Source: Diplonema papillatum
Taxonomy: Eukaryota; Euglenozoa; Diplonemea; Diplonemida; Diplonemidae
Assembly (NCBI GenBank): GCA_030068145.1
Contig: JAPJBO010000817.1
Span: 39,313-103,312 of the forward strand
Length of the DNA stretch: 64,000 bases
Direction: 5' to 3'
Positions 1 through 64,000 of this stretch are shown here, one piece after another. The stretch's first letter is position 1. Each line of letters starts with the position of its first letter. Under the pieces are notes generated by a model. The model did not search any database. It worked only from the letters and a program-made list of their open reading frames with translations, and was not told the origin of the DNA. The position numbers and the translations under genes are program-made.

Positions 1-114
1 GCTCGTGTTCCGATAAGGCACCTGTCAGGCAATACGACGTTGAGCTCGCAAGCCAAAGGTTATATATACCACTTACTGTCAATTACCTGGCAGTTGCTGT
101 CAAACCGGGGTATC

Positions 115-480
115 CGAGCGAGATTCGGAACAGAAACGGGGGCTAAACCCCGAAGGAAGTCGGACGTGATAGCTCCCCTGCGGAAACGCCACACATTATA
201 CCAGCCACTGCTAGAAAACTCGGAAAACTCCGAGTTTATTTTGAAAGAAGTACCCGATTCTCCGACCCCGAAACGCCAGACCAAAGCCATAGGCTCAGAG
301 AGTCGAAATAAGAGGACGCCGAACGCCACCCCCAAATATAGGTGTTCCTTGGCGACTTACTCCCCAACTCGTCCTGTGGCCCGCGCAGCGGTGTTTTTCT
401 TTTTTTTTTTTTGGGAGGGGGTTTGAGGGGTACTAAAGCTCATGTGTGAGCCTTAGTTCTCCCTTCCCATGAAAATGTCT
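115..480. repeat. Dispersed repeat, copy 1 (also at 30148-30475)
   Basis: This stretch matches 30148-30475 in the same orientation. It starts around the words AACGGGGG and AAGGAAGTCGGACGTGAT, passes a shared T-run and GGGGGTTT tract, and ends at ACTAAAGCTCATGTGTGAGCC. The frames here are not conserved between the copies, so I read it as non-coding. It may be the leftmost anchor of the segmental duplication or simply a dispersed repeat. Confidence 0.75.
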
Positions 481-1183
481 TTTACTGTCTGTCCGCTGAC
501 TTTTCTACACTGCTCTTGGCGGACGTGTGGACACTTTGAGTTTCCCATGGTCAAGCTTGTAGTGTTTCGCCAGCTGTTGGGGTGCCATGCTCATGCCGCT
601 TCGTACTTGGCCTGGCTTGCCATGTCTCTCATCAGAAACTCGTCCTCACTCGTTTTGGCAGCCATACATCCTTCTCCGTTTTGGGCAGGTTTTCCCCCCT
701 TCCTGGTCGTGATGGTTGCACATCGAGACAGGCACTGAGAAGATCGGCTGCTGCCATCGGTGAAGGGGGGCGGTCCTGCCGGAGTTGTAAGCCTTTATTG
801 GGTGCACGAAGACAAACCAGGAATATCATCGACTACACGTCGAAGAAAGCCACCTCTGTTGCAGGGACGTTGCTTGGAACGGACCGCCGTCAGACTTCTT
901 TGCCAGTCAGGTGCTTCAATGCCAGCTATGGCAAGCATCGCCCTCTGGGGTTTACAGCATTACGTACACCACTCGCAGTGTATCAAAGTCAGCTGACAGA
1001 CAGTAAAGCTATCTTCTTGCCTCGAGTTTTCCAGATTGCCACTCGAGCCCTACGGGCTCTCGTGGCGATCTGGAAAACTCTCGTGCAAGAAACCAACTTT
1101 TCTCTCGGCGAATAAAGAGCTATTTCTACCTGGCACGCGACTTTTCTGCACTCTCGGGGTGCTAATTTTCTACCCTCTGGACC
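481..1183. other. Stretch without recognisable genes
   Basis: Only short overlapping open frames occur here and none shows a motif I recognise. At about 1036-1082 there is a local inverted repeat around CTCGAGTTTTCCAGATTGCC and its complement. Confidence 0.4.
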
Positions 1184-1245
1184 TACTTTTCTACACTCCA
1201 GACCTACTTTTCTACACTCCAGACCTACTTTTTTACACTCCAGGT
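1184..1245. repeat. Tandem repeat, 21-bp unit, three copies
   Basis: The unit CCTACTTTTCTACACTCCAG is repeated three times with single-base changes. Confidence 0.85.
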
Positions 1246-1325
1246 CAATGCAATGTTTTCCAGATTATGCAGCACAAGAACACAGGATTCCAGTGGACAA
1301 AAGAGCAAAGTAGGCAATTTTTGCT

Positions 1326-2118
1326 GGCATTAGGCCGTGGCATGGCTTGTTTTTGAGAGTGAATAGCATGAAACCGTGCCACCTGCGCAATGACGCAGAA
1401 AGAGGCAAGAACAGGTCTAGATGCCTGTGTGGCACGGGTCAGTAGCAGAAAACCGTGCCACCGATGATGTATACAACTGCTGGCCGGGTGCGACTCCTTT
1501 TTGGACCCCACGAACATCACCTGCCCCCACGGTTGACTTTCTTGCCAAGTCTCGCAATTTTGGAAGCGGCACAAGGCTTTTGATCAATGTACTGATGGAC
1601 AAGTCTTGGGGCTTGACCAGCCGCAAAAGCTCCGAAGTGCTGCTACAGACCGGCCTGAATCGTTGTGTTTCCAAAAAGTGTGCGCACCCCCCGAGTTCAG
1701 AAAAGACGCGCTCTGCGGTGGCATTAGGCCGTGGCATGGCTTGTTTTTGAGAGTGAATAGCATGAAACCGTGCCACCTGCGAAATGACGCAGAAAGAGGC
1801 AAGAACAAGTCTAGATGCCTGTGTGGCACGGGTCAGTTTTGAGAGTGAATACCAGAAACCCGTGCCACCGATGATGTAGACAACTGCTGGCTGGGTGACT
1901 CCTTTTTGGACCCCACGAACATCACCTGCCCCCACGGTTGACTTTCTTGCCAAAGTCTCGCAATTTTGGAAGCCGTACAAGGCTTTTGATCATTGTACTG
2001 ATGGACAAGTCTTGGGGCTTGACCAGCCGCAAACACTCTGAAGTGCTGCTACACGCCTGAATCGTTGTGTTTCCAACAAGTGTGCGCACCCCTCGAGTTC
2101 AGAAAAGAGCTCTGCGGT
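1326..2118. repeat. Tandem duplication of a ~394-bp unit
   Basis: Two head-to-tail units start at GGCATTAGGCCGTGGCATGG, at 1326 and 1720, and run to about 1719 and 2118. They share nearly the whole sequence, with small indels. Within each unit the text GTGCCACCGATGATGTA and its near complement form a local inverted repeat. Long minus-strand frames cross the unit only because the duplication is recent; I see no protein motif. Confidence 0.85.
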
Positions 2119-3590
2119 AGAAAAGCCATCTTATTCATTCGAAAAAGTGGTTTTCTGACACTCGTAGTTTCCCGGTGTGCCACGAGTGGCCGTAGGCAGG
2201 CATAATTGCTCGTTCTTGCTGTGGTCGCGTCGTTGGTCGACGCGCCAGATGATCGTAGCAGCGAAGTTGACCAACGTGACGAGGCGATGGATGACATCGA
2301 CGCCGAGGAGGAGGTGGAGGAAGATGAAGGGGGGGTCCGAAGCGTCGATTCCGTCGTCGTTTGCCTAAAACTGTTCAGGCAATCCGCGTTGTTCAAGTCC
2401 TCTCATAGTACTGCAGGCGTACAATTCGCGAAGATGCTCAACCCTACAACAGCTTACAGAAGGCTTTTCGAAGATGAAAGACAAGGTGGGGTAGAGCTAC
2501 CTTGTGCGGATAGAAAACGAAGGGGGCGGAAATCGTCGAGAATTTCACTACGGTACAAACAACGTTGGACAATATGAAAAGGCCACCCAGTTCCCCGGGA
2601 AAACGTCCACGTCAGGCATCTCGCGTGCGAGAGTTCGGAAGCGATGTCCCGAGTCATATTCTGCACACGTGCCATTCGCAGCCCCGGATCTCACGGGGCA
2701 CAGCTGCAAATATTTCGAACAAGCGCGTGCGCCGCGTGGAGTAGATGACGACTGGCTACTTGTCACTACGGTTTGCTACAAACTGGCGTTTTTACTTGAC
2801 ACAGTTGGGCAAGCCGCAATGTGCCTCACAGGTTCCCTGGCTAGCAACAGGTTTGCCACACAACCAGCATGTTAGCTCCTCTTGGGGCCCGAGTCTGCTG
2901 ATTCGCACGGGGTTTAAGCTCAGAATTCAGTTTCGCAGGGAGAAAAAGTTGGTGAAAATTTTGCAGTGTGTGACTGATTTCGAGAATTCTATAAGTACAT
3001 ATATGCCCCCCACAAAAATAAGCAAACGCCTAACGCCGGCCCAGATTCTTATTTTTGGCCTTGTGGCTCACTACAAGGACTTCCGTTTGCTCGCTGAAAT
3101 ATCTGCTAGAAACGGAAGACGATGCCGATAAAGCGACGACAATTGAGCTTGGCGGATGGGTTCGTGAGGGCGTTCCTGAGCGAGAGAGTAAGATGCGTGT
3201 TCCACTTCGAAAAGGGAACCTGATGAGCCTCCAATCCCAGAGAGTATCGACCTATAGCAACCATGCGTCTCGTCGCACAGTTGCTCCATACCGCGGGTAA
3301 GGATGAGACCGTTGGTCCTGGAGCACGTAGATGTTGCCTCACAGTCAGAACCGCTCTGTGGGTACTGTCCTGCCCATCGCACCCCACGTTGTGCAAAAGT
3401 CAACGCGATATCCGCCACAGACGATGGCGCGAACCTCTACTGCGTGTGGCTCCATCTGCTGCTTGGTCATCACCGTCATGTGATGTAAACTCAGGGGGTC
3501 GGCAGTGATTCTGCTGTGAGCGACGGTGAAGTTGCGATGTTTTTGGTATTGCGACGATATTTTTAGCCTTGTACAAGTGATAGACTTATT
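2119..3590. other. Unassigned stretch with weak open frames
   Basis: A plus-strand frame at 2206-2577 encodes about 120 residues, with an acidic run (residues 25-45) and a basic C-terminal part. A frame at 3303-3488 is Cys/His rich (a CGYC pair followed by further Cys and His). Neither matches a family I know. A small exon or a mobile-element relic is possible. Confidence 0.25.
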
Positions 3591-3598
3591 CTTGCGGT

Positions 3599-4549
3599 CA
3601 TGTTTGAAGCGGTCAGCGTACTTGCGCTTTCAAACTTCCACAATGCCTCACCACAGCATCCGAAGGCTTCGCGCAGCTGTCTAAGGTTGCCAGGCAGCAG
3701 TTGCAAGTGGGCGAAGCGGCGATCAATCAAACACGCGGCTCGCTCCTTGCCGTCCGCTTGGTGCTTGATGAAGGGAAGGACATGGCGGTGAAATCGTTTG
3801 AAGCTTTGCTGGCTGCCATCGAACACAGTATCGGTACCGGGATTCTGCATTCCTTCAACACCACCGCAGCGGAGGAGCTCATAGTCACCTGGGGCGTGGC
3901 TGGCAATCCGATGAGCACGAGGACCACACAAGAGAGAGCCGTGCATGCTGCGCTTGGGATCAAACACCTCTTGGCTGCAGAGAAGATGTCAGTAGCGATG
4001 ACAGCCATCTCCGCAAAGTTTAGTGCAGGCAACGTTGGGAGTAAGAGAACCCGTGGGTTCGCTGTGTTTGGAGCGCCGATCCGGTTGCTTCCGACCATGT
4101 CATCGGCCAGCAAATGCATCAGCCAGACGATGTCAGCCACGACGATCCTGGTGAACAACGAAATTTCGAAGACACAAGGGTTCAGCTGCACTCCGGTCGA
4201 CTCCGTCATAAGCAACAATGGCACATTGACCGTCTTCTACGAGCTCGCCGGACAGACTCAGATCAACGAGCAAGAATGGATGTACCAACTGCAGGAGATG
4301 GAGCTGAAAGCCACCCGCACGTTCGAGATGTATTTGAAGGAGTTGCTATTGAAGACGAGTGCAGACATGTCAGACGTATCGGAGATTATCACCGTGCCAT
4401 CCAATACGGCTTCCGATGGAAACCCTGTCATGCTAAAAATCCGGCGCTTGCTGGATCCGTCGCAGATGCTCAACGACATTCCGATTTGCAGTTTGATCGA
4501 AAGACGAAGCGTTGTCCTTCTCGCCGCCGCAGGACAAGGCGCTGTCTGA
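3599..4549 (+). pseudogene. Class III nucleotide cyclase homology exon, copy a (frame broken, catalytic residues lost)
   Basis: This exon encodes a class III adenylate/guanylate cyclase homology domain followed by the helical tail usual in protist receptor cyclases. The start of the fold is visible as VSVLALSNFH in the frame beginning near 3600. From about 3650 the homology continues in another frame (QVGEAAI at 3704 onward to the stop at 4547). Recognisable blocks are HSFNTTAAEELIVTWG (~3847), where active enzymes carry a Gly-Asp, and GNVGSKRTRGFAVFGAPIR (~4030), the GNVGS turn before the catalytic Asn/Arg helix. The usual metal-binding Asp residues and the Asn and Arg of the VNxAxR helix are replaced (S; TTAAEE; R; T), so I infer a catalytically dead domain. 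The tail contains EQEWMYQL, typical of this family. The matching receptor part would lie left of the window. The sequence is about 90% identical to copy b at 36374-37346, which has the same frame break. Confidence 0.7.
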
Positions 4550-4646
4550 TGTTCGAAGTACCTTGCCATCAACATGCAAATACCGCAGGTCAAGGCGCTG
4601 TCTGATGTTCGAAGTACCTTGCCATCAACATGCAAATACCGCAGGA
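4535..4646. repeat. 56-bp tandem duplication over the cyclase stop codon
   Basis: CAAGGCGCTGTCTGATGTTC and the next 36 bases occur at 4535 and again at 4591. The first copy contains the TGA that ends the cyclase frame. Cyclase copy b has only one, so the duplication arose after the segmental duplication. Confidence 0.9.
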
Positions 4647-4901
4647 CTAGTCCCTCAAGGTTTCATACCCTACCCGCGGAGTCTTACACTCCCTGCGACC
4701 CTTCCGCCCAAGTGCCACCGGGGACTTGGGCGAGCACGCTGAGGTCCAATCTACTAGCCAGGCTTCCCAACAGAGTGTCGTCCCGCGCATCAGCCGCGTG
4801 GCTCCACGTCACCAACGGATGCTCGGTCATCCGCGACTTCTAGTCTGAGGCATACACAAGACACTTCGTTGATACCCGTTGTCTGCGGTCAACCCGGATA
4901 A

Positions 4902-5337
4902 TCACCCCTCCATCCTCCTCTTCTTCGCAGTCGGCACGTGCATCGCTACCGTGGCCCTGTGTTGCAACGCCGTGTCCGGGGACACACACCCCCACAAGTA
5001 GCGCCTCAGCGCCTCTTTCGACTTGTGTCGAGACACCGTCAGGAGCCCTTCCCAGTCCACACCTCCCAGAGCCAGGTGTTGTAGGGCACCTCGCTTCCAC
5101 CTGTGGTCCTGCACTTCGGGAAACACCGACCTTGCGACAGCCATCAGCTCGCGAACTGTTCCGGCATCGAAGTCCTTTCCTCTGAGCTTCCACTTCACCA
5201 GCAGCGAGTTCACCACGCGTCTCCGCATCCAGCAAGTCGAACACACGGCCCTGGATGACAGCTGGGGAAACAGCAGCGACGGGTCTTCCCTCTTCCAGCT
5301 TAGGGGCGACCTTGGGTGCGACCTTCGCTGGAGGCAC
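4902..5337 (-). pseudogene. Tyrosine recombinase C-terminal relic
   Basis: On the minus strand the residues HRWKRGALQHLAL are followed by SRHKSKEALRRYLW. This is the C-terminal catalytic pattern of tyrosine recombinases: an H-x-x-[RK] box, then a [GR]-[HW] box, then the nucleophilic Tyr. About 40 residues before it the homologous text continues in a neighbouring frame (RVFDLLDAETRGEL), so there is a frameshift near 5180. The first catalytic Arg box is missing, and the relic is cut at its 5' side near 5340. Cryptons and DIRS/Ngaro elements use such enzymes in eukaryotes; the fragment is too short to choose between them. It lies head to head with the zinc-finger frame on the plus strand. Confidence 0.55.
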
Positions 5338-5950
5338 AATCGAGCTGCTGGAGCTGGTTGTTTGGACAATAAAACCATCTCACAAAAACCAGCTCAAAGA
5401 CTACCCACAGACGGATGTCCCGCCACCCATAGACCACAACCACTATGAACCCCCAAAGCCTGCCACGTCCAGAACCACAACACAAGAGCCGGACTCGACG
5501 CAAAGTATACTTAGAGCCATGCGCGGAGACGAGACATCTACCGACACACCCACACAACGACACGACAGCACACCCCCCACACAAACACCCACAACACCAG
5601 GCACGTCACAGACCTCCAGTACCACCGCGGAAACAGAGACCAGCAGTGAAGACGACTTACGATGTCCCCACTGCCACACACGCACAACGACAACCGGCCT
5701 CAAACTGAAGGGAAAACAAGGATTACGGACGCACCTACGTTACTGCAAGAAGAAACCAACCAGAACTAAGTCACAAGCGGAAACAACGCTGCGAAGTACC
5801 ACCCAGAAACGAGAGAGATGTCCCTACTGCCACAGCGACGGACGAACCGTGGGGAAACCACTTTTCAAAAGTCTACGACACCATAAGCCCTGGTGCAAAA
5901 AGAAGCAGTGTAAACAACGCACAGCAACGACGACTCCATCAGACGAATAA
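5255..5950 (+). CDS. Zinc-finger protein, probably element-encoded
   Basis: This open frame of 231 codons has a Thr/Pro-rich middle (about residues 60-130) and two C-terminal zinc-binding units. The first is CPHCHTRTTTTGLKLKGKQG followed by HLRYC, a C-x2-C...H-x4-C pattern. The second is CPYCHSDGRTVG ending in H-x5-C. Basic residues surround both, so nucleic-acid binding is likely. The first 40 codons overlap the recombinase relic on the other strand, so the true start is probably further in; Met codons near 5445 or 5520 are candidates. Such fingers are common in transposon proteins. No complete partner gene is visible. Confidence 0.45.
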   Translation: MTAGETAATGLPSSSLGATLGATFAGGTIELLELVVWTIKPSHKNQLKDYPQTDVPPPIDHNHYEPPKPATSRTTTQEPDSTQSILRAMRGDETSTDTPTQRHDSTPPTQTPTTPGTSQTSSTTAETETSSEDDLRCPHCHTRTTTTGLKLKGKQGLRTHLRYCKKKPTRTKSQAETTLRSTTQKRERCPYCHSDGRTVGKPLFKSLRHHKPWCKKKQCKQRTATTTPSDE

Positions 5951-6119
5951 CCTCACTAACCATGGGTACCCAGTGTGCCCAGAGTGCCTTAACTGTGGCG
6001 AGCAACGAACAGTTTTACCCTGCAATCTACCCAAAAAAAACCTTATCTTAGGACGGAAGCAACCCGCACCACATGAAGCACCGCAAGTGCCGCGAAATCC
6101 AAGCACCACACTGCGAGAA

Positions 6120-6530
6120 AATACATCACCCATTCCACGAAAAAGTGTCACAGATTTCGGCTTTTTTCGGATTTCTGCCGAAAATTTCCATCTGCAGGTC
6201 CGAAAATGGTCGGTTTCGAGATTTTGAGGACACGTTTGAATCCGTTGAGGACAGGGCTTTCCGAATATTTGGTCGGATAAAATTTTTGACCGACCCCCCC
6301 CCGGAAATGGAGGTCGGCACCCGAAAAAATGGGGTCCTGGAGATCGGTTTTTTTTCTCTCTGCATCCAGGAGGGGGTCAGATTTTGATCGCTGGGCTAGC
6401 TGGCAGCTTGCCCATAATCGCGCATCCCAGAACTACTCGAAAACCAAAAGATTTCCCAAAAAGACCTCGAAAATAATTTCCAGACGGCTGCTTTTCACAC
6501 CGAAAAATCGCAAAAAAAAAAAATTCGGAC
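6120..6530. repeat. SINE-like body sequences in two orientations
   Basis: The first part (TCACCCATTCCACGAAAAAG, 6128 on) is the inverse of 12190-12222. The later part (6390-6505, GCTTGCCCATAATCGC and GACGGCTGCTTTTCA) matches 12061-12180 and 58350-58470 in direct orientation. I read the two as separate insertions of one repeat family. Confidence 0.55.
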
Positions 6531-6533
6531 CGG

Positions 6534-6598
6534 GGGAATCGAACCACGGCCTACAGGGGCCCAGGAGGGTGCGGTAACCGTTAGGCTATGTTGCCAAA
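6534..6598 (-). repeat. tRNA-derived SINE head (pol III A and B boxes)
   Basis: Read on the minus strand, this has an A box TAGCCTAACGG (6578-6588) fitting TRGYNNANNGG and a B box GGTTCGATTCC (6535-6545) fitting the consensus exactly, with about 32 bases between. The stems do not fold into a clean tRNA cloverleaf, so I call it a tRNA-derived SINE head rather than a functional tRNA. Confidence 0.55.
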
Positions 6599-6606
6599 CC
6601 TCGGGC

Positions 6607-9600
6607 CATTTTTTTTTTTTTTTTTTTTAACATTTCGACGCCCGTAGGCAACGGCTTCACTGGGCCGGATTTAACGTCGGGTTAGAAACTGAACTGATAC
6701 TGAAAGAAAAATGGAAACGGGGAGGAATTCGATTGTCGGGGCTTCCTGCAAACTGATCCCCCCATGTAGGCCTTACTAGTGACGGCCGGGTAGGTCAGGT
6801 GGAGCGCCCGTGACTGACAGATGCAGCTAGACAGTGTAGGCTTAGACCTATTCTGTAGCCTGTTACGCTAATGCCTTGACAACTTGCTGTTCGAGCCCTT
6901 ATCACTGGGACTTGTGCACTGACTAGCGAGACTGAGCGAATGTACACATGGTACACGGCTGAATGTGTACATGCTTCGATGCATACGTGCATGCGCGTTG
7001 CACATAAGTACGAGAATATGGCAGTAACGGCAGGGCCGTTGTCGAAAGTCACAGTGCAGACCTGAGCCACCGTTCACACCCCCGATCCGACTAGCCGACG
7101 AAAGAAGGCTAAGTTGCCGGAACAAACGTGTACGCATACAATGACAACCTTGTTATGACGAGGACGGTTGGCCACAGGCTGACCTTGCTTCAGGTAAGGC
7201 CGGCGACCTGAGCATTAACTCAGGTGTTGACTGCACTAGAGAAGCTTACAGGTAACGATGTAATTCACAAAGCAATAGGCGGCATCCGGCGCGCTCTACA
7301 CGACGTCACAGCGGCGACTCTTTCAAACGAACGGTTGCGCCGACTTGCGGGGACACGGTCATTTGCAGCCAAGCCCTAAGACTCAGCGAACGCCTTCGAA
7401 GATGTTGACAATCTCCGCGGCTGAAACAGATTAGTGTCCAACGCGAGCGGCATCGCAATCCGTTGGTGGGATGATGTCGCTTCAGCCTGAACCCCTGGCA
7501 TTGCGGACGTTAGTGCAAGGTGTTCACCAGGTTCAATTCAGGGTTGGAGACCGTTCACTTTTTCTATTCGGTTGGAAGGGAGGACAGAGTTGTTGATTGA
7601 GTTTGAACAGGTGCCAGAGGTGGTGATGCAAGTCATCGCATGCTGCAGGCGCGCGGTCTTCGGACAACCGCACAGCAGGCTGCAGGTGTAGCAGGCTTCT
7701 CGTGCAGTTGAAAACGGACGAGCCCGCTCAGGCCCACTCACCCGGACTACTGCTGGTAGTTGAAACCGCAGCCTGCATGTCCAGGGCGTCCTCGAACCGG
7801 AGCGTGCCAGTGCAAGAGTCCAGGTCCGGTGTCGGAGAACGATCCGATTCGTGCTGAGGCCCGGCGAGTTGACTGCCATTCGAACTGATATCCGGCCCAG
7901 GTACCAGTTGACTCGAAAGCAACGGAACCACAGGCGAACTCAACTGCGATAGAACGGTCTGAGAGCTCCAGGCCGAGAGCATGTCGCTCGAGACAGCAGG
8001 AGCTGCAGCATTGCTCCACAGCAGATCATCGTCGTTGAGCAGGATCCGGTACCGCGGTATCGCTCCGACTTCCTGCAGGTACCGAAGAGCGATCTCCGGA
8101 TGCTGGAACAGCAGGAGCCAAAGTTTGTCCTTTGTTCCTACGTGCTTCAAGCCCTCCGTGCGACCACTCTTGTCTGCCATGACCGCCCACATGCTGTCCC
8201 GAAGCCGCTGGGTCACAAGGTCGGTGCAGCATACGAACAAGTGCTCCAGCGGACTACGGGAGCGGCGACCACAGACTGGGCAAGGAAGAAAAAGCTGGCG
8301 TCGGTCACAACGATGCATCGTGTGGTACTCAGCTGAGTACATCGTCATGACAAGCGGGTGGTGACCCGTCCGCAACTGGCGCGATTCCTTCTCCGCCCGG
8401 TTGGTGAGGTCCTTGCGGCGCTTGATAACGCGCCCGTTCACAATGCCAGCAAACGGAGTTTCGTTACCTGCCATCGCAGCCCGCCCGTAAGCCATGATCG
8501 CCATACTCTCGTTGTACTCCCGGGTGAGCCGTGATTTATAGCGTGTTGACGCATCAACTGCTGCAATAGGAGGATGCACCCTGGTGACACCAAATGACGG
8601 ACCAGTCATGGCCCTGTAGTGGCGACAGGCGGCATCCTTGGCGAGCTTGTCAGCGACTTCGTTGCCCCGCAGGCCGCAATGACCGTAGACGAACTGGATG
8701 GTGATACGGCACCCCCGGGAGTTGAGTTCGTTGAGCGCAAGCCAAATTTCAATCATCAATGGCTGTTTCTGGGCATGCGGGCCATTGCAAAGGTCTCGGA
8801 GAAGCGACTGAGAATCACTCAGGATGAGGATTTCGAGAGGTACATCAGTCGGCGGCAGCACAGCCAACAGTACTCTGAGGGTCTCAACCATCGCGACCGT
8901 TTCTGCTCTTGTGCTCGACGGGAACTTGCCAGCCGGACAGGTGCTGGAGATTGTCGGGCAGCCGTGTTCGAAGCGGACCTCAAAGCCATGTGCATCGGTT
9001 AGTCGTACCGAAGGACCGAACTCCAAATAAGTGGCAGCTCCGCCCCACGTTGTCACATCGTTATAGAACACTTGCCATCGCAGTTGCCGACGGTCGAACC
9101 CCGGGTCCCCTATAGGAGGGGGCGACGGGAGGCTTTGCTTCATGACCGAACCATCAGCCCATGCCGTGCAGTCGGGTGATGGCAACGCACGGAGGCGTTT
9201 TTCCACGATGCTTCTCTTCTCGGCCGGGGTCTTGCCTTCCGGTAACGAGGGATGAATTGCAACTGGAGGACGCAGGGACCAGGGTGCAAACGGGTTGAAC
9301 ACGAACGTCTCTCGCGGAGGGTCACGTGTACCCGCTCTCCTTTCAAGGTCAACATAACGGGCCAGTGGGGTAGCTGGTGCGTTGAGGGTTCGGTCCCAGA
9401 GGAGGCTTCGCAGTTTTAATTTTTCGTAAAGGCTGCCAAGGCGGTGGTCGATGTAGACTTTGATGGGGGGGATACCGGCCTCTTGAGTGGCGACAAGGTC
9501 TGATATACCTTTCCTACACCCCAGCACGTACGTCAGCGAGCGCCTGTGCAACCTCTCGAATTTCTCGAGATACGGGCTCGTGAAGCCTCTTCTACCGCCT

Positions 9601-11800
9601 TGTGGAAGGAACAAGTAGGCGCCATATACCGACAGACAATACGTTATTGTTGGGAGAACGTATGTCAAGTACAGACATCGGAGTGTTGTCGTGCTGCAAC
9701 CCCACGCCTTCCCAGAAACGTGCCGTAACAAGTTCATTCTCTTGGACATGATATTGACGACTCGTTCAGCATGCGGGTTGAACGAGAGCTCATCGTCAAT
9801 TACCAGGCCGAGGAACTTCGTTTCTTTAACCCAGTCGATGCGGTGTGCGACTACCAGCTGAACAGCACCGTCTTTTCTCCTCGCCTGGACCATTTTGGCG
9901 TCTTCAACGGTGGGATGGTCAACGCCGTCGAGTTTCAGAATGTGCTTCTTGTGATGCTGCGCGTATTCAGGGGTATTCGCCCAGAAAGAACAGGTTTCGC
10001 TCGTAATCCACGCAAGTAACTGTCGCGCCTGCACCGATATTGTCGACGGTGAAAAGAGGACCAGGGGAGCCTTCACGATCATTCCGTGAGGACGGACGAA
10101 TAGTGCTTTGGTCTTATGGTAAGCAAGGCTCATGTTCACCTTCTCAACCCATTTTTCGACCTCTGAAACAACCACCTGTGCTCTTTCTTTCAGCTCGTCA
10201 ACGCTATCCCCGGTTACGACCACGCCGACATCATCCGCAAACAACGACAGTGTAAGTATCGGCTGACCATCTGTCGTATTGCCCATGCTCGTACCGAGGT
10301 CGGCAAGCAGCTCCCCCAACTCGTCAATGCAGAATAGGAACAATATTGGACCTAGCACGGTCCCTTGAGGGACTCCCCGTGCTAGAGGGACCTGCTTTCC
10401 AGTCACGCCGTCCACCTTATACGCTGCTTTTCTGTCTCTCAGGAAGGCTTGCACCCAGAGCAGAAAACATGGGGGGAGCCCGCGCTGCTCCATGACCATT
10501 AGCAAACGATCGTGATCGACTGTATCAAACGCATTCGCAAGATCGAATGAGAGAAGGCAGGAGAAACGCTGATTACGACGGGCATTATCGAGCGCGGAGA
10601 CGATGCTACAGACTTGCTCCTCAGTTCCCCTCCCTCTACGGAAGCCACCCTGCTTGTCACAAAATGGTAGGACCGATGGGATATCAGGACTTTCAGCTAA
10701 GAATACCAGACGATTCTTCACCATCACCTCCATCAGCTTCGCCACCACACTTGTGAGGGAGATGGGCCTGTATCCTTCTGGGAGGCTGTGGTCCTTGCCG
10801 GGTTTAGGAACCGGGACGACGTGTGCTTCGCGCCAATTGCTCGGAACGAATGCGTGCTTCCAGGACATGTTGAACAGTTCTAGGAGCAGCTCCTTCGTAG
10901 GTTCTCCCACATGGGATAGGACTTCAGAACAGATCCCGTCAGGGTCGAGGGACGTTGTATGTCGTAGCTCACCGATCGCTCGGTTCAGCTCAGCCATTGA
11001 GTACAGGTCGACGGACGCATCAGGCACGGCGGATGGACCACTGCGCGGCTCCCAGCAGGGTGGGGCTGATTCTCCAGCGTTACGGATCTCCCGCTTACAC
11101 AGCCTTTCAAGGTGATCGCCAAAGATGTCAGCCTTTCCTTCCGCTTCAACGCAGAAGGTCCCGTCCACTTTAATTGGAGGGACCGCGTGGTGATTGGATC
11201 GGCCGTCGATCTTCCGGACCTGTCGATATAGGAGGCCAATGTCCGTGCATCGGTTAATTCTCGTCATGATGGCGTTCCAGTAACTAGCCTTCGCACCAGT
11301 CGCCTCCTCAGAAAAAGTGCACTTCGCGGCTTCGTATGCATGGCGTTTGGTGACATCTTCGGGATCATCTCGGACTTCCTTATGTGCAGCTGCCTTCAGC
11401 TTTTCCAAGCGGCCGAGTTCGGACGTCCACCACGCCTTGTGTGGGCGATTCGACTTCGCCACGGGAACATGCTTTTTGATGCTGCTACGAAGGAGTGAGG
11501 TAATCCGTTCAGCGAACTTGGCGGGGGTTGCTGGTTGGTGCCTGATGAGGTGCCCGCTACGTTCGTCCAGGTACCCCGACAGCTTCTTCCAGTCAGCTTT
11601 CTTCCACGAATAACGTTTTGGGCCACGGGATTTTGCCTGGCGATAACCTCTAGGCATTTTGAAGACAAGCGGCAGGTGGTCCGACTCCCAAGACGAGAGC
11701 ACTCCCCAGTCCCAGACATTTCCCGGCGTCATGGATGAGATGACTACGTCAGGGGAAGAGAAACGAGCATTAGCACGGTATTCCATGGCCAAAATTCGCT
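6607..11800 (-). mobile_element. 5'-truncated non-LTR retrotransposon (LINE) with poly(A) tail
   Basis: The element is read on the minus strand. Its 3' end is marked by a T-run at 6607-6628 on the plus strand, that is, a poly(A) tail. About 1.1 kb of 3' untranslated sequence (6629-7727) precedes the pol frame. The 5' end lies near 11800, where only the last part of the endonuclease is left and a stop codon sits four codons upstream of the first usable start. 5' truncation is typical of LINE insertion. I could not fix a target-site duplication. There is no counterpart at the matching place in the right-hand copy. Confidence 0.85.
7728..11792 (-). CDS. LINE pol: endonuclease C-terminus, reverse transcriptase, RNase H, zinc knuckle
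   Basis: The uninterrupted frame is 1354 residues. Residues ~35-45 hold SDHLPLVF, the final motif of an APE-type endonuclease, so the front of that domain is missing. The reverse transcriptase (~300-620) shows YRPISL, QGGFRRGRGTEEQ, SFDLANAFDTVDHDR, GVPQGTVLGPILF, the active site FADD (~518-521), and FLGLVIDD. The RNase H domain (~875-1060) keeps all four acidic positions (AWADGS, RAETVA, LSDSQSL, GNEVADKLAKDA) with the GHCGLRGN box. A CPVCGRR...H...C knuckle follows at ~1172-1190. This order is that of the I/ingi/R1-like group. All RT and RNase H catalytic residues look intact, so the copy is young, though it cannot be autonomous without a complete endonuclease. The start is uncertain because the frame is open from the truncation point (first codon TTG, then ATG two codons later). 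Confidence 0.93.
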   Translation of the reverse strand: MAMEYRANARFSSPDVVISSMTPGNVWDWGVLSSWESDHLPLVFKMPRGYRQAKSRGPKRYSWKKADWKKLSGYLDERSGHLIRHQPATPAKFAERITSLLRSSIKKHVPVAKSNRPHKAWWTSELGRLEKLKAAAHKEVRDDPEDVTKRHAYEAAKCTFSEEATGAKASYWNAIMTRINRCTDIGLLYRQVRKIDGRSNHHAVPPIKVDGTFCVEAEGKADIFGDHLERLCKREIRNAGESAPPCWEPRSGPSAVPDASVDLYSMAELNRAIGELRHTTSLDPDGICSEVLSHVGEPTKELLLELFNMSWKHAFVPSNWREAHVVPVPKPGKDHSLPEGYRPISLTSVVAKLMEVMVKNRLVFLAESPDIPSVLPFCDKQGGFRRGRGTEEQVCSIVSALDNARRNQRFSCLLSFDLANAFDTVDHDRLLMVMEQRGLPPCFLLWVQAFLRDRKAAYKVDGVTGKQVPLARGVPQGTVLGPILFLFCIDELGELLADLGTSMGNTTDGQPILTLSLFADDVGVVVTGDSVDELKERAQVVVSEVEKWVEKVNMSLAYHKTKALFVRPHGMIVKAPLVLFSPSTISVQARQLLAWITSETCSFWANTPEYAQHHKKHILKLDGVDHPTVEDAKMVQARRKDGAVQLVVAHRIDWVKETKFLGLVIDDELSFNPHAERVVNIMSKRMNLLRHVSGKAWGCSTTTLRCLYLTYVLPTITYCLSVYGAYLFLPQGGRRGFTSPYLEKFERLHRRSLTYVLGCRKGISDLVATQEAGIPPIKVYIDHRLGSLYEKLKLRSLLWDRTLNAPATPLARYVDLERRAGTRDPPRETFVFNPFAPWSLRPPVAIHPSLPEGKTPAEKRSIVEKRLRALPSPDCTAWADGSVMKQSLPSPPPIGDPGFDRRQLRWQVFYNDVTTWGGAATYLEFGPSVRLTDAHGFEVRFEHGCPTISSTCPAGKFPSSTRAETVAMVETLRVLLAVLPPTDVPLEILILSDSQSLLRDLCNGPHAQKQPLMIEIWLALNELNSRGCRITIQFVYGHCGLRGNEVADKLAKDAACRHYRAMTGPSFGVTRVHPPIAAVDASTRYKSRLTREYNESMAIMAYGRAAMAGNETPFAGIVNGRVIKRRKDLTNRAEKESRQLRTGHHPLVMTMYSAEYHTMHRCDRRQLFLPCPVCGRRSRSPLEHLFVCCTDLVTQRLRDSMWAVMADKSGRTEGLKHVGTKDKLWLLLFQHPEIALRYLQEVGAIPRYRILLNDDDLLWSNAAAPAVSSDMLSAWSSQTVLSQLSSPVVPLLSSQLVPGPDISSNGSQLAGPQHESDRSPTPDLDSCTGTLRFEDALDMQAAVSTTSSSPGEWA

Positions 11801-11983
11801 TTTAGCGCCTGCTCAGTTGGAATTCTTATCGGAAAGTGCGAGATCGTCATTTACTCGTTTCCAGTGTCCCAGGACGGTATCTGCTCTCTCAGAGCTTATT
11901 TCGCCCGGTTTGCGAAGAACTCAAAATGAGTCCAAAAATTCTCACTCGGTAGTGAACACCCACACAGGGGTTTGTGGGTCGGT
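11801..11983. other. Flank between LINE and SINE-like repeat
   Basis: No open frame or repeat is recognised here. Confidence 0.3.
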
Positions 11984-12225
11984 GGTTCGATTCCCGCCGG
12001 AAATCGTTTTTTTGGGTTTTTGAAACAGCCCCAAAACCGACCTTTTGTCCTTCTGCACGCCAGATTTTGGTCGCCACGCGAGCTGATTGCTTGCCCATAA
12101 TCGCCAGGGATAGCTCTTTCCATCCCAAAAAAAATTTCCCAAAAATTCCAAAATTTTGACCCAAAACGGGCTGCTTTTCAGACGGAAAATCTGTGACACT
12201 TTTTCGTGGAATGGGTGACATATAA
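11984..12225 (+). repeat. SINE-like repeat with pol III B box
   Basis: A B box GGTTCGATTCC lies at 11984-11994. The following 200 bases (CCAAAACCGACCTTTTGTCC, then GCCACGCGAGCTGATTG, then CGGGCTGCTTTTCAGA) match 58317-58500 closely in the same orientation and 6390-6505 more loosely. The A box upstream is poor. Confidence 0.6.
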
Positions 12226-13327
12226 ACGCGGACAACAGACCGGTACGGGCTACAAGGCAACCCCTGCTCAACTTGTAGAACGTGGGGGGCCCAAGACTAC
12301 ACTCCACGAAGGAAAGTACTTGGTGTCGGTCACAAACAGTCCCGGACATGGCTAGCCATAACCCATATCGAAAGCGTGCACTAAATATACAACCCGTAAC
12401 CACATAGCCCTTTCTTGCACTAAGAGAACCCATTCATGAACGGTCACACGGAGACCCTAAACCCCCGGAATTTCAAGCGAACTTTAACTACTCTAAAAAG
12501 CTCGCTACGCTCGGTTTTGCTATCTTAGAAAAATAGAACTCGAGTCTGCAAAACTGTCCTACGAAAAGCGGAGTCATGGCGTACGTAGATGCATGCGAAT
12601 GTGATTCGGCTTCAAAGCAGCTCGAAAAATACTCGAGGGGCTGCCTTGTGCTTACTTCGAAGGAGGCTAGAGGGGGAGAAACAATACAACTACAAAGTGT
12701 GAGCGCTTACCGCCCGTCACTAAACCCAGATTCACCTGTGTTTCGTGTGGGCTACAGCACATTTACCTCCTTTGATCTTTCGCAGCTGGCAGCCTCCTCA
12801 AGTATTTCCTACAAAGCAGGAGCTTATACAAAAAAGAAAATACTGCCTCGACGGAAGTAGCGAACCGAGGTGTCCCGTAGCGTCGCCAGAAAGACGACGA
12901 ATGCGGGAAGGCTCCAAAATAGGCAGAACGATAACCCAACCTCGGTTGGAGTGCTTCACCCGGCGAGCTACGAGGGTGTAACCACGTGCTATCTTCTTGC
13001 ATGAGAGACAATGTCCTGCCTAAACATTAACCACATACGGACGAACGACGCATATATGCGTCGTTTAATACAAGGTTGTTCCTGTGAGTATGTACGAAGC
13101 TAAATACTCATCGAAAGTGGTCGTCGTTTGTTTTATGGGAAATATATGGCACAGGTCTTCAAATGCGACCTTCGTCGGGCAGAAATATGCACCCCTCGGT
13201 TCCTATTTCTGACCCATCTTTCCTCCCTCTGAGTATGACCTGCGGCTTACCCAAAAAAGGTCCCTTTTCCCCAAATTCACCCACCCCCCCTCCGTCCGTA
13301 TGTGGTAAACTACGTTTTCCCCCCGAG
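12226..13327. other. Stretch without recognisable genes
   Basis: Only short frames without motifs occur here. Confidence 0.3.
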
Positions 13328-13540
13328 GGGGGCCAGGCACGGAGGCAGGTATATTTTAGAGCCAGCTTTTTCAGGAACCGACACTTTTCAAATACGGGTC
13401 CCGGTCTGACGGAGTTCGTCTGGCTTTTCTCGGACTTATGCGCAACGCGGTGAAAATATTTTTTGTTCCTCTGGACAGAGAGACTGCCCCTTTGGGGATT
13501 CTTGCTGACCATGAACAACAAAGGAAAATAAACGTTAGAA
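13328..13540. repeat. Direct repeat, left half of an interrupted copy (complete copy at 16849-17160)
   Basis: The stretch from GGGCCAGGCACGGAGGCAGG to AATAAACGTTAGAA is nearly identical to 16849-17062. Here it is interrupted right after TTAGAA by the element at 13541-16557 and resumes at 16558 (TTAGAAAGTAAAAAAAAATC). In the 16849 copy the two halves are joined. Confidence 0.9.
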
Positions 13541-16500
13541 CACGGTTGTGAAACGAATGGATTATTGTACATTATTGTATTTCCCCCGCCGACCGAGAAT
13601 TATTGTATTTTTATTGTACATTATTGTATATTATTGTACGATTATTGTACATTATTGTACACGCAGTGCTGCAGGGGGTACGGCGTGTGGAAGGTTCACG
13701 ACAGGTTTTACACGGAATGACCCGATGAACTCGACAGACTTCCGAACATGGTGTCATTGTCAGGGGTGCTCGAGCGCAAAAAGACAGCGTTGCAGTTCAA
13801 GAGGGTGAAAATGCAGCAGGTGCCATATCATGCAGGGTCAAAACCTTGTGTCCTTTTAAAACGCTCCCGCGGGGCCGATGGACCCCAAAAAAAGTTTTTG
13901 GAAAAAAAAAAATTGCTCAACTTCATCAAATATTACTGCAGAGTTTGTTCCAAAAATTTAAAATTCAAAAACCCCAATTTTTTTTCCCAAAAAAAAAAAA
14001 AAATGGCCATTTCCAAAAAGACACAAGGTTTTGACCCTGCATGATATCATGGGCTACCAGAAAAAGCGACAAGCATTCGGAAAGGCAGTTGCCACGACAG
14101 GTGTCTTGGCGAGGAGGACGTCTTGGTGGATCTTCACTTCGATCTTTACTTTGGCAATCTTCACTTCGGACTCAGTTCAGCCCGGAAATTGAAGTGAAGG
14201 TTTCCCGAGGTGAAGACCCCCTTGATACAGACGTTTGCTTCAAAACGACGTTTTCAGGGTCGAACGCAGCAGGGAAGTGAAATACATCGTATTTCGTTCT
14301 TTCTCGTTTCCCCGACCGAGCATGCTCTCCAGGGCGTGAACGGATATACTGCCCCTTTCATTCAGATACCTGCTGCAATTGGGCGCAGCGAGATAGCTGT
14401 CAGAAGCTTCCCGCAACGGAATATACATCTCTGCAAACTAACTTTTTTCGAATTGGGTGGTAAATCCAGGTGCGCCTGATGCGCCTAAAGGGGTTGTGGA
14501 GTACGCGCATTTTTGGTAAATGCTCGGACTGTGTATTCCAGTCTTCAACATCTGGGAAAGCCTTTTTCGAGTTTGCTGTTCTGCTCAATCTCTTCTCGAT
14601 CTCGCAGTTGTTTAAGTGCACTGGGCAGTTTCTTGTTGCGGCCCAGTTTGTTCGTTGACCTTTTCGTGGAGTTTCTTCCCTTCTGCAGGAGTTTGGCCCT
14701 CAGAACCGTGGGCCATGTGTTCTATTTGCAGAAAAGGGAGGCAGTTCCCTTCATTTCTAGGATATCAGAAGAGTGCCTGATTGCTGCTGAAGCATCAGGA
14801 TCGCTGGGACTGCAGTCGTACAATAATGTATTGTATATTATTGTAAATTATTGTACATTCTTGTACATTATTGTAAATTATTGTAAATTATTGTATTATT
14901 GTACAGTATTGTGGTGTGATCCACCCTGGAGTTTTTCCGGGTTTGTGCCGGGTTTGTGCCGGGTTTGTACCGGGGGGGGGGTCCGGGTTTTTTATTTTTC
15001 TCTCCCCAGCACCCGCTAGCACCCTTGGTCGTGGAGATTTCAGGCTTCGCGGTGGATTTTGCCACGTTTCATGATCGTCTGGTGCTCGTGGGGGTTTGTC
15101 CCGCACTTTGCGGTCCCTCGCCCTTCTGTCATAATCAGCCTACGGGCTTCGGTATCGTGTACATTTTGTCGGTTTGAGGCCCCTTCCGTAGCTTGGAAAA
15201 CGGAAAGAGAAGCAAGCATCTCCATCGATTCAGAACGAGGGACAGAAGTTCCCACGCTCAACCCGCTCGGCTGTGCCATCGGAACAGAAGTCGGCAACAA
15301 GCGGTTCGGACGGGCGGGTTCCCCGCCCATCAAGTACAACCGGTTTTCCCTCTCGCCTAGAAGGTGCTGTCGGATGGCTAAAGATGGCCTGAGCAGACTG
15401 CTACCTTTGGTTCCGCATCCTTTCAAACTGTGGCTGACCAAGCCGCTGTTTGAGCTCTGCAGGGGTTTCGATGCACTCCAAAATGCGGGTACCAACAGCC
15501 CCGGCAGCTGGGAGGAATGGCTACCGAGCATGGGTGCGTGGCGTTCGTGGACGCGCAACTGCATGCAAACAAGCGTCACGCAATTAGCAGAGACAGGTCA
15601 CCACTCGTTCTGCAGTGGAGTTAGCATTAGCTCAATGTGTCGGGAGCAGTAGTTGTCGACTGAAAAGTACCGCGGATGCAGAACATCGATGCAGACGATG
15701 ATGCCGCAAATGCAGCTTTCTGCGAGCAGGCAAGATGGCAAGCGAGAGAGCGTGCCGTACCCCAGGCAGGTCGCTCGAAAACGGCGACCCGAAATGGAAA
15801 ATTCACCCCCAGGAACAATACCCAGCGGACTGGAAGCGCAGGCAGGCCCGGATGGAAGCATGAGGTGAAGCAGGAGCGGAAAAACGGGGCCGCACCAGTG
15901 GCAGACCCGGACGTTGGGGTTAAACAATCGAAGAAGAAGTGTAAAGACGAGGAAACACCGACTCGGGCAGGGAGGCTACGGCGCGGTGGTGAAGTAACGA
16001 AGCTCGCTCGCTAGCATCCGGCAAGAGCCAGCATGACACATGAATTTGGAATCGATGCTTCATTTGGAAACAGCGAGGGCAGAGGGTTAATCTGCTTGTA
16101 CTAGGCTCCTCGGTTCCCGTAGTATCGGGGGAGTTTGAGGCAATTGCTGGCTGGTGGTCGGTTGTAGTCCGTTGCGTCAAGCACAACCGGGCTCGCCCTC
16201 TGGAGGCTTTGGAAAATAGTGGTTCCTGTCTGTCAGAGATGTGCATTCAGCGCTGCAATGGCAAAGCATTCCAGGTACCTTCTGCGGTGGACCTACATAT
16301 TAATTGGTGTTGGTTTTTACTCGACAGGACCCTGGTGCCGTCGGTTTAGCTTGATTGCAGCGATCACCTGCCATAACCTGAAGGGGTAGTGCAAAATAAA
16401 AAATCGGACCCCCCTTGAGTTTTTCCGGGTTTGTGCCGGGTTTGTGCCGGGTTTGCACCGGGCATATGGATCACACCATATTGTATACAATAATATACGA

Positions 16501-16557
16501 AAATCTGTACAATAAAAATACAATAAAATACAATAAACGATTCGTATCACAACCGTG
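13541..16557. mobile_element. 3.0-kb TIR element with TTATTGTACA arrays
   Basis: The ends are inverted: CACGGTTGTGAAACGAAT on the left, and the complement of the right end reads CACGGTTGTGATACGAAT. About 80% identity extends over 40 bases. The target duplication is TTAGAA (13535-13540 and 16558-16563), and the empty site is present at 17050-17062. Arrays of TTATTGTA and TATTGTACA sit at 13555-13665, 14815-14905 and, inverted, 16480-16535. Inside are GGGTTTGTGCC tandem units (14938-14975 and 16427-16460). I found no transposase. Frames at 15059-15652 (+) and 15040-15579 (-) have no known motif. Part of 15830-15960 resembles 53250-53400 in another TIR element. Confidence 0.85.
13829..14043. mobile_element. 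Nested MITE, 215 bp
   Basis: The TIR is CATGCAGGGTCAAAACCTTG on the left and its exact complement on the right, flanked by ATAT on both sides (13825-13828, 14044-14047). The middle is A/T-rich without coding. It is inserted inside the 3.0-kb element. Confidence 0.85.
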
Positions 16558-16848
16558 TTAGAAAGTAAAAAAAAATCCCTCACAACTCAGTCACAAGCAC
16601 AAAACGTCGAAAGACACCAATCTGCACGCCCATACGGGATCGTCGTAAATACAAAAAGAACGCAAAACACTGCCACTACACACGAGGCTGAACCTCACAA
16701 ACAAGAGAAAGGTCGAAAGGCACCCATCTGTCGCCAAGCCCATACGGGATCGTCAAACACAACGAACTGCAGTGTGCTCATTTCGAAGGAAGCTTATAAG
16801 GGAGTCGAAGATCGTTTGGCTCGGGAGTTGCAGCGTATTTCTCCGGGG
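16558..16848. repeat. Right half of the interrupted direct repeat
   Basis: The sequence from TTAGAAAGTAAAAAAAAATC onward matches 17057-17240. It includes two CGAAAGACACC...CCCATACGGGATCGTC units, a motif seen again at 17100-17145, 50170-50215, 44425-44445 and 46400-46515. Confidence 0.8.
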
Positions 16849-17270
16849 GGCCAGGCACGGAGGCAGGTATATTTTAGGGCCAGCTTTTTCAGGAACCGAC
16901 ACTTTTCAAATACGGGTCCCGGTCTGACGGAGTTCGTCTGGCTTTTCTCGGACTTATGCGCAACGCGGTGAAAATATTTTTTGTTCCTCTGGACAGAGAG
17001 ACTGCCCCTTCGGGGATTCTTGCTGACCATGAACAACAAAGGAAAATAAACGTTAGAAAGTAAAAAAAAATCCCTCACAACTCAGTCACAAGCACAAAAC
17101 GTCGAAAGACGCCAATCTGCACGCCCATGCGGGATCGTCGGAAATACTAAAAGAACGCAAAACACTGCCACTACACACGAGGCTGAACCTCACAAACAAG
17201 AAAAAGGTCGAAAAAGATCGTTTGGCTCGGGAGTTGCAGCGTATTTCTCCGGCGGCCTACAGTATTTAAG
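16849..17270. repeat. Direct repeat, uninterrupted copy (empty site)
   Basis: This copy carries both halves joined through AATAAACGTTAGAAAGT at 17046-17062. It is the pre-insertion state of the site occupied at 13541. Its right side (GGCTCGGGAGTTGCAG) is also present at 50290. Confidence 0.85.
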
Positions 17271-18120
17271 TAGTACTCACCTGTAGAAAATTATATACTG
17301 CGAATACAGCCGCAACGAAAGGGCGGATGTCTCGTAACGCAATGCTGGCTGTGTGTCCGCGTCGCACTGAGCGATAGTCGCACTCTCAGAGGCAAAACAC
17401 CCCTGTAAGTACGATACCCGCAGCGCGCAAGGCGGTGGGGTTGGTGTTATCCACCATTGAGTGTCGAGCGATCTCTCACTCTGAAGACTTCTTACTAGTA
17501 ACCCAACCAGGGATTATGCGTTACGGATAGCGCCCACAACCACTTCAAAAAAGGGCCACCCTCCTGGGCGTCCCGAGTTTTCTAAGTGATTGTTCCGACA
17601 CGTGCGGAATGGGATAATTTTTCCTGTGCTCTGGACTGTCAGAGCACTGCTCTGGTAGCACGGGTGGTCCTGGCTGTGCCGAGTCACGAACAGCTGCCTG
17701 CCAAACCAGACTCACACTGTCGTCCTGTTGCAGAAGGTTCCGCGCTCATAATGGCTCAAAGGACCGAAACGAGGTGCAGACGTGGGACCCATGTGGTGTT
17801 GAGCACATCACTATTCCAAGCACGTTCTTGCAACCTCCCCCCGGGTACACGCAATTGTTATGAGGGTTCATATTTACAACATGTGACGTAACATGTGATC
17901 ACATGTTAGGTCTTATACAGCAAAAAATCATGTCACATCGTATCACCATGTGAAGTCACTTGTGATTTCCATAACAGGGTTGGTTGTGTACCCGAAACTC
18001 GTGTCGGATGCTGATTGTCCGTAGTTTATTTGAACACATCCGGAAAATGTTCACGCGGACTTTGTAGATTTTGCCCAACTTAACTAGGATCTTCCCTTTG
18101 GAAAAGCTAGAACCGTTTTT
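17271..18120. repeat. Segmental duplication block, left copy (matches 50320-51070)
   Basis: The sequence is colinear with 50320-51070, with many small indels. It contains the exact 20-base palindrome TAACATGTGATCACATGTTA at 17889-17908, kept unchanged at 50854-50873, with further CATGTGA words nearby. No conserved open frame spans the copies, so it seems non-coding. Confidence 0.8.
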
Positions 18121-19953
18121 GAGCTATAGTACACCAGCACCCCCAAATCTCCTTTTCTGGCTTTTTGGCGGCGATTACGCTCGATTACGCTCGATCAGGC
18201 TCGAACATGTTGATTTGTATTTTTTTACTTGGCTGCTTTTGTCCTCGTTCGAGACAGAAAGGACGGGTGCTTTCAGAAGCATCAGCAGGGGGAAAGCTGC
18301 GGGGTGCAGGAGGCAGTAAAAGGAGAATAAATGGGGACGAAGCCTGGCAGCGAGGGGTGCAATAAGACGCATCGGAATGACCGCCAAACCAAAATCGTCT
18401 TTTCTTTCTTCTTTTTTTGGAGTGGCAACTGTCAGTTGCTAGCCTGGGATCTGAAGGAGCGCCCCACGGGGATTCCGAGTTGCGGGGCACGATGCGTCGT
18501 CGAACCAACTGGAGCCTGCGCCGGTGCGGGCGAGCTGCACCCCGCCGGCGTCGTGAGGCTCCAGCGGACGGGCGTCGCGGGGGCGGCTGGGCGGGCCTTT
18601 GTGTTGTCGTCGTGGGGGCGGCTGTTCCTTGAGGCTCGGCGGTATGACGACGTCATGCACAAGACTGGCCCCAAGGGGTCTGGATCTCCTTGTTGGACTC
18701 CGCATTGGGAAGAGAGCGGTCCCAGCAACGCGTACCCCAGCTGGGGGGCGCCGTTTGAAATCGGTTCACAACGCAGTTCCAAAGTGTTTGCGAGATCGAT
18801 CAATCTGCAGTACATCCCTGTCAGTCACGCCTTTTTCACGGTACAATGCCGCGACCCTGCGGGTGGCATGCACGCCGGCATTGCACCCGCTTGGACGCTG
18901 ACACTGACGCTGACTTGTCCACTCCGCAGAAGTGATTGCTCGGTCGGAGTCGAGAACCTTGGACGCAAGATCGCACCGCAGGCGATGGGCCTATCCCGCC
19001 AGACTGTTTCGAACGAAACGAGCCTCGCCCTGTAGAGATATAGATACTGCATAGCGGCTGCAACTACCTGAAGAGAGGGCCCAGACCACGTCCGCCAATG
19101 CCTCCTTGAACGACCTGGAGACGTCACGTCGAATTGCTGCGCCGAAAAGCCGGACGAGCCAGCAGCGGTGCCTTCTTCAGTAGACCTCGCCACGGCCACG
19201 GAGGGAAAGGCAGCTCCATCAGGGCCGCTTAGCGTCGCATCATCTGACGGGACTCTGCGAGCGCAGAGACAACCCGCAAGTAGCATCAATCGCGGGCGCC
19301 GGAGGACCAGCCGCACGGCGCCCCGTCCAAGTCCTCAACGGACTCGACATCCGTCTGCAGCTCGACCCTGTCGTCAACGTCGTCTGCTGAGTGGGCTCGC
19401 CGGCACGCGCGGCGTGCCTTCCGACCCGGGCCACAGCCCACAGACCACTGTACAGGGTACAGTGCTGCCGTGTGAGGATGGTCTCGAACATCTGTTAAAG
19501 TGTACAGATGCCGGCTCGCCACCTCGTCGAACGTGGAGGGGGTTGCCCCCTGTCGATGTCCATCCTGTCCCGCCTGCTGCCGGCGACGGCTTCCCGGTAG
19601 GCGGGAAGGAGCATCACAGCCGGTGTCTGCCTTGAAGTGCGGCAGATGCACACCGGCGCTGGCGATCTCTACGACCTTGCAGCCGCCGAGACCGACTCTG
19701 TACTGGCCGGTGCCGCCTCGGCAATGGCAACAGAATTGTGTTGCTTACGCTGTCTTCCCCCTGCCAGCCGCTGAATGAGCGGACACGCGGCCGTAAATTC
19801 CCCCGCCTGGGGTGGATGGTGTGGCACTCCTAATTTCACTTTTCAGTTCGATTACGCTCGATTATGTTCGATTGCAGTCGATCACAGACGATCAGCCTCG
19901 ACCAGGCTCGATCAGGCTCGATTATGTCGATTACTCTCATAGTGATATAGCTC
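18121..19953. mobile_element. 1.8-kb TIR element with GATTACGCTCGAT arrays
   Basis: The block 18121-19953 interrupts a sequence that is continuous at 51060-51080 in the right-hand copy. Ends are GAGCTATAGTAC and, inverted, GAGCTATATCAC. Flanks share the word CGTTTT, a likely imperfect target duplication. Near each end lie CTCGATTACG/GATCAGGCTCGA arrays (18174-18206 and 19848-19938). The interior is GC-rich and holds a degenerate reverse transcriptase fragment on the minus strand. Confidence 0.75.
18432..18815 (-). pseudogene. Degenerate reverse transcriptase fragment
   Basis: The minus strand encodes CGVQQGDPDPLGPVLCM, close to the GVQQGDPLGP motif of non-LTR reverse transcriptases but with two extra residues. 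No FADD active site is readable, and the neighbouring frames at 18825-19651 are broken. It may be a captured or nested relic inside the TIR element. Confidence 0.4.
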
Positions 19954-20818
19954 AACGTTTTGGGTGGAAAACAACTGGGATTCCTAAAGGCTTCCACTTC
20001 ACAAACGACGCCTTTGTGGCTGTCCGCACCTAGAAACGCGGTGCAGAAAGAACACAGTAGACTCCACATTGCTACTTGCGCCAAGTAGCTCTGGCTTCAA
20101 AGTTGCTGCCGCGATGGTCCAAGGGCAAACGCCATAACGAAACTGGTCCAACAGTCCGAGGGGTGGTCGCGGAATAGTTGCATATCAACATATGGTCGTA
20201 ATGCATCGGCGTATTGTTACCGCACGATATCCGGTCCGCAACCCCAGTGTTCCAGCTGCAGGAGAAACCGAGCACCCACCCAGGCGATACCCCCAGGATC
20301 CCAGGCCACTGACAGACGAGCAGCACTACCTCCCTAGCGAGCTCTCGTGCAGCTGATGCATAACCACTGAGGTACGTTCACGGCTGCGCCTTTAGGGTTG
20401 CTGCTGCGGTCTTTGTACGTGGTGAGATCTGGCCCTTTGCCGGCTGCGTTGTAGTCACTGCCAGAGCAGCTTTTTATCTACTCAAACCGCGCAAAACAAA
20501 ACAAATTTTGTCAAAGCAAAACAAAGCAAACCAGACGCAATCAAGCAACTTCCATTTGTAGAACCTGCCAAAGGAAACACCATTGCGGATGGGCTGGTCT
20601 GTGTGGCTGCTAGCCTCTCCTTTTCTGGGGATGGCTCTGAGTGACATAGGTCATTTCGTCTCCAACTCGTCTTTCTTAACCTCCTGGGCTTGTGTGAACT
20701 CCTGCACCCAGTGACTGTTTTGAAGATCGTGGCGGTCTTTTCTTACATTTTTTCACCGTTCCAAGCATGCGCGAGGCAAGGTCTTGGAAATGTTGGCACT
20801 CTTTGACTTGTTTTATGT

Positions 20819-20819
<1 letters not shown>
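19954..20819. repeat. Segmental duplication block, left copy (matches 51070-52130)
   Basis: The block is colinear with 51070-52130, with about 90% identity by eye. Shared words include GGCTTCCACTTCACAAACGA and GCTGCCGCGATGGTCCAAGG. A frame around 20540-20720 is open in both copies for a short distance but not conserved in length, so I do not call a gene. Confidence 0.8.
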
Positions 20820-20917
<98 letters not shown>

Positions 20918-20935
20918 CTCTCTCTTTCTCTCTCA
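20820..20935. repeat. (CT)n microsatellite
   Basis: There are more than 50 CT units. The counterpart at 54315-54362 is shorter, so the tract has expanded here or contracted there. Confidence 0.95.
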
Positions 20936-22593
20936 GCATATTGTAGTTCGTATCCGCGCTCCCGTTCCCTTTCTGATGTGCTTTAGTTCAGCTTTTTCTT
21001 CCACCACCCCAACGTCCACACACAATGTCTGCACCAGACCGAAGAATCCACCAGATAGCGAAAACCATTTTGGGTTCGCCTTCAGCATAGTATTCATCGG
21101 TGACGTGGCTCCACCAAATGTCGCCACAGGCCACAGAAGGTCTTCGTGCAGACCCGTCTCGAGCGGCCCAATACAAAACGGGCGACCACAATCGACACAA
21201 TTGCGATTTTTTGAAGAAAGGTTCTCTCGCTATGTGGTGAGCGAGAAGGTGTCGTCTTTTTGCGAACATCGTTCGCTCGGTTCCCGCTGCACCTGAATCG
21301 ATCTGAATCAGACAGAAAACACGTTTGTTAAGAGAGAGGTTGGTATTTTTGGGGGTCCGAAGGAGTCAGGGTACAGGCGTCTGTCCTGGCGAGTTGCACT
21401 TTCAGTTTCCGCTTGCTCTCTTCCTTCCGACAACAGCTAATCTCCGTGGTTATGTCGATATGTCGACCGACAATTTTTGATATTCTTGAAATGTTTGCAA
21501 ACATATATATCGAAAGGTATCGATTCGGTGTATCGAAATCTTGAAGATATCGATATCGATATATCGCTATCGCATCAGCAATAGGTCAGCGTTGAACTGA
21601 AACGGAAACCGACCCCCTCGCAAGCATTCTTCTGGACTCGTATAAGGGGTACAGGAATCCTGGCTGTGGTGGCGGAGGAAAGCGGATGCTGGTTCTGGTG
21701 TGCGGTTCGCCTCTCGACCCGTGCGGGATGAAAGTCCTGAAAAAGTGTGGAGCGGCTGGAAGACATCAATATCGGGTCTGCACTCTAACTCGTCTCTCTC
21801 TCTCTCTCAATCTTTCCGTTCCCGACAAGTTCTCCGACGAGGAGCAGAAAGACAGCAAGGCGGCTTGGACCACACGCGTCACCGCAAAAACCTTTTTGAT
21901 CGCGCTACCCCAACGTTGCCACGAGGTCAAGGCTCTGGGCCTCCTCTCTGTCCCCAGCCTGCACGTCTCCTGACGTTTTCTGCGTCGCCAAGGCAGTAAC
22001 ACTAACCGCTCGTCGACCGGGGACGAGCTCAAGTCTCGCGGATTTTCCGAGGGAATCTGCGAGGCTTGACGAATTTACATACAGGGTGTCTGTTCTACGA
22101 GGGAAACATTTCGTTTTCCACGCATGCAACAAGGACGTCCTTAGCGCGGCTTCCCGAGACTGCGCCTAGAGCTTCTTTCACTGGCAAAACAAGGTTCACA
22201 CCTAGTTCGTGTCTTGGACTCGACAGACTGAGCATCCGTCTACTTCTGCTGTAGGCCTACTCCGTCAGAGCCTCCGATACTCCTGTCGACAAACGCTCGG
22301 TGCTTTTCTCCTCCGACTGCTCCTCCAAGTTCATCGGTTGCGCGTCGATAGCTGCTTTTTCACGGGGCTTGAGTGATGGCCGTGTTGTCCTCTGGAGTCG
22401 TCTGCCCGCTCGACTGATGGATTCTCCGCTCGCCGTTCTGATTCCGACTTCGATGCGAACGCGGAGATCTCTTTTTATTCGCTTGTGTCGGTGCCGTCTT
22501 GGCGACCTTCGCTCTCGATGCTAATGATGCGAGCTCCCGCTCGTCCTCTGCTGCTTCCGGGTGTCGCCTTGCAGCAAACCGGCCAGCATATAA
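20936..22593. other. Stretch without recognisable genes; partial duplication anchor
   Basis: Positions 21331-21450 match 57404-57535 (GAGAGAGGTTGGTATTTTTG onward). An A/T-rich patch at 21455-21575 is dense in ATCGATA and TATCGAT words, another short-palindrome cluster. No protein motif was found. Confidence 0.5.
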
Positions 22594-22699
22594 TAAAGGA
22601 AGGAGTATTATTATAATCCGTTTTATCCGTTATATATTTTCCCGACTTAAGTGCTTCCCTTATGGTTAAGTCCGATTATTATATTATATACTCCCTCCG
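22594..22699. mobile_element. Hairpin MITE, ~105 bp
   Basis: GGAAGGAGTATTATTATAAT on the left faces ATTATATACTCCCTCC on the right, and the middle pairs further (CTTAAGTGCTTCCCTTATGG). The right-hand copy at 57684 runs from the word CCGGCCAGCATATAAT straight to CCCTCCTTTCC, without it. Confidence 0.6.
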
Positions 22700-22864
22700 G
22701 TGTCATGGGGAGCCTTCACGTGGCGATACTGTTGACCGCACTTTAATTGAGTCGCGGTCGCCGCCCCCAACCGCAAACATCATATACTTGATGCGACGCG
22801 GAACAAGTGCTGACAGCACCGTAGAGGGCCACAAAAGTGGCAATTCGACCGGTCGGGGGGTGCT

Positions 22865-23090
22865 TAGGAGCAATGGCCTGATGGCTGAGTACACACCTAA
22901 GCAGGGCTGCATCCTCGTGTTGTAGCCGTGTTGTGTATACGGCTTCGTGGGGGCCTGGTCAACCACCTCATCACAACAGGCGCAAACCTTTCTCGACACC
23001 GGGGGCGGGTCTCCATGAAGAAGAGAAAAGTAAAGCAAGACCTGCCCCCTGCGCCTGCTGTCTCCGGCTGCTTCGGCAGCCGACCCAAAC
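22865..23090. repeat. Dispersed repeat (also 49862-50095)
   Basis: TGATGGCTGAGTACACACCT through the CTACTACTACTA tract matches 49862-50105. Both copies include ATGAAGAAGA and a Pro-rich stretch, but the frames are not conserved. Confidence 0.75.
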
Positions 23091-23640
23091 TACTACTACT
23101 ATACTCCCTCCTTTCCTCATTCCATTTCCCGCCCACCCGTTTGGCCACCAGCTGCGCGCCCGGCGCGTCTGCTACACCGATGGTCAACATAGTCGGTATT
23201 TTTGCCTTCGTGTCTCTCAGAGGAGCGATGTGGACCCCCCAGCTGCTCTTGCTGCAGCCATGGCCCTTCCGACAAGAAAACAACTTCCGAAAGCTTCCCA
23301 AAACGTGTCCAAATCGTTCAGGTTTACCTTTTGTTTCTGTTTGTTCGGCGTTCCGCGGGTACGTGGTGAGAGTAGTTTGACCACACGCAAATGATCGCGC
23401 CCAAGCTAACCAGTTCGAGGCTGCAGACCACGCATAAAGGACCCACTTTGCCGAAGAACCCGGGGTCGTCAGAACCCAAAACCGGAAACCAACCACCCAG
23501 GTGGCCCTAAAACGCTCCGAAATTCCAGAAAAAAGTGGTCGGATGCTCGTTTAGGTCCGAAAAATAGCCGCAGAATGCGCAAACAAGGAAGGATCACCTC
23601 CACAGTGCAATCCCTAAAAGATCCTTCAGGAACCGAAGTA
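23091..23640. repeat. Segmental duplication block, left copy (matches 57690-58110 and 58548-58690)
   Basis: Positions 23098-23480 match 57690-58110, and 23489-23640 matches 58548-58690 (CCACCCAGGTGGCCCTAAAA onward). The right copy has an extra SINE-like insertion between the two parts. Confidence 0.85.
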
Positions 23641-23685
23641 CGTGCGCTCGGCTAAAGACCGGCGCGGGGCGAGACTGGAGGCAGG

Positions 23686-23975
23686 TTAAAGTTCGGGAAA
23701 CAGTAAAGTTCGGGCGAAGCTAAGCTCGGGCGATGCTAAGTTCTGGTGAAGCTCAGTTCGGACGACGCTAGTTCGAGTGATGCTAAGTTCGGGCGATGCT
23801 AAGTTCGGGCGAAGCAAAGCAAAGTTCGGGCCGATGCTAAGTTCTGGTGAAGCAAAGTTCGGGCGATTCTGGTGAAGCTCAGTTCGGACGACGCTAAGTT
23901 CGAGTGATGCTAAGTTCGGGCGAAGCAAAGTTTGGGTTCTGGAGATGCTGAGTTCGGCGGCGTGTGGTAGGTAGC
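23686..23975. repeat. Minisatellite of AAGTTCGGGCGATGCT-like units
   Basis: About fifteen degenerate units of 16-22 bases occur (AAGTTCGGGCGAAGC, AAGTTCTGGTGAAGC, CAGTTCGGACGACGC). They are absent from the right-hand copy. The minus-strand repeat peptide (NFASPELS) is a by-product. Confidence 0.85.
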
Positions 23976-24031
23976 GCAAGTTTGGCCTGTGATGGCAAGT
24001 TCGGCGCCAGTACCCGTGGGGGAGACCCCCC

Positions 24032-24739
24032 CACGACGCACTAGTTATGGGGTAACACTAGTTATGGGGTTTCACTAGTTATTACTGGGGGGGGGTCGAA
24101 TACAGGAGGTACCTTGAATACAAGAGGCATTTCGGAAATCTGGCAAAAAGTTGGATTTTTTCTTGGTCCGCATAACAGACCTTTTTCGACGGTTTTCTGA
24201 TCGCGATGAGCTCCGATGAAGAGAACCGTGAAAAATAGACCCGGGGACCAAAAGTTATGTGCGTGGTTCGTGGGTCTTTACCAGATGCGGGGCACCGGGC
24301 GTGGAACCCACAGGTTTTCAATATAAAGGACGGGAATCGACCCACTGGTTGGTGACATTTCTTTGCTGGCCCGTGTAGCAGACCTTTTTCGGCGAATTTG
24401 TGCTCGCGTTCAGCTCCGATGAAGAGAACCGTGAAAAATGGACCCGGGGACCACAAAATGCGTGCGTCTTTCAAGAAGAAGGGAGTTCCCGCGGTTTCCG
24501 GGTTTGCGGTACTTTTTTCCATTTCTTTTTCGGGAAAATTGCAGGATCGGCACGTGGAATAGAAGAGGTACCTCTTGTATTCGACCCCCCCCAGTAACTA
24601 GCTCAATGACTAGTGGAATATATAACTAGCTCGTGCTAGTTATATAACTAGCTTGTGCTGGCTACAAGTTATCAAATATAACTAGTTATAAAATAACTAT
24701 TTGTTTTCACAAGTTTATGTACCTTACTAGTGCGTCGTG
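24032..24739. mobile_element. TIR element, 708 bp, with ACTAGTTAT arrays
   Basis: The left end CACGACGCACTAGT and the complement of the right end are identical. C-runs flank both sides. Repeats of AACTAGCTCGTGCTAGTTAT occur at 24600-24700 and ACTAGTTATGGGGT at 24042-24080. A right-hand fragment of the same family is at 35079-35229. The whole segment is missing from the other duplication copy. Confidence 0.8.
24084..24596. mobile_element. Nested TIR element, ~513 bp
   Basis: The left end TACTGGGGGGGGGTCGAATA continues to GGAGGTACC. The right end, complemented, gives TACTGGGGGGGGTCGAATAC then AAGAGGTACC. Inside, two ~200-base segments are alike (TCCGATGAAGAGAACCGTGA at 24212 and 24415). It sits inside the 708-bp element. 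Confidence 0.8.
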
Positions 24740-24866
24740 CCCCGACTCCGTTTCCGGGGTCCAAAGCGGGGCCCAAGTACCGCGAGATACTGAGAAACTC
24801 CACAAAAAAACGCTAATATCGGGCACACAACTAACCTCGAAAACAATCTTCGACCGGAAAAGTGTG

Positions 24867-24931
24867 ATGGGCGGGGTTCGAACCCGGGCCTACCGGCCTA
24901 AAGGCCGACGCCCGCTCACTCTGCCACCCCT
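24867..24931 (-). repeat. tRNA-like sequence (pol III boxes)
   Basis: On the minus strand TGGCAGAGTGAGC resembles a Leu/Ser-type A box and GGTTCGAACCC is a perfect B box. The acceptor and anticodon stems pair poorly, so a SINE head or tRNA pseudogene is more likely than an active tRNA. Confidence 0.45.
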
Positions 24932-25182
24932 ATGCATTTTGCCAGGGGGAAAAAAAAATTTGCTCCGCACTATTATCTGTCCAAAAACAATACACTTTTT
25001 TAGTGTAGACAAAAAGCCGGGTTAGCTCGAATAGAGGCTATTCAAATTGCATGTCCATAGGACCTCCAGTCTCGAATAAACAGTCACAAAACAAGCCCGA
25101 CTAGCACCCAACCCTACAGCCGTAGTAGTACAGGGCACCTCAAAACCCCTCCAGAACGTCCGGGACAACTGGCTCTAGATCA

Positions 25183-25470
25183 GTGCAGGTTGAAGAAACG
25201 GCCGGGGAATGTCCCACAAACGCTCACACTCCACTGAAACTACGGGCAGCATTGCCCGCTGACGATGAGCTTCCGGGGGATGGGTATGACGGGCCAACCA
25301 TGTCGTTCACCAACATAAACAGCGTTCGACAGTCGAACCAGCCGGAAAATTGCGTTGCACCAAGCTTTGCCCCAAAGAAAGCTTTGCGGCCCCTCGCGGC
25401 GCAAGCGGGAAGTGAAAATTCCGATTCTTTTTCGGATTTCGTTTTGTCACCAGCAACCAGCAACGGCTGA
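25183..25470 (+). pseudogene. Conserved Ser/Asp-rich coding block upstream of receptor 1, shortened by a frame break
   Basis: From about 25230 the frame encodes LRAALPADDELP, then MSFTNINSVR, then NCVAP and SENSDSFSDF. The same block is at 58972-59281, where it continues to RQSVNVIAKRRRA and a stop. Here a base missing near 25440 ends the frame early. Codon-position differences between the copies suggest it has been coding. I do not recognise the family. It lies 190 bases before the receptor start in this copy. It could be the last exon of the upstream receptor-cyclase gene (about 21 kb after a cyclase exon in both units) or a separate small gene. Confidence 0.45.
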
Positions 25471-25658
25471 AACCGACACGGGTTGCCACGACGAAAGCGC
25501 GGCAAAGTGTGAACGTCACCGCATGGACAGCGGCCCTACAGGATTCTGTGCTCGTCTTTGCCGACATGTGCGAGAGGCTGCCACGTATAAACTGATGGAT
25601 GGCTATCCATCGGTCATCATTTTTCCTTTTAGGTAAGTCAAACATAAAGCAACTGAAA

Positions 25659-26416
25659 ATGGCGACCGACTGGCCGCTGGTTCTTCTTGTGCTCGGCATG
25701 TGCGTTGTGACGACTTCGGCCCAGTGCCAGGAATGCTTTGACAACTGCGGGCTTCTGTTCGAAGGCTGGTCCCTGACGGCCAAGATCTCGGTTTACGACA
25801 AATTTCTGAAGTTTTTCGCTTACGACTGCGCTTTCTTAGAGGATCTTAACGCAAAGTATCCGGATCTCAGGATAACGATCGTGTCGGATGCTGACCTGGG
25901 CAACGTGGACTACGACACAAAATTCGGTGTCGTGGGTGACATGATGGACGCCGAGAACCCTATTCTCGAAATAGTGGACATGGACAATCCGTACGTCCAG
26001 CCTTTGGCCGACAAGTTGGAAACTTTGCCGGAGGATGTCTACGATGGAATTCGTGAAAGGTTCATGATTCGCGACGACGACGGCAATGTGAAAGCCATAT
26101 CGTGGCTAGGAGCCGTGATGAACCTCTACTACCGCGAAGACCTCTTCAAAATGCACAATATTACTTACACAATTGAATCGTGGGAAGCTTGGACTGAGTC
26201 ACTCAAGCTGCTCCAAGAGAAAGAGCAGGAACGCCGCAACGACACAAGTTGGAGAGCACTGATCTTCATTGCCGGCAATAACGATCTCAGCATGTACACC
26301 TCGTATTTGCTTTCTTTTCTGGACGGTCATGACGGCGGCACTGTGGTATCAGAGGACGGCGAACCGACGATCAACAATGCCAACGCGATTAAAACGATGG
26401 AGATGATGGTCGACTG
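25659..26416 (+). CDS. Receptor 1, exon 1: signal peptide and N-lobe of a solute-binding-like ectodomain
   Basis: The start ATGGCGACCGACTGG gives a signal peptide (PLVLLVLGMCVV, cut near TSAQC). An in-frame Met 20 codons upstream exists, but the copy at 60744 keeps only this one in an equivalent setting. Residues 25-252 resemble extracellular solute-binding proteins of family 1 (sugar-binding type): a VVSDADLGNVDYDTKFGVVGDM-like strand region, LPEDVYDGIRE, NLYYREDLF followed by the SWEAWTESLKLLQ helix, and GGTVVSEDGEPTINN before the hinge. Reading past 26416 gives a premature stop at 26460, and both gene copies keep GTATGC at this point, so the exon ends after TG of a Trp codon. The likely role is to bind a ligand outside the cell. 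Confidence 0.8.
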
Positions 26417-26813
26417 GTATGCACACAGATTTTCGAGTGGTGCAAGCATTACGTGCTTTTAGTGAGCTTCGAGCACTCCCCCCTAGGCCTAAGGTGGCTT
26501 GAAACGTAAAGCGTATCACCCGTCGATGGTCACTTCGGAGAAGCCGACCTCTCCACACGGCCAGAACTGCAACGCCGCCATGGAAGCGTTGCTGTTGCGC
26601 TTGTTGAACAGTAGTCGTGTCAAGTTCCCACCGTCGCGTCCCCGAGTTGACGTTCCTTGCGCTCGAAGCACGCCCAGCCCAGCTCGCTCGGTGCGACGTG
26701 CGCAGGCCGGTTCAGCAGCACCTCCTCTCGAGCGGTCAGGGGCTGGCCGAAGTCGTCCACCGTACTCGGACCACACGATTTTTCAATTCCATATCGCGTA
26801 CACATAACAACAG
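26417..26813 (+). other. Intron 1 of receptor 1 (397 bp)
   Basis: The donor is GTATGC and the acceptor AACAACAG. The joined codon is TG|G (Trp) and the frame continues as KKTIMHPKSW. The homologous intron in receptor 2 has the same donor and acceptor words but is 238 bp and unlike in sequence. Confidence 0.85.
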
Positions 26814-28501
26814 GAAGAAAACGATTATGCACCCGAAGAGCTGGGTGTCTGGAAGTCCATCGGATCTGGTGAGCAACAGTGATGTGGCAGTAGCTCTTCA
26901 GTGGACCTGGTACAGCGAGTGGGCACCGGCGGGAGTGACTCTCTCTCCTCTACCCGGCAAGGGCTCGCTGTCAGGGTCTCCCGTGGTTGCCATCACGAAG
27001 CACACTAGAAGGAAAGATATCGCATTCGACATCATGCGACGAATCGCGAGTAACCACTTGGACTACGAAACTAGTACTCGTTGGTGGCGCGGTGGCTTCC
27101 GAGATGAGACGACCGAGCCCGTGAACAAGGACACTCTTAACGCAACGATGTGGCCGATTTACTGCGCAAGTCAGCCAAACCTCTGCAAGGCATACGAGAC
27201 GTACCCGGAAAGGTTTGAGGCCCCCATGATTCCACGGCTCCGTGGGTGTGGATTGTTGTTTGACCGCTGCCAGAACGTGATCGCAACAGGGTGGGCGAAT
27301 CTAATGGTGGAGGAAATGCCGCCAGCACAGGTCGTCGCGGCTATGGATACACAGCTGAGAGCGGTTCTGGGGATCGTAGCGTCTGGCGGTGACGCTGCAG
27401 GCATCGAAGAATGGACTGCAGAACGCATTGCCCTCATTATTGTCATAATCGTAGCTTGTTTGTGGATAGCAGTGCTGGCTTGGTTCACCCACGACAGGCT
27501 GCGCGATCTTCGCAAATCGAACGGTCTGCGGCTGCCTGCATCCGTCGTGTTAGGCATTGTAGTGCTCGTCTTGTTCTGTATCGTTCAGGTTGTAATAACC
27601 GTGGAGTGGAATACCGCAGTACGCCGCATCTCTGAAGACTTGGGCTCTCGAGTCCAGGTGGTGCTCTTGAAGACTGCCCGACTCTCCCTCGAACGCTCTG
27701 CGGAAAACAAAATGGAAGAACAGATGGCATTGTCGCAAATGAAAAGCTTGGTCAAAGCCGACTACGTTTCTCAACTCCCGAGCATGGTAATAGATTCTCG
27801 GTCGCTCATCCTCCTCATCGACCTTGACGAGGAAACCATTGTCGTCTCTTCAGACACGAGGAAGCAAGCGGATAAGGTTTCTATTGCTGCGCCGTATTCC
27901 GACGAAGTCACGAACTGGATGCATGCAGCCTTTGACGCAGTTGGACCGACCTTGAGAGGATACAAAACCGAACAATTGTACAGTTCTACCGTTGGCTCCG
28001 AGAAGGTGAACGTGAATCTGCAGTCAGTCTCGTTGCTAAAGCAATACAACTCAGGAGAGTGGAAGAAGATGAATTACGTCCTCATCTACTTCGTTCCGGA
28101 AGAGGTAGTCTACGAAGAGACAACGAAGTCGCTCAACCGTGCGGTGAACCTCTCGATCCTTCTCGCCATTGTTGGTGTTGTCCTGCTCGTGACCTTGGCA
28201 ATCATCAGCACCCTGCCGCTAATCAGGCTTGCACTGGACATGGAAAAAGTCCGCTCGATGCGCATGGACGATATTGATCTTACACAGAACAGTCGTCTGA
28301 TCGAGTTTTCGTCGTTGATCATCGGGTTCCAAGCGATGTGCGAGATGCTAATTGAATACAAGTCGTTCATGCCGAAGACACTGTTCAATTTGAACGCCGG
28401 CTCCGACGAAGATGAGGATTCAGAGAAAGTCACCTCAACACACTCTAAGCAGAGCCGCACCCACTCCCGTTCCTCCGCATTTGGATCATCGAGCCGGAAT
28501 C
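26814..28501 (+). CDS. Receptor 1, exon 2: C-lobe, three membrane segments, sensor and HAMP-like linker
   Basis: The first ~200 residues finish the solute-binding-like domain (SWVSGSPSDLV, VAVALQWTWYSEW, ITKHTRRKDIAFDIMRRI, WWRGGFRDE, a Cys-rich CASQPNLCKAYETYPERFEA region, and NLMVEEMPPAQVV). Then come TM1 (about residues 457-479 of the joined protein), a short basic loop, TM2 (~495-517), an extracellular Cache-like sensor (~518-697), TM3 (~698-722), and a HAMP-like/coiled linker (IRLALDMEKVRSMRMDDIDL to EYKSFMPKTLF). A Ser-rich stretch ends at SSSRN. The homology with receptor 2 stops at a GTATGC word at 28502, the same donor as intron 1, so an intron should follow in phase 1. I infer the next exon is the cyclase exon at 36374. 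The protein would be a transmembrane receptor joined to a cyclase-like domain. Confidence 0.8.
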
Positions 28502-29219
28502 GTATGCAAACTTTACCAGGGAGGGGGCGACAAAACGTGTGTGAAAAAGGTACACAACGCATAGCGAATGGGTCTGCATGGGTTATAATGGGCGGGGTGG
28601 CCATCAAAAGTGTGAAGGCAGAGAACACTGTAAGACTGCACACAACAAAACGGGTCCATTGTTGCAAAAGAGGGGCGGTTGACAAAGAGTTCCAGCAGGG
28701 TTCGCTTGTTCAAAGATATTTCATTTACGGCCTATGTAGTGATCTCGACGCATCTAGTTGTGTAATGACCCCAGTTTTGGCTTTAAGATGCAGCATGCGC
28801 TTGGAAATGAAGTACCTCGACTGTTTGACCCTTGGAACCATAGTTTCACGCAAGGGAGCAAGGGGGAGCACCCACCACCTGAGCTTTCTCCAGTCACACT
28901 TAGTCAGAATATTGCGAACGCCGCAGCATATGAGACGATGCCAAAAAGGAAAGAGGGGCACAGCGATCGTGGCCAACGTTGAGCTTTGACATTTGCAAAA
29001 TCATGTCATTAATGAATAAAACGTGAATCAGGCCCGAGCGTGGGGTCGGCTTGTGAACACTCGAACCACGAGGGCAGCATCTTCATGCCCCAGGCCACCA
29101 CAGCGTGTGAGCGAACAATGCTGGAGGCTGGTATCTCCCTGTGCAAGCCCAAAGAGAACCAGAAGGAAGACTTTTTCTGCAGCCACGTGGACTAGTGCTG
29201 CGCTGCGTGCAGACCGGGT
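28502..29219 (+). other. Start of putative intron 2 of receptor 1
   Basis: The exon frame stays open to 28989 by chance, but the similarity to receptor 2 ends at 28510. No other gene is recognised. The putative intron would run to about 36373 and holds most of the elements listed between. Confidence 0.5.
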
Positions 29220-29335
29220 CATCGATAAACAAACGTCGCGTTTGCACGTTTGTCAAACGTTTGCGTTTGATGAATGTTGTCAAACGTATGTTTGCAAACG
29301 GTTGACAACAACGCTGCCCTAGGCATAGGTGGCAG
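29220..29335. repeat. CAAACGTTTG palindrome cluster ending in CCTAGGCATA
   Basis: CAAACGT, GTTTGCACGTTTG, CAAACGTTTGCGTTTG and GTTTGCAAACGG follow one another. The cluster runs into TTGACAACAACGCTGCCCTA and GGCATAGG, the terminal word also found at 35234, 36241, 38756, 39371 and 39582. Confidence 0.65.
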
Positions 29336-29460
29336 GTCGCGACTCTCCCCCAGACTCGCCCGAGGGCCCTCGAGCCCCCAAACTCGCTATTTGACTGCCC
29401 ACTCACCCCAGACTCAATTCGTCCTTCGACTCGCCAGACTCGCCCTCCGTGGGCCAAGGT
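29336..29460. repeat. AGACTCGCC repeat cluster
   Basis: CAGACTCGCC, GACTCTCCCCC, AGACTCGCC and similar words recur about eight times, adjoining the CCTAGGCATA word at 29319. This fits the end of another element of the same style. Confidence 0.5.
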
Positions 29461-30147
29461 GATGACGAGGGTCTGCCCCCACACAACACATGTCGGGAGC
29501 TTCCAGGTCATCGTCGGCGTCGTTGTCGTCGTCGTCGGCGGAAAAGTCTCACCACCATGCATCCGCAGAAACAGTCGGTTGACGAACTGCAGATCCATGG
29601 AGGCGCAGCGTCACTTCTCCACGGCATTCGTCATTGAGACGACGCTATCGACCCGTGTCACGCTCAGCGCCGGCGTGAGCGGGAAACTTCTCTGCTGTCT
29701 TTCCACCCCAACACGTGTTTCTCTACCAAAATGGAGGGTTTTCATTGGCAGCGGGGTATTTCCCCAGATTTTGTGTGATTGACCCCCCCCCCCCGCACCG
29801 GAGTGAGTCGGAAAAGGCACACAAAACTGACCTGTGTCCAAGACGGGGGTTTGGGCAGAACTACTGGCGAAGTACAATGCTGTGCATGTGCCCCCACGCG
29901 GGGGATGAGTCCCCTTCATCGTTACCCAAGTCGAACGGGAACCAACGAGACGACGGTAGTCACGGATTGCAAAAAACATCGAGTCACGATCGGGGGGAGT
30001 GATAGGTCTGAGTGTCAATGGCAAAGCATTTGGCGCCAGAATCAAAAAACCACTTCATGCATGTCGAGGCTGCCCCATCCCGGCTCCGAAGCATACCAAT
30101 CGCCTTGCAGGAAGCTTTTCACCGATTAATAGGTGGCAACCGAGCGA
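29461..30147. other. Stretch without recognisable genes
   Basis: A GTCGTC-rich patch at 29510-29545 and a C-run at 29784-29796 are the only notable features. Confidence 0.3.
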
Positions 30148-30475
30148 ACGGAACAGAAACGGGGGTTAACCCCCGAAGGAAGTCGGACGTGATAGCCCCC
30201 CTGCAGAAACGCGAAACATTAAACCAGCCACGGCTTGAAAACACGGAAAACTTCACGAGTTTATTTCGAAAGAAGTACCCGATTCTCCGACCCCGAAACG
30301 CCAGACCATGGGTCGAACGAAATAAGCGGACCCCGAACGCCACCCCCAATAATAGGTGTTCCTCCGGTGGCCCGCGCAGCGGCGTTTTTTTTTTTTTTGG
30401 AGGGGGGTTTGGGGGGTACTAAAGCTCATGTGTGAGCCTAGTTCGTCCTTCCCATGATAATGTCTTTTCCTGCCC
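30148..30475. repeat. Dispersed repeat, copy 2 (also at 115-480)
   Basis: Colinear with 115-480, with about 85% identity by eye and the same T-run and GGGGTTT tract. Confidence 0.75.
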
Positions 30476-30566
30476 TTTACCCCTGGCAACCAAGGGGGGT
30501 ATGGGGGGCTTCGCCCCGGTACGGTACTTTCCGTTCACTGTTCCGTTGGGCAACACTGGATTCTGA

Positions 30567-30808
30567 GGTCGGAAAACCTATTTGGACAGTTTCCCGAGGT
30601 GGGACAATTTTCTAATGCTGGGTTTCTAGTTCGGAAAACCTATTTAGACAATTTCCCGAGGTGGGACAATTTTCTAATGCTGGGTTTCGAGATCGGAAAA
30701 CCTATTTAGACAATTTCCCGAGGTGTGACAATTTTCTAATGCTGGGTTTCGAGGTCGGAAACCCTATTTGGACAAGTTTCCGAGGTGGGACAATTTTCTA
30801 ATGCTGGC
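30567..30808. repeat. Tandem repeat, 62-bp unit, four copies
   Basis: Units begin at 30567, 30629, 30691 and 30753 with the word TCGGAAAACCTATTT and carry GAGGTGGGACAATTTTCTAA. Unit length is constant. Confidence 0.92.
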
Positions 30809-31375
30809 CACTGACAATGCAGAAGAGGACAACAGAATCAAAAAGCCCCACTCTGCACGGCCGCCGATACAAGTAAACATGAGAACGTGGGTTGGAAGCA
30901 TCTGGTATCAGAAACATGTGACGACTTTCTGCATCATTAGCTTGCGGTTACCTATTTGCTCGTGTGTCAGATCGCCGACGGAAGAAAGCGGTGAGCTTCA
31001 GCGAATGCTTTGCACAAACGAGACCACGACGACACACAAGAAGGGGCCGAGCCAAGTCGAAGAACAGCCCAGGAAGGGCCCTGAAGAGTCAGAGCCCGCC
31101 AGAAGACGGACGAAGAGAAGTGCCCGCTGGTAGATCAAAAGAAGGTGATCCCGCCCTCCGAAAGGAGAGCCAAGATTTGGCCGGAAACGGACCGGACGGA
31201 CCCACAGAAGGACCCGCAAAGTGGTATTCTATAGGACCCCTCAGCATGAGGAGCCTTCCGGCGTTTCTTTTCAAAGAAACGGAAACGTTTCCGTTTCCGT
31301 TTCCATATTTCGAAAAAAACTAAAAGAAACGGCGTTGCCATCCAACTTAGCCGGTTCTTCAACTAAAGGGCTAGA

Positions 31376-32970
31376 GCACCACGTACTTGTCATGCGTATG
31401 ACAAGTACGTTGTACTTGTCATATGACAAGTACAATGACAAGTACAATCCATGACAAGTAGGTACTTGTCATATGACAAGTACATACTTGTCATATGACA
31501 AGTACCTACTTGTCATATGACAAGTTTTGTGAAGGAATTACTCTAGTCTCGCATACAATTGGCTAAGAAAAGTATGGTATATAACCCAATACTCGCAAAA
31601 AGTATTGATTCAAGCGACAACTGACCGATCAAGCTCTGTGACAGAAGAAACAAAGACGGAAAGCTCTCCCAGTCCCTGCACCTAGGTCCCAAAGGGGTTT
31701 GTGCGAGATCTGCGGTGCAAATGGAAGAAAGGAATTGCGTGTCTACAGGCAAGCTTTTATCAAGGGCTAGTTCACCCGAGGATCCCATAAAGATAGTGGC
31801 ACCACGAAACGAGGAAAGAACGGAAGATGTGTTTCCGTTCCCTTCGAGAACAAAAGGTTGGAGGCACAGAGGACAGGTTTTCTTATCAGCTTCTTTGGAT
31901 GCACATACAGTAAGTGTTGCCTAAAGCCAAGTGTCCCGACATGCTTATTGCAGAACGGGCAGTTCTGCTTGACTCGCGTGTATGGAGGCCGATGGTAGGC
32001 GTCATATTGTGCATACAAACCCCTGATGCTGGAAAAGCCAGTCTTTCGGCACATACAATAAAAGACTGCTTCCTCGGTACTGTCCTCTGCTTCAGCAAAC
32101 ACGCCACGGTGTTTCCCTGTTTCCCTACAAACACACGCCTTCAGAATCGCCCCCTCGTCTTGCGGGCTACCAAAATACTTCTGGCCCCACCTGTCTTTTT
32201 GCCGCTGTGCTCACTAAAGCCCACGTTGCGAAGTCGAGTCCAACTTTTGGGTGGCCTGGTCGTTAGCACGAGCAATACACTGTGTATTGCGTCGTTCGTC
32301 AGAACTTCTGGAAGGAGAAATTTCAGTTGAAAATCAACATGTTTGGTCTGGAGTTCGAAGGATAGCATGTCGCGTCGAATGTTTGTCGGGAAGTGTGGGA
32401 TGCCCATCGCTTCCCATGTCGCGGAATTCTTGTTCTCGTTTTTGTCTTGTCCAGGTGTGCGGGTTTGCGCTTATGGTGAGGGGCGTGTGGTTGTTGCTTA
32501 TCTTGGCAATGGTGATGTCTGCAAGCAGGGTTTGGTTGGCCGGACACGGCAGTTGGTCTGTCTGTGTCCAATTCCTTTCTTCCATTTCGCACCGCAGAAC
32601 ATAGCCATCTCGCGCAAACTCCTTTGGGACCTAGGTGCAGGGACTGGGAGAGCTTTCCGTCTTTGTTTCTTCTGTCACAGAGCTTGATCCGTCAGTTGTC
32701 GCTCGAATTAATACCGTTTGCGAGTATTGGGTTGTATACCATACTTTTCTCAGCCAATTGTATGCGAGAGTAGAGTAATTCCTTCACAAAACTTGTCATA
32801 TGACGAGTAGGTACTTGTCATATGACAAGTACCTACTTGTCATATGACAAGTAGATACTTGTCATAGGACAAGTATGTACTTGTCATACGACAAGTACAT
32901 GCTTGTCATAGTACTTGTCATAATATGACAAGTACATGTACTTGTCATACGTATGACAAGTACGTGGTGC
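31376..32970. mobile_element. 1.6-kb element with ~390-bp inverted ends and CTTGTCATATGACAAG arrays
   Basis: The left end GCACCACGTACTTGTCATGC is mirrored at 32951-32970. Inverted identity continues through arrays of TACTTGTCATATGACAAGTA (31384-31526 and 32790-32965) and then ~200 bases of unique sequence (31545-31735 against 32570-32775). The single-copy middle (31740-32570) encodes zinc-finger frames on the minus strand. Confidence 0.9.
31767..32134 (-). pseudogene. C2H2 zinc-finger protein fragment inside the 1.6-kb element
   Basis: The minus strand reads FYCMCRKTGFSSIRGLYAQY..H and then CPFCNKHVGTLGFRQHLLYV followed by H. The second is a good C-x2-C-x12-H-x4-H finger and the first a worn one. 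A second frame overlaps (31886-32134), and upstream frames at 32141-32592 are broken, so this is probably the remnant of a longer element protein. A similar finger ends the frame at 55525-55863. Confidence 0.5.
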
Positions 32971-33047
32971 AGAAGCAGGGCATTAGCTTCCCATTCCAAA
33001 TTCCGTCAGCTGACGGAATTTGGAAATCCGGGCGACTCAAAAAATAA

Positions 33048-33959
33048 TGGGAAAAGTGCCTTAGGGGACTAGTCCCAATGTGAAATGTGCCCTTAGGGGA
33101 CTAGTCCCTATTTTGCATTACAATTCCTGGTAAGAATTTGCAAAAAAGTTGCTAAGTGCATTTCCCAGTACTTCCCAATGAAAATGTGCCCTTAGGGGAC
33201 TAGTCCCCTAAGGGCAAACAAATTCATTGGACTTTTTGCCAGGGAAGTGTACTTAGCAAATTTTTAGCAAATTTTCGGAAATTTTCAGATTTTTCGGATT
33301 TTTCGGATTTTGGCCATTTTTGCCGATTTTTCCAGATTTTCCAGATTTTGACCATTTTTGCCGATTTTTCCAGATTTTTCCAGATTTTGGCAGATTTTGG
33401 CCATTTTTGCCGATTTTTCCAGATTTTGGTAGATCTGGGCCATTTTGGCCATTTTTGCCGATTTTTCCAGATTCTGGCAGATTTTGGCCATTTTTGCCGA
33501 TTTTTCCAGATTTTGGCAGATCTGGGCCATTTTTGGCCATTTTTGCCGATTTTTCCAGATTTTCCAGATTTTGACCATTTTTGGCCATTTTTGCCGATTT
33601 TTCCAGATTTTGGCCATTTTGCAGATTTTGGCCACTGTTGCCGATTTTCCAGATTTTGGCCATTTTTGCCCGATTTTTCCACATTTTGGCCATTTTTGGC
33701 CTTTTTGCCGATTTTTCCAGATTATAAACTGGACAATACAGCAAACTCGGCCAAAATGGCCAAATATGGAAAAATCGGCAAAAATGGTCAAAATCTGCCA
33801 AAATCTGCAAAAAGCTGGAAAAATGAAAATTTCCAAAATTTGCTCAAAATCTGCGAAGCGCATTTCCCTGACAAAAGTCAAGGTAACAATTTCCAAGTGG
33901 GACTAGTCCCCTAAGGGCACATTTCACATTGGGACTAGTCCCCTAAGGCACCTTACCCA
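33048..33959. mobile_element. 0.9-kb fold-back element with GGGGACTAGTCCCC ends
   Basis: TIRs of about 60 bases start TGGGAAAAGTGCCTTAGGGG on the left and, complemented, TGGGTAAGGTGCCTTAGGGG on the right. Each holds two ACTAGTCCC palindromes around AATGTGAAATGTGCCC. The flanks give AAAATAA on both sides (33041-33047, 33960-33966). Sub-terminal sequence also pairs (TTGCCAGGGAAGTG against CATTTCCCTGACAAA). Confidence 0.88.
33265..33830. repeat. Minisatellite (TTTTTCCAGATTTTGGCCAT-like) inside the fold-back element
   Basis: About twenty units of TTTTGCCGATTTTTCCAGA plus TTTTGGCAGATTTTGGCCA cover 33265-33720. After 33735 the complement of the same units occurs, so the array is itself folded. Three overlapping frames on each strand give repetitive peptides and should not be called genes. 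Confidence 0.9.
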
Positions 33960-34619
33960 AAAATAATAAAAAAAAACAGTGCAAAAAACAACCTTCGATG
34001 AAAAAGGTCGTGGGGGTCCGGTGGAGGCGTGGGTTAGGCCGCTGTGGCTGGCGATCAAGGGCTGGGCTGGCGGTCAGGGGCTGGGCATCGGTGGGTCGCC
34101 GCTGGGCACGGTGGGCTGGCTGGCAGAAGTGGGGCTGCCGCGGGAGCTGAGCCGAGTGAGAGAGTCGAGGCTCAGAAGCAGCCCGGAGTTCTTGACAGAT
34201 TCTTTCCGAGTTGACACAAGTGCCTTGTTCCATGTGATCTCCGGTCTGCATCTACTCGTGCCAATGATTTACCAGCACACAGTATCTGAGTGGTGGATGA
34301 ATTTGAAATGGGCTGTTGGCTTCAGGAATGCGCACCCGGGGGGAGCGAGGCGAGTCACACAGGTGGCAAACAGTGCCACCAGTACGTTGGTCGTATGTTT
34401 AACGCGACAAACGGACTGAGAAGTGCAAACTTTTTCCACCTGAATGTACTGTACCGTTTGCCGGGGGGCGGAGCCCCTCTTCTGGAAGGTTCGGGTGGCC
34501 TAAACAAAGGCTTCTCGGTTTCAGAGCGGGAGAAGCAAATCGGCTATTGAGACGGAAGTAGGAAAACTGAGGCCAAATGAAGTTAATAGCCTGCCCAGAA
34601 GCCCCCGTCAGAAAGAATA

Positions 34620-34960
34620 AAGAGTTCCTTCACAAAATAGCTCTTCACAAAAAAAATACAATTTCAATTTCACAAGATATTACTTGATTAATTACGGACT
34701 GGAGTGTAGTTTCCGTTGTAAAAAGATTTTGCCCACAATTTCCCGTGAAGAAATTTCTGCCGGTAGTTTTCGCCCACAAGAAAAACTCCACCAGGTTTTC
34801 GTGAGAGAAATTTCCACCAATAGTTTCCGTTGTAGAAAGTTTCCACCAACAATTTCCCACGAAAGAAATTTCTGCAAGTCACGAGAAAGTTTCCATCAGG
34901 TTTCTGTCGTGAGAGAATTTTCCACCAATAGATGCCGCCAGTAGTTTCCGCCGTGGTGCT
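34620..34960. repeat. Degenerate repeat rich in GAAATTTC and TTTCCACCAA
   Basis: Words such as GAGAGAAATTTCCACCAA, TAGTTTCCGTTGTAGAAAG and TTTCCCACGAAAGAAATTTC alternate about seven times. This is another short-motif cluster without a visible TIR. Confidence 0.6.
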
Positions 34961-35078
34961 CACCAGTGGCTTCACTTCACTATCGGGGTTTCCCGGTCTC
35001 TGACACGACTGAGTTTTAAAGTCCTGGTCTTTCAAGATGTAGTGGGCTTCAATGCATTTTACCCTAAAAATGCCTACA

Positions 35079-35229
35079 GGAGCTAGTTATAGAACTAGCT
35101 CGTGCTAGTTATATAACTAGCTCGTGCTAGTTATATAACTAGCTTGTGCTAGGCACAAGTTATCAAATATAACTAGTTATAGAATAACTAGTTATTTTCA
35201 CAAGTTATGTACCTTACTAGTGCGTCGTG
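35079..35229. repeat. Truncated relative of the 24032-24739 element
   Basis: GCTCGTGCTAGTTATATAAC arrays and the right end CTAGTGCGTCGTG match 24600-24739. The left end is missing. Confidence 0.8.
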
Positions 35230-35233
35230 TAGC

Positions 35234-36247
35234 CCTAGGCATACATCCGATCCGACTCGTACGCGAGAATGATTCTCGCATTCTCGCATGAAATTCTCGC
35301 ATATTCTCGCATGCGAGAATGATACGAGTGAAATACGAGAATGTGTAAACCACTCAAGAACCATGTATTTGACCCGTATTCGAGGCTCCGACAGGAATAC
35401 CAAGTGAAGATAGCAAAATAACGAAATAAGGCTATGCCAACTGCAGCTTTGTAGCTGGCATTGTGTCCTGCTTTCAAGACAAGGACACCTCAACACACTA
35501 TGTTGTCAACAACAACTCTGGTTGCTCCATGGTATTGCTTTCAATGCTTGAATAATGGTCGAAACCATGCTTCACAACAAGTGCTCCGTCCGCCACCGTG
35601 CCTGCAACTTCTCCGCTGCGGCTTCTTGTGTTTTCTTCTACGATTTCCTCTGCCACAGCTTGTTTCGTGAAGCTGGCGGGTACCATTCAGTTGCCGCTGA
35701 CTTAGGAGGCACCGGCTTTTTGAATATTGGCCTCGGGGCCGTTTGCAGGTGCATTATTAGGTTGCAGGCTCTCTGGATGGCAACGGTCCGCAGGTACGTC
35801 CGCGAGCCCTTGGCATCTAGCGAGCCCAGCGACAGCGAGTCAAGGAGACCTAATCCTCAAATAACGCTAAAAGCACAAGCAAATTCGGTTCCCGAGTTCA
35901 TAAACAGCTTGAAAGCCTGCATCCACGAACACACGAAACGAACTGTGGCAGTGAAGGCAGAGGAGGAAAGGAAAGTTCACTACACAGAGAAAGCAGCAGC
36001 TTGAGAAGTTCGGAGGCCCAGTGGCGGCAAAATATGCCGCGGAAGCCTCGGAGATGACCTAAAACGTTGATTCCTGCCGGTTTCTCATATGTGCAAGCAT
36101 GCTGTACTGTGAGTTATCTCATTCTCGCATATTCTCGCACGTGCGAGAATATGCGAGAATCATGCGAGAATTTTGCGAGAATCGGGGCCGCGACCCCCCA
36201 ACACGAGAATATGCGAGAATACGAGTCGTATCGGATGTATGCCTAGG
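35234..36247. mobile_element. 1.0-kb TIR element with TTCTCGCATGCGAGAA arrays
   Basis: Ends are CCTAGGCATACATCCGAT and the inverse ATCGGATGTATGCCTAGG, then CGACTCGTA. Sub-terminal arrays of TCTCGCAT/ATGCGAGA lie at 35260-35345 and 36115-36225. A plus-strand frame (35555-36004) encodes 149 residues with a Ser/Glu-rich and basic middle. The same peptide is partly readable in the inverted copy at 37943-38762. No transposase motif was found. Confidence 0.82.
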
Positions 36248-36373
36248 GGGGGGGGTAGGTAAGTGGTCAATCTATCAGCAGAGGGTGGATCGGCTCGAGC
36301 ACGTCTGAAAATCTTCCGATAAAACGTGTTTTCAACAAAACTTCGCATTTCTTTCTGACCGCAAGCCTTGCGG

Positions 36374-37346
36374 TCATGTTCGAAGCAGTCAGCGCACTTG
36401 CGCTTTCAAACTTTCACGCAGCTACGCCAAAATACCTCAATGCATCACCACAGAATCCGAAGGTCTCGCGCAGCAGTCTAAGGTTGCCAGACAACAGTTG
36501 CAAGTGGGCGAAGCGGCAATCAATCAAGCACGCGGCTCGCTCCTTGCTGTCCGCTTGGTGCTCGCTGAAGGGAAGGATATGGCGGTGAAATCGTTCGAAA
36601 TTCTGCTGGCTGCCATCGAACGCAGTATCGGGAACGGGATTCTGCATTCCTTCAACACCACCGCAGCGGAGGAGCTCATAGTCACCTGGGGTGTGGCTGG
36701 CAATCCGATGAGCATTAGGACCACACAAGAGAGAGCCGCGCATGCTGCGCTTGGGATCGAACACCTCATGTCTGCAGAGAAGATGTCAGTAGCGATGACA
36801 GCCATCTCCGCAAAGTTTAGTGCAGGCAACGTTGGGAGTAAGAGAACCCGTGGCTTCGCTGTGTTTGGAGCGCCGATCCGGTTGCTTCCGACCATGTCAT
36901 CGGCCAGCAAATGCATCAGCCAGACGATGTCAGCCACGACGATCCTGGTGAACAACGAAATTTCGAAGATACAAGGGTTCAGCTTCACTCCGGTCGACTC
37001 CGTCATAAGCAACGATGGCACATCTACCGTCTTCTACGAGCTCTCCGGACAGACTCAGGTCAACGAGCAAGAATGGATGTACCAACTGCAGGAGATGGAG
37101 CTGAAAGCCACCCGCACGTTCGAAATTTATTTGAAGGAGTTATTATCGAAGACGAAGGCAGACATGTCAGACGTATCGGAACTTATCACCGTGCCATCCG
37201 ATATGGTTTCCGAAGGAACCCCTGTCATGCTAAAAATCCGGCGCTTGCTGGATCCGTCGCGGATGTTCAACGACATTCCGATTTGCAGTTTGATCGAAAG
37301 ACGAAGCGTTGTCCTTCTCGCCGCCGCAGAACAAGACGCTGTCTGA
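36374..37346 (+). pseudogene. Class III nucleotide cyclase homology exon, copy b (probable last domain of receptor 1)
   Basis: This is the second cyclase-homology exon. VMFEAVSALALSNFH opens the fold in one frame. From about 36440 homology continues in another frame (ESEGLAQQSKVARQQLQVGE onward) to the stop at 37344-37346. HSFNTTAAEELIVTWG, GNVGSKRTRGFAVFGAPIR and EQEWMYQL are present, and catalytic Asp, Asn and Arg are lost as in copy a. Compared with copy a it has an extra 21 bases (7 codons) near 36418. Most differences before the break are silent in the first frame and most after it are silent in the second, so both stretches evolved as coding and the break lies between. The exon sits 0.1 kb right of one 1.0-kb TIR element and 0.6 kb left of an inverted relative. 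It may be a pseudo-cyclase domain in use or a dying gene. Confidence 0.72.
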
Positions 37347-37942
37347 TTTTTGAAGTACCTTGCCGTCAACATGCAACTTCCCAGAATTGCATCCCCACCA
37401 GCCCCCAGGGACTTTGTTAGGCATTCGCCCGCGCGTATTGTTGGGACTAGCTTTTGGGCCGACCTGATTTCAAGAACAAAAATCGGCGGCCCTCCAACGT
37501 TACCCTACCTATCTGCAGTACGGGTCCAGCCGATTCCTGTTTTCTCCCAACCCACATGAAATCTTCCGTGCAAAAAAACTTTCTGGAAGTGCTCGAGGGT
37601 ATGGTGAGATGAGAGGCATCGGCTCACTCTGTCAAAGGACAATACCACTATCGCAACAACATGCGTCCAAATCCCAAAGGCGGTAATGTGGTGTAGCCTG
37701 CACGAAACACATGCAAGTTTGAGGTTAGTGGCGGTAAATTATTTTGTCATTGTTTTCTTCTCTCCTCAAATCTTCCAGGGAGCTTTGTCCATTTTACCAT
37801 GCCATGAAGCCTCCGCCCGTCCAGCCCCTTGCGGCAACCGCACTGTGGGATAGGATAGGTTAGAGTGAGGGGATGGGGTCTGGTTGATTGAACAGGGCCT
37901 CTAGAAGTTAGTGCGGTCGCTCCCCCCCCTGCGGGGACCCCT
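37347..37942. other. Stretch without recognisable genes
   Basis: Nothing with a clear motif is seen here. Confidence 0.3.
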
Positions 37943-38762
37943 GCGAGAATGAGATAACTCACAGTACGGGATGCTTGAAAACATGAGAAACCGCCAGGAC
38001 TCGACGTTTTAGGTCGTCTCCGAGGCTTCCGCGGCGCATTTTGCCGCCACTGGGCCTCCCAACTTCTCCAGCTACTGCTTCCTCTGTGTAGTGAACTTTC
38101 CTTTCCTCCTCTGTCTTCACTGCCACAGTTCGTTCGTCTGTTCGTGGATGCAGCTGTTTGTGAACTCGGGAACCGAATTTGCTTGTGCGTTTAACGTTAT
38201 TTGTGGATTAGGTCTCCTTGACTCGCTGTCGCTGGGCTCGCTGGATTCCAAGGGCTCGTGGATGTACCTGCGAGCCGTAGACATCCAGAGAGCCTGCAAC
38301 CTACTCGCAAAGGCGGCCCCGAGGTCAATTATTCAAAAAGCCGGTGCCTCCAAAGAAAAAAGTCAGCGGCAACTGAACGTTAGCCGCCAGCTTCACGAAA
38401 CGAGCTGTGGCAGAGGAAATCGTAGAAGAAAAACAAGAAGCTGCAGCTGGAGAAGTTGCAGGCACAGTGGCGGGCGGAGCACTTGTTGTTGAAAGCAATA
38501 CCATGGAGCAACCAGAGTTGTTGTCGGCGACGTTTTGTGTCCTGAAAGCAAGACACAGTGCCAGCTGCAAAGTAGCCTTGTTTCGTTATTTTGCTATATT
38601 CCTGTCGCAGCCTCGAATACGGGTCAAATACATGGGTTTTCAGTGGTTTCCACATTCTCGCATTTCACTCGTATCATTCTCGCATGCGAGAATATGCGAG
38701 AATTTCATGCGAGAATGCGAGAATCATTGTCGCATTCGAGTCGGATCGGATGTATGCCTAGG
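37943..38762. mobile_element. Inverted, left-truncated relative of the 35234-36247 element
   Basis: The sequence is the complement of 35220-36125. The right end GGATGTATGCCTAGG and the TTCTCGCATGCGAGAA arrays (38655-38740) are present. The other TIR is missing and the copy starts inside the array at GCGAGAATGAGATAACTCAC. Confidence 0.82.
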
Positions 38763-39370
38763 GCGGTGTACCGGCCGGATACGTATCCTAGATGGATACG
38801 TGCCCGCAATACTGTCGGGTTAGCCTTACTACAAGGCCTTGCTGCATACCAAGTTCAAACTATGACTCCACTACTTAACTGTTCAACCTTTGTCTCAGTC
38901 TCAGACTCTGACTCGTGACCAGCACCCCGGTTCAAACAGCTCTGTTTCGCGGCATGCGGACCTATTACGTACAAGAATGAGAGACATAAGCAGCATTTGC
39001 CATCAACAACTGCACACCAAGCGACTAAATTTCACAAGATGTACTGAACAAGTTTCTGTTTCCCACCGTCCGTGACCACGGTGACAGCCTCTTACATCGG
39101 ATCTCCTGCCTTGCGGTTAGCTGCTGGCTTCGGGGCTGGCTTCGGGGCTGGCTTTCCGGCTGGCTTCGCCGCCGGCTTGGCGGCGGACATTTGCGCTGCC
39201 TTTACGTTTGCACCTGGGCTTAAGTGTATTTTGATGACCTCCTGCCGCACGTAGTACTCACTACCCTTCCTGTCTGTACACCACGTATCCAACACGTATC
39301 CTTGCATTTTCGGAAGAAATAGATACGGATACGTATCCGTATCCTGGAAACGGATACGTATCCTAGCATC
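38763..39370. mobile_element. TIR-like element with GGATACGTATCC arrays
   Basis: GGCCGGATACGTATCCTAG near the left and GGATACGTATCCTAG near the right face each other between two CTAGGC-type words (38756 and 39370). The inside has GGATACGTATCCGTATCC words at 39340-39365 and a minus-strand Ala/Pro/Lys-rich frame (39092-39307) made by GGCTTCGGGGCT repeats. The exact ends are uncertain. Confidence 0.6.
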
Positions 39371-39589
39371 TAGGCATAGTGGTCAAACGATTCGCATTAT
39401 CGCATATTATCGCATTTGGGGGTTCGGCGCCAATTATCGCATTTTCATTCGCGTTATCGCAATCTTAAAACCTGGGTAAATCCAGTAGTATGGACTATCG
39501 CATGTTATCGCACGCCGATTATATGCGATAACTTTGTGCGACAATGCGATAATTATTATCGCATGAGAATCGTTTGACCACTATGCCTA
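39371..39589. mobile_element. 219-bp MITE with TTATCGCAT arrays
   Basis: Perfect TIRs TAGGCATAGTGGTCAAACGA then TTC, and the exact complement on the right (39567-39589). Sub-terminal TTATCGCAT, GCGATAA and ATTATCGCAT words fill the rest. It directly follows the GGATACGTATCC element. Confidence 0.92.
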
Positions 39590-40711
39590 GAGGGGGTCAA
39601 ATGTCCTTTAAATGTGTCCCAATGGCACAAAAAATTAAGAACTATATTGGCGACGTTTCTGAGCTGTAAAATTGCTCGGACCCAATCTTCGGCAGAGAAA
39701 ACCACGTTTTTTGACCGGTTGGACGCATCAGGCGGTGACGATGACCGCATTTTGAGTGTCGAAATTTCGGTATCCACGTTTGGTACCTCGAGCTGAGTCG
39801 TGGGCAAGACATGGGTTTTCAAGAAACTAAAACGAGCGAAGGACGGCACTGGTTTGCTTGCGAGGCGACTCCCAGCTTCCTTGGACCAAATCAAGTCAAA
39901 ATAAAACGAGCTTGGCCTTTCCGGCTGCACCCGAGAAGAGCCGATGGAAGTGGCCATTGACCTGAATGACCGCAGAAGGTGGTCGAGGAGGCCAAGACAA
40001 AGCAGCTGATCTGGTACCATAACTTACTCGAGCAACCACCGGAGTGGACACCCACGAAGCCTTCAGGGACTTCTTCAATGTGGATGTCTATGAAGAAGCC
40101 ATCGGGTTCTACAAGGCAGGCTAATGGCATGTCTTCCTTAAGATGGTTTTAGTCATGTGCGAGCTATCGGCATGCATTGGGTACACCCGCAACGCCCGAA
40201 CGGGGGATGCCTGACAACACCATCAAAGAGATGAACCGCCTGATAGAATTTGGGTGCCAAGGAGGCCAAGTATGTCTTACAGTACACCCTGTGGTGATTG
40301 ACCTACTGCAACACTGCGCTGCCCAGTTGGAACCAGACACAGCAGAGCACAGCGCGAGAGGGATCATACATGTCAAAAGCCCTGGCGTAATGCTGCCAGT
40401 TGACCACACGGTTTCACACGGAGGCTGTGCAAACGTAACAATGTACTGTTTATAAACATCTACGGTTACTTTTTTGGGGGTAAGGGCGCTTGCCCAACGT
40501 TTACTAGCTACACTTTGTGACCAAAATGCCTGTGAGCGGCAGTGTATACTTTGTATCAACCGTGTCCAAGTTGTTCACCTTACCCCCTAATCCAAACCGT
40601 GGTACCAAACGTGGATACCAGTTTTTTCCGCTCGAAAAATGACCTTAAGCACCCCAAATACGCTCAGCCTGGTCCAACATTGTGGTTTAACCTGCGGAAG
40701 AGCGGAGGGAA
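39590..40711. mobile_element. Possible element around a perfect 19-bp inverted repeat
   Basis: GGTATCCACGTTTGGTACC at 39769-39787 is exactly inverted at 40601-40619, with weak pairing outside it (CATTTTGAGTGTCGAAA against TTTTTCGAGCGGAAA). The middle has short frames on both strands without known motifs. Element status is uncertain. Confidence 0.35.
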
Positions 40712-41010
40712 GAATGCCGCACGCAACGCCAGACGCTCTCCTCTACGAGGAGCCCTCAGACGCGGAGGGAGGAAAAACCCCAGTTCGCATGCCCGCCTCC
40801 CCCGCAGGGGAGCCCTCCTAGCGCGGAGGAAATGCCGTACGCTACGCTAAAACGCGCTCCTCTGCTGGGAGCCCTCAAAGACGCGGAGGGAATAGTAGGC
40901 CCGCTTACCCCGCTGGGAGTCGGGAAAGAAGACCGTACGCAATGCTGGCGCAAAAAACCGCTAACACGCGCTCTCCTCAGCCGAGCTGGGAGGGAGGGAG
41001 GGACCTTTTA
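40712..41010. repeat. Degenerate tandem repeat, ~110-bp unit
   Basis: Three units carry GAGCCCTC and GACGCGGAGGGA with ATGCCGCACGCAACGC-like starts. Confidence 0.6.
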
Positions 41011-41164
41011 AGAAGGCCGCGAGAGTCGGCTGAGCCGGGAGCTACCGGAGAAGGTGTGTATGTGCTTAGGTATCGTAAGAATACTTCCCAGCCTGAAAAC
41101 ACCGTAAACATACCTTGTCAAAGTTTACCGATTGGGACAGCATTTGACCCCCCCTACCCCCTGT

Positions 41165-41830
41165 GTTGGCAGGTAAACGCGTTTCCATCCGGTTTCCAAA
41201 ACATGGAAACGGAAACGGAAACGGCTCCTTGGTTTTGCAGGCTACCCACAAACCGCCAACACCACCAGGGAATACTACACGGTGACCAGCCCCAGAAGTT
41301 GGAGATGAAGAGGGTGCCCGAGTCACACCCGAGTAGCGAGTGTGACACCCGTTTTTTAGTACTAACAATCTTGTGGGTTGCCCTTCAATGTATTGTGCAG
41401 GCTAAAAAGACGTAGGCAGCGTGTTTGGGTGGTTGATCAGAATTCCTTACCTGAATACACACAGGGTAAATACAAGTGGGAAAACGATCAACCGGCACGC
41501 ACAAACAAAACGAAGCGCCTGTCTTTTTTAACTCCAGCTTTAACTCCAGCTTCTGAGGCTGCTCACATCCCCGACATGGTGTGTCAACTTGCAGCCAAAA
41601 CCGAAAAGACTGTGCGCATACGAACCCGGGGAGACAGCACCGTTTGCACAGATAAATCTGTTTTGCTGGCTCGTTGGGAAATACCCCTTAAAAAATTCCC
41701 CCCCCGCCCATCCGAGGTGTGGTCACCTTACACACTGCAATCTGCAGCAGCCGTTTCCCAAATAAGGAAACGCCGGTTCCTTGAAAGTATGGAAACGGAA
41801 ACGAAAACGGGAAACGTTTCCGTTTACTTG
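41165..41830. repeat. Region bounded by GGAAACGGAAAC clusters
   Basis: GCGTTTCCATCCGGTTTCC and ATGGAAACGGAAACGGAAAC lie at 41178-41224. GGAAACGCCGGTTCC and ATGGAAACGGAAACG then AAACGTTTCCGTTTAC lie at 41766-41826. A similar GGAAACGTTTCCGTTTCCG cluster is at 31280. It looks like an element of the same style as its neighbours, without clean TIRs. Confidence 0.45.
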
Positions 41831-41849
41831 CTTATCATAGCCGGGTCCC

Positions 41850-43790
41850 CCCCCACCCCCCCCCTTCCGCCCGCTGGTGAATAAGAACAGTGCCACCTCC
41901 CCGGAGCCCGGAGGCCTTCACGGCTTGACGCCTCTCGACAAGGCAGAACGAGTGAAAGTGTCAAAAATGCCGTCAAAAGACGAGCGAATCGAGAGACCCC
42001 GACTCTGCAAATGCTGGTACCTTTCATGCGCAGACGGAGAAAGGAAGACGCAACAACTGTGCGCCTGAAGGCGACGATCGAGAGGCGAAAGCACAACACG
42101 TGCGAAGAGGTGTGAAACGCGTGCTGCGGGTGCGGGAGTCAGAAAACACTGTGCGGGCCGAATTGTGACTCGTCTTCCAACCGAGCGCACCCAAACCTCG
42201 ACGTAAGCGCTAAGCCGCCGAATTTCACCAGCCTTTGATTCCTTGAAACGCTATTAGTAGCAATGGATACTGGACCTTGGAGTCGGCGAAGAATTGACCC
42301 CCTCGGCACCCCTCTTACCCCTGCTCTGACTAGACAGTTAGAGGGGCACGAGGGCCGGACGCCCGCCGTTTTGTATTAACCAGCCCTCGTGTCCCCTTTT
42401 TTGGAAAAGGGTTCTTTACATTGTACACACCTTTCCCTGTAGCAAGGGAGTCAATCAAACTTATCAGGCTCCCAGCCCGATACACCCAATCGTACCCACC
42501 GTTTTGAACCGAGCAAAAGAGGCACAGAGTAAAGCTCTTGATAAGAAAACTGACGCACGTCGGCGGAAGCACAAAAGAGTCGCATAAATTCCCCGCCCCG
42601 CCCTCACATAACCCCATCCCCAACCCCTGCGGACCCTTCCCTCTTCCCCTCAGTACTTTCAGTAGCCACTCCCGATCTCCCGCTGGCACCGCATAGATGA
42701 CGCGTCGGCCGGCGCTGCGAAAGGCGCAGTGAATCGCGGCCCTGCTCGTTCACTCTCATCACCTGCAATAACTCGATCCGCTGCAGCCCACGGATGGTCG
42801 AAATATTTCTTTCTTGGGCCCCGACTTGCCACCCCCTTGCATAGAAGTGGGCATCCTACGTATACCAACCGTAAGACGCTTTCCTCCGGCATACCATAGG
42901 CAAGGTAGCCAACAAGAATTGCACCTCTGTATACACTGTTTCCGCAAAATGCTACATAGGGACGGGCAAGGGTGCTTTGGATCAAGAAGCCGAGAACAAC
43001 TTCGCCTGATACCTCATGGTACTTTTGTTCAGTCAATTCTGTGTCCGTAAATGAGGAAACCTATCCCTAGTTCTCGAGCTAACAAAGTCAACGAACAGGC
43101 TACTGCCAACGGCTGCACGAGATGCTGAGTAACAGTGCGATGGCTCGTTTCTCAGATTGTAAAAACAGCGAACATTTTGTGCAGTCGTCGCGGGATGGCA
43201 GCATCCCGCAGTTCAGGACCTGGGTCGGCGAGTGGTTTCCCCCCAACCTACCCAGTCACTCACAAGTAACCAGCACGACCTGCGAGAAGACTTTTTTCGT
43301 TCTTGATTGCGTGTTATGCGACCGCAATTTTGCTTTCTTTTTTTACTCATGGGACTGCCGTGTTGTACCTTTTTGCGAAAAGCGAAGCGTTTCCAATCCG
43401 TGATAGGGCGTCCGACCACAATGTATTTCGAAGATCGTGGACCGATCAATACCACCGATCGATGTGCATTGGGGTGCGCTTTTACACAGCTATCACAACC
43501 ACAAGCCCCAAACCCAACGCACCCGTGTGTCCCCTCTAGGCATCTTGTGGTCAATGGCCCAGCCATTCACCATCAAATTCGTCAATGGCTGTACTTTTTC
43601 ACGTGATACAATGCTGCATCACGTGCAGAAGTAAGGCGCGAACATGCATCCCTGCACTCGTCCGTCTTGTTGCAGTACGTACGTGGAGGTCTCCCTGCCG
43701 GAGATTTCTTCTGGACCGGTCGCAAGTCTTATCACACACACGCAGCAATAAGGATTTCCGTACTTCCTTGTGAAAATGGGTCGATGCCAA
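41850..43790. other. Stretch without recognisable genes
   Basis: A minus-strand frame at 42659-43036 (125 codons) and others of similar size have no motif I recognise. C-runs at 41848-41868. Confidence 0.3.
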
Positions 43791-43791
43791 A

Positions 43792-44212
43792 CCCCCCCTC
43801 CTGCATGATCCAAAATAGGGCCAAAAACAGGCATTTTTTTTCAGATTTTCCACTGTCGTCTGGGAATGGGCAGCAATGGTCAGCACCTGGAGAAAGCAAT
43901 GTGTATTCCGCTCCGAGTGACCATGCGCGCACCCAATTACCCTTGGAGACTCCTGTGCAGATTCCTCATTGCCAGCTCCCAAGACTCCTGCCTGCTCACC
44001 ACACCAGACACGGTCTGTCCGGTGTGCTAAGGGGGTTTGAGACGCATTTAGGGGCTTGACCACTAGTTTATGGCGGTATGTGTCGTTTAATTTCTGCAGC
44101 TTGTATTATGGCCCAGAAATTCCGAAAATATACGCCATAAACTAGTGGTCATGGAAAATCTGAAAAAAATGCCTGTTTTTGGCCCTACTTTGGATCATGC
44201 GGAAGGGGGGGG
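43792..44212. mobile_element. TIR element, ~60-bp inverted ends
   Basis: CTGCATGATCCAAAATAGGG and the following CCAAAAACAGGCATTTTTTT then CAGATTTTCCA are inverted at 44153-44205. Both ends lie beside C/G-runs. Confidence 0.8.
44057..44151. mobile_element. Nested 95-bp MITE
   Basis: TGACCACTAGTTTATGGCG and its exact complement bound the segment, inside the 43792-44212 element next to its right TIR. Confidence 0.8.
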
Positions 44213-44219
44213 GGTGGGG

Positions 44220-46365
44220 GCACCATGACACCCCATTTGTGTGGGTTTGTGAGCTCCTATGCATGACACAGGGCCCATCTGGTAGGAAATATCACTCAGA
44301 AGTTGTTTTTGGGGTGATCCTGGGCCCAGAAATACCCGGATTTGACTTAGAATTTTTTTGAGTTGATTACGTGTAAAGGGAGGGGGGTTTTTGGCATTGA
44401 CCTATATATCGAAATACTTGAATATGTACGTCCCACGGGATCGTCGGAACACAAGAAACCCCCAGGCGATACGATACTTTGCAAATCCACACCCGGGTTT
44501 CTCCTAGTTCAACCCCACTCTTTTGAATGGAGCGAATCAGGAGATAGCCATACAACATCGGCCAAAAGGTCCACCCCTCGGAACAACGAGGCTCCTGAGT
44601 GCGTTACGCCCGGTCCAGTCGGACCCGGTCGGAGACACAGGATGTGGCCACTCAGGCCAGGGTGTGAGCTTCCCCCCAGATGGCGTTTACCTTTCAAAAA
44701 AGAGACACTGTAGGCGTGCAAGGATGTGGCCGCACAGTGACAGAGTGAGAAGGGGCACCGTGTGACCCTGGCCATGTTCCGGTTGTTCTCCCTGCCAGCC
44801 GCGGAGGTTTTTCTGTTGCATTTGTAGGCAGGTAGTGTGGGTATGCTGACAAGATGATTGCCATAAGGCAGTATGTATTTTCTCGTCAGAGCGAGAGCAG
44901 CCACACTGTTGGAGCGCATTGATTGGGAATGGACTGCATTTCAGGGCTTCAATCTGACGGAACACGTATGGTGGTGTCACTTCGGTGCTCGATGGCCGCT
45001 GCTGTCTCTTTGGCCAAGTCGCTCCAGTCGAACTGCGAATAGCACGCAGGAAATCGCCTTTGCTTTTCTGCTTTTTTTGTCTTGGAAGGGGAACGGTGTG
45101 ACTCTTGGCCACGTGGAGCCGCCCGATGGAAGGCTAATGTTAATTACCCGCCGTCCACACTTTTTCGGTGCGGACGACGAGCGAGTGCGCAGTTTTTTTT
45201 GAGGCGCGCACGGCCGCACGGCGCGCGCACGACTAGCGTTATGTGGCGACCACAGTGTCGAACGAACAGTACCCGAGACGGATGAGTAAAAGGACACCGG
45301 CGTGCTCCAACGCCACCCAATTCCCGCAATGAATCGTTGTCGCAGCGCATTATTCTCGGACACTGGCCTATCCGCACTTCACAACCTCACGAGTTTAGCC
45401 ATGTAGACGTTGTTAAAACCGCCGCCCCTCACTCTTTGGCTACACTGCGTCAGCCGTGTGCGTGAGCCGTACGTGCGGCCGCGCACACTTTTCTGAGAAG
45501 ATTCGGTGCGCTAACACAAAGCCTAGGGCGGGAGGGGGGTGTAGCTCTGGTGACAAAGGCTTAAAACCCGTTTGCACTTTGGAGTCACCCGACCCCCTTA
45601 CACACTGCACCAGGGTTACCCGCAACCCTGTTGTTATATATACTCGGAACCCCTTTGCTTGGCCCTCGGCCCGGGGGCGATTTCCAACATTGCTCTCCCC
45701 AACTGATTACACCCTGGTCTGCAGAACAGACTCGCTGCCACGTCTCGCAACTGCACCACTGTACTCTGTCTCCCGGACTAGTAGAAAATCACTAGGGCTT
45801 GGCGCTTCTCGGACCTGGATCTAAGCTGGCTCATCCCCTCCTGATAGCCGTGATGGTTGATTTGCTTTGGGTTAGCATGCAAAGAATCTGTGGCGATAAT
45901 CTGCATCACTGTGATGGACCGAATAATAGAGTTGCAGGCAATTCTATGCAGCTCTATAGGATAGGGATGGACCCGATTGGAGCGTGATTCACTGCGAGTA
46001 AACACCGGCAATTCGAAGAGGTGGGGATGGATCGGCTTACCTGGGGCTGAGACCCGAGCGCGAAGCCCGTGCTAAGAGCTAAGGTTGTGCCCTGGGTCCG
46101 GACAAGGCTCGAACTTGAAGCGAGACCAAAGGGGGTTCAGGCTATGCTTTCACACCGAGGATCCGGTGCGGAAAGTGTCGGGGGCAGCAGTGCGGAAGTG
46201 CAAAAAGAAATTTAGACGGGGAGCAGTTCGCGAGCTCGCGCTTCATCCGTGCGTGCGCATTATGGCGTGCAGCCGCGAACCGTTTATACGAACCTGGTTC
46301 GGCACCCATTGCAAGAAGAGAAAAAAACCCCCGGGTGGGCTAGTCTGACACAGAGTTGTCAACAG
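44220..46365. other. Stretch without recognisable genes
   Basis: Short frames only. One CCCACGGGATCGTCGG unit occurs at about 44430-44450, and there are GC-palindromic words at 45200-45230. Confidence 0.3.
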
Positions 46366-46369
46366 GAAA

Positions 46370-46560
46370 AAAAAGAAGAAAAAAAACACAAACAAAGGTC
46401 GCAAGACACCAAACTGATCGTCCTTCGGGATCGACGGTAACACAAAACCACAATCACAAAACGAAGGTCGAAAGACCCCAAGCTCAAACTGCACGTCCCA
46501 CGGAATTGTCGGAACCACAGAAAAAAGGACCCAATCAATACCAATCAACCTTTAGTAAAC
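46370..46560. repeat. CGAAAGAC...GGGATCGTCGG repeat units
   Basis: Three degenerate ~55-base units are seen: AAGGTCGCAAGACACCAAAC to CGTCCTTCGGGATCG, AAGGTCGAAAGACCCCAAGC to CGTCCCACGGAATTGTCGG, and a partial. The same unit recurs at 16600, 16710, 17100 and 50175. Confidence 0.65.
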
Positions 46561-46899
46561 AGCATGTTTTTCAAGAAGACTCACCGCGTTTGAAAAGAAA
46601 TGTCGGGCCCGAAAAGTCTGCTCCTCGCGCCTTGAAAAACAGGGCTCAGTACATTGCACGCCCTGTCCATGACGCTCACGCTTTGCTTAGCTCGCGTACT
46701 GTAAGTACGTTGGCCGGGCTGCATTACTTCGGTGCTCGATGACCGCTGCTCCAACAGGTTGCGGGTAACCAACCCTGCAGCAGTCCGGCAGACGACCGTG
46801 CCTGCCCCTAAACATCTAAGGGTAGATAAACCTCCAAACTTTGTTTTTTCGTTGCGCGCGTTCGATTTTTTTTGATCTTAGTTGGTTGGTTGGCCCGCT

Positions 46900-47070
46900 G
46901 CAACCCGCCGCAACCCGCCGTATCCCCCCAGAAGGCATCGCAAACCCGCCGCAACCCGCCGCAACCCCCCGGAGGGTATCGACAACCCGCCGCAACCCCC
47001 CGGAAGGCTTCGCCAACCCGCCGCAACCCCCCGGAGGGCATTGCCAACCCGCCGCAACCCCCCGGAGTGG
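46900..47070. repeat. GC-rich minisatellite (CCGCCGCAACCC)
   Basis: CAACCCGCCGCAACCCCCCG and GAGGGCATTG-like spacers repeat about seven times. Frames here on both strands are repeat by-products. Confidence 0.85.
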
Positions 47071-47274
47071 GACTCCTTGCCCTTTTCGCGCTTTCGAACT
47101 TCGCCGTCGTCGTTGTCTTTCGCACGTGTCCCGGGAGGTCCTTCCTCGAGAGATGCGAACGCGTGATGCCCTCACTGAGCTGGGCTCTGTACCCCCTTGC
47201 CCTCGCTCGCACGAAGTGCAAAGACGATAGGGACGAGAAATGGCTCGGCAAGCAGGGCATGACGGACTTGCGGA

Positions 47275-48388
47275 ATGCTGCTGAGAGTAAGCCCGAGAAT
47301 AAAGCAACTTGTTGCGGAGGTTATCAAGGCACCGAAAAAGGCTGTCGAAGAGGCCTTGGGTACTGCGGTGTACTCAAACCGCAAGGTTGAAGTGCTGCCG
47401 GGTTCTTGTCCAGCTGCCCAGACAGAGCTCCTGCAATGGATCAAGGATAAGTTTGATCTTGATCCGGCAGTTGATTCGAAGCTCAAGAGGCCTGATGCTG
47501 AAAGTTGCACCCGACTGCAGCGCTACTGGAAGGCCCACGTGAAGCACGAAAACCCGTATGAGGAAGTGTGGAGACAGCAACTGCTGTGCAGCTGCGGAAC
47601 ACGATCTAGCTTCTGTTCCTTACCTCCCGTATCCGTGCTCCAAGCAGGAGGATCCAGAGCGGTGGGCATCTTTTGCGGAGGCTTTGGAACGGGAAAGCTT
47701 CAAGGATGAGTGGCGCCCCTCGTTGCGCAGAGACGGCAAACAACACCTCCCGCCGGGGTTGAACCTCCTAAAGGGGTTCATCTTGGTCGAGAAAGGTGCA
47801 ACCGCCAAGGCCGTCACGGTCACGTGTGGGGTATGCGGGAAGCCTCGTGCGGTCTATGGTGGGAAGGACACCTGCATTGACAAGGTGAAAGCCTTGCGAA
47901 AGGAGGAATGCTACACGTGTGGTGATGCATTTCCTCCGGAGGGCTCCGTCCTGGCGAATGCTTGCTATGTCCGCAGGGCAGTGTCGTGCAAGGACCATGT
48001 CGAGTGGCTGCTTGCATCCCGGCGAGCCGAGCTCCGCGAGGCCGACATTTGCGGACACTGCGGTTCAAGGCAGAAGCTGCTCGACATCTCTGCTGAAACC
48101 AAGGCCAGGTTTCAAAGCTTTCAGCCTCTGTGCGAAGCTTGCAAGGCCAAGGGTTGCGAAGAAATTCGGTATCGTGAACGCAACCAAGCCCTTCTTGCTA
48201 GCCGGTCAGCAGCTGCGAAAAAAGCAGAAAAGGTTGCGGTAAAAGCACCCCCAGCGCAAAAGACAGCAGCTGCTGTCCAAGGTCAAGAAGCGTCGCAAAG
48301 AGCTCGGTCGCTATCCGCACGCAGGTCGACTTCAAGGGCACCGAGTCTCACCCCCATAGCGACCATGTTCCCCCCGAAGAACCCGTAA
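47275..48388 (+). pseudogene. Cys-rich protein with four CxxC-type zinc sites, one frameshift
   Basis: The first part (47275 to about 47575) encodes an N-terminal region with a helix-rich look (LLRVSPRIKQLVAEVIKAPK, then PYEEVW). From about 47575 the homology seems to go on in the +1 frame (AAAEHDLASVPYLPYPCSK to PMFPPKNP at 48388). Paired cysteines CGVCGKPRAVY, CYTCGDAF, CGHCGSRQK and CEACKAKGC suggest zinc binding, and the tail is Ala/Arg/Ser-rich. I recall CxxCxKPRxVY followed by a YxCG pair from unnamed proteins near mobile elements in corals and other eukaryotes, but I cannot name the family. There is no equivalent at the matching place in the left copy, which fits an inserted element gene. 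A single base error could also explain the break. Confidence 0.45.
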
Positions 48389-49051
48389 GACCCAAACACC
48401 TTTCGGTCACTAGAGCTGGCGAGTTTGCGAGCGTATGGTTTTGTATCGTAACAAGCTAGTTTTACATTCTCGGTCCGCGCCCGAGGGTTTTTAGCGTTTT
48501 TTGTGTCCAGAAGCGTCACGGATGCCGGTGGCACACACAGGTTGGGCGTTTTCGCATGGCGGGGACGCCTTGCAGCCTTCGTGTGCATGCTGCATATCCA
48601 ATCTTTTCTTTGTGTCTTTTCTTTTCTCTTTTGCGCGCGTGCGTTCGCTCCGGCGGCAAGGCAAAAACTAGGAAACAAAGTCTGGAGTTTATCTACCCTA
48701 AACATTAAACTAAGGGAGGTCACATTTTTACCCGTGGCCCAAACAGATGCCTGTAAAGATCAGATGCCTAGGGCGGTGTTTTGTAACCCGTGAAGTTTTT
48801 TTCTGGTGCAATGCGACGAGACTGGCGCCGAGTTTCGTCTCACAGCTGGTTTCCTTGGGCTGCAACCTTGAGGGAGAGGCAACGACAGGCACAATTCACC
48901 TCAAAAAGGACCACACACCCCCACTCACAAGGACAACGCACAGTCACTATTTTTTACAAAATTTCGTCGTCTTGTTGCGTTAGTGGGGAGTCATTTGCAT
49001 GCAAATGAGTACCACACTATGCCAGCTTTTCGCTACGTGTCTCCAGAAGGG
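48389..49051. other. Stretch without recognisable genes
   Basis: CAGATGCCTAGGGCGGTG at 48761-48778 resembles 38753-38768 (ATGCCTAGGGCGGTG), so an element end may lie here. Confidence 0.3.
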
Positions 49052-49615
49052 TCACTTTTTCCGCGCTTTTCGGCGCGGTGGAACTCTAGTCGGTTGCAAC
49101 TGTTCTTGGAAGTTACTGACTAGCTCATAATCAGAAAAGGAATGGGAATCTTCGCTTTCTCGTTTGCGCCGATAGGCACGCCGTGATGCGGAGGACCCGA
49201 GTAGCCGGGAAGAGCCGGCGGGAGGGCGCGATCGTTGCGCGACCCGTGGAGGGCGCAGTGGGCGCGAGCCAAGTCCGAGCCCATCGGAGTGCGATATACA
49301 AGCAGAATCAGAATCATGGCCCGAGTCAGGGCCTGCCATCGAAGAGGGCCGGGCGGGCCGGGTGGGCGTGTGTTCGGGCCGAGACCGGCGCGTCGTCGTC
49401 GTCGTGCGCGCAGCGCGGCTGCGGGAGAGGCCGTGGGGGTGCATGGCGCGGGACGCTTCCTGCCTGCTTCGGGGGCGACTTCGTCGTCCGCCTCCTCCGG
49501 CCACGGCTGGTAGGTGTCCCAGGTGGGGACGGCGCGCGCCGCTTCCGGCCTGTGAGGCCGTCGCTCTCGCCGACAAAATTTCAAGATCCTTTCTTTTTTT
49601 TACACAAAGATGCAA
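49052..49615 (-). CDS. Arg/Ser-rich hypothetical protein
   Basis: The minus-strand frame of 187 codons is rich in Arg, Ser, Pro and Gly. It ends in RKRESEDSHSFSDYELVS and a basic tail PRRKARKK. The acidic-aromatic SEDSHSFSDYELVS closely resembles SEDSDSFSDFDFVS in the block at 58928-59281. The GC-rich middle is open on both strands, so the coding call is weak. The function is unknown. Confidence 0.3.
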   Translation of the reverse strand: MHLCVKKRKDLEILSARATASQAGSGARRPHLGHLPAVAGGGGRRSRPRSRQEASRAMHPHGLSRSRAARTTTTTRRSRPEHTPTRPARPSSMAGPDSGHDSDSACISHSDGLGLGSRPLRPPRVAQRSRPPAGSSRLLGSSASRRAYRRKRESEDSHSFSDYELVSNFQEQLQPTRVPPRRKARKK

Positions 49616-49861
49616 AAAAGAAGTAGTTAATTTAGATAGATAGGTAGGATTAAAAGATTAGTGGGCAGCAGTCAGTTGTGAGACTGGCACGTGAGCAGCG
49701 TCACCTCCCCTAGCGAGCTCTCGGATCAAGCTGCGGCTGATGCAGCTGTTGTATGGATCGCCTACATACACTCAGCCGCGCGTGCCTTCATTGCGAAGGT
49801 TACTGCTGCGGCCTTCTGGGTGGCAGCTGTGTCAGGTCAAGTAGCGAGATCTGAGGCCCTG

Positions 49862-50105
49862 TGATGGCTGAGTGCACACCTAAGCAGGGCTGCATCCTCG
49901 TGTTGTAGCCGTGTTGTGTATAAGGCTTCGTGGGGGCCTGGTCAACCACCTCATCACTATAGGGCACAAACCTTTCTCGTGATTGGACAGTCGGGATTGC
50001 CGGGGGCGGGTCTCCATGAAGAAGAAAATTGTAAAGCAAGACCTGCCCCCTGCGCCTGCTGTCTCCGGCTGCTTCGGCAGACGACACATACTACTACTAC
50101 TACTG
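49862..50105. repeat. Dispersed repeat (also 22865-23090)
   Basis: Matches 22865-23090 in the same orientation, with a ~15-base insertion (TGATTGGACAGTCGG) near 49981. Confidence 0.75.
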
Positions 50106-50129
50106 CGGAAAAATGCAAAGATCTTTGTA

Positions 50130-52163
50130 AATCCATGACTACACACGAGGCTGAACCTCACAAACAAGAAAAAGGTCGAAAGACACCCATGTGTCGCCAA
50201 GCCCATACGGATTCGTCAAACACAAACACTCACGGATGCAGTGTGCTTTCGAAGGAAACTTAAAAAAGGAAGTCGAAGATCGTTTGGCTCGGAAGTTGCA
50301 CAGTATTTAAGTATCATCTGTAGAAGATTATATAGTGCGAATACAGCCGCAACGAAAGAGCGGGTGTCTCGTAACGCAATGCTGGCTGCGTGTGTTTGCG
50401 TCGACTTTCTGTGTCTGTTCAGCACTGAGCGATAGTTGCACTCTCAGAGGCAAACACCCCTGTAAGTATGGAAGTACGAGTACGGTACCCGCAACGCGGG
50501 GTGGTGTGCCACCATTGAGTGTCGAGCGACCTCTCTCACTCTGGAGACTTCTCACTAGTAACACAACCAGGGATTATGCATTACGGTTAGTGCCCACAAC
50601 CACTTAAAAAAAGGGCGTCCCGAGTTTTCTAAGTGATTGCTTCGACACACTTGTCTATCCGGAATGGGATAAGTTATCCTCTGCTCTGGTAGCACGGGTG
50701 TGCCGAGTCGCCGGACAAACCAGATTCACACTAATGGCTCAAAGGACCGAAATGGGACCAATGTGGCGTTGAGCACACCATTCCAAGCACGTTCTTGCAA
50801 CCTCCCCGGGTATACGCAATCGTTATGAGGGTTCGTGTTTATAACACCTGACGTAACATGTGATCACATGTTACGTCTTATACAGCTAAAAAATCATGTC
50901 ACATCGTATCACCATGTGAAGTTGCTTTGTGATTTCCATAACAGGGTTGTGTACCCGAAACACGTGTCGGACACTGAGTGTCCGTTGCTTAGTTTATTTG
51001 AACAAGTCCGGAAAATGTTCGCGGCGGTCTTTGCAGCAACTTAAACTAAGATCTCCCCTTTGCAAAGCTTAAACGGTTTCGGGTGGAAAACATCCGAGAA
51101 TCCTAACGGCTTCCACTTTACAAACGACGCCTTCGTGGCTGTCCGCACTTAGAAACGCGGTGCACAGAAAGAACCCAGTAGACTGCCCATTGCAACATTG
51201 CTATTTGCGCCAAGTAGCCATTGCTACTTGCGCCAAGTAGCCAAGTGACTTCAAAGTTGCTGCCGCGATGGTCCAAGGGCAAATGCCATATCGAAACTGG
51301 TCCAACAGTCCGAGGGGTGGCCGCGGAATAGTAGCATATCAACACATGACCGTAGTGCATCGTCGTATCGTTATTGCAGGGTACCCGGTCCGCAACCCCA
51401 GTGTTCCAGCTGCAGAGAAACCGAACACCCACCCAAGGCGATGGTCCCAGGATCCCAGGCCACTGACAGACGAGCAGCACTACCCCCCTAGCGAGCTCTC
51501 GTGCAGCTGTTGCACGAGATCGCTGAGGTACGTTCACGGCTGCGCCTTTGCTGCGGTCTTTGTACGCGGCGAGATCTGGGGTCCTTTGCCGGCTGCGTTG
51601 TAGTCGTGTCGTGCAGAAGGCGGCCCGACGACGATGCGGTGCAAACTCTTCGTGACCGGGGGGGGGGGGGGGGGGGGGGCGGATTTCTAGCAAACCTGCC
51701 CCCCCGCGTCTGCTGTCTCCGGCAACTATTCCAAATATTACGCGCGCGAGCGCTGGCAACAGAAAAATATAGTCTGTCCCAATGACAAATTTGCGCATCT
51801 TACACGCACTGCTCGCCACCTACTCAAACCGCGCAAAACAAAACAAAGCAAAACAAAGCAAACCAGACGCAATCAAGCAACTTCCATTTGTAGAACCTGC
51901 CAAAGGAAACACCATTGCGGATGGCTGGTCTGTGTGGCTGCTAGCCTCTCCTTTTCTGGGGATGGCTCTGAGTGACATGGGTCATTTCGTCTCCACCTCG
52001 TTTTTCTTAACCTCCTGGGTTTGTGTGATGAACTACTGCACCCAGTGACTGTTCTTGAAGATCGTGGCGGTCTTTTCTTACATTTTTGCACCCTTCCAAA
52101 CATGCGTGAGGCAAAGTCTTGCCTAAACATTATCTCAGTTTGCAACCCCTTTTTCGGGTTTAT
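50130..52163. repeat. Segmental duplication block, right copy (matches 17170-20820)
   Basis: Colinear with 17170-18112 and 19954-20820. The 18121-19953 element is missing, and the join lies at about 51060-51085 (AAACGGTTTCGGGTGGAAAA). A G-run at 51658-51679 lies within. The 20-base palindrome TAACATGTGATCACATGTTA is kept at 50854-50873. Confidence 0.85.
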
Positions 52164-54117
52164 GAGCCAATTCACCCACCCCCTGATCGAGCGTAATCGA
52201 GTGTAGTAGTTTTGGATTAGAATGCAAAGAATCTGTGGCGATAATCTGCATCGCCGACGGCGCGGTTATCTCTTCGCACGTGAAGTGTCATGCTTTCGCC
52301 TCTTGTAGTGTAGTAGAGTGTAATCGAGTGTAATCGAGTGTAGTAGAGTGTAGTAGAGTGTAGTCGAGCGTTGTAGAGTGTGATCGAAATTGACACTAGT
52401 ATTTTGGGTTCGACCACTGGTGGACCCCTGGCTGGCCCATGAGCGACCATGTTGACCACTGTCTGGCCCAAGAAGTGCCAAGCACAAGCATACGAGGGAC
52501 GGAAACCGCAGGTGTGGGCCTTCACCGTGGTGGAGCCAGGCTAGATTCGGGGTGGCGCCCTGGGAGGGACAGGGACGGGGGTAGTCACGCCTTAGTCCCA
52601 GGGCCTCTCCCCACCCATCTGTATGTGTTCTCCTGGTCATCGCTACCGCGCTGACCTTTCCCTCAAAGCCCGCTGCCCACTGCCCTACAAGAGACATGCT
52701 TTGCACTCTCTGAATGCCCATTGACTGTGCTCCGCTTCAGCCGACTGCTTTGGAAGAGGTACTGTGCTCCGTTTGGTGCCGACTGCCCTGCCAGAGACGT
52801 GCTTGCAGACAGAGGTCGGCCGCCGCTACTTTGGTTTTCTCTCGCGTCTTCCCAGCTCCGCCACCTTCCCAGAGGCTTGGGGAGAGCCACGTGCTCCGGC
52901 TGTAAGGGACGAGACCGAGGTGCGACGCTGGCCCCGGTCGCAATCTGTATGTGCCGGCCCGGCCCGATTAGGCCTTTGGAGTACCGCGTGAATGGCGCGA
53001 TTGGGCCCACGCGCATGCAGCCTGTCTGCTCGCAGTCACGCCGGCCGGCCCGCAACCGCAACCACATTCGCTTGTGCCCACACACCAGCTCTTCTTATCG
53101 AGCTAGCGATCCAGCTAAGGAGCACAACCGAGGATCCGAGGCGGAATCATGCCCCACAGTGGCCGCACGAGAGCAGACAGCGATGAAGGCCGCAGGGACA
53201 GGGTGTGTCAGCCACAATAACGGCAGGTTCCTCCCGCAGACGCACTACCCATCGGAATGTGACAGCGCAAGTAGGCTCGATGGAAGCACGAAGTGAAGCA
53301 GGATAGACGAGCTACGGAGACGAGACGAGTCGTGTACCAGGGGCAGGCCGGGACGATGAACCGCATGAAGCCGAAGAAAAAGTTCAAGAACGAAGCAACA
53401 CCACAAGCCGCGTGCAGCCAAGCAGACCTCCCGGAACCTACGTGGGCAGTAACGAGGAGCCAACAGATGAGTGTCCACTGAACCCCCTTGTCAATACCCC
53501 CAACGACTATGGCACGAATTGCGCAATGCCAGACGGTAGCGTCTGACAATGGCATGCGTGACATTGCAGTGCCTAAAGGTGAGATTAGCCTCCGTTTTCA
53601 ACCGCCTTGTTGTCGCCAGGGAGATCGAACCCACAAACAGAAACTTGACATCTTCGAGGACAGGGTGTCTGCCAAGCGCTTGCCCTATCGCCTGGAACTG
53701 CCCCGCAGGGAATGCCAAAAGGCTCGAGTATTAGCTGCGCTAAATTGCAAAGGTTGCTAATACGGGAAAACGGGTACCCGAGCCCCTATGCACTCGACAA
53801 CCTGCTTCCACAAGTCAGTCCGAACTTCCTCGTCCCCTGCTGCACTGCCTGGCTACATCCTTTTTTCAGACGAATATGCTTCTTTTTGTTCGATATTCGA
53901 TGATCGTGCTATCAGCATCTTTAGCCCCAGAAGAAGGCTCGATAATAGACACGTTGCATCGGCTAATCAGGATTGGCTGAGTGCTGTGTGTTTAATCAAT
54001 TGTTACAGTACCCCCCCAATTCACCAAAAGCTGGTCAATTGTAATCGAGTGTAATCGACGCGTAATCGAGGGTAATCGAGCTCAAGTCGCTTTCAGGGGG
54101 GGTAGGTGAATTGGCTC
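52164..54117. mobile_element. 2.0-kb TIR element with GTAATCGAGTGTAATCGAG arrays
   Basis: The left end GAGCCAATTCACCCACCCCC is matched by the complement of the right end, GAGCCAATTCACCTACCCCC. Taking one more base on each side (T...A) gives GTTTA as a possible target duplication. Arrays of GTAATCGAG/GTAGTAGAGT lie at 52186-52210, 52305-52385 and 54040-54085. It interrupts the duplication block: the left-copy sequence continues directly from 20790 to the (CT)n tract, here found at 54280-54362. A plus-strand part at 53250-53400 resembles 15830-15960. Frames at 53488-53760 (+) and 53208-53564 (-) are unknown. Confidence 0.85.
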
Positions 54118-54314
54118 AGTTTATTCTTTTCTTCACTCCCCCCATATTCCGTGGCTCGAGCAGATAAAAAACAGTCAAAGGAAACCAGGCAGTAGAAAGG
54201 TTATGCACCGACCACGAGAACGCATGCACGTGGGTGGGAAGAGGTGCGAGGCCATCCCGAACCAAGCCTGGCTACCTGGCGGTGATGTCGACACTCTTTG
54301 GCTTGTTTGATTTG

Positions 54315-54362
54315 CGCTCTCTCTCTCTCTCTCTTTTTCTCTCTCTCTCTCTCTCTCGCTCA
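54315..54362. repeat. (CT)n microsatellite, right copy
   Basis: Corresponds to 20820-20935 by its flanks (CACTCTTTGGCTTGTTTGAT against CACTCTTTGACTTGTTTTAT). Confidence 0.9.
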
Positions 54363-54425
54363 GCATAGGTGCTAGTTTCCCCAATATGCTATTACAGTTT
54401 GTTAATTTCCCCATTACCTACCCTC

Positions 54426-54735
54426 CCCTGTGCATAAGATGGATGAAAAACTCGGGTTTTGGCAGTATCCATCTTAATCAAGGGGTATCCATCTTAAACA
54501 CGGGGGCACTGTAGACTACAGTGTAGTCACTTTGCACAGGGGTACCTCACCCCCGTGTTTAAGATGGATTGGCATTCTCGCCCGTTATCCATCTTAATGA
54601 AGGGGGTTTGGCTATCCACACGGCGGACTCCCCCGCCGGATGGGGAGTGTTTGTGCGGTCGTTTGCGCGATGGGGGTCACTCCCGCATTGCGGGAGTCCC
54701 ACTCCCGCAATGCGGGAGTCCCACTCCCGCATTTA
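54426..54735. repeat. Clustered small inverted repeats (ATCCATCTTAA and ACTCCCGCATTGCGGGAGT)
   Basis: CCCCTGTGCA (54426) faces TGCACAGGGG (54533). CCATCTTAAACACGGGGG (54489) faces CCCCCGTGTTTAAGATGG (54550). Four ATCCATCTTAA words occur. Then ACTCCCGCATTGCGGGAGT and two related palindromes follow at 54679-54732. Probably one or two MITE-like ends. Confidence 0.65.
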
Positions 54736-54774
54736 TAGGCAAAATACAAGGAAAGTGAGGCACTTCCGCATCAT

Positions 54775-55524
54775 ATGCCGTGCTCTGTAAGCCAACCTGT
54801 AGTGAGCTCAACAAATGGGCACCTGGGGAGTTGCCGCTTCACTTTTGTTTATTACAGCAGCTTGAGCATACCCCAGAAAAGTTCCAAGACTTTGTCTGCG
54901 GTCTGGCACGACCTGCTGCATCCACCCAGCAGCTCGCAGCGAGAAGACTCTGGTTGTGGTCCAGCCACAATGGAGAAGAGCACCAAGATACTTCGAAAAA
55001 CCGGGGCCACCTTTGTCCCCCGAGCGAATGAGATACCGCCCACCCGACTTCCGAGTTGCTCTGACAACTGGGCCAAAGTCGAAGAAAGATGTTCAAGCGG
55101 GGCTGCAGATGTCCTTGCGTCTGCAATGCGGGAGTGTCTTTGCGGAAAAGCGGGTACTTCTCGGTTTGAGAGCGGTTGAGTACCACCTAAAGCGCCGTTA
55201 CGTTGTCTCCCTTACAGTCTTGCTAAGCCAGGGCTCCCTGTCACTGTTTTGCGTTTGGCCTGCTACAGGCTTCACCTTTCTGCAGAAACGGGAACCTCTA
55301 CAAACGATCTTCGGGGTTTTTGCCACACATTTATCGTGGCGCCTAATGGTGGCGCCTGGGGGCACAAAAGCTAGAGGTCGGGATGGGCAGCACAAGCAAG
55401 AACGAAGCGGATGTGTTTGAATTCGAAAGAAAGAAGCCGCCAACGACACCACCGCCAATCAGAAAGTGGCGCGGAATCCTCAGAGGGGGTTAACTTCGCA
55501 TCCTAGCAGTATCATTTGTGCTGT
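54775..55524. other. Unassigned stretch with overlapping frames
   Basis: Plus-strand frames 54775-55179 and 54956-55420 have no known motif. They may be the 3' part of the transposase relic read on the wrong strand. A GCGTACGAAGCACA direct pair is at 55560-55587. Confidence 0.25.
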
Positions 55525-57153
55525 TTAATGTGTGCATGCCATTGTGTCTTGTTCTGCACGCGTACGAAGCACAACGCGTACGAAGCACAGCCTGCATCTG
55601 AACGTTTCGTTGAAGAAGGCGGGATGCTTGCGGTGCATGTGCTGAGATAGACCGTTGGCACTGATGGTGGCACTACATTTTGGGCACTTCATCTTGCAGA
55701 CGCATTTCACCAGCACTCGGTGACGCGCATCGAGGTCGGCTGCAAAGGCTGCTGTACCCAGCTTCTTTTTGCAGAGGGGGACACTCTTGGTCGTCAGAAC
55801 TGCTAACCTCTTCCATCTCTTTCTCTTCCTCTTCTTCTTCCTCCTCCTCTTCCTCTTCTTCATCTTCAGAACCGTCGTCTTCAGTCTCCGTCAGCGCCTC
55901 ACTTCCCAATTTCTGAGGAGACATACGGCCAAAGGTGTGCCAACAAACAGCTAAAGCCCTTGAGTGCGGAATTGCTTGCCGCAGGCGCAGACTCGGACCT
56001 ATCCATTTCCCTCCGGGAATTGGAACACCGTACATCCCGAACCGCAAAAAACAAACGCATGTCGCGCAACGATGTGAAGCTGGCAGCAGAGAGTGTGTAG
56101 TGCGAGCTTCGCAACAGACTTGTCCTGCACGCAGTCGCAAAAAACAAAGTGCTCTGCTACTCCCGCAATCCGTTTTAAGACTCCACAGGAATACGCTCGG
56201 TGGGGAGGGGCCAATTCTGCTGCTCACTCATCGCTTGGTCCACTTCGTACGTCTGGGGACTCGTCACAGCGGCAGTCCTCTTCCTCCATCCGTTTTCAGC
56301 TTCACTGGGCTCATCCGAGGGGCCGAAAGGCAGCGCATCCAGTGGGTCCCTCCAATGCTCCAGACTGTGACAGTATGCATTGGGCTTTGTCTTTTCCATT
56401 AACATCAGAAAGACATGCCTGCGGTCCTGGCTCGGAGGAAGGGGATGCGGTAGGATGCTTCTTTTTTTGCCCCACAAACCCCAGGGGATGTCCGAGTACC
56501 GAAAGTCGATCAGCTCAGCAAGGCAGATAAACAGCCACCTGGATACATGATTCTTACAACGTCTCGTACATGACTTCCTTTGGCGTTTTGCGAGATGTCG
56601 ACGCAGAGTCGTTTGCATGCTGCCTGCAGTACCGTGTTTGCTTCGGAGTCCAGCACACTAATTAGTTTCATAGCCATTCCCTTACAATCGTGGAGGGCAG
56701 GCTCACCCACCTAGCCCCAGGCGCAACACCCCCCAAAATCGATCCAAACCGGCCGCCTGCATTTCCCCCAGGCTCAGATGCGGGAAGCGGTGGGTGGGTG
56801 TTCAACGACCATTCTGGAGTCGGAATGTTGTAAACACAACACCGGTGCCCATTTCCGCCACACCTTTCCACCGCGCACCACCTTTCCAGGTGATCTCCTG
56901 TCAGGGTGGTGACGTACACCCGCACCTCGTATCCGCATGTCACAACCCTCGTGTTGTGCAGTCCGTCGACAGATTCGATGAGCTGGAAGTTCTCGAACAG
57001 CCTGTACGCCGCCTTCTTCCGATCGACCACGGTAATGGCTGGGAGATATTTCCCAGTGGTGGCGTTGATGAGACCGAATGACAGGCGCACACGGGCGTTT
57101 CTTGACCGCAGTCCGTTGTAGGGGCTGTAGCCGTCCGAATACAGAACGCCCAT
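55525..57153 (-). pseudogene. DDE-like transposase relic with acidic run and C2H2 finger
   Basis: Read on the minus strand, 57153-56800 gives LYSDGYSPYNGLRSRNARVR, LINATTGKYLPAITVVDRKK and TTLTGDHLERWCAVERCGGN followed by HRCCVYNIP. The paired YSDGY and TGD Asp motifs and the G-x-x-C-C-V-Y region are the pattern I associate with large eukaryotic transposases (KDZ/Zisupton-like), but I am not certain. The homologous text resumes in other frames at 56710-56530 (LHDCKGMAMKLISVLDSEAN), 56214-55999 and 55920-55700 (a poly-Glu run). It ends with CPKCSATISANGLSQHMHRK then H, a C2H2 finger. Several frameshifts make it inactive. It has no counterpart in the left copy. Confidence 0.45.
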
Positions 57154-58250
57154 GAGCGGCAGCTCAGACGTGTCTCAACACCTCAGCCCTTTGCTCAAGA
57201 AAGAGGAATGCCCCCAGAAGCCCGCGAGACAGCCTTCTGAGGCATCTCCATCTTCGCTCTCCTTGCCGCAGCGGATCCTGTCGCTACCTGTGTCAAACCG
57301 TGCCAACCTGTACCTCCAGTCTGTCCTTCCTTCTCAGCCTCTACCTTCGTCTTCGGGGCATAGCCAAACACGGGACCGCTCTCGATATTTTCGTCTGGTC
57401 GAGACAAGAGAGAGGTTGGTATTTTTGAGGGTCCGAAGAAGTCAGGATACAGGCGTCTGCCCTGCCCGTTGTTGGCGAGTTGCACTTTCAGTTTCCGCTT
57501 GCTCCTTTTCCCCGACAGCAGCTAATCTTTCACGTAAGAATGCCCAAAGAAAAGCTAGTGAGCCTATATTGTTGTCAGAGTGTTGCAAATGCTGATGAAA
57601 CCGATATTTTGGTCGCAGCAGTCTCCATACCCACGTGGTCGACAGGCACGACCGTCGCCTTGCACTCTGAAAAACCGGCCAGCATATAATTCCCTCCTTT
57701 CCCCATCCCGTTTCCCGCCCACCCGTTTTGCCATCACCTGCGGCCCAGCGTCTGCTACACAAATGGTCAACATAGTCGGTAATTTTGCCTTGGTGTCTCG
57801 CTAATCGCTCTTCAGAGGTCCCAGAGGAGTGATGTGGAGCCCAGATGCGTTTGCTGCAGCCATGGCCCTTCCGACAAGAGAACAACTTCCGAAAGCTTCC
57901 CAAAACGCGTCCAAATCGTTCAGGTTTACCTTTTGTTTCTGTTTGTTCGGCGTTCCGCGGGTACGTGATGAGAGTAGTTTGACCACACGCAAATGATTGC
58001 GCCCAAGCTCTGGTGCGACAGGCTATTGCGAAACGCCTACCAGTTCGGGGCTGCAGACCACCCATAAAGGACCCACTTTGCCAAAGAAAATGGGGTCGTC
58101 AGAAACCCAAACCCGGAAACCAATCGAGCCGGACGTAGCAGCCAACTAAAATGGCACCTTGGCCAGGGTTCGGGATAGCCCAAATCACGGGTCAAGAAAA
58201 CCCCGGAGCGAGGGAATTGACCGTAGACCAAGGAGAACCAAAAAAAGGTC
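57154..58250. repeat. Segmental duplication block, right copy (matches 21331-21450 and 23098-23480)
   Basis: 57404-57535 matches 21331-21450, and 57684-58110 matches 22575-22590 plus 23098-23480. The intervening 22594-23097 insertion of the left copy is missing here. Confidence 0.85.
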
Positions 58251-58257
58251 CTCGGCG

Positions 58258-58500
58258 GGGTTCGAACCGGGGACTTCCAGCGTTCACTCCGCCATCACGG
58301 TGCAAAAAAAGCTAGCCCCAAAACCGACCTTTTGTCCATCTGCGCGCCAGATTGTGGTCGCCACGCGAGCTGATTGCCCACAATTGCCAGGGATAGCTCT
58401 TTCCATCCCAAAAGAATTTCCCCAAAATCCCAAGATTTTGACCCGAAACGGGCTGCTTTTCAGAAGGAAAATCTGTGACATTTTTTCGTGGAATGAGTCT
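58258..58500 (-). repeat. SINE-like repeat with tRNA-like head
   Basis: On the minus strand TGGCGGAGTGAACG is A-box-like, and GGTTCGAACCC at 58258-58268 is a B box. The plus-strand text from CCCCAAAACCGACCTTTTGT to GTGACATTTTTTCGTGGAAT matches 12010-12215 closely. The same body thus follows different tRNA-like heads in different copies. Confidence 0.6.
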
Positions 58501-58547
58501 GGTTTGGCAAACCCCAAAAAAGTGCGAGGTGCCAGGATCGAACTGAC

Positions 58548-58927
58548 GACCACCCAGGTGGCCCTAAAACGCTCCGAAATTCCAGAAAAAAGTGGTCGGA
58601 TGCTCGTTTAGGTTCGGAAGATGGCCGCAGAAAGCACTACAAGGAAGGATCACTTCCACAGTGCAATCCCTGAAGGAAGTTTTTCAGGAACCGAAAAAAA
58701 TAATAGGCGTGTGTTTGTTTGTACGTGCCGGGGGAGGATAAACCTGTTAGTGTTTGTAGGCCAATCTTCTCCCAAACACACTGCCAGCGTTCTCTTTCAT
58801 GTTTACAAAGCATTGTTACCACGAAAAACAGTCAGAAAACAAGCCCGACTAGCACTACAGCCTGTAGTACAGGTGCCCAAAAACCCTCCAGAAAGTCCCG
58901 GATGACTGCTCTAGATCGCGGTGCAGG
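58548..58927. repeat. Segmental duplication block, right copy (matches 23489-23640 and 25075-25180)
   Basis: The left copy carries an extra ~1.4 kb between the two parts (satellite, two nested TIR elements, tRNA-like sequence). Confidence 0.85.
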
Positions 58928-59281
58928 TTGAAGAAACGGCCGGGAAATGCCCCACAAACAGTCCTTGCTGCTCACACTCCACTGGAACTACGGGCAGCAT
59001 TGCCCGCTGACGATGAGCTTCCGGAGTATGGCAGGCCAATCATGTCGTTCACTAACATAAACAGCGTTCGACTGTCGGACCAGCCGGACAATTGCGTTGC
59101 ACCAGGCTTTGCCCCAAACAGAGCTTTGCGGCCCCTCTCGGCGCAAGCTGGAAGCGAAGATTCCGATTCTTTTTCGGATTTCGATTTTGTGTCTGGCAAC
59201 CAGCAACGGTTGCGACACGGGTTGTCCACGACGATAGCGCGGCAAAGTGTGAACGTCATCGCTAAACGCAGACGTGCCTGA
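58928..59281 (+). CDS. Conserved Ser/Asp-rich coding block upstream of receptor 2
   Basis: This is the longer form of the block at 25183. It reads ELRAALPADDELPEYGRPIM, SFTNINSVRLSDQPDNCVAP, SEDSDSFSDFDFVS and GLSTTIARQSVNVIAKRRRA before the stop. Upstream of about 58972 the frame is not conserved (10 extra bases compared with the left copy), so a splice acceptor probably lies near 58960-58990. The function is unknown. The acidic-aromatic patch SFSDFDFVS has the form of a short interaction motif ([FYW]-x-x-[LIV] after Ser/Asp). It may be the C-terminal exon of the preceding receptor-cyclase gene or a separate gene. Confidence 0.5.
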   Translation: MKKRPGNAPQTVLAAHTPLELRAALPADDELPEYGRPIMSFTNINSVRLSDQPDNCVAPGFAPNRALRPLSAQAGSEDSDSFSDFDFVSGNQQRLRHGLSTTIARQSVNVIAKRRRA

Positions 59282-59366
59282 AGGGGCTGCGGTCGCGGGT
59301 GGTGAAGGGTGCTTTCAGGACGGCGGTGCTGACCATCCTGGTGAAAGCCACCGCATGGACCCGCTG

Positions 59367-60588
59367 CTACAGGGGGGGGCTAAATACAACGAGCGCCCGT
59401 TGTATTCAAAGCGTCAAGCTCAAAATGCAGGTTCGCGGCAGAACGTGGTCTTCGAATACAACTGTCTTGGAATACAACTGTTTTTCCATGCTAATCAACC
59501 GTGGGTTTCCGTGCCCCCGTACAGAGGGAGCAGATTTCGAGCAGCATTTCGTACTTCGCAGTCGGTCTGATTCAGACCGACTCGGACCGGTGTTTTCGTA
59601 CTTCTTTCCGAGTCAGAAAAAAGTCAGACGGCCGTCTGACTCGGACCCCCGCCCCGCTCGCCGTCCAGGCCGGCTTTGTCGCGGCAACTTGGCCCGCAAT
59701 GGGTGCGTCGAACAGGCTGGACTCGCAGCCGGCGCCCAGGCTGACCCCGCCACCGGAAGAGGCCGACGAGGCCCACCACGCAGCTGCCGAGGCCGCTGCC
59801 AGGCGGACCTCCCCTCCGCGAGCGGCAGGCCGTCACTGGATCCGGAAGTAGCAGCGGCGGGTCAGCCACAGGGTCGACTCGAGCGTGAATCTCACCCTGG
59901 AACCCTTTACAAAGTTTCAGGACTCCGAGTCCGACTCCAGTTCAGAATCGGACAAGCCCGAATCGGAAGTGGACTCGTCGGGACCTCCTCCCACGAAGTC
60001 TGATGACGAGTGACGGAGGGCCGGGCGGACCGCGGCTGGACAGGGATGGAAGGCATTGGACCGGACCCCGGTGGGCGGATCGGGGGCGAGTGCGCCGCAA
60101 CCGGACCAGTTCCTGGTCCGGTTGCGAAATGGAAGCAGCTGCGGAAACAGAAACCCAGCCCGACTGGGATGCTCGGGGGCGCCCCACAACCAAGGTAGGC
60201 CGGCATCGCGCTCGCCGGTCGACACGCCGGCAACCGTTTGCCGCAGACAACCAGGCGCCTCCGAGGACCCCTCCATCCAGGCTCACCTGGTTCGTGCCGA
60301 CGGAGGCCAGCTTTCCGTCGGAGGACGCCGGAGAGGTTTGGACGAACTTCCTCCGGCCCAGGCCCTCGGCTTCCAGTCCGAAGAGGAAATGCCGACTCAC
60401 AGCGAGCCCTAATCAATCTTAGAGGCTTCACTGAAACGAGAATAGTGCAGAACTCCAGTGAAACAGCACTATTCCAAGACAGTAGTATTCAACGGAACAA
60501 GGAGAAAAAACTAGGGAAAAAAAACAGTAGTTGTATTTAGCGGCGGTAGTTGTATTCCAAGAAAGTTGTATTTAACCCCCCCCTGTAG
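59367..60588. mobile_element. 1.2-kb TIR element with AATACAAC arrays, just upstream of receptor 2
   Basis: The ends are CTACAGGGGGGGGCTAAATA then CAAC, with the complement CTACAGGGGGGGGTTAAATA then CAAC. Flanks give CGCTG and CGCGG, an imperfect 5-base duplication. At 25520-25545 the left copy runs straight through (GCATGGACAGCGGCCCTACA). GAATACAACTG and GTTGTATT words lie at both ends, and CAGACGGCCGTCTGAC and CCGAGTC words inside. The GC-rich middle (59640-60420) is open on both strands without known motifs. Confidence 0.88.
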
Positions 60589-60743
60589 CGCGGCCCTACA
60601 GGATTCTCTTCTCGCCTTCGCCGACGTGTGCGAGAGGCTGCCGCGTCATAAACTGCTGGATGGCCAGCACACAGATGGATAGTCTCACTATCCATCGGTC
60701 ATCATTTTTCCTTTTAGGTGAGTCAAACATAAAGCAACCAAAA

Positions 60744-61498
60744 ATGGCGACCGACTGGCCGCTGGTGCTCCTTGTGCTCGGCATGTGCGTTGTGCCGACT
60801 TCGGCCCAGTGCCAGGAGTGCTTTGACAAGTGCGGACTGCTGTTCGATGGTCCCGAAGGGGGCGAAATCTCGATTTATGACAAATTGGTGAAGTTTTTTG
60901 CTTACGACTGCGCATTCTTAGAAAGCCTCAGTGCGACGTATCCGGATCTCAGGATGCGGATCGTGTCGGATGCTGACCTGGGCAACATAAATTTTGACAC
61001 AAAATTCGGTGTCGTGGGTGACATGATGGACAGCGAGGACACGACACTCGAAATAGTGGATTTAGACAACCCATGGGTAATGCCTCTGGCAGATAAGTTG
61101 GAAACTTTGCCGGAGGATGTCTACGATGGAATGCGTGAAACGTATCTCATCCGAGACGACGACGGTGGCGTGAAATCCCTATCGTGGATAGGAAACTCGT
61201 TGATGCTTTTCTATCGCAAAGACCTCTTCGACATGCACAATATTGCTTACACGACTGAAACGTGGGAATCCTGGACTGAGGCAGTCAAGCTGCTGCAAGA
61301 GAAGGAGCAGGAACGCCGCAACGACTCGAACTGGAGAGCAATGGCTTTCGCTGCCGGCAATACCGATCTCAGCATGTACACCTCGTTCTTCCTTACCTTT
61401 CTCAGTGGTCATGACGGTGGCACTATCATAGCAGACGACGGCGAACCGACGATCGCGAACGCTAACGCCATCAAAACCATGAACATGATGGTCGACTG
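60744..61498 (+). CDS. Receptor 2, exon 1: signal peptide and ectodomain N-lobe
   Basis: 251 codons plus two bases, about 80% identical to receptor 1 at the protein level. It has the same signal peptide (MATDWPLVLLVLGMCVVPTS) and the same solute-binding-like segments (YDGMRETYLIRDDDGG, MLFYRKDLFDMHN, GGTIIADDGEPTIANANAIK). The exon ends at TG before GTATGC. Shared 5' untranslated text (TCATCATTTTTCCTTTTAGG) sits before both starts. Confidence 0.8.
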
Positions 61499-61736
61499 GT
61501 ATGCGCTTCCTATGCTTCAAATTTTTTTTTCCAATCACACTGAAGCCGCTCCACAAGCAAATCCCAGCAGGGTGGACCCTGAGGGATCACGCACACGTCC
61601 ACGTACGCATATTGCTCGCGGGTCAGCAATACCAGATGGGAAGTTGAAATTGTGTTGTTATTGGTGTTTTGTAGTCAGCAGGATACCGTCCTTGAACCAC
61701 ACCACCGTTTAATTCCCTGCATACAAACGACAACAG
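61499..61736 (+). other. Intron 1 of receptor 2 (238 bp)
   Basis: Donor GTATGC and acceptor CGACAACAG, giving TG|G (Trp) and then KETIMHQKSW. Same position and phase as in receptor 1. Confidence 0.85.
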
Positions 61737-63424
61737 GAAGGAAACGATAATGCACCAAAAGAGCTGGGTGTCTTCAAGTTATTCGGATATGGTGGGCAAC
61801 AGCGAAGTTGCGATAGCTATTGAGTGGAACTGGTACAGCGAGTGGTCACCCGAGGAGGTCGTAGTCTCTTCGATACCCGGTGCTACTGGGCGCTCGCTAT
61901 CAGGATGCCTCATGGCCGCCATCACGAAGCACACCAGGAGGAAGGATGTCGCGTTCGACATCTTACGGCAAATTGTGAAAAACCGCCCCGCGTTCGAATC
62001 GAGCACTCGTTCGTGGTTTGGTGGCTTCCGAGATGAGACGACCGAGCCCGTGCACAAGGATACCCTCAACGCAACGATGTGGCCAAAGTACTGCACAGGT
62101 CAGCCAAGGCTCTGCAAGGCATACGAGACGTACCCGGAGAAGTTTGAAGCCCCCATGATTCAACGGCTCCGTGGGTGTGGACCGTTGTTTGACCGGTGCA
62201 TCAATGTGGTGGCAACAGGGTGGTTGAATCTGATGGTGGAGGAAATGCCGCCAGCACAGGTCGTCGCAACTATGAGTACACAGCTGAGAGCGGTTATGGG
62301 GATTTCAACGTCTGGCGATGAAGCTGCGGGCATCGAAGAGTGGACTGATGAACGCATTGCCCTCATTGTTGTCGCGATAGTAGCTGGCTTTTGGATATTA
62401 GTGCTGGCTTGGTTCACCCATGACAAGCTGAGTGGTCTTCGCAAGTCGAACGGTCTGCGGCTGCCTGCATCCGTCGTGTTAGGCATTGTTGTGCTCATCT
62501 TGTTCTGTATCGTTCAGGTAATCATAACTTTGGAGTGGAATACCGCAGTGCGCCGCATCTCTGAAGACTTGGGCTCTCGAGTCCAGGTGGTGCTCTTGAA
62601 GACTGCTCGACTCTCCCTCGAACGCTCTGCGGAAAACAAAATGGAAGAACAGATGGCATTGTCGCAAATGAAAAGCTTGGTCAAAGCCGACTACGTTTCT
62701 CAACTCCCGAGCATGCGTATTGATCCTCGGTGCTCATCCTCCTCATCGACCTTGACGAGGAAACGGTTGTTGTCTCTTCAGGACACGAGGAAGCAAGCGG
62801 ATAAGGTCTCCATGCTGTGCCGTATTCTGACGAAGTCACGAACTGGATGCATGCAGCATTTGACGCTGTTGGACCGTCCCTGACAGGATTCAAAACCGAA
62901 CACCTGTACAGTTCTACCGTTGGCTCCGAGAAGGTGAACGTGAATCTGCAGTTGGTCTCGTTGCGAAGGGAATCACAACCCAGGAGATTACAAGAACATG
63001 AATTACGTCCTCATCTACTTCGTTCCGGAAGAGGTAGTCTACGAAGAAACAACGAAGTCGCTCAACCGTGCGGTGAACCTCTCGATCCTTCTCGCCATCG
63101 CTGGTGTTGTCCTGCTCGTGACCTTGGCAGTCATCAGCACCCTGCCGCTAATCAGGCTTGCCATGGACATGGAAGAAGTCCGCTCGATGCGCATGGACGA
63201 TATTGATCTTACACAGAACAGTCGTCTGATCGAGTTTTCGTCGTTGATCGTCGGGTTCCAAGCGATGTGCGAGATGCTGAGTGAATACAAGTCGTTCATG
63301 CCGAAGACACTGTTTAAATCGAACAGCGGCTCCGACGAAGATGAGGATTCAGAGAAAGTCACCTCAACACATTCTCATCATAGCCGCAGTCGCTCGTCCG
63401 CATTTGGATCATCGAGCCGGAACC
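61737..63424 (+). pseudogene. Receptor 2, exon 2, with four single-base indels
   Basis: Its length, 1688 bases, equals that of receptor 1 exon 2. Compared with that copy it has a lost base at ~62731, a gained base at ~62781, a lost base at ~62812 and a gained base at ~62975. The first pair shifts the frame for about 50 bases and the second for about 160, so the annotated frame stops at 62881 while downstream homology (MNYVLIYFVPEEVVYEETTK, then TM3 and the linker) returns in the original frame. The rest (ectodomain C-lobe, TM1, TM2, TM3, linker to FMPKTLFKSNSG) is intact. The exon ends at GTATGC (63425). Either a young pseudogene or uncorrected assembly errors. Its cyclase exon would be outside the window. 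Confidence 0.75.
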
Positions 63425-64000
63425 GTATGCAACTTTTGTACAAGCCCTATACTTATCATGCATGTAACCCCCGACAAATTTGTCAAGGAAAATCGGGGAA
63501 AATCGGGGGCTAAAACCCCCCTGATTTTTAAAATCGGGGGAAGTCGGGGGGTTTCACTGTAGTGCACCGGCAGGGAAAAAGTTTGTGTTTCGACCCATTG
63601 GCATCACTACCAATTGAAAGGCTGAGAAAGAAAAATATACTCCCCACTAACGCAACAAGACGACGAAAAATATAGATTTTTTGAGAACTGGCGAACGAAC
63701 GGAAAAAGAAATGTTAGGCGAGGCACATCTTGTGCGGCCCGGTCAGCTCATGCGGCTGCTTTGCGAGTATACGCTCAACGCCCGCGCTTCCTTGACAACC
63801 GCCGGACTGCTTTTAGTTGCGCGGGCTTTCGGTTCGACGCTGCGCTGCTTCAGATTCTTCATCGGTTGTCGTGTCTTACCACCTGATCCCGGCTCAGAGG
63901 CAGTTCCCCGAAACTCCCCGAAACTTGCTCGAAACTCCCCGAAACTCCGAAACTCACCCGTTTTTGGGAGAAAAAGTGGATTTGCTTGGGTGGGTGGGTG
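63425..64000. other. Putative intron 2 of receptor 2; AATCGGGG and CGAAACTCCC clusters
   Basis: AAATCGGGG words at 63486-63545 with an inverted GGGGGCTAAAACCCCCC look like another element end. GAAACTCCCCGAAAC units repeat at 63908-63955. No gene is recognised. Confidence 0.4.

Follow-up and report, generated by a model that had tools for sequence, protein, structure and literature searches.

A duplicated CCTAGG landing site common to transposable element families with private palindrome arrays in Diplonema papillatum

Elements of the window and their borders

The window, the whole stretch of 64,000 nucleotides of Diplonema papillatum DNA that was analysed, contains the word CTAGGCATA six times (0.18 expected; none of 100 shuffles reached six), at positions 29319, 35235, 36238 (minus strand), 38753 (minus), 39370 and 39582 (minus), and genome-wide the word occurs 1365 times versus 722 for the reversed word. 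The six window matches lie at the places named by a sequence-only reading, in which the word was taken for an end common to elements with different arrays of short palindromes. Two of the elements concerned, F1 and F2, are repeated elements with inverted ends. The features of the region are as follows (L numbers denote loci).

26561..26773, minus strand: fragment like the C-terminal part of the hAT transposase of family X (E 3.5e-5 by tblastn against a small database built from the analysed loci; 34.7% over 75 aa)
29220..29317, plus strand: right end of a hAT-type element that resembles X and has a CAAACG array (8 half-sites), ending CAACGCTGC; terminal bases as in family X (GCAGCGTTGTT.. inward)
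29318..29323, no strand: CCTAGG landing site common to two elements
29324..29450, plus strand: beginning of F7, CATAGGTG-ended, with CGAGTC-type repeats; same end beside CCTAGG in L006/L007, extent read from the sequence, far end not found
31245..31351, minus strand: Y-family hAT end (GCTAAGTTGGATGG.., GGAAACGTTTCC array), 1 mismatch over 19 bases; flank CGGTTC, not CCTAGG
35085..35233, plus strand: end of an element carrying CTAGTTAT arrays (8 half-sites), its last bases GTGTAGC against the CCTAGG of F1
35234..35239, no strand: left copy of the F1 duplication, CCTAGG, 6 bp
35240..36241, plus strand: F1, 1002 bp, ends CATACATCCGAT, TTCTCGCAT array (from end patterns and half-sites)
36242..36247, no strand: right copy of the F1 duplication, CCTAGG, 6 bp
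37942..38756, minus strand: second F1 copy, inverted, truncated on the low-coordinate side (from inverted-repeat arms I2, I3, I4 and I8)
38757..38762, no strand: CCTAGG at the truncated F1 copy, on its intact side
38763..39363, no strand: region of a GGATACG-array element, borders not delimited (two stretches were counted and gave 10 half-sites)
39369..39374, no strand: left flank hexamer of F2, TCTAGG, two bases unlike the right one
39375..39585, plus strand: F2, a MITE of 211 bp, ends CATAGTGGTCAAACGATTC, TTATCGCA array (from end patterns, flanks and half-sites)
39586..39591, no strand: right flank hexamer of F2, CCTAGA

Several details of the sequence-only reading change with these borders. 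The word at 29319, described as a separator of two clusters, belongs to one CCTAGG (29318) that is common to two elements, one ending CAACGCTGC and the other beginning CATAGGTG. The GGATACGTATCC element, said to be bounded by CTAGG words, has CCTAGG on its left (38757), and the nearest such word on its right is TCTAGG (39369), a flank of F2. At 38762, where an F1-type end was placed, CCTAGG does stand beside an intact end, and the copy ending at 38756 is without its other end.

Duplicated sites, empty sites and chains

The word common to the families is mostly a landing site, of which a copy flanks each insert on either side. It does sit at element borders, as proposed, with most of its length outside the element: CTAGG is duplicated target and CATA alone is element. 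As a terminal repeat it was ruled out by hexamer variants that are mirrored on the two sides. Of 32 distinct F2 copies, 19 have the same hexamer on the left and the right (mean of shuffles 11.33; none of 2000 shuffles as high), the rare variants CCTAGA, CCTAGC, TCTAGG and CTTAGG appear on both sides, and no copy (0/32) has flanks equal over 8 bp. F1 behaves similarly, with flanks equal over 6 bp in 10 of 11 pairs (39 of 2000 shuffles as high) and over 8 bp in 0 of 11. About 12 end types adjoin CCTAGG.

Family X duplicates 8 bp: 9 of 11 distinct flank pairs are equal over that length (2 of 2000 shuffles as high), and the duplications CCCTAGGG, CCCTAGCC, GCTTAGGG and CTCTAGTT fit nnnTAnnn. Empty sites agree, with 40 of 2098 candidates scored: the flanks of L123 joined with one CCCTAGCC correspond to 27 places at 100% over 98 bases, and those of L125 joined with one GCTTAGGG to 13 places at 99%. 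The X copies L118 and L131 have flanks that are unequal over 8 bp. A 4-bp CTAG duplication was the first reading and gave way to 6 and 8 bp; a 6-bp duplication for X gave way to 8 bp after the flank pairs and empty sites were compared.

These counts come from 12 pairs for F1 (11 distinct), 23 copies for X (11 distinct flank pairs), 37 loci tried for F2 (34 with both ends, 32 distinct) and 30 loci for F3 (23 rows, 21 distinct), the F2 and F3 samples leaning to intact copies because their loci were the best among the matches listed. The flanks of F3 give no excess over shuffles at 6 bp (10/21 versus 9.74) or 8 bp (5/21 versus 5.39), and in several copies of F3 and F2 the hexamer stands beside one end only. 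Joined flanks of 11 F2 copies gave no empty site among the matches listed; a comparison with 7 of the 11 gave a single spanning match, at 91% and with a length difference of 4 bases. C176:139494-139587 is a candidate empty site for comparison with L067. In the Y copy C1, CCTAGG stands on the left (L081) and CGGGG on the right (L140). Neither of the ends read for the W copy that carries transposase pieces lies beside CCTAGG, and for the Z copy no left end was located.

Neighbouring elements often have a single CCTAGG in common: 121 TATG-CCTAGG-GCWRNG junctions were counted, against none in the reversed control, and chained elements were seen at L006, L041, L096, L120 and L121. In the proposed mechanism, every insertion would copy the landing site and leave the element bordered by it; each border would then be a new landing site at which the next element may insert, the neighbours keeping one copy between them. 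Both the chains and the look of a single common terminal word would arise because borders serve as landing sites.

Private arrays, hAT transposases and the CATA-ended group

A count of 12 half-site motifs in 12 families is close to diagonal, its informative part being the near-empty off-diagonal, as the motifs were picked by eye for each family. Own half-sites number 4 to 24 per family in the stretches counted, compared with means of 0.00 to 0.04 in shuffles that preserve only single-base composition. As the sequence-only reading had it, several families have the same border word and each a repeated palindrome of its own.

In each of the families X, Y, Z and W, a hAT transposase is encoded next to private palindrome arrays. 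X (L078) has an intact frame of 632 aa that matches the Pfam families DUF659 (E 2.8e-15) and Dimer_Tnp_hAT (E 1.9e-9), each above its curated threshold, and the Hermes chains in the PDB (E 7.7e-4 to 1.1e-3). Y has one unbroken frame of 650 aa that is 35% identical to X, and Z and W have related transposase pieces with interrupted frames; in the main tblastn pieces, X is about 32-37% identical to Y, Z and W. X (L078) is an autonomous member and for the most part bears out the zinc-finger forecast of the sequence-only reading: it has an N-terminal CCHC-like BED-type stretch beside arrays of its own kind, with a zf-BED match (E 0.2) that is below the Pfam cut-off. X and Y show a CxxC..H..C pattern, of which Z and W, as read, lack one cysteine. 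Transposons of the hAT superfamily have short inverted ends of CAGNG type. After removal of the 8-bp duplication the tips are CAGCG in X and CAGTG in F3 and Z; Y (CTAAG, CTATG) and W (CTATG, CTGGG) do not follow the CAGNG type.

By analogy with Hermes, whose BED domains bind subterminal repeats (PMC10368747), each N-terminal BED-type finger may bind the array of its own family; the array would then set the families apart, with target choice common to all. Each of the 22 short X copies read departs from the majority sequence of the set at 0 to 2 bases, and the set is therefore uninformative on selection. The candidate of a BED-only peptide of F3 under selection was rejected: some copies, L021-L029 among them, have their frame broken by an internal inversion.

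F1, F2, F4 and F7 have CATA tips beside CCTAGG. Exact end patterns of 20-22 bases occur 252 times for F1, 436 times for F2 and 102 times for F4, and the reversed patterns do not occur; F4 (L041) is a third family with ends similar to those of F1 and F2, seen in two copies (L041, L148). The six-frame Pfam scan covered the F1 interior, L144, L142:100-2700 and L143:290-1900 and gave no family above cut-off, and one frame of window positions 39600-42500 gave no Pfam match. In tblastn with the X and Y transposases, the long F1 and F2 copies L141-L147 gave no match below E 0.6 and the long F4 copy L148, which contains a repeat insertion, none at E 10; thus the eight long CATA-ended copies read (L141-L148), a minority of the ends, contain no hAT transposase by this search. 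Because no transposase was found for the group, F1, F2 and F4 are not filed as hAT. The flanks of F1 and F2 fit duplications of 6 bp and not the 8 bp of hAT elements, and it is in these two families that the 6-bp spacing was observed. F1, F2 and F4 are predicted to be moved by another transposase, which would place its cuts 6 rather than 8 bp apart at the same core.

Explanations of the common word and comparison with known systems

A duplicated common landing site, together with chaining and hAT families that carry private arrays, quite probably accounts for the common word. Of this explanation, several parts were observed directly: a site that is duplicated with its variants mirrored on the two sides (F1, F2, X), the empty sites (X), the chains, the arrays and the hAT transposases (X, Y, Z, W). 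The proposal of the sequence-only reading, in which CTAGGCATA is the terminal inverted repeat for one common transposase and the element-specific arrays are a second address, agrees with the CATA tips that F1, F2, F4 and F7 have beside CCTAGG, but it is very improbable: variants of the hexamer recur on the two sides as direct repeats, neighbours have a single common copy, the same hexamer is used by families with quite different tips (CATA.., CAGNG.., CTA[A/T]G..), and the related hAT families each have their own transposase. It is also unlikely that the transposases are not choosy and that CCTAGG amid C-runs and G-runs is merely where insertions survive or chromatin is open. Many flanks run on as G-runs or related GGGGGTCAA repeats, which implies a repetitive landing context, but the rare targets (CTCTAGTT, GCTTAGGG, CCCTAGCC, AGTAGG) retain a TA centre and near-palindromy, and the duplication falls exactly on the core.

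Within the landing-site explanation, the origin of the CATA-ended group may be read in two ways. The group could be a hAT lineage in which the cut spacing shifted from 8 to 6 bp while target taste and array design were kept, a tentative reading that draws on the same target core, the same array architecture and the chaining with hAT ends, and that is opposed by the tblastn results for L141-L148 and by the 8-bp duplications with which hAT elements are described in PMC3942097. Alternatively, and rather doubtfully, two transposase lineages, one of 8 bp and one of 6 bp, settled on the palindromic CCTAGG and exploit each other's borders, each insertion adding landing sites on which chains can grow, with only the rapidly changing palindrome arrays, recognised by zinc fingers that match them, separating the families; on that reading the CATA-ended elements would form a transposon group not yet described. 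A 6-bp group at the same target raises the question of whether cut spacing can change with target taste kept. Within one genome, related hAT families form a natural series: their array motif varies (AAAACGTTTT, GGAAACGTTTCC, GCAAACGTTTGC, GTAAACGTTTAC, GCATACGTATGC) and the target is constant, which makes a BED-finger recognition code directly testable, and likewise array recognition versus target choice.

No report of CCTAGG, CTCTAGAG or a 'CTAG target' as a hAT target was found within the searches made. The 6-bp duplications of F1 and F2 resemble those of IS3EU/GingerRoot, whose termini, according to PMC10045372, are TA..TA and occasionally TG..CA (GingerRoot), whereas F1 and F2 have CATA..TATG and are without a known transposase. 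The 8-bp duplication nnnTAnnn and short copies formed by internal deletion recall the Buster group (Mar, PMC3517528), but the target here is far more specific, with CCCTAGGG in most copies, and no membership of the Buster clade is claimed. The sequence-only reading knew of no described superfamily with such logic; the design itself is known from hAT, and here it is unusually rich and site-faithful. Hermes (PMC10368747) likewise has a DDE-type hAT transposase and many short repeats inside its ends, some of them palindromic, and its N-terminal BED finger has a putative counterpart here in the BED-type stretch; but its BED sites are AAGT or AAGC and only two pairs are palindromic. Unlike in Hermes, the arrays described here are dense, near-perfect palindromes that differ among the families of one genome, and the target is nearly invariant.

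The common end word and a six-base target duplication

The word CTAGGCATA is present at the positions where the sequence-only reading had placed it as a terminal word common to elements with differing sub-terminal arrays (short repeated palindromes inside the element ends, counted as half-sites), occurring six times in the window versus 0.18 expected from shuffles, and 1365 times genome-wide versus 722 for the reversed word (271 Mb, 2910 contigs). In the window it is used by two CATA-ended families, F1 (35240-36241) and the MITE F2 (39375-39585), for which 252 and 436 exact end patterns, respectively, are found genome-wide, and none of the reversed patterns; F4 (L041), the third family, whose ends resemble these, has 102 exact end patterns and none reversed.

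Flanks of F2 were compared at 32 distinct loci (37 tried, both ends obtained in 34). Just beyond CATA..TATG, the left and right hexamers form an exact direct repeat in 19 of the 32, compared to 11.3 for shuffled partners, with 19 reached in none of 2000 shuffles; over eight bases, 0/32 are equal. Rare hexamers are mirrored, the left and right flanks of a copy carrying the same variant: CCTAGA (L044, L057), CCTAGC (L054), TCTAGG (L062, L065) and CTTAGG (L067). The flanks of F1 are equal over six bases in 10 of 11 cases and over eight in none of 11, and two copies (L103, L141) have CCTAGA at both sides. Because the hexamers are equal and their variants mirrored, CCTAGG is the 6-bp target-site duplication of F1 and F2, and CTAGGCATA is part target and part element. 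The original observation is real, but the common word is mostly a landing site, which supplies five of its bases, the element supplying the other four. In the window, F2 is present as an imperfect copy, with TCTAGG on the left and CCTAGA on the right. No empty site was found for 11 joined sites of this 6-bp group among the best 40 of 2098 candidates; a second search with seven of these sites yielded one spanning match (L067, 91%, differing in length by 4 bases), and the matches to L062 all ended within approximately 5 bases of the hexamer.

hAT transposases and an eight-base duplication

The combination of common ends with private arrays, for which no described superfamily had been recognized, follows the logic of hAT transposons. 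A fragment carried by an element of F3, a family with CAGTG ends (L006), was the starting point for finding relatives. Genome-wide, Dimer_Tnp_hAT has at least 150 matches (best 150 of 851 candidates scored). The autonomous member that the sequence-only reading had proposed to seek exists in family X: L078 is a whole element with CAGCGTT.. ends, GAAAACGTTTTC arrays at both ends, and a 656-codon open frame. Its 632-aa protein scores above the cut-off for DUF659 (E 2.8e-15) and for Dimer_Tnp_hAT (E 1.9e-9), and it also matches Hermes transposase chains (E 7.7e-4 to 1.1e-3). Searching with the X protein retrieved family Y (35% identity; 14 equal-scoring places, 650-aa frame) and more distant pieces, including families Z (contig C316) and W (contig C254), both with interrupted frames; 42 of the 70 scored matches covered the first 62-77 residues only. 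Each of the 22 short X copies that were read measures 487 bp and differs from the majority sequence at 0 to 2 positions, a similarity that looks like a recent burst. Other hAT transposase classes (>730 aa) occur at L079 and L080, the latter with a weak ZZ-finger match (E 0.024, below the cut-off), and TAGCCACAA-like arrays lie in the downstream pieces L073 and L072. An internal segment is inverted in the F3 subfamily L021-L029, so that the transposase-derived frame is split across both strands.

Nine of 11 distinct X flank pairs are equal over eight bases (2 of 2000 shuffles as high), those of L118 and L131 being unequal, and three flanks that depart tellingly from CCCTAGGG, namely CTCTAGTT (L078), CCCTAGCC (L123) and GCTTAGGG (L125), are each mirrored over eight bases. 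Among the best 40 of 2098 candidates, empty sites were found for L123, whose flanks joined with one CCCTAGCC matched 27 places (100% over 98 bases), and for L125, whose flanks joined with one GCTTAGGG matched 13 places (99%); L119 gave two diverged spanning matches (78%). Thus, X is a canonical 8-bp hAT with nnnTAnnn as its target, like that described for Buster elements in PMC3517528. The flanks of F3 are equal over six bases in 10 of 21 cases (shuffled 9.74) and over eight in 5 of 21 (shuffled 5.39), and are uninformative on duplication length because the F3 target hardly varies.

Chains of elements and missing borders

The ends adjoining CCTAGG are GCAGTG.. in F3 and Z, GCAGCG.. in X and in the window cluster at 29220, GCTAAGTTGG and GCTATGTAGG in Y, GCTATGGTGG and GCTGGGCTGG in W-type elements, CATACAGTGC in F4, CATAGGTG in the CATA-ended F7, and further types each met once. 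One copy of the hexamer is common to neighbouring elements in L006, L041, L096, L120 and L121, and a CATA-type end meets a hAT-type end across a single hexamer, TATG-CCTAGG-GCWRNG, at 121 places genome-wide (reversed control, 0). Such sharing accounts for two junctions in the window:

29318: X-like end, CCTAGG, F7
35234: CTAGTTAT element, CCTAGG, F1

At L149 (C218:80580-80745), three tandem 33-bp units comprise little more than an F1-type and an F4-type end with CCTAGG or CCTAGA between. What is unusual is how many families a single genome contains, how pure their arrays are, the near-fixed target and the chains that follow from it. Landing sites often adjoin G-runs or diverging repeats starting GGGGGTCAA (L095, L117, L129, L083, L039 and others), and these repeats may be the ends of yet another element class.

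In L010, L014, L021, L023, L030, L033, L038, L043, L146 and L147, just one end carries the hexamer, and the opposite end has CG or a G-run. Such a flank, in which CG followed by a G- or C-run (or CGG) replaces CCTAGG, is also present at 31352 in the window and may have been left by end processing or repair. The window element at 31380-32969, with ACTTGTCAT arrays (23 half-sites counted), has borders without CCTAGG. A Y copy in contig C1 has CCTAGG on the left (L081) and CGGGG on the right (L140), a W copy with transposase pieces has CCTAGG at neither end read, and of a Z copy the right end only was found; thus, X is the sole family seen whole, with transposase and both borders.

Long CATA-ended copies and other open frames

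F1 and F2 share target core and array design with the hAT elements here, but their duplication of 6 bp differs and argues against filing them under hAT. No recognized transposase of the CATA-ended group was found in eight long pairs of 1.5 to 4.6 kb (L141-L148), which contain inserted repeats or other sequence; the pairs were read from listed ends (100 of 252 for F1, 100 of 436 for F2, 100 of 102 for F4), leaving out one 2.1-kb F4 pair, and Pfam was run on L144 and on sections of L142 and L143. F4 itself was seen in just two copies. Autonomous CATA-ended copies may be among the unread ends, missing from the assembly, or extinct. The F1 copy of L141 is split by a long insertion with 800-codon and 318-codon open frames, which we take to resemble a putative reverse transcriptase and tyrosine recombinase. 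Open frames in the window, of which the last two are similar to each other, are:

7728-11801, minus strand: 1357 codons, matching reverse transcriptase at E 1.5e-31 and RNase H at E 5.3e-7
25596-26462: bacterial-type extracellular solute-binding domain (E 4.4e-7)
60576-61712: from the frame list only
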